Source: Prorocentrum cordatum
Taxonomy: Eukaryota; Sar; Dinophyceae; Prorocentrales; Prorocentraceae
Assembly: GCA_963575745.1 (NCBI GenBank)
Contig: CAUYUJ010000854.1
Coordinates: 36,001-100,000 of the forward strand
Reading direction: 5' to 3'
Length of the DNA stretch: 64,000 nucleotides
In this document: one piece after another, positions 1 through 64,000 of the stretch
How positions within the stretch are numbered: position 1 is the stretch's first letter
Layout: every line of letters begins with the position of its first letter
Program-made: the position numbers and the translations under genes
The notes under the pieces: model-generated
The model's input: only the letters and a program-made list of their open reading frames with translations
Told to the model about the DNA's origin: nothing
The model's database searches: none

Positions 1-1
1 A

Positions 2-231
2 CTTGAAAAGAACCTTCTACTCAACTCCCTCCGTCTCCAACACAACACCCAGTACTCAACAGCCTCCTTCTCCAACACAACACCCGATACTCAACAGGCT
101 CCCTCCCCAAGCTGAACTTGAAAAGAACCTTCTACTCAACTCCCTCCGTCTCCAACACAACACCCAGTACTCAACAGCCTCCTTCTCCAACACAACACCC
201 GATACTCAACAGGCTCCCTCCGTCTCCAACA
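2..231. repeat. 115-bp tandem repeat, two units
   Basis: The unit starting CTTGAAAAGAACC at position 2 starts again at 117 and is near-identical. Inside each unit the phrase CTCCAACACAACACCC recurs, so the 115-bp unit is itself built from a shorter pyrimidine/adenine-rich repeat. All short open frames here are by-products of the repeat. No gene is visible between its end and about 860, where the DNA is GC-rich, with GGCCC-type degenerate repetition near 700-840. Confidence 0.85.
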
Positions 232-867
232 CACACATGTACTCCAGATCCTACCACCACAACACGACGCGACACCCGAAACTCCAACCGCACCCGCCCC
301 CCTTTTTTCTTGGCATCTTCCAAGAGAAAAGGGGGGTTCATGGTGGGTGCTGCGGCCCATACATACATATCGGAGTGGGCCGGGAACGGGCCCGGAACCA
401 CGGCCCCGGCGCGGTATGGGCGGTCCTGGGCCCGGCACCACGGCGGTCCATGGTGGCCCCGCGGGCGCACAGATAGTTTAAGATTGGTACGATAGTTTAC
501 CGAACCGGCCCATCACACCCCGAGAGCGCCGAAGATGCCTTGTGAACGGCCCCCGAAGGTCTCAGGCTGCGCGGGGACGGCTTCGGGCAGGCTTCAGTGG
601 GCGCCCGAGGCCCCAGGCGAGTACCTAGGGAACCACGAATTGTTGATTTCTTCAAGGTTTTCCGGTGTATTGGGTGTCCATCATTTTTCGAGTTTCAGAC
701 AATCACAGGCGGCCCAACAGGCCCACAAGACCGCACCAAGACGGGCCAAGAGGCCCCCAGGAGAGCCCCACGCGAGCCCCCAGACGGCCCCAGAGGACCC
801 CTCCACGGCCCAAGAGGGCCCGCGAATGGTCCCCAGTGGCACCGCCCGCATGCGTCACTCCCACCCA

Positions 868-1460
868 GTCCATCGCTTCGTGGCCCCATAGGGAGCTCCA
901 CCGAAGGCCCCAACAGCACCGCCCGCATGCGTCACACCCTCCCAGCATAGCGTTTCGTGGCCTCGTAGGGAGCTCCACCGAAGGCCCCAGTGGCACCGCC
1001 CGCATGCGTCACCCCCACCCGGTACAGCGCATCGTGATTCCTTAGACAGCTCCACCGAGGGCACCAGTGGCTGCACTCGCAGCCGGTTACCCCACTCTGT
1101 ATAGCGTTTCGTGGTCCATAAAGAGCTTCACCGAAGGCCCAAGTGGCAGTGTTCGTATTCTTTCCCCCAGCCCACCATAGCGCTTCTTGGCCCCATGGGG
1201 AGCTCCACCGAAGGCCCTTGTGGCGTTACTCACATGCGTTTCCCCCCACCCAGTACAGCGCTTCGTTGCCCCATAGGGGGCTCCACCGACGGCCCCAGTG
1301 GCGGCCCCGTCCCATTGCGGCGCGCCCCTCACACTTTTTGCGGCCCCGTAGTGCGTTCCGCCTAAAGCACCAGTGGCTGCGCCCACATGGCGGCCCAGCC
1401 CCATATTGGCACACCCTTCGCATGCTGCATGGCCCCATGAGGAGATCCGCCGAAGGCGAT
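868..1460. repeat. Degenerate ~77-bp minisatellite, about 8 units
   Basis: The phrase GGGAGCTCCACCGAAGGCCCC recurs with decay at about 891, 968, 1045, 1121, 1198, 1276, 1351 and 1440. Each unit also contains CCCGCATGCGTCAC or a derivative. Spacing is 75-78 bp except for the last unit. Open frames across it are long only because the period is tolerant of translation, and no domain is recognisable. Confidence 0.8.
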
Positions 1461-1724
1461 GCCCGCAACTACGGTCCGCACAACTGCACATGGTTGGGTT
1501 CTTCGCCAGGATATCGTTTTAGGTGGGGCTAAGTTCGACCTCGCTATTTTACATACCGCTCTATGCCTTCGCCTGCTCTTCCTTTGCTGCGCTCCTGGCT
1601 CGGTGGGCTTCGAGGCCTGTGTGTGTGGGGCGGTTGGCGCGGTAACTTGCCGCGGACGCACCGCAATTGCATGGGACCTCGCCTCGCGCCTGGATGACGG
1701 GGCCTCGCGCTCGGCACGCGGCAC

Positions 1725-1935
1725 AGGCACATCGCGCTTCAGGTGCAGGTCTCGCCTTTGCCTTCTGAGCGCCGTCAGCCCAACACTGCTGCGTTCCTCG
1801 TTTGACTGAGGGCGCCTGCGTCGTCCTTCCGAACTGCGCTCGTCATCCCGCGCATAGTGCCCGCAATACATACAAAAGAACAGCTGCTTCTCCTCATCTC
1901 CGACCTGAGTGCTAGCTAGCACGTGGCCGTGTTCA
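1725..1935 (-). pseudogene. Fragment of a Cys-rich C-terminal domain of a non-LTR element
   Basis: A minus-strand frame contains LFFCMYCGHYARD followed about 25 residues later by GLTALRRQRRDLH. The C-x2-C-G-H-Y pattern followed by a basic LRR/LH segment resembles the Cys-rich tail of the LINE ORF2 at about 57.7 kb (FICLRCKSYSS) and the fragment at 13.6 kb. The match is short. The surrounding sequence of the same frame is repeat-derived and not recognised. I infer a retroelement remnant. It could be chance similarity. Confidence 0.35.
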
Positions 1936-2148
1936 GGAGCTGCCGTTCTCAAATCTTCGGGAAGCTTGGGCAAACCATCACAGCCGATCTCTGACGTTCG
2001 GCCCGAGATCGAAAATGGGACGCACCCGGCCGCGCGGAGGTGGTTCCTTGCCGCTCCGCGGCGGCCGAACTGGCGATTGCGGGACTCAGCGAAGAGACTG
2101 AAGGGGCGGAGGAGGGGAATGGGGATAGGTCGCAGGCCTAGAGGTTGA

Positions 2149-2248
2149 CACCAACACCAATATCGGCGGTGTTCCTTCACCGAGGGAAGAAGATCCCGAT
2201 CTCGGTGATGGTGGCACTATTCGGGCTCCCAATGTGACCGAACTATCA
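2149..2248 (+). repeat. ~100-bp dispersed repeat, copy 1
   Basis: Begins CACCAACACCAATATCGGCGG and runs through CACCGAGGGAAG, ATCCCGATCTCGGT and CTATTCGGGCT. A second copy in the same orientation lies at 32586-32684. It contains a small internal inverted repeat (ACCGAGGGA versus GATCTCGGT). It does not look coding. Confidence 0.8.
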
Positions 2249-2383
2249 TCACCAGCACTGAAATCTAGGATCATCTCCTCCCTGTGGAGGCAGCCCCCCG
2301 TCTTGGTGTGTCATGCCCCTTCCCAGGCCTCCAAATGGGGGGGGGGGATCCGAGGAGGTGGAAGTGCGCCAGCGGTGGAGATG

Positions 2384-2556
2384 CCTACACCTTAGGCGAT
2401 GCTTAAGAAAACCTAAGTTTTCGTCCAGAGTCTCGATTATTTTTAATTTTCCAATGTAAATCCCAAGATTTGAATAGACATTCTGGGTTTTCATTCAGAT
2501 TCTGGGACTATGAATTTCTTAACCCATGATTTCTAAAGCATTTCGCAGGGTGTACA
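2384..2556 (+). mobile_element. ~175-bp MITE-like element, copy 1
   Basis: This AT-rich stretch matches 31439-31613 over its whole length. Shared landmarks are ACACCTTAGGCGATGCTTA, GTCTCGATTATT and AATTTCTTAACCCATGATTTCT. The ends are inverted relative to each other (CTACACCTT at the left, GGTGTAC at the right). This copy has diverged more at its termini. It has no coding capacity. A non-autonomous terminal-inverted-repeat transposon is the simplest reading. Confidence 0.75.
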
Positions 2557-4218
2557 GCAACGCGACAACTTCAGCAGGGCCCGCGGAGGCGGTCTGAAGA
2601 GCTCTGGCGCGGCTCGCCCTCGGGGAGGCGCCCCTCGGGGAGATGGAGGGGCATCATCAGGAGGGAAAGAAACACACAGACACAATTAATCGTCGAATCC
2701 CAGGAAAATATAGGAAAATATGGGATTTGGGCGGGAAGACAAAAACCCAGAAAATATACGAAAATATGGGGAATCTTTTTATTTGTGTGTAATTATTTGT
2801 GTCCCACGGCCCCTTCACATCAGCCAGCCACAGGCGAAGTTGCATGTGCTATGACGCATGGCCTTGTGACGGACGTGAGGGATTGATAGGAATGGGATTT
2901 TTGTTTGACATGAACTGCGAGGATGACACGACTCTTCAGCCAGCCCTCGAAAATGGCTAAGAGCAGCGCCAACGGTCTAGGGCCATGCCCCCGTGGCGCG
3001 CTAAGTGCGCGAACAGGGAACGCAAGGAGACCGTGCTCCGCGCGCCCTGTTCGGGGTAGGGGGCGCCGGAGTCCGTGCTCCGACGCCCAACCTACCCACC
3101 ACCTACTCCATAGGTGGCCGCTGGCGACGAGAGCAATTTTCTCTCCCCTTGGCCCCCTACGGGCAAACAAGGGTGACGATCGGGCTGCTACCCGCTTGTT
3201 TTCCTGGGAAGGGGTCCCAGTGGCACAGGTGCCTTTGAGAGGAACGGGAGAGAGAAGAGGAGGAGGAGGAGGATTAGGAGCCCGAGAATGGGAAGGAGCC
3301 AGCAACAGCAACAGCAGCAGGGGAGCAGCACCAGGGACACAGCAGCGAGGACGAACACGAGGGCCCCAACAGAGCGTCACCCCGCAGGCGAGAGAGGCAG
3401 CAGCAGAGGCAGGGGAGGAGACGGACTTAAAGCAGGGTCAATGACACATAGAACCATGGGTCAATGACCCATAGGGAGAAAAACAACATACACACATATA
3501 TATATATATGTATATATACACATATATATAACGAATAACCACGGAACATGACGTCGTCGAGCTCAATACGCCCGGGGACCAGCACACAATAGCACCGCAC
3601 AGCGTCACAAGGAAGAGGGCAGAACGAGGACCACTCGGCCCACGGGGCCAGTGAGCGAAGACTCTGATGCAAGGCCCCGCGGGCGAGGCAAGGAGCAGGA
3701 CGCAGGACACCGCGGCAGTGCCAGAGCGAGGAGCCTGAGAGTCGGCACGAACGAACTGGGTACGGAAAGAATGGGTACCATGCCCAACCGCGGTTCCTGC
3801 TCATTTTGAACAGGACTCGTTGTCGGTGTCGCCGCGGCCTGTGTCCATTTGAGGCAGAAGGCCGCTTGCCCAACAGTGGCCGCTGTTGGTTTGGGACAAC
3901 ATTTGCTATTGGTCATTGTACCCATTTTCCCGTACCCATTTCGGGCGTCCAGAGGGCTAGGGTGCGCGACACTACCACACGGGGCACCTCAGAACCATCA
4001 CTCCTCAGGAGCACGCAGTGGCCATTGCCTGGTAGGCGTGCGCTTCCAAGGCGGGAGAAGTAAAACACATACAGGACAACATCCTACTTCGAAATAGGTA
4101 CACCGCGGGACCAGGGTCCACCAAACGGACACAAAAACAACTAAGACCCAGGGGTCCCAGGGTCAGGATCGCTTGCGCAAACTAGTTGCAACTTTCTTGG
4201 AGCGCCTGGCCAGAGTCC
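2557..4218. other. Spacer without recognisable gene
   Basis: About 1.7 kb of mixed-composition DNA. The only structure seen is a short (TA)n/(CA)n tract. Open frames on both strands overlap each other, are Pro/Arg/Ser-rich and show no domain. Confidence 0.5.
3490..3531. repeat. TA/CA microsatellite
   Basis: Alternating ACACA and TATATA runs forming an imperfect self-complementary stretch of about 40 nt in otherwise GC-rich DNA. Confidence 0.85.
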
Positions 4219-4813
4219 TCAACCGATCGAGGAACACCTGCTGCGGAGGGAGGCGGTGATTGCATGGGCCTCCTGAAATGCATCAAGATCAGCACTTGCA
4301 GCGATGTCACGATCCAGTCCCCACATATGTCCCAGAAGGACGAGAGTCGAGAACCATGACTCGTCGTCGAACATAAGCTCTCTCCAGCGTCCTGGTAGGT
4401 TCTGAACGCCTGGGATCCAAGGGATTGCTAAAGACTTGAACACAGGGCAGCGTTTGTAGTGGTGGAAGTCGCCCGCCCCCCCCCCCACACCTGGATCAGC
4501 GCCCTCGGTCCACACTGTGAAACCTGGCCGAAGTGCATACCCTCCTAGAAAGGATGCTGAGAATGCCAGTCTGAAGGTGGGTACACGTAGCCTTTTCGAG
4601 AGCCCTGAGCCGTGACCAGAGGCGAGATATGGCAGGCATCTTAATTTTCATGAGCCAGCGTCCGATACGAACCTGCAGGTGGAGCAACGGGGCCATCGGT
4701 GCTCGAACACCTCGGACATAGTTGTTCACCCTACACTGGATAGTTCCACCCATCCGCTTAATGTTGGGCGAGAGACTATCAGCAGCATCCTCAATAGTGC
4801 ATCTAATCATCAA
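4219..4813 (-). pseudogene. LINE remnant A, C-terminal part of ORF2
   Basis: Two minus-strand frames follow each other. The upstream one (4496-4813) contains GGTIQCRVNNYVRG and a run resembling the post-RT region of LINE ORF2. The downstream one (4219-4515) contains DFHHYKRCPVFKSL, which matches the Cys/His element (D-x-x-H-Y-x-x-C-P) found after RT in LINE proteins with a zf-RVT-like end. It continues the RT remnant at 5.5-6.4 kb in the same orientation, with a small TIR element inserted between. Frame changes and stops make it non-functional. Confidence 0.55.
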
Positions 4814-5322
4814 GTTAGTTCCTCCACCATGGGGGACAGTTGGCGACCAGGATAGACCTCATCATCATGCACGCCATTATCAAACAACTCGAGATCATGC
4901 AAAGTTGACCAAGACCCGATACTTAGCAGCCTCCGACAAAAGCCTCAAGTCCATAAGTTCAGGAGGAGCCCCACGGCCGCGAAGCTGAGATAGCACATAA
5001 TGATTTAGCGCATGCCTGAGCAAAGCTTTTAATATCTTCACAGCCTTCCGACATTGCCTAGCCACCTTCGGAGTGATACGAACTAGTTGAAGACGATATT
5101 GTAGGATCGATGCGCTGTTCGCGTGGCAAAAACGGAATAGCAGTAGGTAGCCCCAAGGAAAGAGACCTCAGATGCCGCACCCTACGCCAGATCTTTATCA
5201 TGACTTCTCGGCGCGCCACTGTGCGGGCCGCTGGCCCGACCCAGATCCCGAGTCACAACGCGTGGGTCTCGAATTTGATTGCATGAGACATCGGTTCCCC
5301 CTTCCTCCTCGTTTGCTCAGAT

Positions 5323-5521
5323 CGGCGGCGGGCGAGGGGGGGAACTGAGAATGAGGAGGTCTTCTCAGAAGGCGGCGGGACTTCTCAGAAGCCCTCGCGC
5401 CTTCTGAGAATGTTGTTTGTCTTTGGGGAAGGCTTAGACAGCTTCTCAGAAGGCAGGGCGACTTCCGAGCCTTCTGAGAAGGCCCGCCCCTTCTCATTTC
5501 CCCCCTCGGGCGCGCCGCCAA
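5323..5521 (-). mobile_element. Small TIR element rich in CTTCTGAGAAG palindromes, copy 1
   Basis: Left end GGGCGAGGGGGGGAACTGAGAA is the near-inverse of the right end TTCTCATTTCCCCCCTCGGGC. The interior holds five or more CTTCTGAGAAG-type palindromes, plus a unique core (TTGTTTGTCTTTGGGGAAGG). The copy at 30884-31073 is in the opposite orientation and a partial third copy lies at 32091-32207. This copy sits inside LINE remnant A, so it inserted after the LINE. It has no coding capacity. Confidence 0.75.
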
Positions 5522-6404
5522 TCCGAGAGACGCGTGCAAGACTGTGCCCCGCAGATGAGCACGCAGCGCTTGTCAATATTCAGCCAGAGACCGATAGCAG
5601 AAGGGAGCTGGTCAAACAAAAGAACCGTATGCATCCGATCGACAAGGACATCCTGCAGTCCAAAGCAGCAGTCGTCTGCATGCGCAAGTTCCAAGTCAAG
5701 CCTAGGCGTGCGTAGATAGTTGATCCATCTCAGAACCGGGTCCAACGCCAGGGAGAAGAGAGTCATCGGCGAACCATCCCCCTGCCTTCATCCACGCATC
5801 AATGGGGACCTAGTCTCAGCAGCCCCCGCGAAATTACCAGTGCAATGTTACTCGGGTGCAGAGAACTATAGAACCCAATAATGGTCTGCGGGATGCCCAT
5901 GGCCCTGAGAGCCTGGAGAATCCGTGAATAAGACACCAGCTTTATCGAACCCACGAGTAAATTGAAAGAGCCCCCACTTCCCCACCTCAACCACATCATC
6001 CAGGATGTTGCGGCCTTGAACGCCCCCTCGCCGCTGCTCCATGACCGCCTGAGGTGCTACTTCCTTGAGCCCGATACAGATAGCGTCCGAAAGGCTTAGC
6101 GTCTGTGTCCAGGCAGCCTTGAGACAAACGCGCCTTGATCTGCGGGCTCCTCCCCCTTCGGTGGAACAACCATTCTGCTTATCCTACAGTCCTCAGGAAG
6201 AGCAGCACCTTCATTCTTGCAAGCAGTGTCGTAAACGGCAGACAAAACACCAGAAGCTTGAGGACCAGCCCAACATCCATGCACCATGCCATCGGGCCCA
6301 GGGGCAGAATGCCGCCTGAAACGAATGCGTTTTTCAAACTCGTCCTGATCAAGGCGCCAGAGGGGTTCGCGAGGCAGTTTGCCAACCGATTGCACATGGG
6401 ACAA
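5494..6404 (-). pseudogene. LINE remnant A, reverse transcriptase
   Basis: Reading down the minus strand from 6404, RT landmarks appear in order but in different frames. They are RRHSAPGPDG (finger motif), RMVVPPKGEE (the usual F/V-P-K-G step), QRRGGVQGRNILDDVVE, then LFSLALDPVLRW and LAHADDCCFGLQ. The last is the catalytic motif C with His replacing Tyr of YADD. At least three frame changes and internal stops separate these pieces. The element is a long-dead non-LTR retrotransposon of a different lineage from the two LINEs at 51-64 kb. The first part was probably lost upstream of 6404. Confidence 0.7.
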
Positions 6405-7944
6405 AATTGCAGGCCGGGCTCACGCGACTGATTCTAGCATTCGGGTTCTACGCCATCACGTTCCGCCGTGACGGCGCCCCCGGCGCCAACCATGGGGTTG
6501 GCGGGGCGATGGCCATGCTCGCCTTATTCGGACGTCTCGCCACGGAAGCGGACGACGCCCGTCGCCGAATCCCGTTTTGGCTTGGCGCCTTCAACCACCG
6601 CTGGGGCCCGGCGTGCCACGACGACGTTTTCGTCTGACCCTGTACTCCGACGCCGTTTGTAGACTGACCGACGGTCTGTTGCCATCTGGGGGCGCCAGCC
6701 CTGTGCTACGTGCTGTCTCTCGGCGTCGCTGCCATGACCACCGTCTTCCACGTCCGTCCTCTGTTTGCCCCGTCGGGTGTGCGCCACCTGGCGCATTGCC
6801 GCGCAGGGTCAGGACCAATCCGTGCGGGAGATGGCTTGCATCTTCGTGTGAGGGCCCGTGGCTGCGCTCCGCGTGCAGGCTGCGACTAGGAGCCCCGCTT
6901 CCTTGCGCACTGAGGCCTTCGCACCTTCTCCGCTTTCGCCCCGCCTAGGTGGGTGTGAGCCCCGTCGTGCTCCGACGGGTGGCAGGGCCCCTGCGCTTCC
7001 CATGTTCCTGCCTGGCCCCTTCGCTGGCGGTGCCTCTTCGTGCCGCCAGCGTGGGGCCGGGCGGAGCCGGGGGCGGCCGCGTTCGCGCGGCCGCCCGTTC
7101 CCGGTGCTCGTCGCCACTGGGTTCGCGCGGGGGGGCCCCTGCACCCCCCGCTGGGCGGGGCCGCCTGCATGTGTCTTCGCCCCGATTTGTCGTACGCTGC
7201 GCGAACACCTGGCAACCTACTGTTCGGTAGACCAGGCACTGGGCCGCCGAGGGGGATGCCCCAAGGCAACGCCTTCTTTGCTCGGGGCTCCGAGGCGCAA
7301 GCGCCAGATCTTGTTTCAAGCCGGTGCCCTCTTCTTCTGGGGGTGCAATTAGGGGCGAGTCTCGTTCTCATCGACAACCCCAGCTTTTGCTTTCCAGTCG
7401 GGGTCCTTTCGACCGCACCAGGGGGGAGGTGTTATTTGTTGCGACCCTGGCCACATCATGCGGCCCGTCCCGCCCAAACCAGTGGGCCCACCGGGTGCTT
7501 GTACCCCGCGGGCCCGGACAGCCCACCCCTGTCCGAATTGGTGTGTTCGCTCTCCCCTCTCCCTCCTGCCTCCCGCCCACCACCTCGCACCCAGTCTCCT
7601 CCCCCTCTTGCCCCCCCCCTCAGACCCACGCCGCCGTTTTTTTGCGTGTCACAGCCTGAACCCGGGAGGTCTCGACCGCTGGCTTTTCATCCCGAATTGG
7701 TTTCGGACGGCTTTTTTGGCCCGTCAAAGGTGCCCAGGGGCCGAAAACGGCCCAAAACGATCCGTCGTGATTGTCCCCACGCCGCCAAACGGTCTGGGTA
7801 TTTTCCGCTGCTTCATCGATTCCCCATATATGATATATGAAGAATTCCTCCCTGTCGCACTCCGAGGCTCTGTAGGGCGGGCCGGGCGTTTCGCCAGAGA
7901 CTATGTCATTGTTTATGATCCTGAAGCGTAAGGTTGGCGTGAGT
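6405..7944. other. GC-rich spacer without recognisable gene
   Basis: About 1.5 kb of GC-rich DNA. Frames are open on both strands because stops are rare at this composition. Predicted peptides are Arg/Pro/Ala-rich, overlap on all strands and contain no motif I recognise. Confidence 0.5.
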
Positions 7945-8261
7945 CTTGGGGATGGAGGGCGGGTGGCTTTCAACATGTATCTCTCGCCTTGAGGCCGCGC
8001 GCATTCGTTTTCAAAGCCTGCAATCGCTTCACGGATGGAGGGTGTTTTTTTTCCAGCATGTAATCTTCTCCGTAGCGCCGAGCACATTCGTCCTAACAGT
8101 TTGCAGAGGTTTCACGGATGAAAGGCGGGTGGTTTTGAACAAGTGGTTCTCGCGGCAGTGCCGCGCACGTTCGTGTTAAACATTTGCAAGGATTCCGAGG
8201 GTGGATGGCGGGCCGTTTTCAAAATGTGATTCGCCTTGGCGCCCCGCGCGTTCGTTTGGCC
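7945..8261 (+). repeat. ~84-bp satellite, block 1 (about 4 units)
   Basis: Units read roughly TTCACGGATGGAGGGCGGG, then a TTTTCAAAATGTG-type core, then CTCGCCTTAGCGCCGCGCAC, ATTCGT and a TTTGCAAG-type end. Four degenerate units are visible. The same unit occurs once at about 9650, in reverse orientation at 14.6-15.3 kb and 23.2-23.45 kb, and partly at 16.0-16.1 kb. It shows no coding potential. Confidence 0.8.
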
Positions 8262-8490
8262 CCTCGCTGCTGCCCGCCGTCTGGTCCGCATAGCCGGGTC
8301 CGCCGCCTTGATCTCGCTGTCGCCGCCCCGTCGCCGCCTCGTCGCCACCCGTCGTCTGGGCCCACGTGCTGTGTCCGCAGCCCTGTTTTGTCGCCGTCGC
8401 CGCCTCGTCGCCCCCTTGTCGCCGCCCGTCGTCTGGGCCCACGTGCTGTGTCCGCATTCTTGGTGTCGCCGTCGCCGCCCCGTCGCCACT
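8262..8490. repeat. CGCC-rich 78-bp tandem repeat
   Basis: GTCGTCTGGGCCCACGTGCTG occurs at 8351 and 8429, with a decayed earlier unit near 8269. The units are joined by runs of GTCGCCGCC. Confidence 0.7.
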
Positions 8491-8862
8491 TTGTGCTACC
8501 TTGCTTTGCTCTGCGTTATGTTGCGTTGCATGGTATTAGCTTACGTTGCCTCCTTTGCTTCCTTTGCGCTGCTATGCACTACTTCTTATTGGTTTGCAGT
8601 TGCCGTGCTTTGCCCTGCTTTGCATTGCTGTACGTTGCATTGCTTTGCATTGCATTGCTTTGCATTGCTTTGCATTGCTTTGCATTGCTTTACATTGCAT
8701 TGCTTTACGATGCATTGCTTTACGTTGCGCTGCATTCCTTTCCGTTGCATTTCTTAGCATTGCTTGGCATTGTTTTGCGCTGCTTTTCAAATATTTGCAT
8801 TCCTTTTGCGTTGCCTTGCATCGCTTTGCTTTGCTTTGCATTGCCTCGCATTGCTTTATCCA
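8491..8862. repeat. TTTGCATTGC minisatellite, block 1
   Basis: Almost the whole stretch is built from 5- and 10-nt permutations of TTTGC and ATTGC. It translates in all frames into Cys/Leu/Ala/His repeats, which I treat as artefact. It is separated from block 2 by about 150 nt of non-repetitive DNA. Confidence 0.9.
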
Positions 8863-9014
8863 GAACTCGCGCTCTCGCGTGGTATTCCTTGCAGTTCTTC
8901 AGACGCCGCGTCCTCGACACTCAGGAATCACGCTCTCGCCCTGGACTTCCTGATTACTGACTTGGGAATCGATGTATCGCTAGAGACCTCGCCATCGCTA
9001 GAGGCATTGCTCTG

Positions 9015-9545
9015 CACGGATTTGCATTGCTTTGCTTTGCTTTGCATTCCTCTGCATTTCTTCGCGTTCCCTTGCATGGATCCCCGTTGCGTTGCTTTGC
9101 TTCGCGTTGCTTCGCATTGCTTTGTATTGCTTTGCATTCCTTTGCGCTGCTTTGCACTGCTTTGCATTGGCGTTGCGTTGCTTTGCGTCTTATCGCTGCG
9201 TTGCATGGCTTTTCATTTATGTGCATTGCGTTTTACTGCTTTGCATTGCTTTTCATTGCTTTGTACTGCTTTGTGTTGCTTTGCGTTGTTCTGACTTGCT
9301 TTGCGTTGCTCTCCTTTGCTTTGCATTGCGTTGCACTGCTTTTCATTGCGTTGCATTACTGCTCTGCGTTGCTTTGCACTGCTTTGAATTGCTTTGCTTA
9401 GCATTGCAATGTGTTAGTTTTGCACCGCTTTGCATTACTTCGTATTGCTTTGCATTGCTACGCATTGCTTTGTGTTGCTTTGCATTGCTTTGCATTCCTT
9501 TGCATTGCTTTGCATTGCTTAGCATTGCTCTGTGCCGCATAGACT
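9015..9545. repeat. TTTGCATTGC minisatellite, block 2
   Basis: Same family as block 1, about 530 bp, with variants TTTGCGTTGC and TTTGTATTGC. It is followed to about 9605 by three to four units of a GATTGCAC(A/C)ACC repeat. Confidence 0.9.
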
Positions 9546-9647
9546 GCATCACATGGATTGCACCACCTCGATTGCACAACCCAGATTGCACAACCTAGAT
9601 TGCACCGCATAGGTTGTAAATCAATTGCTGTTTGGGGTCCACGCTGG

Positions 9648-9722
9648 CTAACATTTCACGGATGGAAGACGGAGCTTTCTCAAAACGTGGCTCTCGCCTT
9701 AGCGCCGAGCGTCTTGAGTTTG
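9648..9722 (+). repeat. ~84-bp satellite, single unit
   Basis: Contains TTTCACGGATGGAAGACGG, a CAAAACGTGGCTCTCGCC core and TTAGCGCCGAGCG. It matches the satellite unit of block 1 in the same orientation. Confidence 0.7.
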
Positions 9723-9889
9723 TTTTGGTCCCTCCCTTCCTCCTCCACTCGCCCCGTCTCCTTTGCTCCCGAGGCTCCGGCCAGAAGAAAGAGCACACGA
9801 AGTCCGCGTCAGACGCGAAGTTCCACATTAAGGAGATGAACCAGACGGACCTCTACGTCAACTTCCGGGCTGGCGGCCTGCTGGGCTCT

Positions 9890-10250
9890 TGATGAAGGGT
9901 TGGGTTAGAAGAAGGGGATGGGTGAGACGGGTTGAGGATGAGCAGAATGAGGACGAGGATGAGCATGTGAAGGAGGATGATGATGATGGTGATGGCGATG
10001 ACGATGATGACGATGATGATTATGACGATGCTGATTATGATGATGATGATTATGATGATGAGGATGAGGAGCAAGGGTGAAGATGATGGTAAGGATGTTG
10101 CTGCTGCTGCTGACGACGATGACCAATGGTGATGATGGAGATGATGATGATATCATTTATGGTGATGGTGTGATGGTGGTAATGGTGGTTGTGATGATGA
10201 TGGTGATGATGATGACGATGACGATGATGATGCTGATGATTATGATTACC
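9890..10250 (+). repeat. (GAT)n-rich compound microsatellite
   Basis: GAT/GAC/GAG triplets dominate on the + strand, interrupted by short TGGTGG runs. The acidic Asp/Glu frames it creates are not supported as genes. Confidence 0.9.
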
Positions 10251-10295
10251 CCAGTGCGACCCTACCTAGAAGTTGGAGCCCCTAGGAAAGCAGCA

Positions 10296-10937
10296 TTAGT
10301 TGCTATGCTATGCTATGCTATGCTATGCTGCGCTATGCTATGCTATGCTATGCTATGCTATGTTAAGCTATGCTATGTAATGCTGCGCTGTGCTATGCTA
10401 AGCTATGCTATGCTATGCTATGCTAAGCTGCGGTATGCTATGCTATGCTATGCTATGCTATGCTGCGCTATGCTATGCTATGCTGCGCTATGCTATGCTA
10501 TGCTTGGCTATGTTATGTTATGCTATGCTATGCTAATGCAGCGCTGTGTGGCAGGGCCTCTGGACTTGAGCCGAAATGGTTACGGAAGGCACTGCTTGCG
10601 GGGGCTCCGGTCCGGCCATCGAGGCTAGCTCGGCATCTGTCGCACATTGCTTTTGCTTTGCCTTTCCTTTGCTTTGCTTTTGCTTTTGCTTTTGCTTTGC
10701 TTTGCTTTGCGTTGCTTGTGCTTTGCTTTGCTGTCGCTGCTGTTGCTTTGCCTTTGCTTTGCTGCTATGCTCTGCTCTGCTATTCTATGCTATGCCATGC
10801 TGCGCTGTGCTATGCTGTGCTGTGCTGCGCTATGCTATGCTATGCTATGCTGCGCTATGCTATGCTATGCTGGGCTATGCTATGATATGCTATGCTGCGC
10901 TATGCTATGCTACGCTATGCTGTGCTCTGCTATGCTA
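10296..10937 (+). repeat. (TATGC)n pentanucleotide array with a TTTGC segment
   Basis: 10296-10535 and 10770-10937 consist of TATGC units with scattered TGCGC variants. The middle (about 10640-10760) switches to TTTGC units after about 100 nt of unique sequence. From 10940 to 11240 the related AGCTAAGCTA phrase continues at lower purity. Confidence 0.9.
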
Positions 10938-11056
10938 AAGCTCAGCGAAGCTAAGATGAAGGTAAGCTAAGCTAATATAAACCTCAGCTAAGATGAAGCT
11001 ACGCTAAGCTAAGATGAAGCTACGCTACGCTAAGATGAGATGAGCAACGCTAAGCT

Positions 11057-11388
11057 AAGGGGACGTAGCTGGGGGAACCGCGGGGCGGATACTTGGGGAA
11101 CCGCCCGGGCCTGTTCCCACTGCCCGGCCTTTTAAGCCAAGAGGGTAAGAACCCTTCCGTGCAGTTCCTAGGTAGGGAATAACATAAACCTGAGCTAAGA
11201 TGAAGCTAAGCTAAGCTAAGACGAAATGAGCTAAGCTCAGATGAGATCAGCATAGCGAAGCTAAGGGGACGTACCTGGGGGAATCGCGGGGCGGATACTG
11301 GGGGAACCGCCCGGGGTTCTTTCCACTGTCCGGCCACTTTAAGCCCAGAGAGTAAGAACCCTTCCAGGCAGAGCCTAGGTAGGGAATA
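11057..11388 (+). repeat. 206-bp tandem duplication
   Basis: The block AAGGGGACGTA(G/C)CTGGGGG, GGGGCGGATACT, GTAAGAACCCTTCC and CCTAGGTAGGGAATAA occurs twice. Starts are near 11057 and 11263, and about 80 nt of AGCTAAG repeat lies between. The copies are about 90% alike over about 120 nt. I see no coding role. Confidence 0.8.
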
Positions 11389-11396
11389 ATGATAGG

Positions 11397-11420
11397 TGTA
11401 GACGACGATGATGACGACTG

Positions 11421-11452
<32 letters not shown>

Positions 11453-11887
11453 CTGGTAATACTGATGCTGATGCTGACGAGGAAAGTGATGGTGCTGCTG
11501 ATGATACATGGTTGATGATTTTAGTAATGCTGATTTCGATGCTGCTGCTGATGATGAGGCTGATAATACTGATGCAGATGGTGATGGCAGTGGTGGTGAT
11601 GATGGTGCTGATGATGATGATGATGATGCTGATGCTGATGATGATGTTCGTGATGATGATGATGATGATGGTGATGATGGTGATGATGAGGCTGATGATG
11701 CTGATGCTGATGATAATGATTATGCATGGTGATGGTGGTGGTGGTGGTGGTGGCTGAGATGATGGTGATGATGCTGATGATGATACCGATGCTGATGATG
11801 CCGATGACGATGCCGATGACGATGATGCTGCTGAGGATGATGATAATGATAGGTGTAGGCGATGTTGATGCTGCTGATGATGATGGA

Positions 11888-11949
<62 letters not shown>

Positions 11950-12712
11950 CACTGATGATGTTGACGATGATGATGGTGATGATGCTGATGATGATGCTGA
12001 TGATGACGATGCTGCTGATGATGGGGACGATGCTGATGCTGATGATGTTGATGATGGTACTGATGATGCTGATGCTGATGATGATGCTGGAGCTGATTAT
12101 GATGCCGATTATGCTGATGATGCGCATGCTGATGACGATGCTAATGATGATGCTGATGCTGATGATGCTGGTGATGATGATGCTGATGATGATGCTGATT
12201 GTAGTACTGATTATGATGCTGCTGCTGATAATGATGGTGATGATGATTATGATGATGACGATGATGCTGATGCACATTGTGATGACAGTGGTGGTGATGA
12301 TGCTGATGATGATGCTGATGCTGATGCTGATGATGCGGATGCACATTGTGATGGCAGTGGTGGTGATGATGCTGATGCTGATGCTGATGCTGATGCTGAT
12401 GCTGATGCTGATGCTGATGATGATGACCTTTTTTGCTGATGATGCTGCTCATGATGATGCTGATGATGATGCTGATGATGATGACGATGATGATTTGAAA
12501 ATGATGTTGGTGACGATGATCAAGGAGCTGAACGTGAGGTGGATGATTACGAGGAGGAGGAGGAGGAGGAGGACGAGGAGAGGTGGTACAATTGAGGAGG
12601 ATCATGAGGAGGAGGACGAGGATGATGAGGAGGAGAAGGAGGAGGAGGCATCAGGAGGAAGAGGAGGACGAGGACGAGGAAGAGGAGGAGGAGGAGGAGG
12701 AGGATAGAGGAT
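11397..12712 (+). repeat. (GATGCT/GAT)n tract passing into (GAG)n
   Basis: 11397-12535 is GAT with interspersed GCT triplets. From about 12546 to 12712 the sequence becomes GAG/GAC. The purine-rich strand is + throughout. Confidence 0.92.
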
Positions 12713-13541
12713 ACTTACGACGACGAGAACGACGGGGAAGAGTGAGAAGGACGAGGCAGGAGGACGACGACGAAGGACTGCCAAGTACGCTGTAGGCGTT
12801 CAGGGCGCCAACGCCCATCTTTAAGGATGAGGCGACCCTTAAAGTTCAATGATCATCGACCGTTTGGAAGTCTCATCCTGGAAATCTTGAGTGTGTGTGG
12901 TGCGATAGGTACTCGCATGGGAAAAGGCCTGGTCGTATGCGAACGCGCCCCACACAATGCGGAACGTTCGTGCTCCACGCTCTGGTTGATGAGCCCTCTG
13001 GTGTGGTCAGCACGCCGAATTGTCCAGCGGACACTTGCGTGCTTGCATGCGTTCCTCAAATGTATTTGCGAGTGCGGTGTCCAACGCCCCCTCCTCCTAC
13101 TTCCTCTCATCCCGCCCCTCGAGAGAGATACAAAAAGAACGACGCGGTCGCTGGGAGGCTGCAGCGGGCCTCCGGGGAGGGCAGAATACCACCCATGGGG
13201 CCGGTGTGACAGCAGTATACCCACACGCGTACATGTAACCAAACATCTCTGCGGGGACCTCGGTCGGTATGGCCCCCCAGCCCCGAAGAGTGAACCGATC
13301 CGTAGATTGCGCAAACGGGCGCAGGATGGGACGAAACATGCTTCCCACAGACCGCAAACGACCCAGTGTAAGGGGAGAAGAGGCCAGAGACGGGGAGACG
13401 CTCAAGGCAAAAGTGCGGGTCAACTTCCGAGTTGGGGTGTTGACCTCTTGGCAAGCCTGTCCCAAGAATGCGTTGTGCCATTGGACGGGAAACCGCGTCT
13501 TGGCGTGCATTTCTTACCCAAAGAAAACGAAGCGCCAGTTT
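12713..13541. other. Unique spacer
   Basis: About 830 nt of non-repetitive DNA. Frames are open on both strands but none shows a motif. The pyrimidine-rich stretch near 13085-13130 is the only compositional oddity. Confidence 0.45.
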
Positions 13542-13757
13542 CAGATAGGCGCCACCCTTGCCGCATAAAAACAGAACACCATGGAAGTAGTTCGCTATGT
13601 GCAATATGTGCCCCCTGGGGTTGACAACCGGAGCAGAGAGGGCTGCATTGTACCCGCGGCAAGGCGCCGCGTTGGACGCAGGCTTACGGTCGCTCGTGAC
13701 AGAGCACAAACAGCGCTGGCACTCCCAGCGGGTGCGACGCCAAGTCCACACATGCCC
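13542..13757 (-). pseudogene. Cys-rich C-terminal LINE domain fragment
   Basis: A 334-residue minus-strand frame (14111 to 13107) contains, at residues 120-190, GHVWTWRRTRWECQRC, then NPRGHILHIANY and FHGVLFLCGKGGAY. The order (H-x-W, W-x-C-x2-C, G-H-x-L, L-F-x-C-x2-C-x-x-Y) parallels residues 347-412 of the plus-strand LINE ORF2 at 57.7 kb. Here the last Cys is Gly. The rest of the frame is Pro/Ala-rich and unrecognised. I infer an orphaned piece of a non-LTR element. Confidence 0.5.
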
Positions 13758-14167
13758 TTCTGGGTTCGCTGGAGCAGCTGCCGAAGATTCCGCTTCGGGC
13801 GGGGCAGGGAGCGGTGAGAGTGAGGGCGGGGTCAGGGGCGGTGGGCACGCGGGCGCCTGGCAGGCAGCCCCAATGCCCGTTTTGAATCCCGGTGCTGGTA
13901 GCCGCGGGTTCACAGTGGCACGCGTGGCTTTGGAGGGGACGAGCCTCGGGTATACAAGTGACGCCCGGACTGCGTACAGGAGATATCGCCTCAAGGAGGC
14001 GCGTTCGTCAACCAATGCCAGCACAAACCTAGTCGAACTCATTGCAGACAACGGTAGCACTGTGCGGTCCCACACCAGAGGACGAGTACACAAGGGGCTG
14101 GCAGACACCACAAGTCACCGTCCCGAGATGGCGAGACCGGCTTCTGAACGAAAGTTGCGGCCACGAC

Positions 14168-14228
14168 AATGAAGGAGGAAGAGAAGAAGGAGGAGGAGGA
14201 GGAGGAGGAGGAGGAGGAGGGGGGGTGG
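14168..14228 (+). repeat. (GAG)n microsatellite
   Basis: Short GGAGGA run on + inside otherwise unique DNA. No gene is seen between it and the satellite at 14.6 kb apart from the dispersed repeat listed next. Confidence 0.85.
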
Positions 14229-14429
14229 CGAGGAATGACGAGAAATACGAGGGATGTGGGCGAGGGAGAGAGGGGAGGAAAAGGAGAAAAAAGACCTGTG
14301 TAAACCCAAAACGCATCAAACATGTTGCAATACAAGTCTCTTCTGATAGCCGCGCCCCCTACAAAGATGTACTCTGACTGCTGGAGAATGCTCAAGCGCC
14401 GGAGAATGCTCAATCGTGCCAAATCACCA

Positions 14430-14560
14430 CTCCTTGGACTTCAACGCAGCGGCTCAACTTCACTAATTCGTCCTGACGGTCCTGCATCTAGCCACAACAT
14501 CTTTTCTGGGACTTCAACACCGCGAACCAATGCGACTGCTGCGCCCATGACAACCCTGTA
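14430..14560 (+). repeat. Degenerate repeat (CTGGGACTTCAACACCGCGAA family), copy 1
   Basis: The phrase GGACTTCAACxxCGCG is repeated twice here, and similar phrases (CTGGGACCTCACCATCGCGAA, CTGGGACTACAGCACCACGCA) occur at 22.98-23.12 kb. In both places the element directly precedes a reverse-oriented block of the 84-bp satellite, so the two travel together. Confidence 0.5.
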
Positions 14561-14609
14561 TACTGCCGCAGGCATCCGTTAAGCGATCGTCAACATGTAA
14601 ACGCGTGTC

Positions 14610-15290
14610 CGTCGCATTTTGAGAAGGAGGCGTCCCCCATCGGTGAAGATCTTGCTAACTTTTACGACGAATGTGCGCGGCGCTGAGGCGAGGGTCACAT
14701 GTTGAAACCTACCTGGCTTCCATCCGTGAAGCTCTTGCGAACCTTTAAGACAAATGAGCGCGGCGCTAAAGGCGAGGGCCGTATTCTGCATAGGGACAGC
14801 ACTCCAGCCTTGAAACAATTGCAAACTTCGAGACGCATGTGCGCGGCGCTGAGGCGAGAACCGCATTTTTCAAGCGCCCCGTCCTCCGTCCGTGAAGCGC
14901 CTGCAAATGGTTCAGACGATTGTGCGCGACGCCAACGCGAGAGCTACCTCTTGAAAACGAGCCGCCCTCCACCCGTGAAGCCCCCTTGCAGACTTTGAAA
15001 CGAATGTGCGCGGCGCTCAGGCGGGAACCACATTTTGAAGACCACCCGCCCTCCACTTTTCATCCGTGAAACCCTTGCGATTTTTAAGACGAGCGTGCGC
15101 GGCGCTAATGCGAGGGCCTCATCTTGGAAAGGAACCGCCTTCCATCCATGGAACGCTTGCAAACTTTGACAACGAATGTGCGCGGTCTGAAGGCGATATC
15201 CACATTTTGAAAGCCGCCCTCCATCGGCGGACCGCCTGCAGTTCTCTAAGACAAACGTGCGCGGCGCTGAGACGAGATGTCGGCGGTGCG
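14610..15290 (-). repeat. ~84-bp satellite, block 2, about 8 units in reverse orientation
   Basis: GTGCGCGGCGCTxAGGCGAG recurs at intervals of 80-88 bp (about 14676, 14756, 14840, 14920, 15009, 15097, 15179, 15261). Each unit also carries CCxCATTTTGAAA and a CCATCCGTGAAGC-type phrase. It is the reverse complement of block 1. Confidence 0.85.
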
Positions 15291-15314
15291 CCGTGGCACG
15301 AACCCCCCCCCCCA

Positions 15315-15960
15315 GCACTACCGGGGGGTTTCGTGCACTACCGGGGGGTTTCGTGCAGCCCGCACCGGGTGCCGCCAGCGGCTTAGAACACCCCCCCCTT
15401 GCCGCTTTACCGGGGGGTTTCGTGCAGGCCGCACTGCGTCTACCTGGGCTCCCCCCCCCCCCTGTGGGAGTGGGGGGGTGGGAGTGGGGGGTGGGTTGGG
15501 GGGGGGGCAGGGGGGCGGTTGGGAAGGGTGGCTCCCTGTCGAAGTGTGGCGTGTGCTCGCCTTGTGTTCTCTATTCGCGTCTGCTCGCCTTTGTTCCGCC
15601 GCAGCCTCTCGTATTGTGGCTCGTGGTCACAATACGAGAGGCTGCGGCGCAAATCCCGAGAGCCGCTGTGGGGGGTCGACGGCACGGCCGCGTAGAGAAG
15701 AACAGTGCCGCCGTGTTCCGGCACGGCCCTGGGATGCAATGCCGCCGCCGTGTTCCGGCCCGTCCTGGTAAGATTCGCGCGTCGGGGCTGGGTTTCGCGC
15801 GTGCTGGGAGCGCGCCGCTTACGGAGGGGTTGCGTCCTTACCGGGGGGTTTCGTGCAGCCTACCAGAGGAGGTCGTGTTTACCGGGGGGTTTCGTGCAGG
15901 CTCGCACCGGGAATGGCGCCAGCTCGAAACCCCCGAGGAGAGATTACCGGGGGGGGGGTT
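15315..15960 (+). repeat. Dispersed 19-nt motif ACCGGGGGGTTTCGTGCAG
   Basis: Six copies are seen, at about 15319, 15339, 15408, 15839, 15879 and 15943 (last degenerate). Several are followed by GCxCGCACCGGG. Inverted partners (CGAACCCCCCCC near 15299; CTCGAAACCCCCGAGG near 15924) can pair with them. G/C homopolymers (15450-15520) lie between. Confidence 0.8.
15597..15649. repeat. Perfect 22-bp inverted repeat, 9-nt loop
   Basis: Left arm 15597-15618 (CGCCGCAGCCTCTCGTATTGTG), loop GCTCGTGGT at 15619-15627, right arm 15628-15649. The right arm is the exact reverse complement of the left. The perfection contrasts with the decay of everything around it. Confidence 0.95.
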
Positions 15961-15999
15961 CGCTCCGCACCAGGCACCGCCGACATATATGCGTTCTCC

Positions 16000-16100
16000 A
16001 TCCGTGAAGCTCTGGGGAACAATTGTGATGGTGCGCGGCGCCACAGCGAAAACCACATTTGAAAACCGCTTGCCCTCCATCCATGATTTCGCTGCAATGT
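16000..16100 (-). repeat. ~84-bp satellite, single unit
   Basis: CCATCCGTGAAGCTCTGGGG, TGCGCGGCGCCACAGCGA and CCACATTTGAAAACCGC follow the reverse-oriented unit of block 2. Confidence 0.7.
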
Positions 16101-16342
16101 TTAAGCCTCAGGATCATCCAGGGCGAGGAAATCTCAGGCGAAACGCCCGGCCTGCCCTACTGACGCGCCTCGGGGTGCGGCAGGGAGGAGCTATCCATAT
16201 TTGCAGAGAAGGGATGGAGGAGGCGGAGGAAGATGATGAGGATGGGGGAGTGGGAGAAGGTGCAGGCGGCAAAGGATTGCGCACGAGGAGGGGAGGGATT
16301 ACGTGACGAACATGAGTAGAACGAAGGCTGGGGGCAAGAACG

Positions 16343-16975
<633 letters not shown>

Positions 16976-16976
<1 letters not shown>

Positions 16977-17873
16977 CTTAGTTGTAGGAGTGGTCGTAGG
17001 ATCGCAGCAACAGCTTGACAATAACTGATGCCAGAATGGACATTGAGAAAATATCGTGTGGAGAACATGTCCACCTCAAGAGTTGTAGCCATCATCCGTC
17101 AACTTCGCCAACAATCTTCATGGATCGAGTTCGACTCCGAGTAAACCTGCCTCGGCTCCCTGGGAAATTCCAAGAATATGCCGTGGAGGGAAGAGTGAGC
17201 TCCCGCAGACGCGGCCGTGTCGGGGCAGGCTTGCTGGGCATCACGGGCTGCGCCATCGCAATGCATGCCGACGCTGTCCCTCCGATCCTCCCCGCACTCG
17301 CCCGACGCGGCGGCGTGCGGGGCCTCCTCACCAGGGGTGGTGGCGGCACCGGTGGCGTGGCTGCAGCCCGCGGCGCCTCAGGAGGGGGAAGCACAGGCAG
17401 CCGCACCTCCACGGCCGGCGCCGCCTGCGTCCCAAACTGCGGGAGCATCGGCGTCCGCTCTTGAGTTAGCACCAGGGCCCCTTCCTTGTTCGGCCCCGCA
17501 TTCTGGCCAGCCCTCCTCCTCCCCCAAAGCGGCTCTGGAAAGCCCAGCTGTTTCTTGCGGTTTCGCCAGGCCCGCTTCTTCTTGGCGTTGTTTTTCTTAT
17601 TGCGCAGCTTTTGGGCACACAGGCCCTTCTCCTTAATGGGAGCAAGCGCTTGAAAAATGATCCCCCTTCGGGGCTTCAAAATACAGGAGTTAGGCAGACT
17701 ACTTAAATCCAGTCGCCAAAACTGTTTTTTAACGTGCCCGCCCCCCCCTCCTCGGCAATTTTCCAGTCATCGCGTTCAAACTGATTTTCTGTTCGTTTCC
17801 TCTGCGCTCGTTTGTCCCTCCTCGGCGCTGCAGACGCACAGCGTCGGCGCTGTATTTTCGCAGCTGCAGGATG
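16976..17873. other. Unique island without recognised gene
   Basis: About 900 nt of non-repetitive DNA. The longest frame is minus-strand 17679-17092 (195 codons). It has a basic N-terminal stretch (KKNNAKKKRAWRNRKKQ) and a Pro/Ala-rich middle. I do not recognise it, and opposing frames are almost as long, so I do not call it a gene. Confidence 0.4.
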
Positions 17874-17874
17874 G

Positions 17875-18209
17875 AGGATGGAAGGGAGGAGGAGGAGGAG
17901 GAGGAGGAGGCGGATGTGGAGGAGGATAGTGCGGGGAGGAGGGCAGGAGTGAGGAGAGGGGAGGGACTTGAGGTGCAGGAGGAGGAGGAGGAGGTTGAAG
18001 AGGAGAAGGAGGATGAGGAGAAGAGGAGGAGGATGAGGAGGAGGCGGAAGAGGAGGAGGAGGTGCTGATCTGCTGATTTTGATGCTGATGATGCTGATGC
18101 TGATGATGCTGATGCTGATGCGGATGATGATGCTGATGATGATGAATATTATGATGATGCGGATGATTATGATGATGTTGCTGATGATGATGATGACGAC
18201 GATGATGAA

Positions 18210-18273
<64 letters not shown>

Positions 18274-18840
18274 GTGATGGTGATGGTGATGGTGATGGTG
18301 ATGATGATGCTGATGATGGTGATGGTGATGATGATGATGATGATGATGGTGGTGGTGGATGTGTTGGTGAGGTGAGGTGATACTGCTAATTATTATGATG
18401 ATGCTGTTGATGATGATGCTGATGATGCTGATGCTGATGATGATGAGGAGGAGACGGGGGAGGAAGAGGAGTGGAGGAAGAGGAGGAGCAGGAGGAGAAT
18501 GGGGGAGGATGGGGCAGGAGGAAGAGAAGGAGGAGGAGGAGGAGGAGGAGGAGGAGGAGGAGGAGGAGGGAGGAGGAGGAGGAGGAGGAGGAGGAGGAGG
18601 AGGAGGAGGAGGAGGAAAGGAGGAGGAAGCGGAGGAGGAAAGAGGAGGAGGAGGAGGGAGGAGAGGAGGGGAGGAGGGGGCTGGTGAGAAGGAGGAGGAG
18701 GAGGAGGGAGAGTGGGAGGAGAATGATGATGATGAGAAGGAGGAGGAGGAGGAAGCGGAAGAGGAGGAGGAGGAGGAGGAGGAGGAGAAGAAGTAGGATG
18801 AGGAGGAGGAGGAGGAAAGGAGGAGGAGGAGGAGGAACAT
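17875..18840 (+). repeat. GAG / GAT / GAG compound tract
   Basis: 17875-18065 GAG, 18070-18450 GAT with GGT and GCT, 18455-18840 GAG. The purine-rich strand is +. Confidence 0.93.
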
Positions 18841-19194
18841 GAGGAGGTATGAAAGCCCCTGGCTGCCCTTGCCTTCCGCTCTGTGGACTCTGCTCCAAAG
18901 CACGTGCTCAAACACCTTCCCCTCATACCTCATGCTTGGTCGGTTGCGGCTCCTGCAACAGGTTACCTTCGGCATCGGCGCTGGCACATCCACGGTCGAA
19001 GCCTGTCTCACCCCAGCCCGACCCCGCCAGCTTAATCCTGGCGGATCCGGGCCCCGTGCCTGGGGATTGGATAGCCACTGCCTGTTTCGAGCGGAGACCT
19101 CCCAGGAGTTTCTTCCTCCTGTTTCCGACATCTCTCGGCCCGTCTGGCATCCTCGCTCCGTGTTCGCAGGCCCACCCCTTCCCCGCGGCCATCG
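18841..19194. other. Unique island
   Basis: About 350 nt of ordinary composition between triplet tracts. I see no motif, repeat or RNA structure in it. Confidence 0.5.
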
Positions 19195-19463
19195 CGCGAC
19201 TGACGACGCTGACGACGACGACAACGGAGACGACGACCACGACGGCGGCGACGACGAGGACGACGAGGACGTCGAGGACGTTCGACGACGATGACGACGA
19301 CGACAACGACGATGACGACGGTGACGACGACGACAAGACGACGACGACGACGTTCGACGACGACGACGACGACGACGACGACGGCAACAACGGCGACGGC
19401 GGCGACGACGACGACGACGGACGTTCGACGACGTTCGACGACGGCGACGCTAACGGCCCGTCT
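19195..19463 (+). repeat. (GAC)n CpG-dense tract
   Basis: GACGACGAC with TTCGACGACG inserts, giving a CpG every 3 nt for about 270 nt. It is the only long GAC tract in the window. Confidence 0.92.
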
Positions 19464-19529
19464 GGCCCCAGCCTCCCAAGGTCTGCAGTACGGGCCCCGG
19501 TTCAGGTGCCTCCAGGCCAACCGCTGTGG

Positions 19530-19919
19530 GTGAAACATGAGGAGGGGGAGGAGGAAGGATGGTCGGGGTGCAGGAGACTGAGGATGATCGAGAGGGAGGA
19601 GGAGGTTCGACAGGGATCGAGTGGAAGGAGGAGGAGGATGAGGAGGATGACGATGAGGAGAAGGACGAGGGGGAGGAGAAGATGAGAGAGACGGAGAAGG
19701 TTCGAGGAGGATCGAGGATGAGGATGATTATGATAATGATGATCCTGATGATCCTGATGTTCCTGATGCTGCTCATGATGATAATGATGATGGTGATGAT
19801 GATGATGATGCTGAGGATGATGATGACGATGGTGCTGATGATGCTGATGATGATACTGATGATGCTGATGATGGTGATGATGGTGATGCTGATTATGATG
19901 GCAATGATGATGCTGATAC

Positions 19920-19975
<56 letters not shown>

Positions 19976-20011
19976 CGAGTGATGATGATGATGATGATGC
20001 TGACGATGCTT

Positions 20012-20044
<33 letters not shown>

Positions 20045-20295
20045 GTGGTGCTGATGATGATGATACTGATGATGACGATGATGCTTATGCTGATGTTGAT
20101 GCTGCTGATGATGATGATGAGGCTCATGATGATGATGCTGTTGTCAATTCTTGATCATGGTGATGCTGCTGATGATGATGATGATGCTGGTGATGGTGGT
20201 GATGATGATGATGATGATGATGATGAGGATGTTGCAACTGATGATGATGCTGATGATGATGCTGATGATGCTGCTTCTGCTGATGATGATGATGC

Positions 20296-20329
<34 letters not shown>

Positions 20330-20361
20330 ACTGCTGCTGCTGATGATGCTGATGATGATGC

Positions 20362-20414
<53 letters not shown>

Positions 20415-20415
20415 C

Positions 20416-20448
<33 letters not shown>

Positions 20449-22830
20449 GGAGGAGGAGGAGGAGGAGGAGAGGAGGAGGAGGATGAGGAGGAGGAGGAGG
20501 AGGATCAGGGGGAAAGGGGAGAAGGACGAGATTTGAGGAGGTGGATGATGAGGAGGAGGAGGAGGAGCAGGAGGCGGACGAGGAGGAGGAGGCGGAGGAG
20601 GATTGGGAGTTGGAGACGGAGGAGGGAGAGGAGGATGAGGAAGAGGAGAAGGAGGAAGAGGAGAGGAGAAGAGGAGGAAGAGAAGGCGGAGCAGGAAGAG
20701 GAGGAATAGGAGGAAGATCATGAGGAGGATGAGGAGAGGAGGAGCAGGGGGAGGAGGAGGAGCAGGAGGAGGAGGAGGAGGAGGAGGAGGAGGAGGAGGA
20801 GGAGGAGAAGGGGGAGGGGGAGGAGGGAGACGAGGAGGAGGAGGCGGAGGAGGAGGAGAAGGAGGAAAAGGCGGAGGAGGAGGATGAGGAGGGGGATACT
20901 GGTGATGATAATGCTGATGATGACGATGATGCTGGTGATGCTGATGCTGATGAGGATACTGATGATGATGCTGATGATCATGATATTTCTGATGCTGATC
21001 CTGCTGATGATGATAGTGAGGAGGCTGACGGTGATGATGATAGTGACGATGCTGATGCTGATACTGATGATGATGCTGATGACGATGATGACGATGCTGA
21101 TGATGCTGATGCTGCTGCTGCTGATGATCATGATGCTGCTGCTCGTGATTGTGCTGCTGATATTGATGAATGTGATGATGCCGCTGCTTTTGCTGATGGT
21201 ACCGATGTTGATGATGGCGATTGTGGTGAGTTTGACGATGCTGCTGCTGATTCTGCTGCTGGTGACGATGAGGATGCTGATGCTGGCGGTGCCGATGGAG
21301 ATGAAGATGTTGCTGATGATGCTGATGATGCTGATGATGGCGATAACGATTATGAGGATGATGATGATGCTGATGGTGATGCTGATGATGATTCTGATGA
21401 GGATGCTGATGATGATGCTGCTGATGATGATGACAATGCGGACGCTACTAATAGTATTGCTACTGTTGATGATGATGCTGATGATGCTGATGATGATGAT
21501 GCTGATCATGATGAGGATCGCGATGCTGATGATGATCAATATGATGCTGATACTGCTGATTATGAGGATGATGATCCTGATGCTGGTGATGCTGATCATC
21601 GTGCTGGATCATCGTGCTGATGTGAATGCTGATCATGATGCTGGTGACGCTGATGCTGCTGGTGATGATGCCGAAACTGATGACGATGCGTCTGATGATA
21701 TCAGGAGGCAGACTTTAGGCGGAGGAGGAGGATGGCCGAGGAGGAGGACGACGATGACGAGGGGATATTGCGACGATGCTGGTGGTGCTGCTGCTGATAA
21801 TGGGACGGCCGACACGGTTGAGACGGATGAGGAGGATGAGAAGGAAGCAGTTGAGTGTTGTGATGTTGTGGATGTTGATGCTAACGATGACCATTATGAT
21901 GATGTTGATGATGATGCTGATGATCATGACGATCTTGATGATGACGATTTCGATGATGCTGCTGGTGATGGTGCTGCTGATAACGATGCTGATAATGATG
22001 ATGACATTGCTGATGATGATGCTGATGCGGCTGATGATGATGACGATGCTGATGATGATGACGATGCTGGTGGTGATGATAATGCTGACGATGCTGAGGA
22101 TGATGATGCTGCTGATGTTGATGCTGAGTATTGTGATGGTGATGGTGATGTTGACGATACTGCCGATGCTGATGCTGATGCCGATGCTGAGGATGATTAC
22201 GGTGTGGCTGCTGATTATGATGATGGTGTGATGAGGGTGTTGTTGCTGTTGCTGCTGATGGTGACGACGATGATGCTGCTGCTGATGATGCTGCTGCTGA
22301 TGATGATGATGAGGAGGATGAGGAGGAGGAGGTGGAGGTGGCTCGAAGGTGGGGTGGATGACGATGGGGAGGATGAGGAGGATGATGAGGAGGAGGAGAA
22401 GGAGGATGAGGAGGAGAAGGATGATATCGAAGAGGAGACGGATACATTTCGAGGAGGATCGAAGAGGGTGAGGAGGAGGAGGAGGAGGATGGGGAGGAAG
22501 AGGAGGAGGAGGGGGAGGAGGAGGAGGAGGAGCAGGAGGAGGAGGAGGGGTGGAGAAAACGGAGGATCTAGGATGATCGGGGAAGAGAAGGAGGAGGAGG
22601 AGGAGTATGAGGATAGGAGGAGGAGGAGGAGGAGGAGGAGGAGGGGGAGGAGGAGGAGGAGGAGGACGAGAAGAAGGATAAGCAGGACCAGGATCGAGGA
22701 GGATGCGGATCAGGAGATTGTGATGAGGATGATGCTGATTCTGGTGGTGGTGATGACGATGAGGATGATGATGATGGTGGTGATGATGATGACGATGCGG
22801 AGGAGGAGGAGGAGGAGGAGGAGGCGTATG
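19530..22830 (+). repeat. 3.3-kb alternating GAG and GAT/GCT tracts
   Basis: GAG 19530-19720, GAT 19720-20440, GAG 20440-20895, GAT with many GCT 20895-22310, GAG 22315-22830. All have the purine-rich strand on +. Frames over 700 codons long occur here but are pure Met/Leu, Asp/Ala or Arg/Glu repeats. Confidence 0.93.
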
Positions 22831-22974
22831 ACCAGTGTCATACCAAGACTCACCAATGAGGTTGCAATACACCCTCCCTCCAAGTTTCTTCTTCATAGGC
22901 TCCTACAAGGGTTCTCGTTCACTGACGGACGTGCCCCGTTAGTAATCAACCATTCGAAAATCATCAACTCTGCC

Positions 22975-23120
22975 AGAACACCGTTCCTGGGACCTCACCA
23001 TCGCGAATCACCTTACCATTTCGTCCCGACGATCTGGGGCCGTGCCAGAAAACCATCCCTGGGACTACAGCACCACGCATCAACGCAACTGTTGCGCCCT
23101 GATTGTCCGACATCGTGTCT
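22975..23120 (+). repeat. Degenerate repeat (CTGGGACTTCAACACCGCGAA family), copy 2
   Basis: Two tandem degenerate units matching 14.43-14.56 kb. It again directly precedes a reverse-oriented satellite block. The rest of the 22831-23180 island shows nothing else. Confidence 0.5.
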
Positions 23121-23180
23121 GTACATTGCTTATGGTACGTTTACCATGAGAACCCTTGAGCCAGTGGGGCACTCTTAAGC

Positions 23181-23455
23181 GAATGTGCGCCGCGCGAAGA
23201 CGAGAGCCACATGTCGAAATCGCTCCAATGATTATCCCTAAAGCTCTCTTAAAAACAGGATGTGCGCGGCGCTAAGGCCAGAGCCACATGTTGAACTCGC
23301 TCCGATCTCCACCCGTGAAGCTCGCACACGTCTTAAGTTGAATGTTTCGCGGCGCTCAGGCGAGAGTCACATTTTGAAAACCGCCCGCCCTCCATCGGTG
23401 AATCTCTTCTTATCTGTTCACAGCGCATGTGCGCGGCTCCAAGGCGAGAACCTGT
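23181..23455 (-). repeat. ~84-bp satellite, block 3 (about 3 units, reverse)
   Basis: TGTGCGCGGCGCTAAGGC, CCACATGTTGAA and CCACCCGTGAAGC phrases recur at about 85-bp spacing, as in block 2. Confidence 0.75.
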
Positions 23456-23479
23456 CCCAGGGAGGGGGAGATTTCTATA

Positions 23480-23731
23480 AGGACAACGGATTGAGGAGGG
23501 GGGGGGGGGGAGGAGGACGAGGAGGAGGAGAAGGGGGGGCAGGCAGGATGACGGGGGCGATGCAACAGGCTTGAGAACGAGGAGGGCAGAGGAGGAGGAG
23601 GAGGCAGAGGAGGAGGAGCGGGAGGAGGCGAATCTGGATGTTGATGCGTATGATGAGGGATGATGAGGGGTGATGGTGATGACGATGAAGATGCTGATGC
23701 TAGTGACGATGCCCATGCCGATAACGATGCC

Positions 23732-23771
<40 letters not shown>

Positions 23772-25443
23772 CTGTTGATAATGATGATGACCATGCCGAT
23801 GATGAGGATACTGATGATCATGGTGATGATGAGGCTGATGACGATGATGGTGATTCCCATGCTGATGAAGGTGAGGATGTTGATGCTCATGCTGATGCTG
23901 ATAATGATGAAGATGATGCGGATGACGATTGTGATGCTGATGACGATGCCGATGACGACGACAAGTATGATGATGAGATGATGCTGATGTTGATGATGAA
24001 ACCGATGATGATGATGCCCATGCTGATGATGCTGCCGATGCTGACGATGATTATGATGCATCTGATGGCGACGATGATGACGATGCTGATGGTGACGATG
24101 ATCATGATGATGCTGATGATGCTGATGCTGATGACGATGGTGACGATGATGATGATGGTTATCATGATGATGATGATGATGATGATGATGATGCTGATGC
24201 TGATGATGATGATTATGATGATGATGATGATGATGATGGTGGTGGTGACGATGATGCTGACAATGATGATGAGGATGACGACGATGACGACGCCGAGGAC
24301 TACGGCAACGATGATGGCGATGACCATGACGATGATGCTGGTGTTGATGATGTTGGTAATGCTGATAACAGTGATGACGATGACGATGATGATGCTGGTG
24401 ATGATGCGGCGGATTCTGCTGATCATGCTTACGATGGTGCTACAAATTATGATGCTGATGATGACGAGTCTGATTCTGATGATGCTGATGATGATGATGA
24501 GGATGCTGATGCTGGTGCTGATGCTGCTGCTGATGCTGCTGATGCTGCTGATGGTGCTGATGACGATGCTGCTGCTGATTATGATGGTGACGATGCTGAT
24601 GATGCTGCTGATGATGATGGTACTCATGCTGCTGCTGCTGCTGCTGCGGATGCCGTGGCTGATGATGTTGGTGATGATGCGGTTGATGATGACGATGCGG
24701 ATGTTGATGATGCTGATGTTAATGATGTTGATGATGCTGTTGCTGCTGATGATGCTGATACTGATGCTGATGGTGGTGAGTATGCTGATGATGATGCGAA
24801 TGATGGTGATGAGGATACTTATATTGATGAGTATGCTAATGATGATGGTGCTGGTGACAATTATGATGATGTGGATGGTGATGTCGATACTCATGATGTT
24901 GTTGATGTTGATGGTGACTAAGCTGTTGATGATGGCGATGATGATGCTGCTGAGGATGATGCTGCTGATGCGGATGCTGATGTTGATGATGAAGACGATG
25001 ATGATGATGCTGATGCTGATGATTATGATCGTAATGCTGCTGACGATGATGTTGATGTTGCTGATGATGATTATGCTGCTGACGGTGCTGCTGCTCATGA
25101 TGATGCTGCTGATGATCATGATGATTGTTGTGGTGGTGCTGTTGCTGCTGATGATGATGCTGTTCATGACGGTGTTAATGATACCGATCATGTTGATGCT
25201 GCTGCTGATGATGATGATTATGCGGCTGCTGCTGATGATGGTGTTGACGATGCTGATGCTGATGATTATGATGATCATGATGATCATGATGATTATGATG
25301 ATTATGCCGATGATGATACTGATGATGTAGTGATGATGTAATGATGACGATGGCGCTGCTGCTGATGATGATGATGATGCTGCTGCTGCTGATGATAATG
25401 ATGCTGATGATGATGATGATGAGGATGATGATGATGATGATAT

Positions 25444-25492
<49 letters not shown>

Positions 25493-25560
25493 CATGATGA
25501 TGATGATGATGATGATGGTGATGATGATGGTGATGCTGCTGCTGCTGATGATGAAGAGGA
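23480..25560 (+). repeat. GAG then ~1.9-kb GAT/GCT tract
   Basis: 23480-23625 GAG/GGGG. From about 23650 to 25560 GAT with GCT, GGT and GAC variants. No coding gene is supported. Confidence 0.93.
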
Positions 25561-25624
25561 GGGTGACGAGCGTTCTGGCCGTGCTGGTGGTGGTGGTGGC
25601 TGTGGTGATGGCGATGATGCTGAT

Positions 25625-26502
25625 GATGGGAGGAGGAGGGGGGGCAGGAGGACGAGGAGGAGGAGGTGGCAGACGAGGAGGAGGAAGATCGTGAGGAGGA
25701 GGAGCAGGGGGGGGGGGGGACGAGGAGGGGGGAAGAGGAGGAGGAGGAGGAGGAGGAGGAGGAGGAGAGGAGGGGAGGAGTGAGGAGGAGGAGGAGGGAG
25801 GAGTGGGGCAGGATGGGGGGAGAGGAGGAGGAGGATGAGGAGGAGGAGGAGGAAGACGAGGAGGGAGGCGGAGGAAAGGAGGAGGAAGAGGCCTAAGGAG
25901 GAGGAGGAGGATATGGAGGAGGAGGAGGGAAGGAGGAGGAGAGGAGGAGGAGGGAGGAGAAGGAGCAGCATCAGCATGAGCAGGAACACGAGGAGGGAGG
26001 AGGAGGAGCACGAGGGGGACGAGGCGGAGCAGGAGGAGGAGGAGGAGGTAAGAGGAGAGGAAAAAGGAGGAGCGGACGGAGGAGGAGGAGGAGGAAGAGG
26101 AGGGGGAGGGGAAGCAGCAGGGGAGGAGAGGAAGAGGAGAGGGGAAATCAAGGAGGAGGCGGAGGAGGAGGAGGGAGGAGGGAGGAGGAGGAGGAGGAGG
26201 AGGAGGAGGGGGGAGGCGAAGGAGGAGAAGGAGGAGGAGGAGGAGAAGGAGGAGCAGGCGGAGGAGGAGTAGGGGGCAGCATGCAGAGGAGGAGGAGGAG
26301 GAGGAGGAGGAGGAGGAGGAGGAGGAGAGGAAGGGGAGGCGGAGGAGGAGGAGGAGGAGAAGGAGGAGGATGGGGAGGAGCAGGAGGAGCAGGAGGAGGA
26401 GGAAGATGAGCAGCAGGGGAGAAGAAGAGAGGAGGAGGAGGAGGAGGAGGAGGAGGAGGAGGGAGGAGGAGGAGGAGGAGGAGGGCGACGACGCAGGGCT
26501 AC
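25625..26502 (+). repeat. (GAG)n tract, ~880 bp
   Basis: Dense GGA/GAG triplets on +, with occasional GCA and homopolymeric G. This is the last purine-rich-on-plus tract before the polarity change. Confidence 0.93.
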
Positions 26503-26610
26503 GGCTTCGAGTCGTCGAAGGGCCGCGGCGCTTTCGCGGTGCTTCAAGTGTCCGAGGAGGCCCAGGACTCTCCGTAGGGGTCGGGGGCGCCGTGCGGCCA
26601 CGACGACGGC
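26503..26610. other. Polarity-switch segment between GAG and CTC tracts
   Basis: About 110 nt of GC-rich non-triplet sequence. To the left every purine/pyrimidine triplet tract back to 9.9 kb is purine-rich on +. To the right every tract up to 29.9 kb is pyrimidine-rich on +. Confidence 0.8.
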
Positions 26611-27345
26611 GTCCTCCTCCTCCTCCTTTTCCTTCTCTTCCTCCTCCTCCTCTTCCTCCTCTTCCTTCTCCTTTCTCTTCTCCTCCTCCTCCTCCTCGTC
26701 CTCCTCCTCCTTCTCCTCCTTCTCATCTCTCCTTCCTCTCCTTCTCCTTCTCCTCGTCGTCGTCGTCCTCCTCCTCCTCAAAACTTCTTCTCCTCCTCCT
26801 CTCCTCCTCTCCTCCTCTCCTCCTCCTCCTCCTCCTCCTCCTCCTCCTCGATCCACCTCTTCTATACTCGAGGTACGAGGTTTTGCGCCCTTCTGCCCCT
26901 GCTGTAGCCTTGGGGGTCTCTCTCCTCCTTGTCCTTTCTCCCGTCTCCCGTGTCCTCCTCCTCCTGCTTCTGCTCCTCCTCCTCCTCCTCCTCCTCCTCC
27001 TCCTCCTCCTCCTCCTCCTCCTCCACCTCCACCTCGTCCTCCTTCTTTGCCTTCTCCCGCTCCATCCGACCTCTCCCCCCCCATCCAGAGGACTGGGAGA
27101 CTGAGCTCGCCTGGAATCCGGGGATCCTGGACGGGATGCTCCAGGCGACGATCGCGATCAACTGAGCCCGCAGGGAGACCTGGCCCAGCGCCTCCTCCCC
27201 CCCTCCTGCTCCGCCTGCTCACGCTCCTCGCGCTGCTTCCGCTCCCATTCGTCTCCCTGCTGCTCCTCCTCTTCGTCCTCCTCCTCCTCCTCCTCCTCCT
27301 CATCCTCATCCTCCTCATCCTCCTGCTCCTCCTCCCCCCTTCCCT
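26611..27345 (-). repeat. (CTC)n tracts
   Basis: CTC/TTC triplets at 26611-26852, 26935-27040 and 27230-27345, separated by short unique pieces. This is the reverse orientation of the GAG tracts to the left. Confidence 0.92.
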
Positions 27346-28590
27346 GTCTGGGGGACGCCATCTGACCACCTCACCCATCCCCTACCAGGCGGATCCTTGG
27401 CTGGCTGGGGCTCCGTCTGGACCGGGCTCGGCCGGGCCAGAGGCGGACGGTGCTCCAACCCCGGCCGCCTGCAGAGGCCCCTGGCCGGCCTTCCGCCGGC
27501 CCTCGGGAGGCCGAAGAGAGCCAGAGACGCTCGAGGACCTCGGTCCACCACCTTCGATCCTCGCACCTCGAGCATCCCCTGCTCTCTTGGCGTGCCAATG
27601 CTTTTTGGCCGGGCGTTTCCGCCTTTTTTCGGGCTCTGGGGCCCTCGCAGATCGATCCGGCCCAAGGAATGACGCAGAAAGATGGGGTCTAGGGCTCCAG
27701 GCGCGTTTTTTTTGTTCACGATGTTGCATTTTTTTTCGCTACGTCGGATCTCAGGGTCCGCCTGCTCCTCTTCGCTTTTCTCATTTTCTGACTTTCGGGG
27801 TCCTCCCGTTCGTCTGGACGCGGCTCGGACAAGTTGCCAGGATGAATCCTTGGGAGGGTTTTGCGGACCGGTTTTTAGCGGACGTCGGCCGTAGCTCCCG
27901 GTCCCCGGCGTCAACGAAAATTTTAGCGGCATTTTTTTCCATCGATTTCGGCCCCCCCCCTCTCTCCATTTTTTCCCTCCCCACATGTGCTCAGCGCACC
28001 CAGCATAGCCGCTGTAGTAATTTCGGCCACCGCGGTGGAACCGACGCGACGGCCACCTCCCCTGGCCGCGATGGGCCTCCAGAGGTTTCGAGAGACCCGA
28101 ACGAGTAAGAAACTCTGGAGATCCTTGCCTCGATCCTGGAACCCCGATCCTCCTCCTCCCCCTCCTCCTCCCGAAGACTAGCACCCCATGCTGGTATCGG
28201 CCTCATATTCTCCTCGATGCGAGGCCCAGGGAGTGTTGAAATGAGTATCGAAACATGGACGGGTGGGATAACGCGTGGGGATCTATCTCAAGCTTCGGTC
28301 TGACCGTCCGTGCTCGCAGCGCAAACGCCCTGTACATGACCTGACCTTGCTCCCTAGCCAGTTGGCTCCGTGTCAATTCGCCGATTCGAGTAGGGGCGCG
28401 TTCTGTACGGTCAGACCTAGGACAGAAGAGAACATCATTCAAGAACATGCGACCGTCCGCCAGCCAAACTGAAGAATATTCGAGGGCACCCTTTCCCAGG
28501 GTGCACAAGAACATCCCGCAATACACTACACACATGAGGGTACTCTCCCTCAACCGACCTCGATCTTAGACCTTCATCCGACCGTGCCCG
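27346..28590. other. Unique spacer
   Basis: About 1.2 kb of mixed DNA. Long frames on both strands overlap (for example minus 28184-27315, basic and Pro/Gly-rich) and carry no recognisable domain. I see no repeat of note. Confidence 0.45.
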
Positions 28591-28765
28591 CGGACCTGAT
28601 CCTCCTCCACCTCCTCCTGTAACCTCGATCCTCCCCCTCTCCTCCTCCTCGAACCTGGATCCTCTTCCTCATCCTCCTCGAACCTCGTCTCTCCTCCTCC
28701 TCCTCCTCCTCCTCCTCCGCCCCGAAACTCGATCCTCGAACATCGATCCTCGCGCCTCCTCTTTG
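28591..28765 (-). repeat. (CTC)n tract with CTCGAACCTxGATCCT variants
   Basis: CCTCCT runs alternate with CTCGAACCTCGATCCTC phrases. It has the same polarity as the other tracts right of 26.6 kb. No gene is seen from here to the next tract at 29.24 kb. Confidence 0.88.
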
Positions 28766-29239
28766 TCCTTGCCGGCATCCTTGTTTCTCCCCATCCTCAA
28801 CCCTCCTCCGCCCCTCCTCCACCGAACCTCGATCCCCGAACCTCAGGGCGTGATTTACCTCCCCCGCTTTCGCTTCCAGGCAAAACCAAGTCATACCACG
28901 CGCCTCCTCGTCAAGAGGCCTGACCAGTACGGCTGCAATTTAGCGTCGCTTGGTATCTCTTGGAAGCGAGGGTGGTCAAAAGCGAGGTAGGTTTGTTTGC
29001 GCCCTAGAACCCCGATGCTCCTCCTCTCCTGGTTCTCCACAGAATAAGAGTGGCCGGGCGGCCACTGCCGCGCGCAGGGAATGGCCGCCAGCAGGGCCCG
29101 GGAGTGGCAGCCCGGGCCCCCCGTCGCGCGCTGCGCTCGCGGGGGCGCCGACGATGCGCGGGCCTCGAAAGGAATGAGCTCCGCATCGTCCTCGTCCGGC
29201 TCGTCACAGTTCGCCAGCATCAGGTGCAATCACAATCAT

Positions 29240-29555
29240 CCATGACCATCACTATCCTCATCACCACCGCCGTCATCGTCATCGTTCTCTTCATCGTCTC
29301 CGTCACCATCATCCATCCTCATCACAAACATCATATTCGTCAGCATCACCATCATCATCAAGTCATCATTAACACCGTCAACATTGTGATCACCATCATC
29401 ATATTTATCACCATCACCATCTTCATCACCACCATCAATTTCATCATCACCACCATCATCACCACCATCATCATTCTCACAACCATCATCATCATCATCA
29501 TCAGCCGCATCCACATCAGCATCATCATCAGCATCATCATCACCATCACCATTCC

Positions 29556-29602
<47 letters not shown>

Positions 29603-29880
29603 CAATGATCGCCATCACCATCATCATCAGTATCAGCACCATCGCCATCACCATCACCATCATCATCATCATCATCATCATCGTCATCATCGTTACCATC
29701 AGCAGCGTCATCATTATGATCAACATCATCCTCGTGATCATCATCACCATCGCCATCACTCCCACCATCACTCTCATCATCACCACCACCGTCACCGCCC
29801 GTCACCGTCACCATCACACTCTTCACCACCATCTTCACCACCACCGACACCACACCACCATACTCATCATCACCATCATC
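29240..29880 (-). repeat. (ATC)n tract, ~640 bp
   Basis: ATC/ACC triplets on +, the complement of the GAT tracts at 9.9-25.5 kb. This is the end of the polarised triplet-repeat domain. Confidence 0.93.
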
Positions 29881-30883
29881 ACCGCCCTGCCCCACTCCGT
29901 CTCCGCCCTCCTTGACCCGCGCAGGTGGTGGCTGCGGATGCGCAGCCGACTGCAGGCATCGCCATGCAGCATTTGCACTGGGCCCGGATTGCCCCTCCCC
30001 GTTCGCCGTCCCCATCCTCGGGGACTGACGTGGCTGCCGCCACCGCGTGCGCCCCCTGGCGCGCCGGCCGCCCGGGAGCCGAGGAGATGCCAGCACGGGC
30101 CGAGGCGTGCGGATTGGCGACGGGCCCTGCTGCCGTGCAGTCGGCGCGCGCTCCGTCGCCCCGTGGAGCGGCAGTGCCTTCTTGTTCCCGCGGGGGCCTT
30201 TCCCCGATCTGTCGCCCGCGCGCCAGATCGAGATGGCGGAGGAAGCGGGAGGCGGGGAGGAAGCTTTCCTCCCTCTGCCACAAGTGCGCCTCGCTCCATG
30301 ACCTCTCCCTGCCCTCCTCCCTTCCTGCTCCTCGCTCTTCGTTCGTTCTCCTGCCCCCCCAGCCAGTCACTTGGTGCCGATCCACTCTGGATCGAATGAG
30401 CTGGCTTCGAGCTGCGTGGCTCAGGAGCACACAAGCTGCTCGTCTCGACGCCCATCGGTTACCGCGCTTCGTCCCCTCATTCTGTGCCCGAGGTTTCCGA
30501 CGTCTGGAAACTGGCAAGGCGGAGTTTGTTTGCATGGTTCTCTGCCTGCTGGGGCGAGGACGGTCAAACACCAAAGCCAAGATCTGGCAAGACTCAGTTG
30601 TCTGGGAAGGGGTCGGAAGCTCGTGAGATCGCTCCAGAGCGTTCCGAAACGCTCTCGACCGGCCGCGGCGCCTGATGCATCCGTCAGACCCGTCGGCTCT
30701 GAGAGATTCCCATCCCGACTGTGTCTTCTCCCTGCGGTCGTTCTACAGTCAACCATGATAGCAAGGATGGGGCAACTTCCCAAGGCCACCCTTGCATCCT
30801 TGCCCCTTCGGCATTCGGTATCCTTCGGCAGTCTGCTGTGCTCCGCACGGAACACGTCAACATGGCGTTCCAAGCCTCGGATC
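29881..30883. other. Unique spacer
   Basis: About 1 kb of GC-rich DNA without recognisable coding motif. An 8-bp perfect hairpin (AGAGCGTT-CCGA-AACGCTCT, 30636-30655) is the only small structure noted. Confidence 0.45.
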
Positions 30884-31073
30884 GAGCGAGGGGGGAAGTG
30901 AGAAGGGGCGGGCCTTCTGAGAAGGCTCAGAAGTCCCCAGGACTTCTGAGAAGTTTTCTAAACCTTCCCCGAAGACAGAAACAACATCTCAGAAGGCGCG
31001 TGGACTTCTGAGAAGTCCCGCCGCCTTCTGAGGAGGCCTTCTCCTTCTCATTTCCCCCACTCGCTCGCCGCCG
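30884..31073 (+). mobile_element. Small TIR element rich in CTTCTGAGAAG, copy 2
   Basis: Left end GAGCGAGGGGGGAAGTGAGA pairs with right end TTCTCATTTCCCCCACTCGC. The core CCTTCCCCGAAGACAGAAAC is the reverse complement of the core at 5.4 kb, so the two copies lie in opposite orientations. No further structure is visible from here to the MITE at 31.44 kb. Confidence 0.78.
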
Positions 31074-31438
31074 AAAGGCCCTTGCATCCTCACCGCGCAT
31101 CCTTACTCTCCTGGTCGAGTGCATCGAGAGCTCGCGGGTGAAAAGGAGCTGACCCGGGGTGCGCTCTGGCCAGAGAGTCTTGAGAGGAACCCGGCCGTGG
31201 CGACGGGAGGCCTCCTGGGCCCAAGCAGGGCCACGAGCCTCGAAACGCCTCGGGCCATCTAGCAGGCCGCGTTTTCCTTGTCCGGGGGGGAGGTCAGAGG
31301 AGGAAAGGCACCCATGCCTCTACCCTTCGGCCGCTTTCCCCTTGTTGGGCCTCCTCGGAGGATCTCGTCGCCACCGCTGGATTCGCCTCGAAGTTCTCGT
31401 CAGAGCGCACCCATGGCGAGGCCGGGGAGTAGCGGTAT

Positions 31439-31613
31439 TGGTACACCTTAGGCGATGCTTAGGAAAACTTAAATTTTTGGCCAGGGTCTCGATTATTCTT
31501 AATGTTTCAACGTAAATCCTAAGATTGTAATAGAAATTTTGGGTTTTTAGTCAAGTTCTGAGACCATGAATTTCTTAACCCATGATTTCTTAACCATTTC
31601 GCAAGGTGTACCA
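31439..31613 (+). mobile_element. ~175-bp MITE-like element, copy 2
   Basis: The left terminus TGGTACACCTTAGGCGATGC and right terminus CATTTCGCAAGGTGTACCA are inverted repeats that can be extended with mismatches to about 26 bp. Full-length similarity to 2384-2556. An obvious target-site duplication is not visible. Confidence 0.82.
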
Positions 31614-31819
31614 TTTGGTTTCTCCAGTGTGGGGGGGGTGGGGGGCAGGTGTCGGAGGTCTGGCGCCGAAGCCGCCCCGGTCGCGATGGCGTGGCAGGCC
31701 CGCCAGCTGCTTGCGGGCGCGTTCCCGCTGCTCGTCAGCCCGCCGAAGGCGGATGCGGCAGGCCGTCGGGGATACCCGCAACGCACGGCCAGTCCGCGCC
31801 GTTCGAAGAAGAAGAAGAA

Positions 31820-32000
31820 ACGCCACAAACATTTATTTTTTGTTCTCCGCGCGAATTTCTTGCATCTGCGCTGGCCCCCCCCCCCCCGGCGACGCTTCCG
31901 GCGCCGCACCTGGCGCGCTCCGCGCGCCAGGGAGGGGGTCCAGCGCAGGTCCAAGAAATCCGCGCGGAGCGCCAACAGTTTGTTTTCATTGAGTTTTTTC
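31820..32000. mobile_element. Foldback element, copy A
   Basis: The left arm (CTCCGCGCGAATTTCTTGCA followed by TCTGCGCTGG) is repeated inverted on the right (CCAGCGCAGG, CCAAGAAATCCGCGCGGAG). The arms are about 50 bp. The centre contains a second palindrome, TGGCGCGCTCCGCGCGCCA. Related to copy B at 32.37 kb. Confidence 0.78.
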
Positions 32001-32090
32001 TTATCCTAGTCGTGCCGACTCGGCGGCGACCCCAGCGCGGGCGTTCGAGGTTGAACGCCAGCCACGCGCAGAGGGGGGCAGGGGGAGGGG

Positions 32091-32207
32091 GGACGGCTTC
32101 TGAGCAGCACCATTGCTTCTGAGAAGGCGCGGGTCTTGTCTCTAGATGTAAGGCCGGTACCTTCTAAGACGCAGTCTCGTTCTAAGAAGCGTTCCCCCCT
32201 CCCCCTA
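32091..32207. mobile_element. Partial/degenerate third copy of the CTTCTGAGAAG element
   Basis: Contains GGCTTCTGAGCAG, GCTTCTGAGAAGGCGCGG and decayed TTCTAAGA(A)G palindromes, ending GCGTTCCCCCC. The ends are less clear than in the other two copies. Confidence 0.5.
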
Positions 32208-32373
32208 CCCCGCTGTGCGCGCCGTCTAACGCCGCCAGTGGCCCGGAGTCGGCCAACATGGGACGACCTGGCGATCGAAAAGCAGCCGATCGTCGTTCCA
32301 GGTTGAGCGATCTGCGCCATGTCAGAAACCACCGCGCCGGTTGTCACAACACTGACCCACCGTAGAGGTGGCC

Positions 32374-32560
32374 AAGCAGCATAAACATACATGTGCGGCG
32401 CTCCGCGCGGATGTATTGGATCGGCCCTGGGTCTCCTTGGCGACGCCTCCGGCGCCGGCCCTCGCGCGCTCCGTGCGCCAGGGAGGGTGGGTCCAGCGCC
32501 GATCCCAGGAATCCGCGCGGTCTTCCGACAGTTTATGTTTATGCGCTTTTTCATCCTCTG
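32374..32560. mobile_element. Foldback element, copy B
   Basis: The left arm AGCAGCATAAACATACATGT followed by GCGGCGCTCCGCGCGGAT is mirrored on the right by AATCCGCGCGGTCTTCCGAC and AGTTTATGTTTATGCGCT. The centre matches copy A (GGCGACGCCTCCGGCGCCGG, GTGCGCCAGGGAGGG). Confidence 0.75.
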
Positions 32561-32585
32561 GTTTACTCGGGGGCCCCAAGGTTTG

Positions 32586-32684
32586 CACCAACACCAATAT
32601 CGGCGGTTGCCTCCACCGAGGGAAGGTGATCCCGATCTCGGTAGTAGTGTTACTATTCGGGCTTCTGAGGTTGCCGAAGTATCT
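32586..32684 (+). repeat. ~100-bp dispersed repeat, copy 2
   Basis: Same landmarks as 2149-2248 (CACCAACACCAATATCGGCGG, ACCGAGGGAAG, ATCCCGATCTCGGT, CTATTCGGGCT), in the same orientation. Confidence 0.8.
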
Positions 32685-32764
32685 GATTGCGGTCGGCCTA
32701 TCCCGACACCGTGCCTGGGCTGTGGTTGAGAGGCCTTTTGGATGCACATGGGAAGACTCTGGGG

Positions 32765-33190
32765 ACCTTTACAGGGGTCTTGGTGGCTTCGGAGGGCCCC
32801 TTGGGGCCTCTTGGGGCCTCTTGGAGCGCCTTGGGGGCCTCTTGAGGCCTCTTGGGGCGTCTTGCTGGAGCCTCGGGAGCCTCTGGGGGACTCTTGGGCC
32901 CATCTTGGGGCGGAGGGTTCGAGTTGTCCTATTGTGTTCTCGTTCTTGGGCCCCTCTTGGGGCCTCTTGGGTGACTCGGCCGTCTTGGGAGCCTCTTGGG
33001 CCGTCTTGGGGCCGTCTTGGGGCGTCTCGGGCCTTTTTGCCAGCGCTGGAAGCTAACAAAAAAACTAGAACGCTAACTAACATCTGTCAGCAAGCTAAGG
33101 GGAATCAGTAAAGGTTGCCTCTTGGGCTCTTTTTGGGATGCTCTTGGGGCCCCCTTGGAGCTTCTTGGGGGCCTCTTTGGCCGTCTTGAA
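32765..33190 (+). repeat. GGGGCCTCTTG degenerate repeat
   Basis: The phrase GGGGCCTCTTG or GGGGCGTCTTG recurs roughly every 10-12 nt to about 33050, then at lower density to 33190. Its complement-like GGCCC repetition also occurs near 700-840. Not coding. Confidence 0.7.
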
Positions 33191-33976
33191 ACTCTAAAGT
33201 GAGCTGGGTGTTTTGCATGTGAGTGGGAACGAGCGTGCATCCGCGGTTGCTTGGCTCAAAACTGCCGGCCGCCCAGATCTGACTACACCTCAGCGCGAGG
33301 TGTACTTTTTGCCATCGATGCCAAAATTGCTTGAGATGGCTCGCCTCCTACTACTGGGACTATCGTTGCTACGGTACAACATAGCTGGAGCAAGGCTTCG
33401 CCTAAGGCGAAGCTGCTGGTTGGGTCCCCCAACCTTTTTTTTTTTTGTTCTTTCCAACATGTAGCGGAGTTGGCCTCTGGTTGTCAGTTCTAGTTCTACT
33501 CTTCAGCATCCACGGCAGTATCTGGTGGACTACTGACGTGGTGAAATATCAGGGTGCAGTGGCTTTGCGCGGAGGAATGTATATAACTACGCAACATAGC
33601 AAGGCCATTTGCAGTGACACTTCTGCCTACGCGGAGGCCTCTTACTTGCGTCCTACATCCCTGCGCGACTACACTCCTGAAGTCCACCCACCTACTCCAA
33701 GTGGAGTCTTCTTCGAATACATAATGCATGGAAACATGCGATACGACATTGTGCCGCTTCCACCCCCGCGCAGGCTTACGACCACATACCGCAAACCCCA
33801 ACCGACTACATCCGACTACGACCTGCGAGGCCATTGGATTGGTATTCTCATTTTTGGGCTAACATGGGTCGCTATCGGGTGTGCGGTAGGACAAATGCGT
33901 GGCGTACAACACAAGAACGACCGGCCTCCATTGAGACCCGTCCGGTCAAGTACCTTACCGCGAATTCGTCCGCGAG

Positions 33977-34380
33977 GTGTATGCCAAGATCAACGTGACC
34001 ACAAGCAACATGGCGCCCTCCCAACAAGCTGCAGCTTTGCAGCGAGGCTTGGGGGGCCTCGCACGGCCCATAGCCATGAGAGTTCCCCCAGCAGTTATAA
34101 ATGTCGGCGTGAACATAGGTGGCCGCCATGCCGATGGCGCCACCTACCACCTACATCATGTTCCTTTTTAAGTGCGAAGTTTGAGAACCTACAAGAGGAA
34201 CGCCAACTCAACTCTGGTACAGCTCTGATTGGCTTCCGAGTCCATGCGGGGGAACGGACCGTCCAGACTTTGGCACGCTTCGAGATAGCCCGCTATGAAG
34301 ATGAAGCGGCAGCCTTTAACATCCCCAACTTCCGAATTCTAACAGTTATTCTATTCGGGGCCCTTGGAGCGGGGACATAG
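33977..34380 (+). pseudogene. Copia-like element, N-terminal (Gag-like) fragment
   Basis: One plus frame from 33977 to 34171 (NMAPSQQAAALQRGLGGLAR, VGVNIGGRHADGA) passes by a frame change into a frame ending at 34380 (KFENLQEERQLNSG, GERTVQTLARFEIARYEDE, NIPNFRILTVILF). The second part is predicted helical and Gag-like in position. No Gag signature residue can be pointed to. The assignment rests on its place upstream of the CCHC knuckle. A further open frame begins at 33445 with a hydrophobic N-terminus, but its relation to the element is unclear. Confidence 0.45.
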
Positions 34381-34664
34381 CGTGCACAGCAACTCCTGCA
34401 GCCACTAAACCACCGCATACCGAGGGGCCAGAAACAGTTCGACTCTCTACTGGAACGCGCGAGGTCATCTGCTTACTTTGCTGAGAGAATCCCTGGCAAT
34501 ATTGGTGGTCATTTATCAGTCACAGTCACCGAACCGAGACCTTCCACGTTGAGGCAAACGCAGGGCAACTTGCTAATGACGTCTGGAATGACGATCCGCA
34601 ATCAACAGATACCATTACACTACTGGCTCAGAATGGTGGTTCGGCCTCGGGGTCGCAAGACTGC

Positions 34665-34913
34665 TTGGCCAGGTTTCGGGGGCCGCCCGACGTGGTGGCC
34701 CCCGCGCAAGCCGCAGCCCTAATGGGCTCAGCGGGGCAACCTGCTGTGTCCGACTTCGGCCCCGGTGCCGGCACCGACGCGTCTTCGGATGACGAGACTA
34801 CTGCCCTTGACGACTCCGATGTGCCTACGTACCTCACGGAAGAACAACGGGCGCAAGTGTTATTCTTAGGATGCCAGAAACATAAACGCAGTAATGAAGA
34901 AGCCAGTTCGTAA
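34665..34913 (+). pseudogene. Copia-like element, Gag fragment with acidic stretch
   Basis: An 82-codon frame with an acidic segment (GTDASSDDETTALDDSD) and a basic end (KHKRSN), followed in the next frame by a Lys/Arg/Gly-rich region (KGKGRGKGK-like, about 34930-34980) that would suit RNA binding. It carries the first mini-hairpin of the 14-nt family (34731-34744), read here as Ala-Gly-Gln-Pro-Ala. Confidence 0.45.
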
Positions 34914-35101
34914 AGCACGGCGCATCGTCCGACGGGCGCTCGAAGGAAAAGGCAAGGGTCGAGGCAAGGGCAAGGTAAGTGGCGGCGATTGCATGGCAGA
35001 GGCATGCTAGCATTCCTAGCATCCCTTACCGGGCCACAATATGAAGAGATATTCCTAGGTGCAGGCAGGTAGGCATACATCAGGAAAAGGTAAGGGACGT
35101 T

Positions 35102-35290
35102 GTGAGCCCGAAGGATGCCATCGGTAAAACTATGGAGTGTGACATATGCCATAGCGCGCATCACTTTCGCCGCGAATGCCCTCAGGGCGATGGGGGAGGC
35201 AGAGGTCCGTTGATGCATCTGGCTCAAACTGACTCGGATACACAGAATGGTGACTGGGGTTCCTTTTGGCCGACCCTGCCGATAGCTTAG
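35102..35290 (+). pseudogene. Copia-like element, CCHC zinc knuckle
   Basis: Residues 13-26 of this frame (MECDICHSAHHFRRECP) fit C-x2-C-x4-H-x4-C exactly, with the four ligands between 35138 and 35179. This knuckle is the nucleic-acid-binding hallmark of retroelement Gag proteins. The frame ends at 35290, and the following 125-codon frame overlaps it, implying a frame change. It lies after the basic Gag region, as expected. Confidence 0.7.
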
Positions 35291-35797
35291 TTGCAGTCGT
35301 TAACTTCATGGTTGCCGGATACTTGAGTGCTAGTATGTCTCTCGAGAATTATGCCGGCGGGCTGTTCGAGGAGGCATTCGCTGGCCGCAACGATATCGAT
35401 CTGGCAGACTGGCTGGGCATATCCATCGAGGGGCAACCTGCCGATCTTGCGTTTGTCGAGAGTTTCTACATGCCCGCCGAAGGAGATGACGAACTGGCGG
35501 GGGCACCCGCGGATTCAGATGCCACTGTTCCTGCGACAGAGGGGGACATGCAGTTGATGCTGCATCTTCGGGTTATTGGCAATCCGACAAACATGAAATT
35601 GAGTGACGATGACCCTTCGTGGGGGAAACCTGCGAGATGTTAGCGATCTCTCTGAGCGCATTCAGCGTGAGCTCGGCCGCGACGAAGGATTTCAACGTGC
35701 ATTCGCAGCTTCGGACCGCTCCGTGAGTCGCGGGGGGCGATCGGCAAGCCGCCAGTCCTGGAGACGCAAGTATCGCGCCGACGACGAGGGCGAATAA
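35266..35797 (+). pseudogene. Copia-like element, acidic region after the knuckle
   Basis: Two overlapping plus frames (35266-35643 and 35603-35797). The first is acidic (ENYAGGLFEEAFAGRNDIDL, SFYMPAEGDDELAGAPAD). The second is Ser/Arg-rich (RSVSRGGRSASRQSWRRKYR). The overlap points to a single-base indel near 35620, where another degenerate mini-hairpin-like sequence (GGGGGAAACCTGCG) sits. No family domain is recognised. From 35798 to 36190 the DNA is GC-rich with no readable piece. Confidence 0.4.
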
Positions 35798-36214
35798 TGG
35801 GGAGATGCCGCGCGTCCGGCACGTCGCGGTCGGGCCCGCAGTGGCCCCCCCGACCGTGCGCGCGCGCTCCAGCGGCGCTCGCTCTAGCGGCTCTCAGCGC
35901 CCTCATCCTCCGCATGCGAGGAAGCCAAGGACCCCATCCATGGATGGTCATTAGACCTGGTGCCCCCCCGAGGAGGGGGCGAAAGCGGGGGCGCCCGCCT
36001 CCGGGGGAGGGGCCTCGCGAAGAATATCCAGAACACGAAACAAACAGCGCCTCGTTAGCTATTCGGACGCTGGGTTGGCTCGCCAGCACATAGACCCATA
36101 TACAATGCAACAGTGGTTTGGCAAGGCTTGGGCGGAGCACCACATTCGTCGCAGGTATTCCTCGCAAGGTTGATTGACATTTAAAAGGCAAGGTGTCACG
36201 AGCAGAAGAAGCCC

Positions 36215-36814
36215 GTGCCAAGCGCGACCGCAAGGGCCATCATCGGAGAACGGACACTTTACCGAGGCGTTGTTTGCACATGCTTCGAGCATGCCGAGCG
36301 CGGGCTCGGCTGCCCCATGAGAAGCCCATCAAGGGGCCCCAACTTCCGCGAGACACCGCGAGTCTGGTCTCACGGTGATGGCCGGGGTTATTGTACCGAT
36401 CCAAATGCAACGCCGTGCAACGAGCAGTTGACGGATGACGACTACGACCAAGCTACAGCCCAAGAAATATCCCAGTCTTTAAGGACATGGCATCATCTTT
36501 CACCTGTTCATTACTTAGAGATTTCCATCCGTTATTATAATGCGGGAGAACTTGCTTCGCCCAAACCAGAAGACGACCAGCAATGATCTGATGGAGCTGA
36601 AGATATGGCCGAAGCGGTAGACCCCGCGGCAGAAGCTCCTGCAGGGTACGCCTCGGGTTACTCCGACGCCCTCTCCACTGTCACGGACGTCACTTACGAT
36701 GTGGACATCCCCATTGACCCCTGGGTGCATCGCCGCGAAAGACATGGATTTTTACCGAGAATGATGAGTCGTCTATCGTGCTGGATCTGTAGGTTGGGTA
36801 AAGGCCAGAATTAA
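36215..36814 (+). pseudogene. Copia-like element, unassigned fragments
   Basis: Two plus-strand frames (36215-36586, 123 codons; 36605-36814, 69 codons). The first includes QATAQEISQSLRTWHHLSPV and ISIRYYNAGE. The second includes DVTYDVDIPIDPWVHRRERH. They are placed in the element because they lie between recognised parts on the same strand. I do not recognise a domain. Other readings, including unrelated captured sequence, are possible. Confidence 0.3.
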
Positions 36815-37004
36815 ACGAAGGCTCAGCTCTGGCAAACATGACCTGACCGCTAGGGGAAAAAGGCTACTATCGGAAAGATGGCACTCATAAAGCCTGATGG
36901 TGAGGACCTTAACCCTGGCAGAGGGCCCGTGCGATATGGACCATAGATACCCTCGGGGGCAACGCCGAAAGCACCTCCTCCCAAGCTGAAGACATATCCA
37001 CCTA

Positions 37005-37830
37005 ATGATATTTCCCCATCTTCGGATTCGTCGCGTCAGTCTAAGTCACTCGGACCTGATCAGCTCGAGGAAAAGCCCAGACTATCCCAATCCTGGATAT
37101 CGCAGGCAACAGCGACCTGCGGGGCCACCTGCTGATCGACGTCGACCCAGAGGACTAGCAGTGGCCGCCGCAGCAGCTGCATTTCAAGGCGCCAGCACTC
37201 CTACTCCGAAGGGCCCCGGGCCACGCCGCGGCCCTACACCTGGCCGGGCGCGCAGGGCTGGCTGGACGCCGACGCTGGAGGGATCATCAAGGGATGCTTC
37301 TTCATCGCGGCGTGGTGCCGATAAGAGGCCATTGGAAACAAAGGCATCAGGGGCAGCGCCCAAAGACAAGAAGTGCGAGTACTACAACATCAATGAGAGG
37401 AAACGTCAGGATTTCGACATCAGTACCCCGCCGCGGACCCCTTCGGACGCCCAGGAGGTCCGCAGGCGCTGCCTCGTCATCGGCAGGTGCCCGCGCACCT
37501 GCAGCATCGGCAGCAAATCAGAGTTATGCGGGGCAACCTGCTCTTACGTTGGAAATGCCCGTTGAATGCCGACACTACTGGGCCTGTATGCGCTCCACTA
37601 GGCGTCTGCAGATCAACCCAGCATATCGCCCCCGTAATGATGACGGGTCTGATCGATGCATCGCGGTGGAATGCGATGTCCAGGATACCGCCGTCGTTGC
37701 CGATGAGGGCGCTCGCGCGCGCAAGGTTGCCCTTAATATCCTGCGTGGGCGCCCTGCGCTCGCGTATCTGTTCGAGAAGACCGGCTTGATGGGAATCCTT
37801 AAAGCAGACAGGGTTGCTGGTGACCTATGA
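37005..37830 (+). pseudogene. Copia-like element, disordered basic/Pro-rich linker fragments
   Basis: Two overlapping frames (37005-37565 and 37294-37830), the first Pro/Arg/Ala-rich (RRPRGLAVAAAAAAFQGAST), the second continuing with NQSYAGQPALTLEMPVECRH and VALNILRGRPALAYLFEKTG. Two 14-nt mini-hairpins (37119, 37528) and one longer perfect hairpin (37483-37502) fall here. The overlap indicates a frame change. No enzymatic motif is seen. Confidence 0.35.
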
Positions 37831-38261
37831 GGAATAGCGCTGCTGCTCACAATGGCTTACCACTGCTACTCGTCACGAACCGTTTCGCAACAACTACCTC
37901 TCTGACAGGCTTCTGAGAACAGTACCGTCATTCGACGTATTCGATGGACGCGCGGAGCTCTCAGAGCTGCTTAACAAGTGGCCACCTGAGGGATGTGATC
38001 GTTGCCGCCCCGAACACCTGCAGACTCTCCGGCGTCACCCCAGCAGCTGCCATAGGGCATATCAGGCATTGGCTGTGCTGAACTTGATTGGCATGGTCGT
38101 CAACGCTGGGATGCAGAAGAACAGGCTCCATATCAAGAGGTGCAAGTTCACGACTGAGATGTACGAGACATATTTCATACGCGCAAGTAATGGACACATC
38201 AGTCCTGGCATGCAATGCCCTGCGTCACTGTGTATGAGGACAACTGGTTTGACTATTCCAG

Positions 38262-39165
38262 GTGCACCTCGTTAATTCCCTAATGGGAAAATATCCCGAA
38301 TGTACTTCGCATAGAGCTGTCATGCCGTGCCGACGACATCATCAAGGGAAAAGGCAGACCGTTTGTTCATGTTTGCTCATATCTACCGGGTGGCAACAGG
38401 CTCCAGTCCGGCCTGCGCGTCGACTCCGGAAAATTGTTTATGGTTTGTATGAAATTCTTGCGATTTGATAATATTGCTATTTGGCGCTCGGCAGATGATA
38501 TTATTATGTTGGCAGGCCGGAACGGCAGAATTCCTCCGCCACGCATCGTCCAGCTTGTAGGCATTCTGCCCAACGATAGGTGCAGGTATAACCGCGCGGG
38601 ACATGTGTGGGTCAATCCCTTGTACCTGTGGGACAACGATCAGACATATCCGAGAAGTGGTCTTTGCATCGACGATGTGTGCGAATTTCAAAATGATGCA
38701 TCATCGTTGAAAGATTGGTTTATTCCAAATCCCTCCTAGAATTTGAAGTATCCCGACCCGACGCCTATGCAGGAGGTCGATTCCTGTGCGGTATTTATGC
38801 TGCAAGAAGGGTACCAAGCGGGGGCACCTGCAGGGGGATCTGAGGGATCATGGATTCAGGTCCAGAGCGCGGACGTGACTGGTGTGACATCGAGTGGAAT
38901 TTCTCCCACCGACATGCTGTGCGCCAACGATCTGTGGCGTGTCCAGACGCAGCAGTTGCCAGAGCCCGGAGGGCAACGTGCGTCGTTAGCACATATGAGT
39001 CGGGCCGCAACTCCATTTAGGGACTCCTCAGAGTGCTGGGAGCACCAACAGCCTAGAGACAAGGCTCCAAATCATTCGGATGGACCCGCAGCTGCACCAG
39101 GCTTTGCAGGCGACATTTCCGTTCGCATCGCCGCGTCCACATTCGGGGCAACCTGCTTCCCCTGA
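38262..39165 (+). pseudogene. Copia-like element, unassigned fragments before the RING/protease region
   Basis: Three plus frames in series: 38262-38468, 38434-38739 (LRFDNIAIWRSADDIIMLAG, RYNRAGHVWVNPLYLWDNDQ) and 38743-39165 (acidic/Ser-rich with a YQAGAPAGG mini-hairpin translation). The middle piece looks like genuine protein rather than repeat translation, but I do not recognise its fold. 37831-38261 shows no readable piece. Confidence 0.35.
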
Positions 39166-40513
39166 CCACCACGCTGCACGGAGGAACGAGAGTTTGTTTG
39201 GTCAGCAAGAGTGGATGTACCGGCAGATGCGCGAAGCCGCGCAGAGCATGCGCAGGGGCGGCATCGACGTCCCCTGCGATAGCTGGACGCCGCCTTGGGA
39301 GTATGTCCTGGACCCGAATCCATCACCGGACAACCCCAATAGGTACGGATACGTGCCAGCATTTTCCAGTCACCCGACATACGATCCGACAGCTGCATGG
39401 CGCCCTACAGCACCACCGATGGACTCCCCATTTTATCCTGACTACCATGCCCAGGTGACGGATAACCCTTGCGTGGGAACGCAGCCGGAGAGTCCGCATG
39501 CACGGGCGACAGCCGACGATTTCTATCAGTCTCAGTTGACGCGCGGCTCTGGCATTACGTCAGGTGTGCCGGGCCGGATTCCTCAGTATGGATATGTGGC
39601 TACCCTGATGGACTCAGATGTGACTCAACAGGCTCCCGGCCTGGTAGCGCCCTCGTCCATGGGGGAGTTGCGCCCGGAGATGCTGGCCGTTCACGAGGTG
39701 CAACAGGCCAACATCTCAATGCAATTGGCCCGCCAGCGTCGCAATCGCGAGCGTCGGGCGAACAGGATGCTGGGTCGCGCGGGGCAACCTGCTGCTCCAA
39801 TCACAGCAGGGGCGCCTGCATTTAACCTGGCAGCACTTGCAGCCATGCAGCCACCGTCGGCCCCACCGATCCAGCATGAGGTTGGTGAAACTACCCTGGA
39901 GCGCCAGACGCGTATCGGGCCATCGGCAACGCCGCTGGTCATCAGCGACGGTGACTTTAAACGAGTGTGCAGCGCCTTGTCCACTTCACGCATCGCGACA
40001 AGGTCTGGGGGCTTCAGTGTGGTCACATATTCCATGCGCAGTTCTGGGGCCGAGTTGCGCACGCTCATGCGGACAGACAGCTGGCTGGCACTATGGGCGG
40101 TGCTGGAACTGAGGCACCCTGCGCTATTTGCAAGGGCGTTGGTCGAATCACAGCTGAGTTTCAGCATGCCCTTGCTGGAGATCAGGATGCAGCAAATCGC
40201 CATGGGGAAAAACTCCGAGCGGCTAGCGAACTCAGGGGCCTTCGCGAAGAGCTTAACCGCATCTGCACCACGCCCGCACATGCATGACAAGTATCCTACG
40301 GCCTGGACTTTCGAGAAGAACCCCATTACAGAGGAGGCGGCTTGCGGATGCATGAACGTCCTCGCGTCTCTGACAAGGGACGATTGGGCGTTGGAGCAAA
40401 GGCGCCGCAAGGGTATGCGTGGTACGACGCTGTCTGAGGTGCCAGGAATAACCGGAAAACGCCATGAACTGGCCCTGGCCGCGAAAAGTGGGCCATCGTG
40501 GATGGAATGCTGA
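39080..40513 (+). pseudogene. Copia-like element, 477-codon open frame upstream of protease
   Basis: The longest uninterrupted frame of the element. The N-terminal third is Pro/Tyr-rich (NPNRYGYVPAFSSHPTYDPT). The middle carries Arg-rich QQANISMQLARQRRNRERRA and two mini-hairpins read as AGQPA (39779) and AGAPA (39806). The C-terminal part (KYPTAWTFEKNPITEEA, WALEQRRRKG) leads directly into the protease frame. Between about 39965 and 40285 this frame appears to be out of register, because the neighbouring frame reads as a RING-like domain there. The frame stayed open by chance and cannot encode the original protein as it stands. Confidence 0.5.
39967..40287 (+). pseudogene. Copia-like element, RING-like finger in shifted frame
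   Basis: Frame +1 relative to the 477-codon frame reads LVHFTHRDKVWGLQCGHIFH, AQFWGRVAHAH, EAPCAICKGVGRI and ELRGLREELNRICTTP. C-x-H-x2-F-H followed by C-x2-C is the second half of a RING-H2 pattern. The Cys expected after FHAQ is Phe here, and the first Cys pair survives only partly, in the other frame (FKRVCSAL). The finger is therefore broken. Its register fits if two compensating indels occurred near 39965 and 40280. RING domains are ubiquitin ligases. A role inside a retroelement polyprotein is not established here. Confidence 0.5.
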
Positions 40514-41853
40514 CGATTCTTCTGGACATCGGCAGCAACGTCGACAGGATTGGTCTAAAAACGGTACAGACATTTGAACGGGTATCCCGCTCCCATGGCC
40601 ACGACATCAAGAAGCTGAACCTGACGAAGAGGCTCTGCGTGTCGGGGGTGGGACCTGGTGCCGCTGCATGCGACAAGTCCTTGCGCTGCAAAATTGCGCG
40701 CAAAGAAAAAGGAGATCCGGCGGGGGCGCCTGCTGTGCCGAAACATGAGATCTACTCAGCTAACGTGGTTGAGGGTTCAGGGGCAAATCCCCCTGCTATC
40801 TTGGGTCTGAGGAGTATGTCTAACATGGGGGCTATCCAAATCCTGGAGCAGGGGCGCGAGAAGATGGCCATCCCCGGCTCTGATATATACAAGCTCCTCC
40901 TTGGGAAGGGTGCCGGAGCATATGATTGGATGAAAACGCTTTCTGGGCACCTGGCGCTCAAGGTCGACGAGTGCGGGGCCGCAACTGAGGACAGAAAGTC
41001 GATGTCGTTTACTATTGCGGCCAACCCTCACTGCGAGGATGCCCCGCTGCTCGTCGCAGAGGCAGCTGGCGCAGAGGCAGCTGCGGGGCAACCTGATTTG
41101 AGTAGCGCGGGGGCACCTGCTACGTGCGATGCTCATGCATGTATGATGACACAGGATACCAAGGGCGTCAGCTTCTCCATTAACGAGGAGACGCTTGCTT
41201 TCACGATCCAGTCTTTGGCCAATAACACTTTGAAAACCTGGCGTCGTAGGAATACGTCCTTCGGGGCTATCCCCGCGCCGGCCGACCAGGACTTCGCCGT
41301 GCGAAACTTGAAGGCGAAGGTTTATCAGGCCATCTACGAGGAGGGCAATAAGTGGATGCCGCCCGACGCGAAGGCAGGGGGACCCGCGGAAGGGGATGAT
41401 GCCGCTGAGAAGTTTGATATGTTTACTTCGAGCAGCGGCTCTGCAGCGCAGCATGGCGCGGGCATTTGGGCGCCCCCAACGCTTGAAAATGAGTGGCGGG
41501 GCCAGGCGCGCGCCGCGGCCACCTGTGCTTGCTCCGACAGGCCGAACACTCAGGTTCTGTCATCAGCGCGGGGAAACCTGCATTCCTTTTCTCAGGCGCC
41601 GGCTGTGCGCGCCAGGGACTTTGGCAAGCCCGGCTGCGCGGCTGCCAAGGGCAGCAGTGGGCCCGGCTGTGTGGCCGCAGCAGCAAATGAACGCTCATCG
41701 CATCATCATCATTCTCGTGCACTTGTCATAGAGGACATGTGGTCAGCTTGCGCTGAACTCCGAGCTCGTGGTTACATGTGTGACCGCATCACAGTATTTG
41801 GGTGCTCTACTCTCGAGGGATTATCCATTGCTGCGGGTGGCAACGCCCGCTGA
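40498..41853 (+). pseudogene. Copia-like element, aspartic protease and following spacer
   Basis: A 451-codon frame starts with MLTILLDIGSNVDRIGL. D10-I-G-S matches the retroelement protease active site D-T/S-G-S/A with Ile in the second position. Residues 100-104 (A-ILGL) match the hydrophobic-hydrophobic-Gly motif before the conserved helix (RSMSNMGA). These enzymes cleave the polyprotein. After about residue 170 the protein is Ala/Ser-rich, with five mini-hairpins (40720, 41083, 41107, 41374, 41568), four read in this frame as AG(x)P. The first codons overlap the end of the preceding frame (40498-40513), so a Gag-to-Pro frame change is needed. The end passes into another frame at about 41770. 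Confidence 0.7.
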
Positions 41854-42184
41854 CTGGCACGTTAGGTTACCTGGAAAGCGGGCAGGGCCACATTATCAAC
41901 GCGTCCAAAATTTGATGACTGAGGCTCGGGCTCTACGTATGTTCATTGTACTCGTGGGGCCGCAATGTTATATCTGGAAACAGGGTCCCATGCGAGATGC
42001 CGTTGAAAATCTCGACTTGCAGGTCATGCGTATGCGACGCTGCCGTTCCGGTCTGAAATACGACCATCCAAGTAAGTTGCCTAGCGGATCAGATCTGCAA
42101 GTGGCAACTACCTACACGCGCATCCCAACCAACTTGTGGAGATGCACGTGTCAGACTGCAGGGACACCTGCCCAACTTGCTTAG
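41768..42184 (+). pseudogene. Copia-like element, conserved-looking unassigned region
   Basis: Reads DWHVRLPGKRAGPHYQRVQN, ARALRMFIVLVGPQCYIWKQ and NLDLQVMRMRRCRSGLKYDH. It continues the preceding protease/spacer frame after a frame change near 41800. It ends in CQTAGTPAQLA, where AGTPA is a mini-hairpin (42158). It looks like real protein sequence but I do not recognise the domain. Confidence 0.4.
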
Positions 42185-42414
42185 CATGAATTGGACTGGC
42201 ATGGCCAAGGCGCTCAGCAGGCATAATGGCGCAACAAAGCATTGGCTATCATGACCGCAAGATTGATTGATCAGATTGATTTACACAAGACCAAGAGAAA
42301 CAACGCGAGTGCCGTAACCTCAGCATTCACACGCGAGTAGTTCAAGGAGCTCGTACTTACGTTCAGTCTCCGAAGAAGGGCCCTAAATGGGACCATGTTG
42401 TAAGAAGGGTAACG

Positions 42415-42699
42415 ATGAACCTGGGCGACAATCAGATGATGCATGACGTCGAGATCCAGGGCCAGCCTATTGAGTGCACTTACAATGCGCTGTTACCGAA
42501 TGGTATAACAAACATTCGTACTCGGTTGTACTGGGGGCCGCCAGAAACGGCTCTCATCGGACAGGGGGACCCGCGACCACGCCCAAGGTGGGTTGCGTTC
42601 GTCGGCGGCGATCGCCCCCCTCCCCCTTCGATTGAGCGTGGCCGCTTGCCCCCCTCTATACCCGAATTCCCGACGCTAAGTTCAGTTGATATTGAGTAG
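42415..42699 (+). pseudogene. Copia-like element, unassigned fragment
   Basis: A 94-codon frame (MHDVEIQGQPIECTYNALLP, YWGPPETALIG, RWVAFVGGDRPPPPSI). A mini-hairpin variant (ACAGGGGGACCCGC, 42561) lies in it. Downstream to about 42850 a Lys-rich frame (IKQKAKQTADKAAGIKPRKI) follows after a stop. No domain is recognised. Confidence 0.35.
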
Positions 42700-42849
42700 C
42701 AGACAGCACTACTGACCGATGCCCGAATCAAGCAAAAAGCAAAACAGACAGCCGACAAAGCAGCGGGCATCAAGCCACGCAAGATAACCAAGGTAGTCGA
42801 AGAAGGCGGCGACTACTGCGGGAATGACTTCGAATCATGAGGAAACACC

Positions 42850-45230
42850 GTAAGACACTTTAACATAAGTTGTTGCGCCCTCCTCGTAAAGGCCGCGCAT
42901 TCTCTCGTACGGCGATGTAGATTTCGCAGTTTCGGGGGTGAATAATTTTCAAATAATGGGCGTCGTGGGCGGCGCGAGGAAGGTTGAAGTGCGCCCTCTA
43001 CTGGGCGCGGTGCAGACTGAGTGGAAGACGCTGCGGTTTCTGGAGAGCTCTCTGTGAAACAAGCGCGGGCGCTGAACAAATCGCGACGTAGGAGGCCGAG
43101 GTAGGAGGCCATGCAAACGCGCGCGGGGGTCATAACGCGGTCGATCGCATTTCTGCCCCTCGGCCATCGGAGAACTAAACTTCGGGAAGAGGTCAAGTCG
43201 ATCCTCCTCCCCCTGCCCCCCCCCCTCCTGTTGCCCCCCCTCCCAACGAGGCCGGTCGGCCTTGTGGGCCTCGCGAGGCCGGTGGGCCCCATGAGCCCTA
43301 CGAGGTCGACGAGCCTTGCGAGCAGTTCAGGCTGCGCTCTGCGCGGGCCTTAGGCTGCTTGAAGCCCGTGTGAGAGGCCGACGGGCCCTGTCTATCCCTC
43401 GGTCGATCGCGCGCAGGAGCTCCGTGACCCCTAGGGGCCCGCTGAGCTGCATGGGCATTGTGACCCCATGATCCTTCTGACGGTGACCCCTGCGAGCCCT
43501 GCAGTCCCCGCTAGGGCGTCTCAGCCCTGGCGGGCGCAATGCGGCCGATGGGCCTTGTCAGCCTTCTGGGGCCGATGGCCCCTATGAGCCCAGTAGGCCG
43601 ACAGGTCCTCAGAGCCCGATGACACCGATAAGCCTGATGAGCCCGATTGGCCGATTGGCCCTCTGAGCCCCATAAAGCCTGGCCCCGTCGCGAGGCCCAT
43701 GCGGCATGGGCAGCGCGTCCTGGGAGGCCGATGGGCCATCTTAATCCTACGAGGCCTCTTGGTCGAGTGAACGCAAGAAGGCCGACTGGCCCTGTGGGCC
43801 CTGTGAGGCCTTGCTCATCGCGACGCTCACGCCGCCTTCGCACGTGCCCATATGGGACCAATGGGCCCAATTGGAACCTATGAAAATCGATGAAGGGGCT
43901 TTTAATGGGCTTTTAAAGCGCCGCTGGATGAGCACCATGGTGAGCCTCAGGGAAAGACCCTGGAGGAGCTCCTGGAGGAGCTGCTGGTGGAACCTTTGGA
44001 TGAGCCTCTGGACGGGCCTCTGGAAAGCTTTTAAAGAGTTTTTGGAGAGTCCCTGGAATAATTCAGAGGATAACAGAGAACACTTGAGGGGAGCCACGGG
44101 GGCAGCTCCTGTGGGAGCCTGCGAACGAGGCCCTGGGCGAACCGCTGTGGGAGCCCTTGGAGGGCCCTACGGGCGACGCGGTGGCCTTTGATTGCGATGG
44201 GGGGCCGGCCGCAAGCGCGCGCCTTTGGAAAAGCACCTGGAGGTCTGGGGGGGGCCCTCTGGAGCAGACTCTGGAGAGCCCCTGGGGGGGCCTCAGGGGT
44301 GCTGCTGGGGAATTTATGGCGGAACTCTTGGACGAGTCTCTGGAAGGGGCGTCCTGGGGAGTTTCTGGAAGGGCCTCTGGAGGAACCTCTGCAAGAGCCT
44401 GCGTATGAGCACCCATGGGCAGCTTCTGGAAGAGCATCTCCTGAGGCATGTGACAGGACCCCTGGAGGCGCCTCTGGTAGAGCCTCTGGTGGAGCCTCTG
44501 GAGGAGTTCCCGGGCGATTTCCAAGAGAGCCTTGGGAAGGCTTCAAGAGAGCGCATCGCTTTCCTGCTTCCCCCCAAGCGTGCCGTCAGTTTATTGCGGT
44601 AGGGGGTGCCCCTTCGGGGGGTGCTCATTTGTCAACTCAGCCGCCCTCTGCTCTGCCTCATTCCGCGTGCCCACTCCCTCCCTCCATCCTCGCCCCCCCC
44701 TCTCCCTTGTCCAGGCCCCCCCCCTTTCCCGCCCCCCCACCCCCCTCTGCCCCCCCCCCCCCCCCCCCCCTTCGCCCGTGATGCCCCCCCCCTCCTCCGC
44801 GGCGGCGGCGTCTGTCCAGGGGGCGAGGGCGGCTGCGTTGAAGATTAAAAGCGCGCGCGACTCTCATTTGCACAGGCCCCGCGCGCAATGGCAGCGGGGC
44901 GCCGTCGCCGCCAGCCGCAAAGGACTACGACGCCGAAGGGGATCGCGCGCCGAGCCCGCTGCGCATCGCGCAGGGCACAAGGTAAGTCCTAGGAGTCCGC
45001 AGCACGCGACTGGGCACTGTGCGCGAACATCTTCTGCGCGCCCTCACGAGATGCCAAGGGGCGCGTCTAGCGGGCGCAGCCTGGCGGCAACTCGCGGCCC
45101 CTACCCGCCCGGATAACATCGGCGCAATCTATGCTGCGCGCAACGCAACACCAGGTGCGACGCAAGCAGTGGGCGACCCCAGACAACCGCCCCGCCCAAG
45201 GGTGCGGTGCGATGGCGGGAAGACCTTTAA
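42850..45230. other. GC-rich repetitive block inside the copia-like element
   Basis: About 2.4 kb with composition unlike its flanks. 43237-43870 is a degenerate AGGCCGATGGGCC-type repeat, which translates as collagen-like Gly-Pro-x on the minus strand. 43930-44540 repeats CCTCTGGAGGAGCCT phrases. 44650-44800 is almost pure C on +. None of the 14-nt mini-hairpins were seen in it. I infer an insertion or local expansion, but no terminal repeats were found. No gene is supported. Confidence 0.45.
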
Positions 45231-45412
45231 ACGTTATGTTTACAGTTTTTCTTTTTTCTTACCAGAGGTCTCGGATGTAGTGCGTAGCACCGACGGCCCC
45301 CTTGGCTCCGACACGGAAAGCGATGCTGAAGAGTAAACCCTCATCACATTATTTGCGGGGCTACTTGCTGAATCCTACGCGCACGCACCCCCCATAATCC
45401 CAACGTGTTGCT

Positions 45413-46269
45413 GTGGGCGACGCAAGGTTGACATGTTGGAATTGTGGAGGAAGTGGGTGCGTATTGCAGCTAGCATTCAGCCGAGGTTTGCCTTCCGGGG
45501 GAAACTTAGACAAACGCTCGTACGCTGACCTTGGAGACGAGGATGTCCAGGATGCAGTGATGCACGACCTAGACGTGCGCTTCTTCAAGGTTGTCATACT
45601 GCAACCCAACTGCAGAAATATTGGAATACCTTCATATTTCAGCTTCCAAGTCAACTTCGGTACTTGGCATGAACACCACAAAGAAGATCTTCCACATTTC
45701 AAGTTCTGTGGCAAGGTTGCCATATAATGACATTCGACGGTTTTACTCACGAGAGCAACCAGCGGGTACTTGGGTACATCAGATACCACCATGGACCACA
45801 TTGGCCAAATGCAAGGGCACTTGCATGGTGCATATGGTCCAGTGTACTACCAGTTTACGTGATTCGCATGGAGTATTTTCATGCGAAAACTGACCGATAT
45901 CATGGCCAACCACCGGTTTGACCTGCACTTCTTGAACGATGACGATGCGCTGGTCATCATCAACATGCGTTGGTATGTGACCAAGAACTGCCCATGGCTG
46001 CACAGCATTCTTCAACAATGCAGTCTCTTCTCGTCGACGCAGTTCAGGTCGCGCACGATCTGTTCCAGGTAAACCGTGATCCCTTGCATGGTTACTCTTA
46101 CTCCTCCACCGTGCTAGTCACCAGCGTGAGGGGACATGTTTTGGAGGATCTTAGTATCCCTCGACAACCCGACGGGTCGATCACGAGACCGCTTTCGGGA
46201 GGGCTAGGGTGTCTTGCATGCGCGGATAATGTTTGCGCGCGCCCTCCTTTACATGGCAGAACCCCATGA
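45413..46269 (+). pseudogene. Copia-like element, fragments upstream of the integrase
   Basis: Short overlapping plus frames (45413-45727, 45591-45893, 45881-46072, 45970-46269) with readable pieces such as LTCWNCGGSGCVLQLAFSRG, FKVVILQPNCRNIGIPSYFS and HHGPHWPNARALAWCIWSSV. Each frame hands over to the next by apparent indels. The first contains C-x2-C but no complete finger. They are placed by position and strand. Confidence 0.35.
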
Positions 46270-46478
46270 ATTGCAGGTGAACTGATAAGGAAGACTATCA
46301 TTGGGAATGTCCGAGCTGTAGGAAGAACTACGGCCAGAACGAGCCTGGACATGTACGGGCACCTGGCAAATTCAAGTTTGCCAAATCTTGGAAGCTGCCC
46401 GACAATCACGGACAGGTACCGCGAGCTCCTGCCGAACCAGCAACGCCACCACCCGAGGCACGAGCCGCGCCACCACTT

Positions 46479-46988
46479 GTGTGGCTACGAGCACCAAGAC
46501 TCGGCTCTAGAGCCGGGGGTGCCAGCAGCCACCGCATTACAGTAGGCAGACATGCCGCTGAACTTGCTGCAGGGCAACCTGCCTCGAGAGGAGCTGGGAG
46601 TTCGGGTGGCCGCATCCGGCTGCCGCAGGTCAGAGTCAGACGTGGCCGACAGCAAGGAGGATATCCACCTCCACCGCCACCTGCGGGTAGCCCTGCTGCA
46701 CGATCGCGACTTACAAATTGGTTCAGGTTCGACGTACAAATCAGTCTACACAAGTTACGAAGCCTTGACCCAAGCGTGGTTACACGCGAGCTGCGGAAGC
46801 TACGCTTGCGTTGGTTCCATGCGAAAGAGCCTAATACGAGACTCAGATTAACCAAGATCGGTCTTGACAGTGTCAGACTTAACCTGATCAAAGGTGTCTG
46901 CGACACGTGTCGGGGGTGCAGGGCTCGGGACAAGCCTGGGCATATTGTTATGCCATCTATTGCGCTGTCTGGCAAGTTAACGAAGTAG
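46479..46988 (+). pseudogene. Copia-like element, GAG-pre-integrase-like region
   Basis: A 169-codon frame ending VVTRELRKLRLRWFHAKEPN, LDSVRLNLIKGVCDTCRGCR, ARDKPGHIVMPSIALSG. The region directly before copia integrase cores normally contains an H-x-R-L-G-H/C-x2-C zinc-binding unit. Here C-D-T-C-R-G-C is visible and the His part is degraded. Two mini-hairpins fall in it and are read as AGQPA (46569) and AGSPA (46683). Confidence 0.5.
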
Positions 46989-47506
46989 TTGAATGTGACC
47001 GTATGTTCTACACACAAGAACAACATTATGATACTTCATATCGTCGGTCGTTTGCATTCGCTATGCTACTAGGATGGATATACCAGACAAGACGATGAGC
47101 AGTATCCTCGTTGCGTACTATCAGTGCTGGATGCAGTTTGGACCTGCAAGGGTACTCTACTCTGATCGAGAGGGTGCCCTTATCAACGACACTGCGAATA
47201 ACAGTCCTTAAGGCAAAGGGCGCTGAAGTAAGGATACGTGCGCGTGGACAACGCGCTACGACGATCGATGCCAGAAGTGGCATACTGCGCCATCTACTTC
47301 ATGTCATGGAAGCTGAACTCAACAGGTTAGACATACCTCTGGTATTCACACGACTACTGCATGGTGCCTTGTTTGCCGCCAGCGCGTTCACCCTCTATAG
47401 CGAGGTGTCTCCATGCGACGCCCTGCTTGGACGGCAATTGGCAATGCTCCCTGAGTTGCCTATCCTGGATCGAACGGCCGACGGAAACGTCGGATCATTC
47501 GCGTGA
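46907..47506 (+). pseudogene. Copia-like element, integrase core
   Basis: Landmarks of a DDE integrase occur in order but in different frames: EVVECDRMFYTQE (first Asp at 46997), LYSDREGALIND (second Asp at 47164) and RATTIDARSGILRHLLH (acidic residue at 47267). The second and third are 103 nt apart, close to the canonical 35-residue D-to-E spacing, but the third is Asp rather than Glu. Downstream the frame 47111-47506 continues with AELNRLDIPLVFTRLLHGAL and SPCDALLGRQLAMLPELP, typical of copia integrase C-terminal parts. Integrase inserts the cDNA. This copy is dead. Confidence 0.65.
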
Positions 47507-47509
47507 GCA

Positions 47510-48395
47510 GATTATACGCAAGGTATGCATTGAAGGTATGACGCAGGTTACTGCAGCTGCCAAGACCAATCGTGCATTACGCACTAAGACAACTACCACC
47601 AGTCAGCATTGCGATGGTGAAGGAGATTTTGTGGATTACCATCGTCCCACAACCACGCAGGACGACGGGGGAGGCTGGAATGGCCCTTTCCCGGTCGTAA
47701 GAAACCGCCCCTAACGCGGGGTCAAATCATCATTCGAATGGGAAACCGCGACGTTCAGGTACAATGCGGCGATGCACGACATGCGCTCTATATTGAAATG
47801 TTGATAGCCAGAGAGACCGGCTCCGACCACACTGCGCTACGGACAGTGACGTTCGTGGCCAGTTTACCTGCGGGGAGACCTGCTATCACATTTGGCTATG
47901 TCCCGACCGAGAAGGGGGCGCTTCAGATGACAAGTGCAAGCCGACTATATCCTTAGGTGCGTCTGGCTTTACAGCATCAGAAACTTCTTCCGCATTGAGA
48001 ACGTAGTTTCGGTTGGGTTAGCCAGGGGTATCCACGAGCTACCTCCGGTGGCTTACGCTGGCAGTTGCGCATTGGCCTACTAAGACAGCGGTGTGAATCC
48101 AAGATTTTGCTTTTATGAAGCAGAAGGCACCGCCCTTATCATTCGCGATGTAACTGGATCAGCACATTCAAGCATCATCCAGTGCCTGGAGCCCACCAAA
48201 CTTCAAGCAGGTTTCGACCAGGAGATGACAAAGTTTGAGAAATTGGCTGATGCAACGACGCCGGACAGACCGCAAGAGAAGCCCCAGACGCCGAACCACC
48301 ACGGGAGGATGGGCGGCCCCCACGGTGCACGAGGAATCGGAGGCCGACCTCGAGGCACACATTATGGATGTGTGCTATGCAGAACTACAGGATGA
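47510..48395 (+). pseudogene. Copia-like element, integrase C-terminal to pre-RT fragments
   Basis: Plus-frame pieces IEGMTQVTAAAKTNRALRTK with DFVDYHRPTTTQDDGGGWNG (to 47714), MGNRDVQVQCGDARHALYIE with VASLPAGRPAITFGYVPTEK (47738-47956) and PRFCFYEAEGTALIIRDVTG with CLEPTKLQAGFDQEMTKFEK (48093-48395). The D-x-V-x-Y/W and WxGPFxV phrases resemble the chromo-like GKGY region after copia integrases. The mini-hairpin at 47870 is read as AGRPA. Confidence 0.45.
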
Positions 48396-48424
48396 AAAGG
48401 TGACTACTGGAGGCAACTCCACGA

Positions 48425-48832
48425 GTGAATCTTTGCACAGCACCCGCACATATGATTCCAGACAACAGCGCGCTGATCACTGTAGCCGAAGAACAGCGGG
48501 GACACCTCCCTAAGTGGGGTCACCCACGCGACTCCCGCATCGAGGAGGCGTCTCGTGTCCTACTGCGCTCTACGGTCGAAGATTGCAGTTGCGCGTTGGC
48601 TTCAGACGACAATGGATAACATGTAGAACTCTGCATTGCGGCCGAAGTGTCAAAACATAGTCCTGTCCGAACAACGGCGCAGGATATTAGATGCCGACCG
48701 CGCGACCACCATGCGAGTATATGTTGCCGCCGCTGCATGGCGAGCGGAGGTCGTCAAGGAAGACGACCTCCTCGCGAAGGCTGACATCCAGGCGAATCCC
48801 GAAAAAGTATCGAAAGCCACATGCACTGATCT
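48425..48832 (+). pseudogene. Copia-like element, RT N-terminal extension
   Basis: Frames 48425-48619 (HMIPDNSALITVAEEQRGHL) and 48636 onward (CQNIVLSEQRRRILDADRAT, AWRAEVVKEDDLLAKADIQA, VSKATCTDLK) lead up to the TIR-element insertion at 48833. The reading resumes past it with DFKTWFDKKKL-like sequence at about 49951. A further mini-hairpin (48496-48509) reads AGTPP in the neighbouring frame. Confidence 0.5.
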
Positions 48833-49947
48833 GAAAGAGCGTGTTCTACCGCTGCTGGCGGGAAACCGGGGGGGGTCGCTGCCGGTTCGAACCCTTTCCC
48901 CCCCCCCTCCGGAAAACCAGAAGGGGGCCACTGCAGGTTCGAACCCCTCCCCCCCCCCACAGCTCATCATGAAAAGGGGGGGGGGGGTCGCTGGTTCGAC
49001 CCCCCCCTCGAAAACGGGGGGGGTCACTGTCGGATCGAACCCCCCCCTCGAAAACCGAGTGGGGTTGCGGACAGTGGTGGGGATGGTGACGGTGGGGACA
49101 GTGGTGAGGGGACAGAGGGGCAGTGGCGGGGACAGTGGGACAGTGGTGGGGGCGGTAGTGGTGGGGGCAGTTGTGAGGACAATGGTGGGAACTGTGGGGA
49201 CATTGGACAGTGGTGGGGGCGGTGGTGGTGGGGGCAGCGGTGCGGGGACAGTGGGAATGAAGTGGAAACAGTGGGACAGTGGAGGGTGCAGTGGTGGCGG
49301 GGGCAGCGGTGAAGGCGGTGGCGAGGACGGCGGTGGGACAATGGGACAGAGGTACAGTGGGGACAGTGGCGGGGACAGTGGGGGTAGTGGTGGGAACAGT
49401 GGGGCAGCTCAGTGGGGCAGCGCAGGAGTCAGTGGGACAGTGGGGGCAGTGGGGATATTCGGGCAGTGGTTGGGGCCGCTGAGAAAGTGGGGAGAGTGGA
49501 ACCGTGGTGGGAACAGTGGTGGGGGCAGTGGGGACAGTGCGACAGTGGTGGGGGCACTGGTGGGGACAGTAGGGCGGTGGTGGAACCAGCGGGGACAGTG
49601 GTGGTGAGGACAGTGGTGCTGGGAACAACAGTGGACCGGTAGTGACCCCCTTCGGTTTTCGAGGGGGGGGGGGGTTCGAACCGGCAGTGGCCCCCCCTCG
49701 GTTTTCGAGGGGGAGGGGGGGGGGTCGAGCCGGCAGTGACCCCTCCCCCGGTTTTCGAGGGGGAGGGGGGGGGGAGGGGTTAGGGGAGGGGGGGGGTGCC
49801 GGGGGAGGGGAGGAGGAGCGGGGGGGGGGGGGGGTCCAGCAGGGGGGGGGGTGGGGGGGGTGATTTTGCGGAGGGGGGGGGGGCCGGGCTTCGGAGGAAA
49901 AGGGCGGCAATTTTCCATAGTAGAGCGGCGGTGGATCACGCTCTCTC
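48833..49947. mobile_element. G-rich foldback/TIR element 1 inside the copia RT
   Basis: The left end GAAAGAGCGTGTTCTACCGC and right end GCGGTGGATCACGCTCTCTC are inverted repeats with few mismatches over about 24 bp. Both subterminal regions carry arrays of CGGTTTTCGAGGGGG and GGTTCGAACC(GGCAGTGACC), inverted relative to each other. The centre (about 49080-49630) is a GGGACAGTGGTGG minisatellite. The flanks actgatct (48825-48832) and acagattt (49948-49955) match at 6 of 8 positions and are a candidate target-site duplication. It encodes no transposase, so it would depend on an autonomous relative. Confidence 0.75.
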
Positions 49948-49950
49948 ACA

Positions 49951-50315
49951 GATTTCAAGACGTGGTTTGACAAAAAAAAGCTTCAACATGATGTGTCAAA
50001 CATCATGGCTTCGAGGTCTGTGTGCACATTGAAGTTTGTAAAGAACGAGAAGGGCGAAGTGGAGCGTACCATCAGATACAACGCCTGGTGCTTCGAGGCG
50101 CCTTGGACCTTGAAGCCTTCGACGCGGAAGCCTTTTCGGGAACAGCACGGCGGTCAAGCCAGAGACTACTCGCGATCACGGCAGCGTTCAAGAAGCAATG
50201 CGTCATTGCTTCCCTCGACAGCAACATGGCCTCCCTGAAAGGGTTGACCTGCCAGGGACTTGCCGCGGCAACTTGCAAAAAAAGAGCGTTGGTTGGGCAA
50301 GCGTGGAAGACTTGA
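49951..50315 (+). pseudogene. Copia-like element, reverse transcriptase fingers and motif A
   Basis: From 50022 the frame reads RLVLRGALDLEAFDAEAFSG, TARRSSQRLLAITAAFKKQ and VIASLDSNMASLKGL. The pattern (basic-LV-x-RG, ETFSPVAR-like block, S-x-R-LLA, then a hydrophobic-LD-x-x-x-A-x-L-x-G) is the start of a copia-type RVT_2 domain. D66 (50217) would be the first catalytic Asp. The sequence loses similarity after about 50315, and motifs B and C (YVDD) are missing before the next TIR element at 50474. It is therefore inactive and truncated. Confidence 0.65.
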
Positions 50316-51445
50316 AGTCAACGTTTTGCGCCGAGGGTGCCGCCTGCCATTTGGTAGACAGCTGCGTGGATTTAGCGCGCGGCGTGGAATTGAAAGCGGT
50401 GGGGCATCGCCATGCGTGTTCGTGTAAATGTATGACAATGCGAAGCTGGCAAAGGGTGCGCGAGGCGATTTTGGATAGAGCGTGTTCTACCGCTGTTGGC
50501 GGAAAACCGCGGGGGGTTACTGGGGGTTCCCAACCCGTTCCCCCCCTTCGAAAACTGGTAGGGATCGCGATCAGTTCGGACCCCGCCCCCGTTCCCCCAG
50601 TCCATCATGAAAAGGGGGGGCCATTGCCGGTTCGACCCCCCCCATCGCATTTTTTTTGGATCAGGCTTGACCCCCCCCCCGCGCCTTCTCGGGACAGTTG
50701 GACACTGGTGGTGGGGATATTGGGACAGTGGTGGGGAGGTGGTGGTGGGGACAGTGGTGTGGGGACAGTGGGATAGTGGTGCGGACAGTTTCGGGGGCGG
50801 TGGTGTTGGGGACAGTGGTGGCGGGGGCGCCGGGACAGTGGTGGGGGCAGTGGGACAGTGGTGGGGGCCGTAGTGGTAGGGGCAGTGGTGAAGGCGGTGG
50901 AAAGGGCGGTGATGGGACAATAATGCAGTGGGGAGAGTGGTGGGGACAGTGGGGGCAGTGGGACAGTGGTGGGCACAGTGGGGGCAGCGGGTAGTGGTGA
51001 GGGCGGTGGCGAGGACGGCGGTGGGACAATGGGGCAGAGGTGCAATGGGGGCAGTGGCGGGGAAAGTGGTGGGAACAGTGGGAAAGCTCAGTGGGAAAGT
51101 GGTGGGGACAGTGGGGCAGTGGTGGGGGCAGTGGGGACTGTGAGACAATGGTGGGGCCCGTGGGGAAAGTGGGGGGAGCGGGGCCGTGTTGGGAGCAGTG
51201 GTGGAGAGAGTGGGGACAGTGCGACAGTGGGCAGTGGGGGGTGGAAGCGGTGTTTGGAACAGTGGGAACACTGGCGGTGGGGACAGTGGTGCTGGGGGCA
51301 GCAGTAGGGGATGTGGTGCGGACGGTGGTGGGGGCCCGGGAGTCGTTTGCCAGCGGTGAGTGCGTGTGGGGGGGGGGGGTGGTTCGAACCGGTAGTGGCC
51401 GCCCCCCCCGCCAGTTTTCGAGGGGGTGGGGGGGGGGGGGTCGAG

Positions 51446-51469
51446 CCGGTAAGCCGTTCTGGCTCAGGC
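51446..51469 (+). other. Spliced-leader-like sequence at the LINE 5' edge
   Basis: CCGGTAAGCCGTTCTGGCTC followed by AGG aligns with the 22-nt dinoflagellate spliced leader. The part GCCATTTTGGCTCAAG differs at three positions, and the preceding CCGTA has extra bases here. It lies exactly where the TIR-element arm stops and LINE sequence begins. That position is expected if the LINE was reverse-transcribed from a trans-spliced mRNA. Trans-splicing of a 22-nt leader to mRNAs is established for dinoflagellates. The identity of this match is inference. Confidence 0.5.
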
Positions 51470-51494
51470 TTTTATAGCCTCAGCTTGCAGCAGC

Positions 51495-52808
51495 ATGCCT
51501 TCAGAACGGCCCAGTGCAATTGCGGGCCTCTGGCTCGGTTTGCTTTCGCGAGGGCGCGCCCTCATTCTTTCGTATATCGTCGCAACCATCACGTCTCCTC
51601 GGCAGCGATGGCTGGCGGCGGAGGCGCGGGCGGCAAGCGCAGATTCTCGCGGGCACCATGGCATCGGTCGCGGGGGAGTCCACCACAGCAGTCACAAGGT
51701 GGCCAACGAGAGCAGTGGCCGCCGCTCACGCCAGGTCTTCAAGTTGCCTTTCGCCATGCTGGTGATGGCGTTCGCCGTGATCAGTCCAACAAGGGACAAC
51801 GCTGGAACATTCTGTGGATGCGGGAAGAACGAATCCATATTCTATTTCTGCAAGCACTGCGGCTCGCTCAAGTCGGCCTCGAAGGTTGATCCAAGCTCTC
51901 CGTGGTCTGCAGGCCCCCCTTCGTCTCGACCTCCAGCTGGTGCTCTCGGCTCGCCAGGGGCATCGCCTGGCGGCAAAGGAGGGGGGAAAGGTGGCGCTGG
52001 CGGGTCAGGCGACTCGACCAAGCCGCCGCTCACTGCCGAGGAGTATGAGCAGCTTGCCATGTTGTGCGAGAAGCTCGGTGACAAGGCTGGCGCCATGGCC
52101 CACCGCGTTGCAGCCAAGGTTCTCACTGAACCGAAGTCTGTCACCGAGTCGACGCAGGTGCAGCTCAACAAGGCCCACCAGCGCGCAAAAGGCATCGAGC
52201 GCAAGCTTGTGCAGGCGGTGGGCAAGTACAATGCTCTGGAGCAGCAGCTGGCAGCCCAGCGCGACGTAGTGGTTCAGCTTCGCGCGGAGCTCGCGGAGGC
52301 GGAGAAGCAGCACAAGCAGCTGGTCCAGAAGCTCCACTCGCCCTTACCGCAAGAGGCTTCCGTGCCGCGCATGCCAGCTGACATCCTCTTTGACGAATGG
52401 AAGCTTTCCTCGTTCTTCGACATTGACTTCGGTAACCTGGTCAAGTTGGATGGGCGCGACCTGTCTTCAGAGGATCAGACTGAACTCGACTCAAGGGCGC
52501 AGCAGCTCAAGACTGGGGTCAGCTCACTGGCCAAGGACCCTTCCTCGCAGGCGAAGGCCAAGGTTGCCGCGATCAAGAAGGAGCATGCTGCGCATGCGGA
52601 GCGTATCCAGAAAAAACGTCGCATTGCTGAAGATGAGCAGGCTGGCGAAGCCGAAGCAGATCCTCCTGCCGCAGATGGAGGTGATGCAGCGGTGCCTGGG
52701 GCTGGGACGGCAGCCGCCGCAGCCGCTCCTGATTCAAGTGAGGCTAGCGCCGCCGCCGCAGCCCGTGCACGGTCTGACGAGATTGCCAGTGGCAAGCCTG
52801 CGTGTTAG
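51495..52808 (+). pseudogene. LINE B ORF1 (zinc finger, coiled coil)
   Basis: A 437-codon frame. Near residues 106-123 it has FCGCGKNESIFYFCKHCGS, a RanBP2-like C-x(n)-C-G-x-N-x5-C-x2-C finger whose first half looks damaged. Residues 210-280 (KGIERKLVQAVGKYNALEQQ, LRAELAEAEKQHKQLVQKLH) form a clear coiled coil. The C-terminus is Ala-rich. Upstream of about 51800 a different frame from 51604 (MAGGGGAGGKRRFSRAPWHR) looks more like the true N-terminus, so a frame change in between is likely. Such ORF1 proteins bind the LINE RNA. The stop is TAG at 52806-52808. Confidence 0.6.
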
Positions 52809-53429
52809 GGCCCCCCTGCGCGCTCGTCTGATTTGGCCTGCTTTTCGTGGCTCCTGGTCGTCCTTCCTCGGGTCCTCTGGTCCTGGGTCGGTCTCTCCTG
52901 GCCGCTTCGGGCTGTCGGCGAACTCAGCGCGGGGGGGTCGTTATTGTCTTCTTCAATCTTCAACCAAAGGAGCCTACTCAGCTGCGGCGGCTAGGAAGGC
53001 CCTCTGGTTAAAGCGAGGCATGCCACTCCTTTTCGCGCAGATGTCGCGCCCTCTGCAGCAATGTATGTCGTCGAGCAGATGGTCCTCGCTTTTCGCTTGT
53101 GCTGATGCTGCTTCTGGGTTGCCAGGATCCGCTAGCTCGTGTGATTTCTCGTCTCGACGGCAAGTTCCTCTTGATTTTGCCAAGCCGTCCGCTGTGTATC
53201 CAGTGAGCTCGCTGGACAAAGAAGCTCCTGGTTGCACTACCCTGGTCAGGCTTCCGCTGCCTGGGCCAAGGGCTTCGTTTTGTCAAGACCCGTCCCCACC
53301 ATTTGCTCGGAAAGTTCGTTTTACGGTCTCAGAACGCAGTGCTGGCGCGGTTTCGGCGCCCAGTGCTTTGCATGCTGACAGCTCTGTTCTATTGCGCGAT
53401 AGCTCTCGGCAGACGGATTCTGTGGCCCT

Positions 53430-54100
53430 TCAGGTTCAGACCATCAGCGCTAATTCTTGGGGCACCATGCGTTCTCTTCTTCCGGGGTGTAACGCGCGCG
53501 TTGTCCTCTGCCAAGAGCACCGTCTGATTTCTGCCGAACATATAGGTCAGGCTAGCGCCTGGTGTCTCCGCCGAGGGTGGAAATCAGTGTGGGCGCCCGC
53601 TTCGGCCACCGAGGCGGGAGATACCAGTGGGGGGTTGCGATTTTCGTGCGCAGCTGGCTTGGGTGTCGGGACCTTCCAGGTGGTCTTGTGTCTCGGGGTA
53701 GGGGCCTTGTCTGCTCGGTCGAGATGCCTGGGACCCCCCCCTTCATGGTTGCCTCGGCCTACTTGTTCCACTCAGTAGGGATGTCCGATCGTAACATGGA
53801 GATATTGGCCAGCATAGGTTCGTTCATCTCCTCTTCGGCTTGCCCGTGGCTGATCGGAGCTGATTTCAATATGTAGCCTGCTGAGGTGCAGGGCTCGCAG
53901 TTTGTTCAAGAGCATCGTGGTGAGTTACTTGTGCCTGCCATTTGCACTCACTATCCGACTGGCCCTCCCACCTCCTTTGATTTCTTTGTGGTGTCTAGTG
54001 CTCTGGCCAAGGGAACCGAGAGGATCGAGGCGATGTTGGGCGCGGAGCTTTCGCCCCATCGGCCGGTGGAAATCAGGTTTTTCCCCAGGCTTGCGGTCTT
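53430..54100 (+). pseudogene. LINE B ORF2, apurinic-type endonuclease
   Basis: Endonuclease/exonuclease/phosphatase landmarks occur in order: ISANSWGT (catalytic Asn region) and VVLCQEHRL (Glu at 53515) in one frame. Then after a frame change near 53570 come ASAYLFHSVG and LIGADFNM (Asp/Asn at 53862-53870), followed at once by a TAG (53874-53876). After it in frame come THYPTGPPTSFDFFVVSSAL and LSPHRPVEI (terminal His motif, normally S-D-H). This domain nicks target DNA to prime reverse transcription. One frame change and one stop inactivate it. 52809-53429 shows no readable domain. Confidence 0.65.
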
Positions 54101-55005
<905 letters not shown>

Positions 55006-55948
55006 AAAACAAAATGTGGCTCCGCTTCCCAGTCTTTCGGCCCAGGCGATCCGTGATGTGCCGAAATCCTACAAGACCCCCTCGGCTGTTTCAATCGACG
55101 GGTTTCACTGTCGGCATTTTTCTCTCTTGTGCGATGAGGCTCTCGAATGTTTCCGCAGCGTCCTCAGCGCGATTGAGGCTCTTGGCTGCCTTCCGCCGCA
55201 GATTTCGGCGGTGTTGCTCGCCCTGCTCCCGAAACCAACTGGCGGCTACAGGCCGATAGGGGTGTTCTGCTCCTGGTTCAGGCTTTGGGGGCGCTGCAGG
55301 CGCTCCCTAGCATTGGACTGGGAGTTGGAACGCCCCCGTCGGCACTGGGCTGCTGGACAGTTTCGTGGAGCAGCCGACGTCGTTTGGGCGCAGGCCGCCA
55401 CCGCCGAGAGCGGATTAGCCAGGGGGGAAGCCAGCTGCAGCATCTTTTTTGACCTTTCGAAGTTCTATGAGAACATTTGTTTGGTCAGGCTTGAGTATCG
55501 GTGTGACATGCTTGGCCCCCCCTCGGCCATCGCCAGACTTTGCGTGTATGCCCACCGCTGCGGCAGATTATTGAGTCTTGGGGGGTGGCCCGACGGGCCT
55601 TATTTCTGCAGCAACGGTGTTATCGCGGGCTGTTCTATGGCCACTACCCTCATTCGTGTTTACCGTGCTGAATGCTATGATTCGATTCCGCTGCCCATAG
55701 GCACGGGCCTGGACGTTTATATTGACGACCAGGGGCTCTCGGCCGCGGGGAAGTCTCGGTTTGTCGTCTCGTCCATTGTCGCTGGAGCGAGTTCTCGACA
55801 AGGTCGTTCAACGCGAATTCGGCTGTTCTTTCGCCCTCGACAAGACGGCCCTGGTGGCCAGCTCCAAGGCTGTGGGGTCCCAGGTCCTCGAGCAGCTCAG
55901 TCGCCTTTGTCAAAATTGCTCGCCGTCAGCAGCCAACCTCGGGGTTGA
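55006..55948 (+). pseudogene. LINE B ORF2, reverse transcriptase
   Basis: RT motifs in one frame: PKSYKTPSAVSIDGFHCRHF (fingers), VLLALLPKPTGGYRPIGVF (motif 2), SIFFDLSKFYENI (motif A, Asp at 55451), SNGVIAGCSMATTLIRVY (motif B) and DVYIDDQGLSA (motif C, YIDD at 55718-55729). YIDD is a permitted variant of YxDD. After about 55790 the frame is no longer the true one. The thumb continues in the frame 55722-56297. Confidence 0.75.
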
Positions 55949-56727
55949 CTACTCTGCGGGCAGGGCGCTGCGTGTTGCTGGTAGGTCTGCCAAGATGAAG
56001 TCTCGCTTGGCGAAGCCTGTCCGTGCTGCGCGCCGCCTCGGCAAGCAAGCTAAGGTGATCCCGAGAGCTGCCATCCTTAGAGTTTATTCTGATGGCCCCT
56101 TAGCTGGGTCTGCTTACGGCACTGAGGTCACGGGCATAAGCGATCACGACCTTAGCTTGCTTCGCCGCAGGGTTTTCTCTGTTGTGCGTCCTCGCAGCCA
56201 GCTGAGGTCTCCACGACGTGTGCGCTGTTGGATGGAGATCCGGCCTGGCGCACCGCTACTGCCCCGATCACCAGGTGGAGCAAGGAGGTCTGGATAAGTC
56301 AAACTGCGTCCTATCCCTGGTCTCTCAGTCTTCCGTCCCTTAAAGCTGCCTGGAGATCGTTTTTTTCCCCCAGGACAGGTGTTCTTGGCGTCTTGTGTCT
56401 GGGCCCGTCACGGCCCTCCGTATGTCCCTTGTGCGTCTTGGCTGGAAGATGAGGGATTTCATGACCCTGGTTGATGATTTCGGTCGGTTCATTCCCCTGG
56501 GTCTTTTTTCCCCCGCCCTGGTCAGGTCCTTGGTCCGTGAGGGTGATGTCCGCACGCTTGAAGTGACTCTGCGGCCAAACGAGGGATCCCGTCGAGGATT
56601 TGTTACGGCGTTGTTCGCCAGGCTGTGTCTCCCAGCTCTGAAAAGTACACGGCCCTGCAGAAGGCTAGGATTCGGGCTTTCGCCACCGAGGCCTTTTTTT
56701 TCACGGCTGCTAAGGCGGAGGAGTTAG
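55790..56727 (+). pseudogene. LINE B ORF2, post-RT region in three frames
   Basis: VLDKVVQREFGCSFALDKTA, LVASSKAVGSQVLEQL and GRSAKMKSRLAKPVRAARRL continue the RT thumb (frame of 55722-56297). Then WISQTASYPWSLSLPSLKAA (56228-56452) and RMSLVRLGWKMRDFMTLVDD (56395-56727) follow in other frames. At least two indels separate these pieces from the RNase H frame. Confidence 0.55.
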
Positions 56728-58335
56728 GATACTGCATCTCTCCTGGCTGTGCCTTCTGTGGTGCCCGTGACACCGTTTTCCACCGTTTGTGGGAGTGCCA
56801 GCATACTGAGGTTCTGGAGGCCCGTTTGGAGGCTGTGAAGCAGGAGATCACTGATGCTGCGTTGGCCGCCAAGGCCTCTGGGGACTTTGAAGGCTACTTC
56901 GTTTTTCTCTCTGGGGCCTTTCGGCATCCCGCCGACGGTTACCCCAGGCCTGCTGTGGAGTCTGATGATGGTCTGTTCCTCACGTGGCATGCCCCTCCTG
57001 ACTCTACCCCTGATGGCGGGCTCATCACCAACCGAATCTGGGGCGCTCTGTTTGTGGATGGGTCCTGTGCCCGCCATGCCGTTCGCGAGCTCACGCGTGC
57101 TGCTAGCTCTGTCTGCATGGTGGACTCCGATGGGACTCTTGTGGCTGAGTTTAGAGCCCCTGTCTGGAGCCCCTACCCTCAGCCCCCCCAGAGCGCTGAG
57201 TTCAGTGCTTTCACGCGGGCGAACGTTCTGGCTACGAGCCCTGCTGATTGCCATGCTTATTCCGATTGCCTTAATGTTGTTCGGCTTGCAGGACGTCCGA
57301 AGCCTGAGCAATTGTCAGGCAAAAAGATGTACGCTGGCGCCTTCTTGCAGTGCCATGGTCAGTGTTCTTCGGTTGCAGGTTGCTCTAAAGTAGCTGCGCA
57401 TCAGGACATTGACGACCCAGCCATTGACGCTACTGAGAGGTGGCACCGATTTGGCAACAACTTCGCTGATGTAGGGGCTAAAATGGCCCTTCTTCTTCAC
57501 CCTTCTGATGACGGCTTGCTTCCGGATGCTGATCGTCAGGTTATGTTTGCGAAGGCTACTCTTACAGTTGCCAGCGCGGTACCTCATTTGTGGCCTTCGG
57601 TTGATTTGTCTTCAATCGAACGGGTCCAGCCACCTCATGCCTTAGCCAGTGACGCCGCGGGCCATCGTTGGGCTCGCTGGTCTGGTATTTGGAGATGCTC
57701 GGTTTGTATCAAAGGTTGTCGGGCCCTGGCCCCCCCCCTCCAAAGGTCGGTGCCCTCTGGGCAGCAAGCTTCACACCAGGACCGCCTAGGCCACGCGACC
57801 TTGGCTTTCGAGTGTTCCGACCAGTCGTTCCTTTTTATTTGCTTGCGGTGCAAGAGCTACTCGTCTGGTGGTAAAGTCAAGGGTTTGGCGGAGCGCTGCG
57901 TTCCCCCATCTCGCGCTGGCAAAATGGCTTGGGTTCAGCTTTGTAAAGGCAAGCACCCTCACTACTCTCGTCGTAAGCTCGGTGTCTCTGTTGATGTTGA
58001 TGCGTTTGTTGAATGTTTCAACAGGCCAGGCTTTGATGAGCCGGTGGATTTACAGCCCGCCAGATCTCCTCTCTCTTCCTCCTCTGGTGTGGAGCGGGGG
58101 GTGGAGTCTGGGCGGGACGGTGCGGGAAAATGGGATACTCTCTTCGGTGCTGAAGAGGAAGCTTCGAGCTTCCTCTTCGAGCGATCAGCTAGCGCGTCTG
58201 GCATTGCTCGTACTGTGCCTGAGGATGAGGCCCCCCCAGCAGGCGATGAGGCTTGGACCCCATCAAGTTCTGCGACGGGACAAGCCTTCTTTCCTGGCGA
58301 GGCGCCGACAGGATCAGTCGGACAGTTCGGATTAA
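56625..58335 (+). pseudogene. LINE B ORF2, Cys/His element, RNase H and Cys-rich tail
   Basis: In a long frame beginning at 56625, C42-x2-C45-x7-H53-x4-C58 (CAFCGARDTVFHRLWEC) is a zf-RVT-like element. RNase H follows with all acidic residues: D145 (LFVDGSC), E192 (QSAEFSA), D214 (AYSDCLN) and D282 (NNFADVG), with H259 also present. Residues 347-412 form the Cys-rich module (HRWARWSGIWRCSVC, then LGHATLAFECS and FICLRCKSYSS) seen as fragments elsewhere in the window. RNase H removes template RNA. The domain alone looks intact. The frame stays open to 58853, but past about 58335 it reads repeat sequence and probably represents the 3' untranslated region. Confidence 0.75.
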
Positions 58336-58377
58336 TGCCTCTTTGGCGCAGGGACGCCCTTTTTTCTTTTTATCTTG

Positions 58378-58735
58378 CACGGCCCGATGCGTCTGACCCC
58401 TTTGGCAGGCATCCGTGTTCTACCCCACATCTGGGGCGAGGTTGGCAGTCGTCCTGGCGCTGGTTGCACCAGGGACTGCTGGCCTCGTCGTCCTTGTGTG
58501 GGTGGTCGTGCTATCCCTCTGGCGTGGGTGCGCCTTTCTTTTCGTTTCTTACAGCACGGCCCGATGCGTCTGCCCCTTTCGGCAGGCATCCGTGTTTTTA
58601 CCCCACATCTGGGGCGAGGCCGACGGTCGTCCTGGCGCTGGCTGCACCAGGGGCTGCGGGCTCGCCGTCCTTGTGTGGGTGGTCGATTTGTCCTTGGGTT
58701 TTATTTTGTGCGCTGTCTCGTGGTGCGTGCGTCCG
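58378..58735 (+). repeat. 177-bp direct repeat in LINE B 3' region, two units
   Basis: GGCCCGATGCGTCTG, GGCAGGCATCCGTGTT, CCCCACATCTGGGGCGAGG and CGTCCTGGCGCTGG recur 177 bp apart (58381 and 58558). CCCCACATCTGGGGC contains a small hairpin (CCCCA-GATCT-like core). The rest of the 3' region to 59341 is unique. Confidence 0.8.
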
Positions 58736-59666
58736 TCGTGCACGCGTGTCAGGCACCCCGATTCAGGGGGAAGTTACATGCATATCTAGGGTGCGCCGCT
58801 TCCTCTCTCCGAGCACGGCGGTGGCCCCATCCCGACTGGTGGCTCGGGTTTAGATCTTGCCGAGGCCAGGAACCTGGGGCTCTTGGCCCCAAAATCTCTC
58901 TTCGTTTGCGTTGGCGGGCGTCTCGTGCGTATGTGCGCTCGCTGGCCCCGCTTTCTCGGCTCTCCGCCGCTGGGGGCTGTCTCGGCTCTCCTGGCGGGGC
59001 GCTGTCTTGGCCGTTGTTCCTCTTGCACAGCCGAGGGTTGTCGGTCCGAGATGTCTTTCCCTTTGCAAGACATCTGGTTTTGGTTTTGTCTCTGCGCTTG
59101 CAGCTCGGCGTCCGTTTTGTTGTTCTGTGTGCCTGCCCCTCTCTTAGGGATGTTGCGGCAGTTGCGCATTGTGCTGGCACGTCAGGACGCAGGGACCCCT
59201 TCGGTCTCTCGAGCTGGTTTCACTTGCGCTGATGACTCAGACCTGGTCTGTGTCAGGGAGCCAGCATCCCCCTCCGCTGCTGGCTCTGACCCTCGATTGC
59301 TTCGAGGATGCGGAGGTGTGACGTGGATGTCGAAACAAAAAGTTCGAAGCGGTAGTGACCCTTCCTGGAGGGGGGGGGGGTCGAACTGGTAGTGACCCCC
59401 TCCCGGTTTCGACCCCTCTCGGTTTCCAGGAGGGGGGGGAGGAGGGAGGGGCTAGGGGGGGGGAGTTTTGCCGGGGGTAGGGTGGGGGGGTCCAGCAGGG
59501 GGGGAGTTTCGAAGCGGGGGGGGACCCTTGGGTTCCAGATGAAAAGGGGGGGAATTTTCCACAGTATAGTGGCGGTGGGTCGCGCTGTCTCTCTTTTCCC
59601 TCTCTGATTTTGCGTCATTGGGAAATTACTCCAATCTTGATCGGTTCGAAGGAGAATCCGGACAGG

Positions 59667-59667
59667 C

Positions 59668-59716
<49 letters not shown>

Positions 59717-59717
59717 G
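59667..59717 (+). repeat. (CAA)n microsatellite, probable 3' tail of LINE C
   Basis: About 17 CAA units on +, which are (TTG)n on the strand of LINE C. It lies about 255 nt beyond the LINE C ORF2 stop and may be its simple-repeat tail. It could also be an unrelated microsatellite. Confidence 0.85.
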
Positions 59718-59973
59718 CCGCGCCCAGACGGCGCATTGGCAAGGAAAACTGTGACAGATGGCAACGTGCGGGCACATGCAAAACATATACAAAAAAACAT
59801 GTAAACAATCAGTTGCGCTGCAGGTGGCTCGGTTGCCGGCCATGGGGTGACTTTGTACCCCATGGGACGCGATGCGTTGACCTGCAGACAGCTGGAAAGG
59901 AGGAGGAGGGAGGAAAGGGAGAAGGGGAGAGGGAGGGAGGGGGAGAGAGGAGCGAAGCAGAGGCAAACATCAG

Positions 59974-62943
59974 TCATTCAATATTGCACCAAGCTTTGAC
60001 AGCTAGGCGCCAGCTCCCCTGGTCGCCTATAAGATCTTGGAGTCGCTCCGGGCTTCGCCCGGACAGCTCAGACGCTTGCGAACGCATGTACGTTGACCAT
60101 TGCAGACGCGGCCTGCCTCTGGCACGCGCGCTACCCCACGCTCTAGGCAAGACGGTTGAGTGGTTCCCTGTGGAAAACAACATACGTCTTGGGAGACTGC
60201 TCGGAGATTCCCGGGCTAGTCTACCGTATAGCAAAAGTTGGCGTTGCAACAGTATTGTAGAGAGGCTGTGTGCATTCGCTGTTTGCAGAACGGTCGCGTT
60301 ACTGACTCTAGACAAATACGCCGGTGGTATCTTGCAGATGATTCTCAGGCATCGCGCTTGAAATGCATCTAGCTTCGCCCTATCTGCTTTCAACATACAC
60401 GATTCGAGGCCGTACAACAACTTTGATAAAATACATGTTTCGAAGACTTGCAACTTGCGCTGTTTACTTAAATTCGCATGGTTCCATGCCGTGCGCATTT
60501 TCTCAAATCCCCCTTTGGCCTCTCCAAGGCGCTTGGTCAATTCACTGCTTGGCCGGCCGTCTACACTCAGAAGCCCGCCAAGGTACACGGCGCTTTCTTT
60601 GCACGGGATGACCGCGCCGCCGGGCCCTATGTTGGTGGCGTCTGAGCGGATCCGTAAAAGGATGGTCTTCCCAGCATTGAGGTCCAATCCAAATTTTTGG
60701 CCAACCAGCACTACTGTATCCAAATGCTTCTGCAGATAGTCCGGATTGTCTGCGATCAACATTGTGTCGTCTGCATAGAGCACGTCTTTTGTGATCAAGC
60801 ACGGTTTGGAAGACTTCTCCAACGAGTGCTCCGCCATCTGCTTGTCAACAATATCCAAAAGAACTGACATCACGATAATGAACAAGTATGGTGAGAGCGG
60901 GCACCCTTGTGCTATCCCTGCCGCTTGGGCTCTGCTCGATGTCGTGGAGGTCCCGCTCTTGACCACGAAAGTTCGCACCCGATAAATTGCTTCAACCATG
61001 TGTACCATAGGCGGCGGCACGCGGAAAAGCCGAAGTGCGTGAAGAAGTCCTTCGGGCCGAATGCGGTCAAAGGCTTTGCTCCAGTCCAGCAACAAGAACA
61101 AAAGGGAGCCATCCTTGTCCTCCAAGGCGGCGTCGATCAACCGCCTTGCCAGAAAGAGGGCGCCGTTCGTGCCACGTTTTGGTCTGAATCCGTACTGTGA
61201 CTCCCGTAATGCCTCTTCTGTTCCTCCGTGTTTGAATATACGCAAAAGTATGCTCGCAAGAACGGTATATCCAACTGATAATAACGATATCGGCCTGTCG
61301 TTGCACGGCTGGGACGTGTCCCCTTTCTTGAAAATTGAAACAATGGTTGCTTCCCTCCAGCTCGTGGGTATATATTTTTGTCGCCAACACGTGTTGCACA
61401 GATCTGTTAGAATCTCTGTTGCTTGGACGTCTCTCCATAAACATTGCCATAATTCTGGTGGCACGCCATCGTTACCAGGAACTCTCTGTACTCGGAGTTG
61501 TTTGGTTACGCTTTTGACTTCCTCCGTGGTGATGTGATTCCTATCGATACTCAAGTAACCGTCTTCAACATCGACGTGAGGAGGCAGATCCACAGCCGGC
61601 GGAAGATGCCACTGGACTTGTTCAGGGTAGTCAGCCATTGTGGCGGCCTTCCGTGTAGCATCCACCAGGTCGCCGTTCAGATCTCGAAGACGACCTTGAG
61701 TAAATTGTCTCCCTTTCCGGAGGGACCGAATGGCCCGCAATCCATCCTTTTCGATTGCTTCGTCGAGCCACTTTCGTCTGTCGGCACGGGCCGATTTTTG
61801 AATATGCTTGTTCAGTAATCTCAATTCAGTGTTATTGGCTCCACGCTGTCGTCCTGCATTCCTCTGCTCAATGAGGTGCAACGTCCGGGTAGATATCCAC
61901 GGTCGGTGGGCCGCGGCTGGTTGTAGTGGTACCGACTTCGCCATGGCTTCTTTCATGCATGAGGCCAATGTTTCGGCCTTACCTTCGAGGTCCATGGCGG
62001 CGTGTTCCGGAGTCCAATGTGCGATCAAGTGCTCCGCATACGTCTTTGCCGTTTTTGGGCAGCGTAGAGTTGTCATATCATATTTCGGAGGCGGTGCTGG
62101 TCGTGCTTGTTTCTCGATGTTGATTTCCATATCCACCACATTTACAAAATTATGTGACTGTAATTGTCGCCCGCGGTCGCTCCAGACGTTTGCAATGCAA
62201 GATAGCCAAGCGTTGGCGACAACCACGTGGTCGAGTTGCTCAAACCTGCCTGGCACGATCGGTTCCGACGGCTTCACCCCCGGATCATGGTACGTTATTT
62301 TGGACTCGTCCCCGTTGTTGAAAAACGTGTTTGTCACAGTAGCTTCGAATGCCCCGCATAGCTCTATGAGTAGCTCTCGGTGCGATGTGGGATCCCACTT
62401 CCCTCGCGGATTGTGAAACATATGCTCTCCTAGGATGTGCTCCTCCCCGGGAACTCGACGCAAGAGCCTCGCGTTGAAGTCGCCCAAAAGTATAGTGGGC
62501 CCATGTGAAGAACACATGTTGGTGAACCCCAGAAGATCCATAAAGAAGTCGTGCCTGACGTCGTAGTCGTGCTCGTTCGTCCACGCGTACGCCGTGACAA
62601 GCGTCAATACCCCGCCTGTGACCCGCAAGCGAATGCAAGCCTTTCTGTTGTCTTGTTGCCGGTATCCTTTGATAGATTGGCGAGCCCAAGGGGCCACAAT
62701 AAATCCAACTCCTGCGTACTCTCTTCCGTCCCCTTCGGCGCCAGGTAAAATGATGAGGTGCCCCTCGAAATCAAATACGGGTGAGCCTTTGCAATGTGTC
62801 TCTTGGAGACATAGCACCGCTATGCCCATATTTCGCATGTGCCGAAATAATTCGTATAGTTTTACCGTATTGTCCAAGCTAATGCCTTCGACATTCCAGG
62901 ACGCAATGCGGCTGCATATTATAGGCCGGCACGAGTATGTAAC
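59974..62943 (-). CDS. LINE C ORF2: endonuclease and reverse transcriptase
   Basis: Open from the codon after a TAG at 62944-62946. The endonuclease begins at once with RIASWNVEGI (catalytic Asn at 62893-62895). The numbering below counts from the TTG-encoded position at 62877: Glu26 in CLQETHC, D133 and N135 in LLGDFNARL, LDHVVVA near 216 and SHNFVNV at 241. RT follows: VPGNDGVPPELW (467-478), IFKKGD (515-520), YGFRPKRGT (562-570), LLLDWSKAFDRI with D598, GIAQGCPLSP (654-663) and YADD at 701-704. The C-terminus has an Arg/Gly-rich stretch (GSARARGRPRLQW). No in-frame ATG precedes the endonuclease Asn, so starting at the first ATG would remove it. Stop is TGA at 59974-59976. Confidence 0.85.
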   Translation of the reverse strand, partial: VTYSCRPIICSRIASWNVEGISLDNTVKLYELFRHMRNMGIAVLCLQETHCKGSPVFDFEGHLIILPGAEGDGREYAGVGFIVAPWARQSIKGYRQQDNRKACIRLRVTGGVLTLVTAYAWTNEHDYDVRHDFFMDLLGFTNMCSSHGPTILLGDFNARLLRRVPGEEHILGEHMFHNPRGKWDPTSHRELLIELCGAFEATVTNTFFNNGDESKITYHDPGVKPSEPIVPGRFEQLDHVVVANAWLSCIANVWSDRGRQLQSHNFVNVVDMEINIEKQARPAPPPKYDMTTLRCPKTAKTYAEHLIAHWTPEHAAMDLEGKAETLASCMKEAMAKSVPLQPAAAHRPWISTRTLHLIEQRNAGRQRGANNTELRLLNKHIQKSARADRRKWLDEAIEKDGLRAIRSLRKGRQFTQGRLRDLNGDLVDATRKAATMADYPEQVQWHLPPAVDLPPHVDVEDGYLSIDRNHITTEEVKSVTKQLRVQRVPGNDGVPPELWQCLWRDVQATEILTDLCNTCWRQKYIPTSWREATIVSIFKKGDTSQPCNDRPISLLSVGYTVLASILLRIFKHGGTEEALRESQYGFRPKRGTNGALFLARRLIDAALEDKDGSLLFLLLDWSKAFDRIRPEGLLHALRLFRVPPPMVHMVEAIYRVRTFVVKSGTSTTSSRAQAAGIAQGCPLSPYLFIIVMSVLLDIVDKQMAEHSLEKSSKPCLITKDVLYADDTMLIADNPDYLQKHLDTVVLVGQKFGLDLNAGKTILLRIRSDATNIGPGGAVIPCKESAVYLGGLLSVDGRPSSELTKRLGEAKGGFEKMRTAWNHANLSKQRKLQVFETCILSKLLYGLESCMLKADRAKLDAFQARCLRIICKIPPAYLSRVSNATVLQTANAHSLSTILLQRQLLLYGRLARESPSSLPRRMLFSTGNHSTVLPRAWGSARARGRPRLQWSTYMRSQASELSGRSPERLQDLIGDQGSWRLAVKAWCNIE

Positions 62944-62997
62944 CTACTTGCCGGGTGTAGGAACCGCTGCCACATCACCAATGCGCCGTCGTATTTC

Positions 62998-64000
62998 CTA
63001 GTGGCCTCCCTTCTTCCCCTTGCCCCCGCCTTTCGCAGAGGCCATCTGCAGAACCCCGTTGGCGCGGTCTTTCAGGTCGGCCACCTCCTGGCTGTTGGTG
63101 AGGTCGCCCCAGGCTGCCCAAGGTCCTTCCCAAGCAACTTCGACAGCCGTCCCGGCCACATGTGCATGACAAACTGGTTCTTTAGCCTTTTTGAGCTTCT
63201 GTTCCACCGTGTCCACACGCACCTCACTCTTGGAATAACCCCATCCCCAAAAAGTCTTCCGGAGTCCGAACAAGAAGCTCTCAGGCACCCTCTTCTCCAA
63301 AGGCTGATCCGGACGTGTCCAGATCATGTTCTCTTGGTGCTTCAGCTGTGCCCTCCCCAAGATGCTTACGTATTTGTCCCGGGCGCTCATGGAATCAAAT
63401 TTTGCGAAAGCAATCTGCTGGAGCGACTCGCCTTTGATGAAGATACCGGACGGTTCAGGGACTCCCAGCTGAAGAGCACGTTCGTTTATCCATGTGGCTG
63501 CGTGCTGCAAGATATCGAAATTGCCGAGACACCCAACTACTGCATTGCATTCGAATTGCTTGCCCGTGGTGAGTCCCGCCATTTGGCGCTCGAGCTCAAT
63601 GAGTTTCTCCTCAACTGCGGAACCCATACTGCGTGCAGAGCCGGCTTCGGCAGAATCTGCATCAGCACGCGAAGGATGTGACTCAAGAGCGGCAACCCGA
63701 GCGGTGATATCCTCGAACTCGGCGTTCTGGTGGTTCTCGAGGTTGGTGAGGCGAATGGAGATGTCTTCGATGTGCTCCTCCGCCTCCTCGAACCTGGTTT
63801 CGATGATCCCGCTCATGTCAGTAAGGCGTCGTTCGAGGCTGCTGATGGTGTTGCGAAGAGGCTGCACCTCCTTGCGGAACATCTTGGCGATCTCGTCCAA
63901 AGACGGTGGATGTGGCTGCTGTCCTCGTTGCTCTTGCTGTGCGGCTACACGTGTTGGTGGGGGCGCTCCCGGTGAAGTCGTAGGGGTAGGAGTCGCAAGT
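62998..64000 (-). CDS. LINE C ORF1, partial (runs off the window)
   Basis: The frame is open from the window edge to TAG at 62998-63000. The order is a Pro/Thr/Gln-rich start, a long coiled coil (VQPLRNTISSLERRLTDMSG, FEEAEEHIEDISIRLTNLEN, DITARVAALESH), then a globular part (FECNAVVGCLGNFDILQHAA, GIFIKGESLQQIAFAKFDSM) that could be an RRM-like or L1-type RNA-binding fold. It ends in a basic Gly/Lys tail (GGGKGKKGG). This is the usual plan of a LINE ORF1 RNA-binding chaperone. There is no ATG at 63900, so the true start lies outside the window or further upstream. It is in the same reading frame as ORF2. Confidence 0.75.
   Translation of the reverse strand, partial: LATPTPTTSPGAPPPTRVAAQQEQRGQQPHPPSLDEIAKMFRKEVQPLRNTISSLERRLTDMSGIIETRFEEAEEHIEDISIRLTNLENHQNAEFEDITARVAALESHPSRADADSAEAGSARSMGSAVEEKLIELERQMAGLTTGKQFECNAVVGCLGNFDILQHAATWINERALQLGVPEPSGIFIKGESLQQIAFAKFDSMSARDKYVSILGRAQLKHQENMIWTRPDQPLEKRVPESFLFGLRKTFWGWGYSKSEVRVDTVEQKLKKAKEPVCHAHVAGTAVEVAWEGPWAAWGDLTNSQEVADLKDRANGVLQMASAKGGGKGKKGGH

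Follow-up and report, generated by a model that had tools for sequence, protein, structure and literature searches.

A decayed Ty1/Copia element and its hairpins

The window analysed here is a stretch of 64,000 nucleotides from the genome of the dinoflagellate Prorocentrum cordatum, and the feature at 34-48 kb is a giant Ty1/Copia element in decayed form, one copy of a family that we call F1 (Table 1). Similarity to gag starts at the left limit of this copy, and its DNA aligns with three other F1 copies (a, b and c) up to the right limit, at 74-84% in the main blocks and at 67% in one block of copy b. Self-comparison revealed no LTRs in the window copy and a Pfam search of it returned zero matches; it is classed by its homology with the rest of its family in DNA and with F2a, a near-intact relative, in protein. 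F2a has LTRs of 293 nt with 98.6% identity and encodes an RVT_2 reverse transcriptase (PF07727; 2.5e-11, and 4.4e-9 in another relative, L033), Tpt1 and RING domains and a weak zinc knuckle, the zf-CCHC match in gag (0.0022) lying under its cut-off. Integrase models found no match in the scanned ORFs. By eye, the element also carries what we take to be a protease-like DIGS and an RNase H motif; the latter has 1,757 matches in the genome, some of which are fragments. One locus that at first seemed to be a hairpin-free relative (L034) is no counterexample, because its match to the element's pol spans just ~270 nt.

Table 1. Element, inserted block and hairpin units in the window, in window positions.
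Feature	Position	Strand	Remark
F1 element copy, decayed, Ty1/Copia-type LTR	33463..48818	+	limits are those of detected similarity
Hairpin GCATG-GAAA-CATGC	33726..33739	+	other stem, same architecture
Hairpin GCAGG-GCAA-CTTGC	34560..34573	+	copies a and c: GCAGGGCAACCTGC
Hairpin GCGGG-GCAA-CCTGC	34731..34744	+	translated AGQPA
Decayed unit GAGGGGCAACCTGC (11/12)	35428..35441	+	copy a: GCGGGGCGACCTGC
Hairpin GCGGG-GGCA-CCCGC	35497..35510	+	translated AGAPA
Unit GCGGG-GGCG-CCCGC	35985..35998	+	final loop base G
Hairpin GCGGG-GCCA-CCTGC	37119..37132	+	unit intact in 4/4 copies
Hairpin GCGGG-GCAA-CCTGC	37528..37541	+	motif match and F1 copy alignment
Hairpin GCGGG-GGCA-CCTGC	38818..38831	+	apparently common to F2 and metagenomic relative P0012 (SDGSW context, by eye)
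Decayed unit TCGGGGCAACCTGC (11/12)	39143..39156	+	intact in copies b, c
Hairpin GCGGG-GCAA-CCTGC	39779..39792	+	intact in 4/4 copies
Unit GCAGG-GGCG-CCTGC	39806..39819	+	final loop base G
Unit GCGGG-GGCG-CCTGC	40720..40733	+	intact in 4/4 copies
Decayed unit GCGGGGCAACCTGA (11/12)	41083..41096	+	intact in copies a, b
Hairpin GCGGG-GGCA-CCTGC	41107..41120	+	motif match and F1 copy alignment
Unit GCAGG-GGGA-CCCGC	41374..41387	+	pair 3 is an A.C mismatch here; copy b GCAGG..CCTGC
Hairpin GCGGG-GAAA-CCTGC	41568..41581	+	motif match and F1 copy alignment
Hairpin GCAGG-GACA-CCTGC	42158..42171	+	motif match and F1 copy alignment
Inserted block within F1 element	42835..45262	.	missing from copies a, b, c
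Hairpin GCGGG-GCTA-CTTGC	45355..45368	+	F1 copy alignment
Hairpin GCAAG-GGCA-CTTGC	45811..45824	+	pairs 3 and 4 are A-T
Hairpin GCAGG-GCAA-CCTGC	46569..46582	+	unit intact in 4/4 copies (b: GCGGG)
Hairpin GCGTG-GTTA-CACGC	46774..46787	+	pair 4 T-A; F1c and L035 same architecture
Hairpin GCGGG-GAGA-CCTGC, in pol	47870..47883	+	homologous site: F2 GCGGG..CCCGC, F3 GCAGG..CCTGC
Decayed unit GCGGGGACACCTCC (11/12)	48496..48509	+	intact in copies a, c
Hairpin GTGGG-GTCA-CCCAC	48514..48527	+	comparison with F1 copies and relatives

A preliminary description of this DNA had reported 14-nt mini-hairpins, GCRGG-GNNA-CCYGC, dispersed through a copia-like element. These are real and were understated; they belong to a wider hairpin class. 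The motif GCRGGNNNNCCYGC has 17 matches in the window, where 0.66 are expected and the highest of 100 shuffles held 3, and 16 of the 17 lie inside 34731..48509. Fifteen of these are in the sense orientation with a G-initial loop (12 with a final A, three GGCG), and one, at 46683, is the antisense form. By eye, GNRA loops make up seven of these 15, in line with the claim that there are several; the rest are GGCA, GCCA, GACA and GGCG. The reported figure of at least 19 copies holds if near-copies are counted, as 22 on the plus strand at 34560-48496 agree with at least 11 of the 12 consensus positions, but not for the strict matches. Three further plus-strand near-copies lie elsewhere in the window, at 7155, 27170 and 31766. 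The inserted block, described as free of hairpins, indeed has 0 sense GNNA hairpins in 42851-45200. A genome-wide search, which had been suggested as a check, gave 29,557 + 32,230 matches to GCRGGGNNACCYGC (61,787), far above the 3,235 + 3,336 (6,571) of a reversed control.

Architecture, strand and pairing of the hairpin class

A 5-bp stem and a GNNA loop define a wider class, of which the GCRGG-GNNA-CCYGC 14-mers form one sub-type. Stems in related families are GCTCG/CGAGC, GCGAG/CTCGC and GCACG/CGTGC, and the units within a family are alike (GCRGGGCAACCTGC in F1, GCGGGGNCACCCGC in F2). Seven element loci have 1.8-3.3 GNNA hairpins per kb, nearly all on the sense strand, with sense/antisense counts of 55/5 in F2a, 26/0 in L033, 29/1 in L036, 26/1 in L037, 19/4 in L035, 23/3 in F1a and 14/1 in L030. 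Control loci contained 15 such hairpins and 19 antisense ones in 30 kb, the control set being 10 of the 15 short search-match loci, with one (L004) falling in L029, itself an element relative. No sense excess was seen in L028, L031 or L032. Among 4-nt loop classes, G..A alone has a sense excess of at least 7 in the seven loci. The commonest loop is GAAA in F3 and GCAA in F1a, and many F2a loops are non-GNRA (GCCA, GTCA); among the F1 copies the final loop base is under no special constraint (26/76 with copy b). The hairpins are placed in the 5' region, in all three reading phases, at or past the pol stop codon and in the 3' untranslated region. No Rfam family matched above its gathering score in L033, L009 or L013, and one viral contig scan with P0003 found no DNA of relatives.

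Some other loop classes are also unevenly distributed between the strands. Antisense excesses were observed in F2a for 3-nt T..G (15 vs 0), 6-nt T..G (10 vs 2) and 4-nt C..C loops (8 vs 1), in L033 for 3-nt T..G (7 vs 0) and 6-nt G..C loops (8 vs 1), in L035 for 3-nt C..G loops (8 vs 1) and in L030 for 4-nt C..C loops (12 vs 2), and L034 has 6-nt C..C loops in sense excess (8 vs 1).

Pairing is preserved as the stems vary. Both free pairs are formed in 46 of 50 distinct GCNNGGNNACNNGC 14-mers, against a mean of 16.3 and a maximum of 25 in 2,000 permutations of the arms. In a covariation score, 98% of cells are paired and 45 are double-changed, compared with 10.4 after shuffling, and 0 of 500 shuffles reached the score. 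Compensatory changes are seen between homologous sites (GCGTG-GCCA-CACGC and GCGAG-GAAA-CTCGC) and at the 3' end of the element (GCGAG-GCTA-CTCGC and GCTCG-GAAA-CGAGC). On the sense strand of six loci G.U outnumbers A.C by 23 to 5, and pairing just outside the fifth pair is at or below background. When the GCNNGGAAACNNGC places of the genome are listed, 48 of the 49 clustered ones are paired, as against 19 of 51 others; in L029, a decayed relative, only four of eight anchored sites are paired by our reading, which tells against the pattern. So does local folding, which gives only moderate stem probabilities, 0.51 sense and 0.38 antisense in F2a (27 units) and 0.43 and 0.24 in F1a (16 units). 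Overall, it is well supported that the hairpin is under selection as an RNA structure, with its pairing, G...A loop, GC clamp and sense strand kept beyond the need of the peptide. A selected RNA structure was one of the options offered initially, and covariation, strand specificity and synonymous-site constraint all agree with it.

Coding constraint and the origin of the units

The same DNA encodes protein, and synonymous-codon shuffling separates the two layers. The middle ORF of F2a (2306 aa) has 29 GNNA hairpins where shuffles have 2.47; its gag has 8 (0.64 expected) and its pol 7 (0.47), and the pol of L033 has 5 (0.43). In 300 shuffles the observed number exceeded the mean in seven of seven ORFs and the maximum in six, with L033 4351-6303 tying the maximum (3 vs 3). 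Non-GNNA hairpins show no excess over synonymous shuffles. It had been argued that hairpins shared at the same sites by all family members, at the density of shuffled sequence, would be ordinary conserved coding sequence; the sites are mostly shared, but the density is far higher than in shuffles, synonymous ones included. Chance or base composition is the least credible source of the hairpins: a GC-rich genome is expected to contain many short GC hairpins, but the 17 matches for 0.66 expected, the synonymous shuffles, the antisense control and the lack of enrichment of non-GNNA loops exclude it. Selection of a repeated peptide, an AGxPA linker or protease site with the DNA motif as by-product, is hardly more plausible. 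AGxPA is the commonest reading, mostly in linker-like sequence, and all 19 canonical units of the F2a middle ORF are in this one phase, so the peptide counts too. Against it, Gly in these units is GGG in 19/19 (28/160 elsewhere) and the first Ala is GCG in 19/19, the fifth-position Ala being GCA in 7, GCT in 6, GCC in 3 and GCG in 3. Other phases (RGHLP, SGATR, EETR) and untranslated copies also exist, the RT motif EKER having become EETR in F3. Wobble bases and reading phases led us to reject the peptide motif.

The units were also suggested to be a proliferating 14/15-nt micro-element or an excision footprint inserted into the retroelement, which we consider very unlikely. Units of one family do look alike; the extra units of F2b sit in duplicated segments of 30 nt and 48 nt (two 24-nt repeats), one F2a unit lies opposite a 21-nt gap in F2b, and AGNPA in P0012 faces a gap in F2a. 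F2 has a 12-nt gap, and F1 and L035 gaps of 15-16 nt, opposite a unit of F3 that lies in a poorly aligned linker, so an insertion is possible at that one site. Against this, neither the four F1 copies nor the F2a/F2b pair showed a precise 14/15-nt empty site, relatives that lack the pol and RT units have no gap opposite them, one orientation prevails nearly throughout, and stems vary as pairing stays. At 29 of 32 F1 sites every covering copy is free of a large gap, the other three being larger deletions or missing stretches; a seeming 15-nt absence in copy a (alignment column 6302) proved to be a 56-nt difference in the raw sequence. The search for empty sites among the four F1 copies, F2a/F2b and protein relatives thus disposes of the micro-insert or footprint as a general explanation, and precise presence/absence variation of units, looked for in copy alignments as had been advised, is lacking among F1 copies and between F2a and F2b and has a single candidate, the linker, between families. 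A splice-scar or introner origin was considered as well, and clean inserts were lacking. Since several units have no gap opposite them in relatives that lack the unit, we favour substitution and local duplication: most new sites seem to come from point substitutions that the protein can bear, others from duplication of 24-30-nt segments. The likeness of units within a family could partly reflect copying from site to site rather than selection at each.

Possible roles of the hairpins

We estimate a probability of about 0.55 that the 14-mers are selected sense-RNA hairpins that would act as repeated binding sites, most likely for the element's Gag, in packaging. A hairpin of the form 5'-GC-NN-G[GNNA]C-N'N'-GC-3', repeated along the giant Ty1/Copia transcript, would have one predicted reader protein, most likely Gag with its basic tract and zinc knuckle, and many weak sites could jointly let Gag select, condense and package the ~16 kb RNA, much as the dispersed packaging signals of single-stranded RNA viruses do. 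The genomic DNA copies contain what characterizes such signals, namely multiple degenerate stem-loops with a common loop motif. More tentatively, and at slightly under even odds, the coding RNA may have been turned into an "identity code" of dozens of protein-readable GNNA hairpins overlaid on the proteins, in places even at the cost of conserved residues (EKER to EETR in the RT motif of F3); Gag would read it to pick out and condense the giant RNA, and elements related to this one in other species may share the code.

Selected sense-RNA hairpins might instead have another task, such as nuclear export, stability, translation or ribosome queuing, control of reverse transcription, or evading or capturing a host RNA-binding protein. 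We take this possibility seriously without favouring it. The structural evidence fits it equally well, the 5' region has hairpins too, as does the stretch at or past the pol stop codon, and a part in RNA processing is conceivable given the Tpt1-like RNA phosphotransferase and RING domain that the element encodes; dozens of copies along the RNA, however, exceed what is usual for a lone export or stability signal. A site acting in DNA, either as a palindrome bound by protein or as a single-strand hairpin during cDNA synthesis or integration, is very improbable. Short GNNA-type loops can be stable in DNA too, but the unit is not a full double-strand palindrome because G6 and A9 are non-complementary, and the strand bias and the preference for G.T over A.C (23 to 5) indicate the sense strand and favour RNA.

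The putative Gag-binding hairpins resemble GNRA tetraloop hairpins in that the first loop base is G and the last A, but many loops are non-GNRA, above all in F2a. Rickettsia palindromic elements and organelle GC clusters or palindromic repeats are likewise short palindromes repeated in or around genes; those are inserted repeats, whereas here several units face no gap in relatives without them, and structure is kept rather than sequence. Short stem-loops with an AXXA loop, ~30 per genome, are the sites bound by the coat protein of STNV, and the likeness lies in many short degenerate stem-loops with a common loop motif spread over coding RNA (PMC3593212). Dispersed packaging signals are also reported for MS2, enterovirus-E and human parechovirus. 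Unlike in these ssRNA viruses, we are dealing with an LTR retrotransposon RNA of ~16 kb, a GNNA loop, putative sites of protein binding and a GC-clamped 5-bp stem in which pairs 3-4 covary. The 5' packaging and dimerisation domain of yeast Ty1 (kissing hairpins, pseudoknot) offers another likeness, that of packaging-linked genomic RNA hairpins in a Copia-type element, but its determinants are at the 5' end of the RNA (PMC5454406), within the first few hundred nucleotides, and the specificity of Ty1 Gag for RNA is low (PMC8396678); the hairpins here span gag to the 3' untranslated region. Both of these Ty1 findings weigh against the Gag-packaging reading. No description of these hairpins was among the matches listed (titles and abstract starts) in one paper library, and the word hairpin is absent from the available text of a dinoflagellate genomics review (PMC11453091).

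Among RNA viruses the idea of dispersed packaging signals has been influential, and where the motifs are weak it is difficult to prove; the present motif is short, strong, strand-specific and covarying. Given 61,787 genome matches of one sub-type and 1,757 of the RNase H motif, the rules of loop, stem and position should be readable statistically. If the proposed reading is true, LTR retrotransposons would be capable of distributed RNA recognition, and the element would be a clear case where proteins yield to RNA structure.

The host element and its relatives

The feature at 34-48 kb of the window is a decayed copy of a giant repeat family (F1). We searched 4.13 Gb of genome; the Prorocentrum cordatum CCMP1329 assembly is given as 4.15 Gb with a GC content of 59.7% (PMC10666404). 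Three further F1 copies, a, b and c, all lie on contig C2. DNA alignments give 74-84% identity to the window copy over the main blocks, with one block of copy b at 67%, and a joint alignment gives 84% for copy a, 83% for copy c and 77% for copy b. By itself the window copy has no Pfam match. The preliminary description's label of copia-like stands because a near-intact relative, F2a, carries LTRs (293 nt, 98.6% identical), a reverse transcriptase (Pfam RVT_2, 2.5e-11) and a gag-like ORF with a weakly matching zinc knuckle. A third family, F3 (L033, L036 and L037), was found by searching the genome with what we take to be the RNase H motif of the element (860 + 897 matches; control, 0). The divergent relative L029 shares amino-acid blocks at 28-44%.

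The 2306-aa ORF of F2a holds a Tpt1/KptA RNA 2'-phosphotransferase domain (9e-15) and a RING finger, a pairing also present in the metagenomic relative P0012; a limited literature search found no paper on Tpt1 in retroelements. Protein relatives comprise eleven pol sequences (P0001-P0011) and one middle-ORF sequence (P0012). P0002, 85% identical, may be a near copy or one from the same species. UniRef lists P0013 from P. cordatum as a protein-tyrosine-phosphatase; it is 97% identical over 9% of the searched retroelement-ORF part and is probably a gene model that takes in retroelement sequence.

Loci and features, with GNNA hairpin counts and GCNNGGNNACNNGC-anchored sites having both free pairs formed
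Feature	Coordinates	Sense/antisense hairpins	Both free pairs
Window	C854:36001-100000		
Degenerate arrays of trinucleotides over many kb (GAT, AGG, AGT, GAG, TCC)	window 9976-29881		
Examples of these arrays	window 19717-22321, 23650-25554		
2.4-kb inserted block (many short repeats, poly-C run)	window 42835-45262		
F1a		23/3	14/15
F2a	C1:2045383-2061821	55/5	32/32
Tpt1/KptA and RING finger (F2a)	L009:2895-9815		
Unit at pol stop codon (F2a)	L013:6426		
F2b duplications (30-nt, 24-nt, each with hairpin)	L017, C2:1702410-1702483 and 1707753-1707838		
L033 (F3)		26/0	22/24
L036 (F3)		29/1	23/24
L037 (F3)		26/1	20/21
L035		19/4	11/11
L030		14/1	9/11
L029 (decayed, many broken pairs)	C1:1217001-1225000	11/2	
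L034 (fragment locus)		3/2	0/1

Abundance and base pairing of the hairpins

The preliminary description reported dispersed GCRGG-GNNA-CCYGC hairpins at 34731..48509, sparing an inserted block, and both points were borne out. The window contains 17 matches to the pattern GCRGGNNNNCCYGC, where 0.66 would be expected; 16 of these lie in that interval, and 15 are sense with a G-initial loop. On the sense strand of the element, 22 sites match at least 11 of 12 consensus positions. The inserted block holds no sense hairpin and is missing from copies a, b and c.

Genome-wide, GCRGGGNNACCYGC gave 61,787 matches and its reversed pattern 6,571, and GCNNGGAAACNNGC gave 18,674 + 19,450 against 3,675 + 3,744 for its control. 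Among the first 100 GCNNGGAAACNNGC places, pairing was found in 48 of 49 clustered and 19 of 51 non-clustered ones, several of the latter sitting in F1 and F2 elements. The clustered places form three clusters, on C2, C15 and C26, which are probably related to one another, since the C15 and C26 stems look like those of F3 and the C2 cluster contains L033. The looser GCGGNGNCANCCGC was just 1.8-fold over its control; therefore, loose-pattern matches outside elements are mostly background.

Many F2a hairpins share the architecture with non-canonical stems (GCGGA-GTCA-TCCGC, GCGGC-GCCA-GCYGC and GCGTG-GCCA-CACGC), and F3 uses GCTCG/CGAGC, GCGAG/CTCGC, GCACG/CGTGC, GCGCG/CGCGC and GCCTG/CAGGC. All three inner positions are paired in 47/57 GC-NNN-GNNA-NNN-GC strings, versus 16/116 with any other loop ends. 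Antisense GCNNGGNNACNNGC-anchored sites, all loci together, form both free pairs in 0/3 cases, and only 4 of 8 anchored sites are paired in L029. We took 50 distinct 14-mers from F3, L035, F2a and F1a, rows that are partly non-independent because four families and related copies supplied them: both free pairs form in 46 (permutations gave 16.3 on average and 25 at most), double-changed cells number 45 versus 10.4 in shuffles, and the covariation score is 0.478 versus 0.104, a value reached by 0 of 500 shuffles. Beyond the fifth base pair, the next outward position pairs at background frequency or less often. Across six loci, the sense strand has 23 G.U but just 5 A.C, as expected if the folded molecule is sense RNA.

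Aligned pol regions show compensatory change at homologous hairpin sites, part of the sites being restricted to one family. One pol site reads GCGGG..CCCGC in F2, GCAGG..CCTGC in F3 and GCGGG..CCTGC in F1; another reads GCAAG..CTTGC in F2, GCGGG..CCTGC in F1a and GCGGG..CCCGC in F1c; a third reads GCGTG-GCCA-CACGC in F2 and GCGAG-GAAA-CTCGC in F3. Likewise, a 3'-end site reads GCGAG-GCTA-CTCGC in F2 and GCTCG-GAAA-CGAGC in F3. The base 3' of F3 hairpins is almost always C (L033, 19/21; L036, 22/23) and is perhaps part of a recognised element; F2a has no such bias, and the base before its stem is mostly A or T.

Coding context and origin of the sites

Within ORFs the 14-mer most commonly reads A-G-x-P-A, and a repeated peptide as the motif's cause is contradicted by codon use, other reading phases and untranslated units. 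In the 2306-aa ORF, Ala-1 is GCG and Gly is GGG in 19/19 units each; Ala-5, whose third base lies just past the stem, uses random codons (GCA 7, GCT 6, GCC 3, GCG 3). The other two phases are also used (SGATR, RGYPQRGHL, QGHLPERGHPP, EETR). One F2a unit starts on the last base of the pol stop codon, and F3 has two or three units 3' of that codon.

For the wobble positions of four F1 copies, sites were set by one copy and differences scored between two others. In pairs including copy b, third bases differ in 13/76 (codon 1, stem), 8/76 (codon 2, loop G) and 7/76 cases (codon 4, stem), the base after the stem in 30/76 and the preceding wobble base in 36/77, with a mean of 0.32 for third positions in the flanks. 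The final loop base differs in 26/76, so it is under no special constraint in F1. The contrast is weaker without copy b (codons 1, 2 and 4: 0/81, 8/81 and 10/81; base after the stem, 14/82; flank, 0.18). Over 300 rounds of synonymous-codon shuffling, with slight overlap among some ORFs, GNNA hairpins in F2a number 29 versus 2.47 ± 1.45 (middle ORF), 8 versus 0.64 (gag) and 7 versus 0.47 (pol); non-GNNA hairpins in these ORFs show no excess (19 vs 27, 8 vs 7.6 and 7 vs 6.0). The four L033 ORFs gave 5/1.25, 7/0.66, 3/0.58 and 5/0.43 observed/shuffled, and for the ORF with 3 hairpins the shuffles likewise reached 3.

P0012 has eight AGxPA and, read by eye, two RGNL peptides, which suggests the same hairpins there; AGxPA is absent from pol relatives other than P0002. 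Near the linker, P0003, P0004, P0006 and P0007, which are relatives from other sources, have HGNV, HGDV or RGNV by eye where P. cordatum has QGHLPERGHPPG. HGNV would be compatible with GCACG-GNNA-CGTGC, a form of this hairpin in which different pairs make up the stem.

At 29/32 F1 sites no covering copy has a large gap, and the remaining three involve longer deletions or missing stretches, among them an apparent 15-nt gap that is really 56 nt. In pol, LPAGKPAMTFGY aligns gaplessly with LAAGKPPITFGY and similar sequences in metagenomic relatives, and in F3 a hairpin turns RT residues EKER into EETR at unchanged length; because of this, both units appear to have been made by substitution. Counting against a substitution-only model are a 21-nt gap in F2b opposite one F2a unit, 12-16-nt gaps in other families opposite one F3 unit in a poorly aligned linker, and a gap in F2a opposite an AGNPA of P0012; insertion or deletion may thus have acted at some sites. 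Local duplication appears to be a further source of new copies: compared with F2a, F2b contains additional segments of 30 nt and 48 nt, the latter built from two 24-nt repeats, each with one hairpin unit.

A possible reader of the hairpins

We conclude from the computations, at a probability of about 95%, that hairpins of the sense RNA are under selection along the element, with the GC clamp, the G-C closing pair and the G..A loop fixed. They would be repeated recognition sites for one protein. The natural candidate reader is Gag, which carries a basic stretch and a weak zinc knuckle and has to select its own RNA of about 16 kb. We mildly favor this Gag/packaging reading; that the hairpins serve other RNA roles is a somewhat less probable but serious alternative. 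Restraint is advised by the stem probability predicted from local folding, which is only moderate, and by the incomplete pairing in the decayed relative L029. Ty1 differs from the element in relying on a 5' domain (PMC5454406), whereas the hairpins lie all along the element; Ty1 Gag is described as binding RNA with low specificity (PMC8396678). A model is offered by STNV, in which about 30 AXXA stem-loops per genome promote assembly (PMC3593212): repeated stem-loops with a shared loop motif, read by the coat protein, as Gag may read those of the element.
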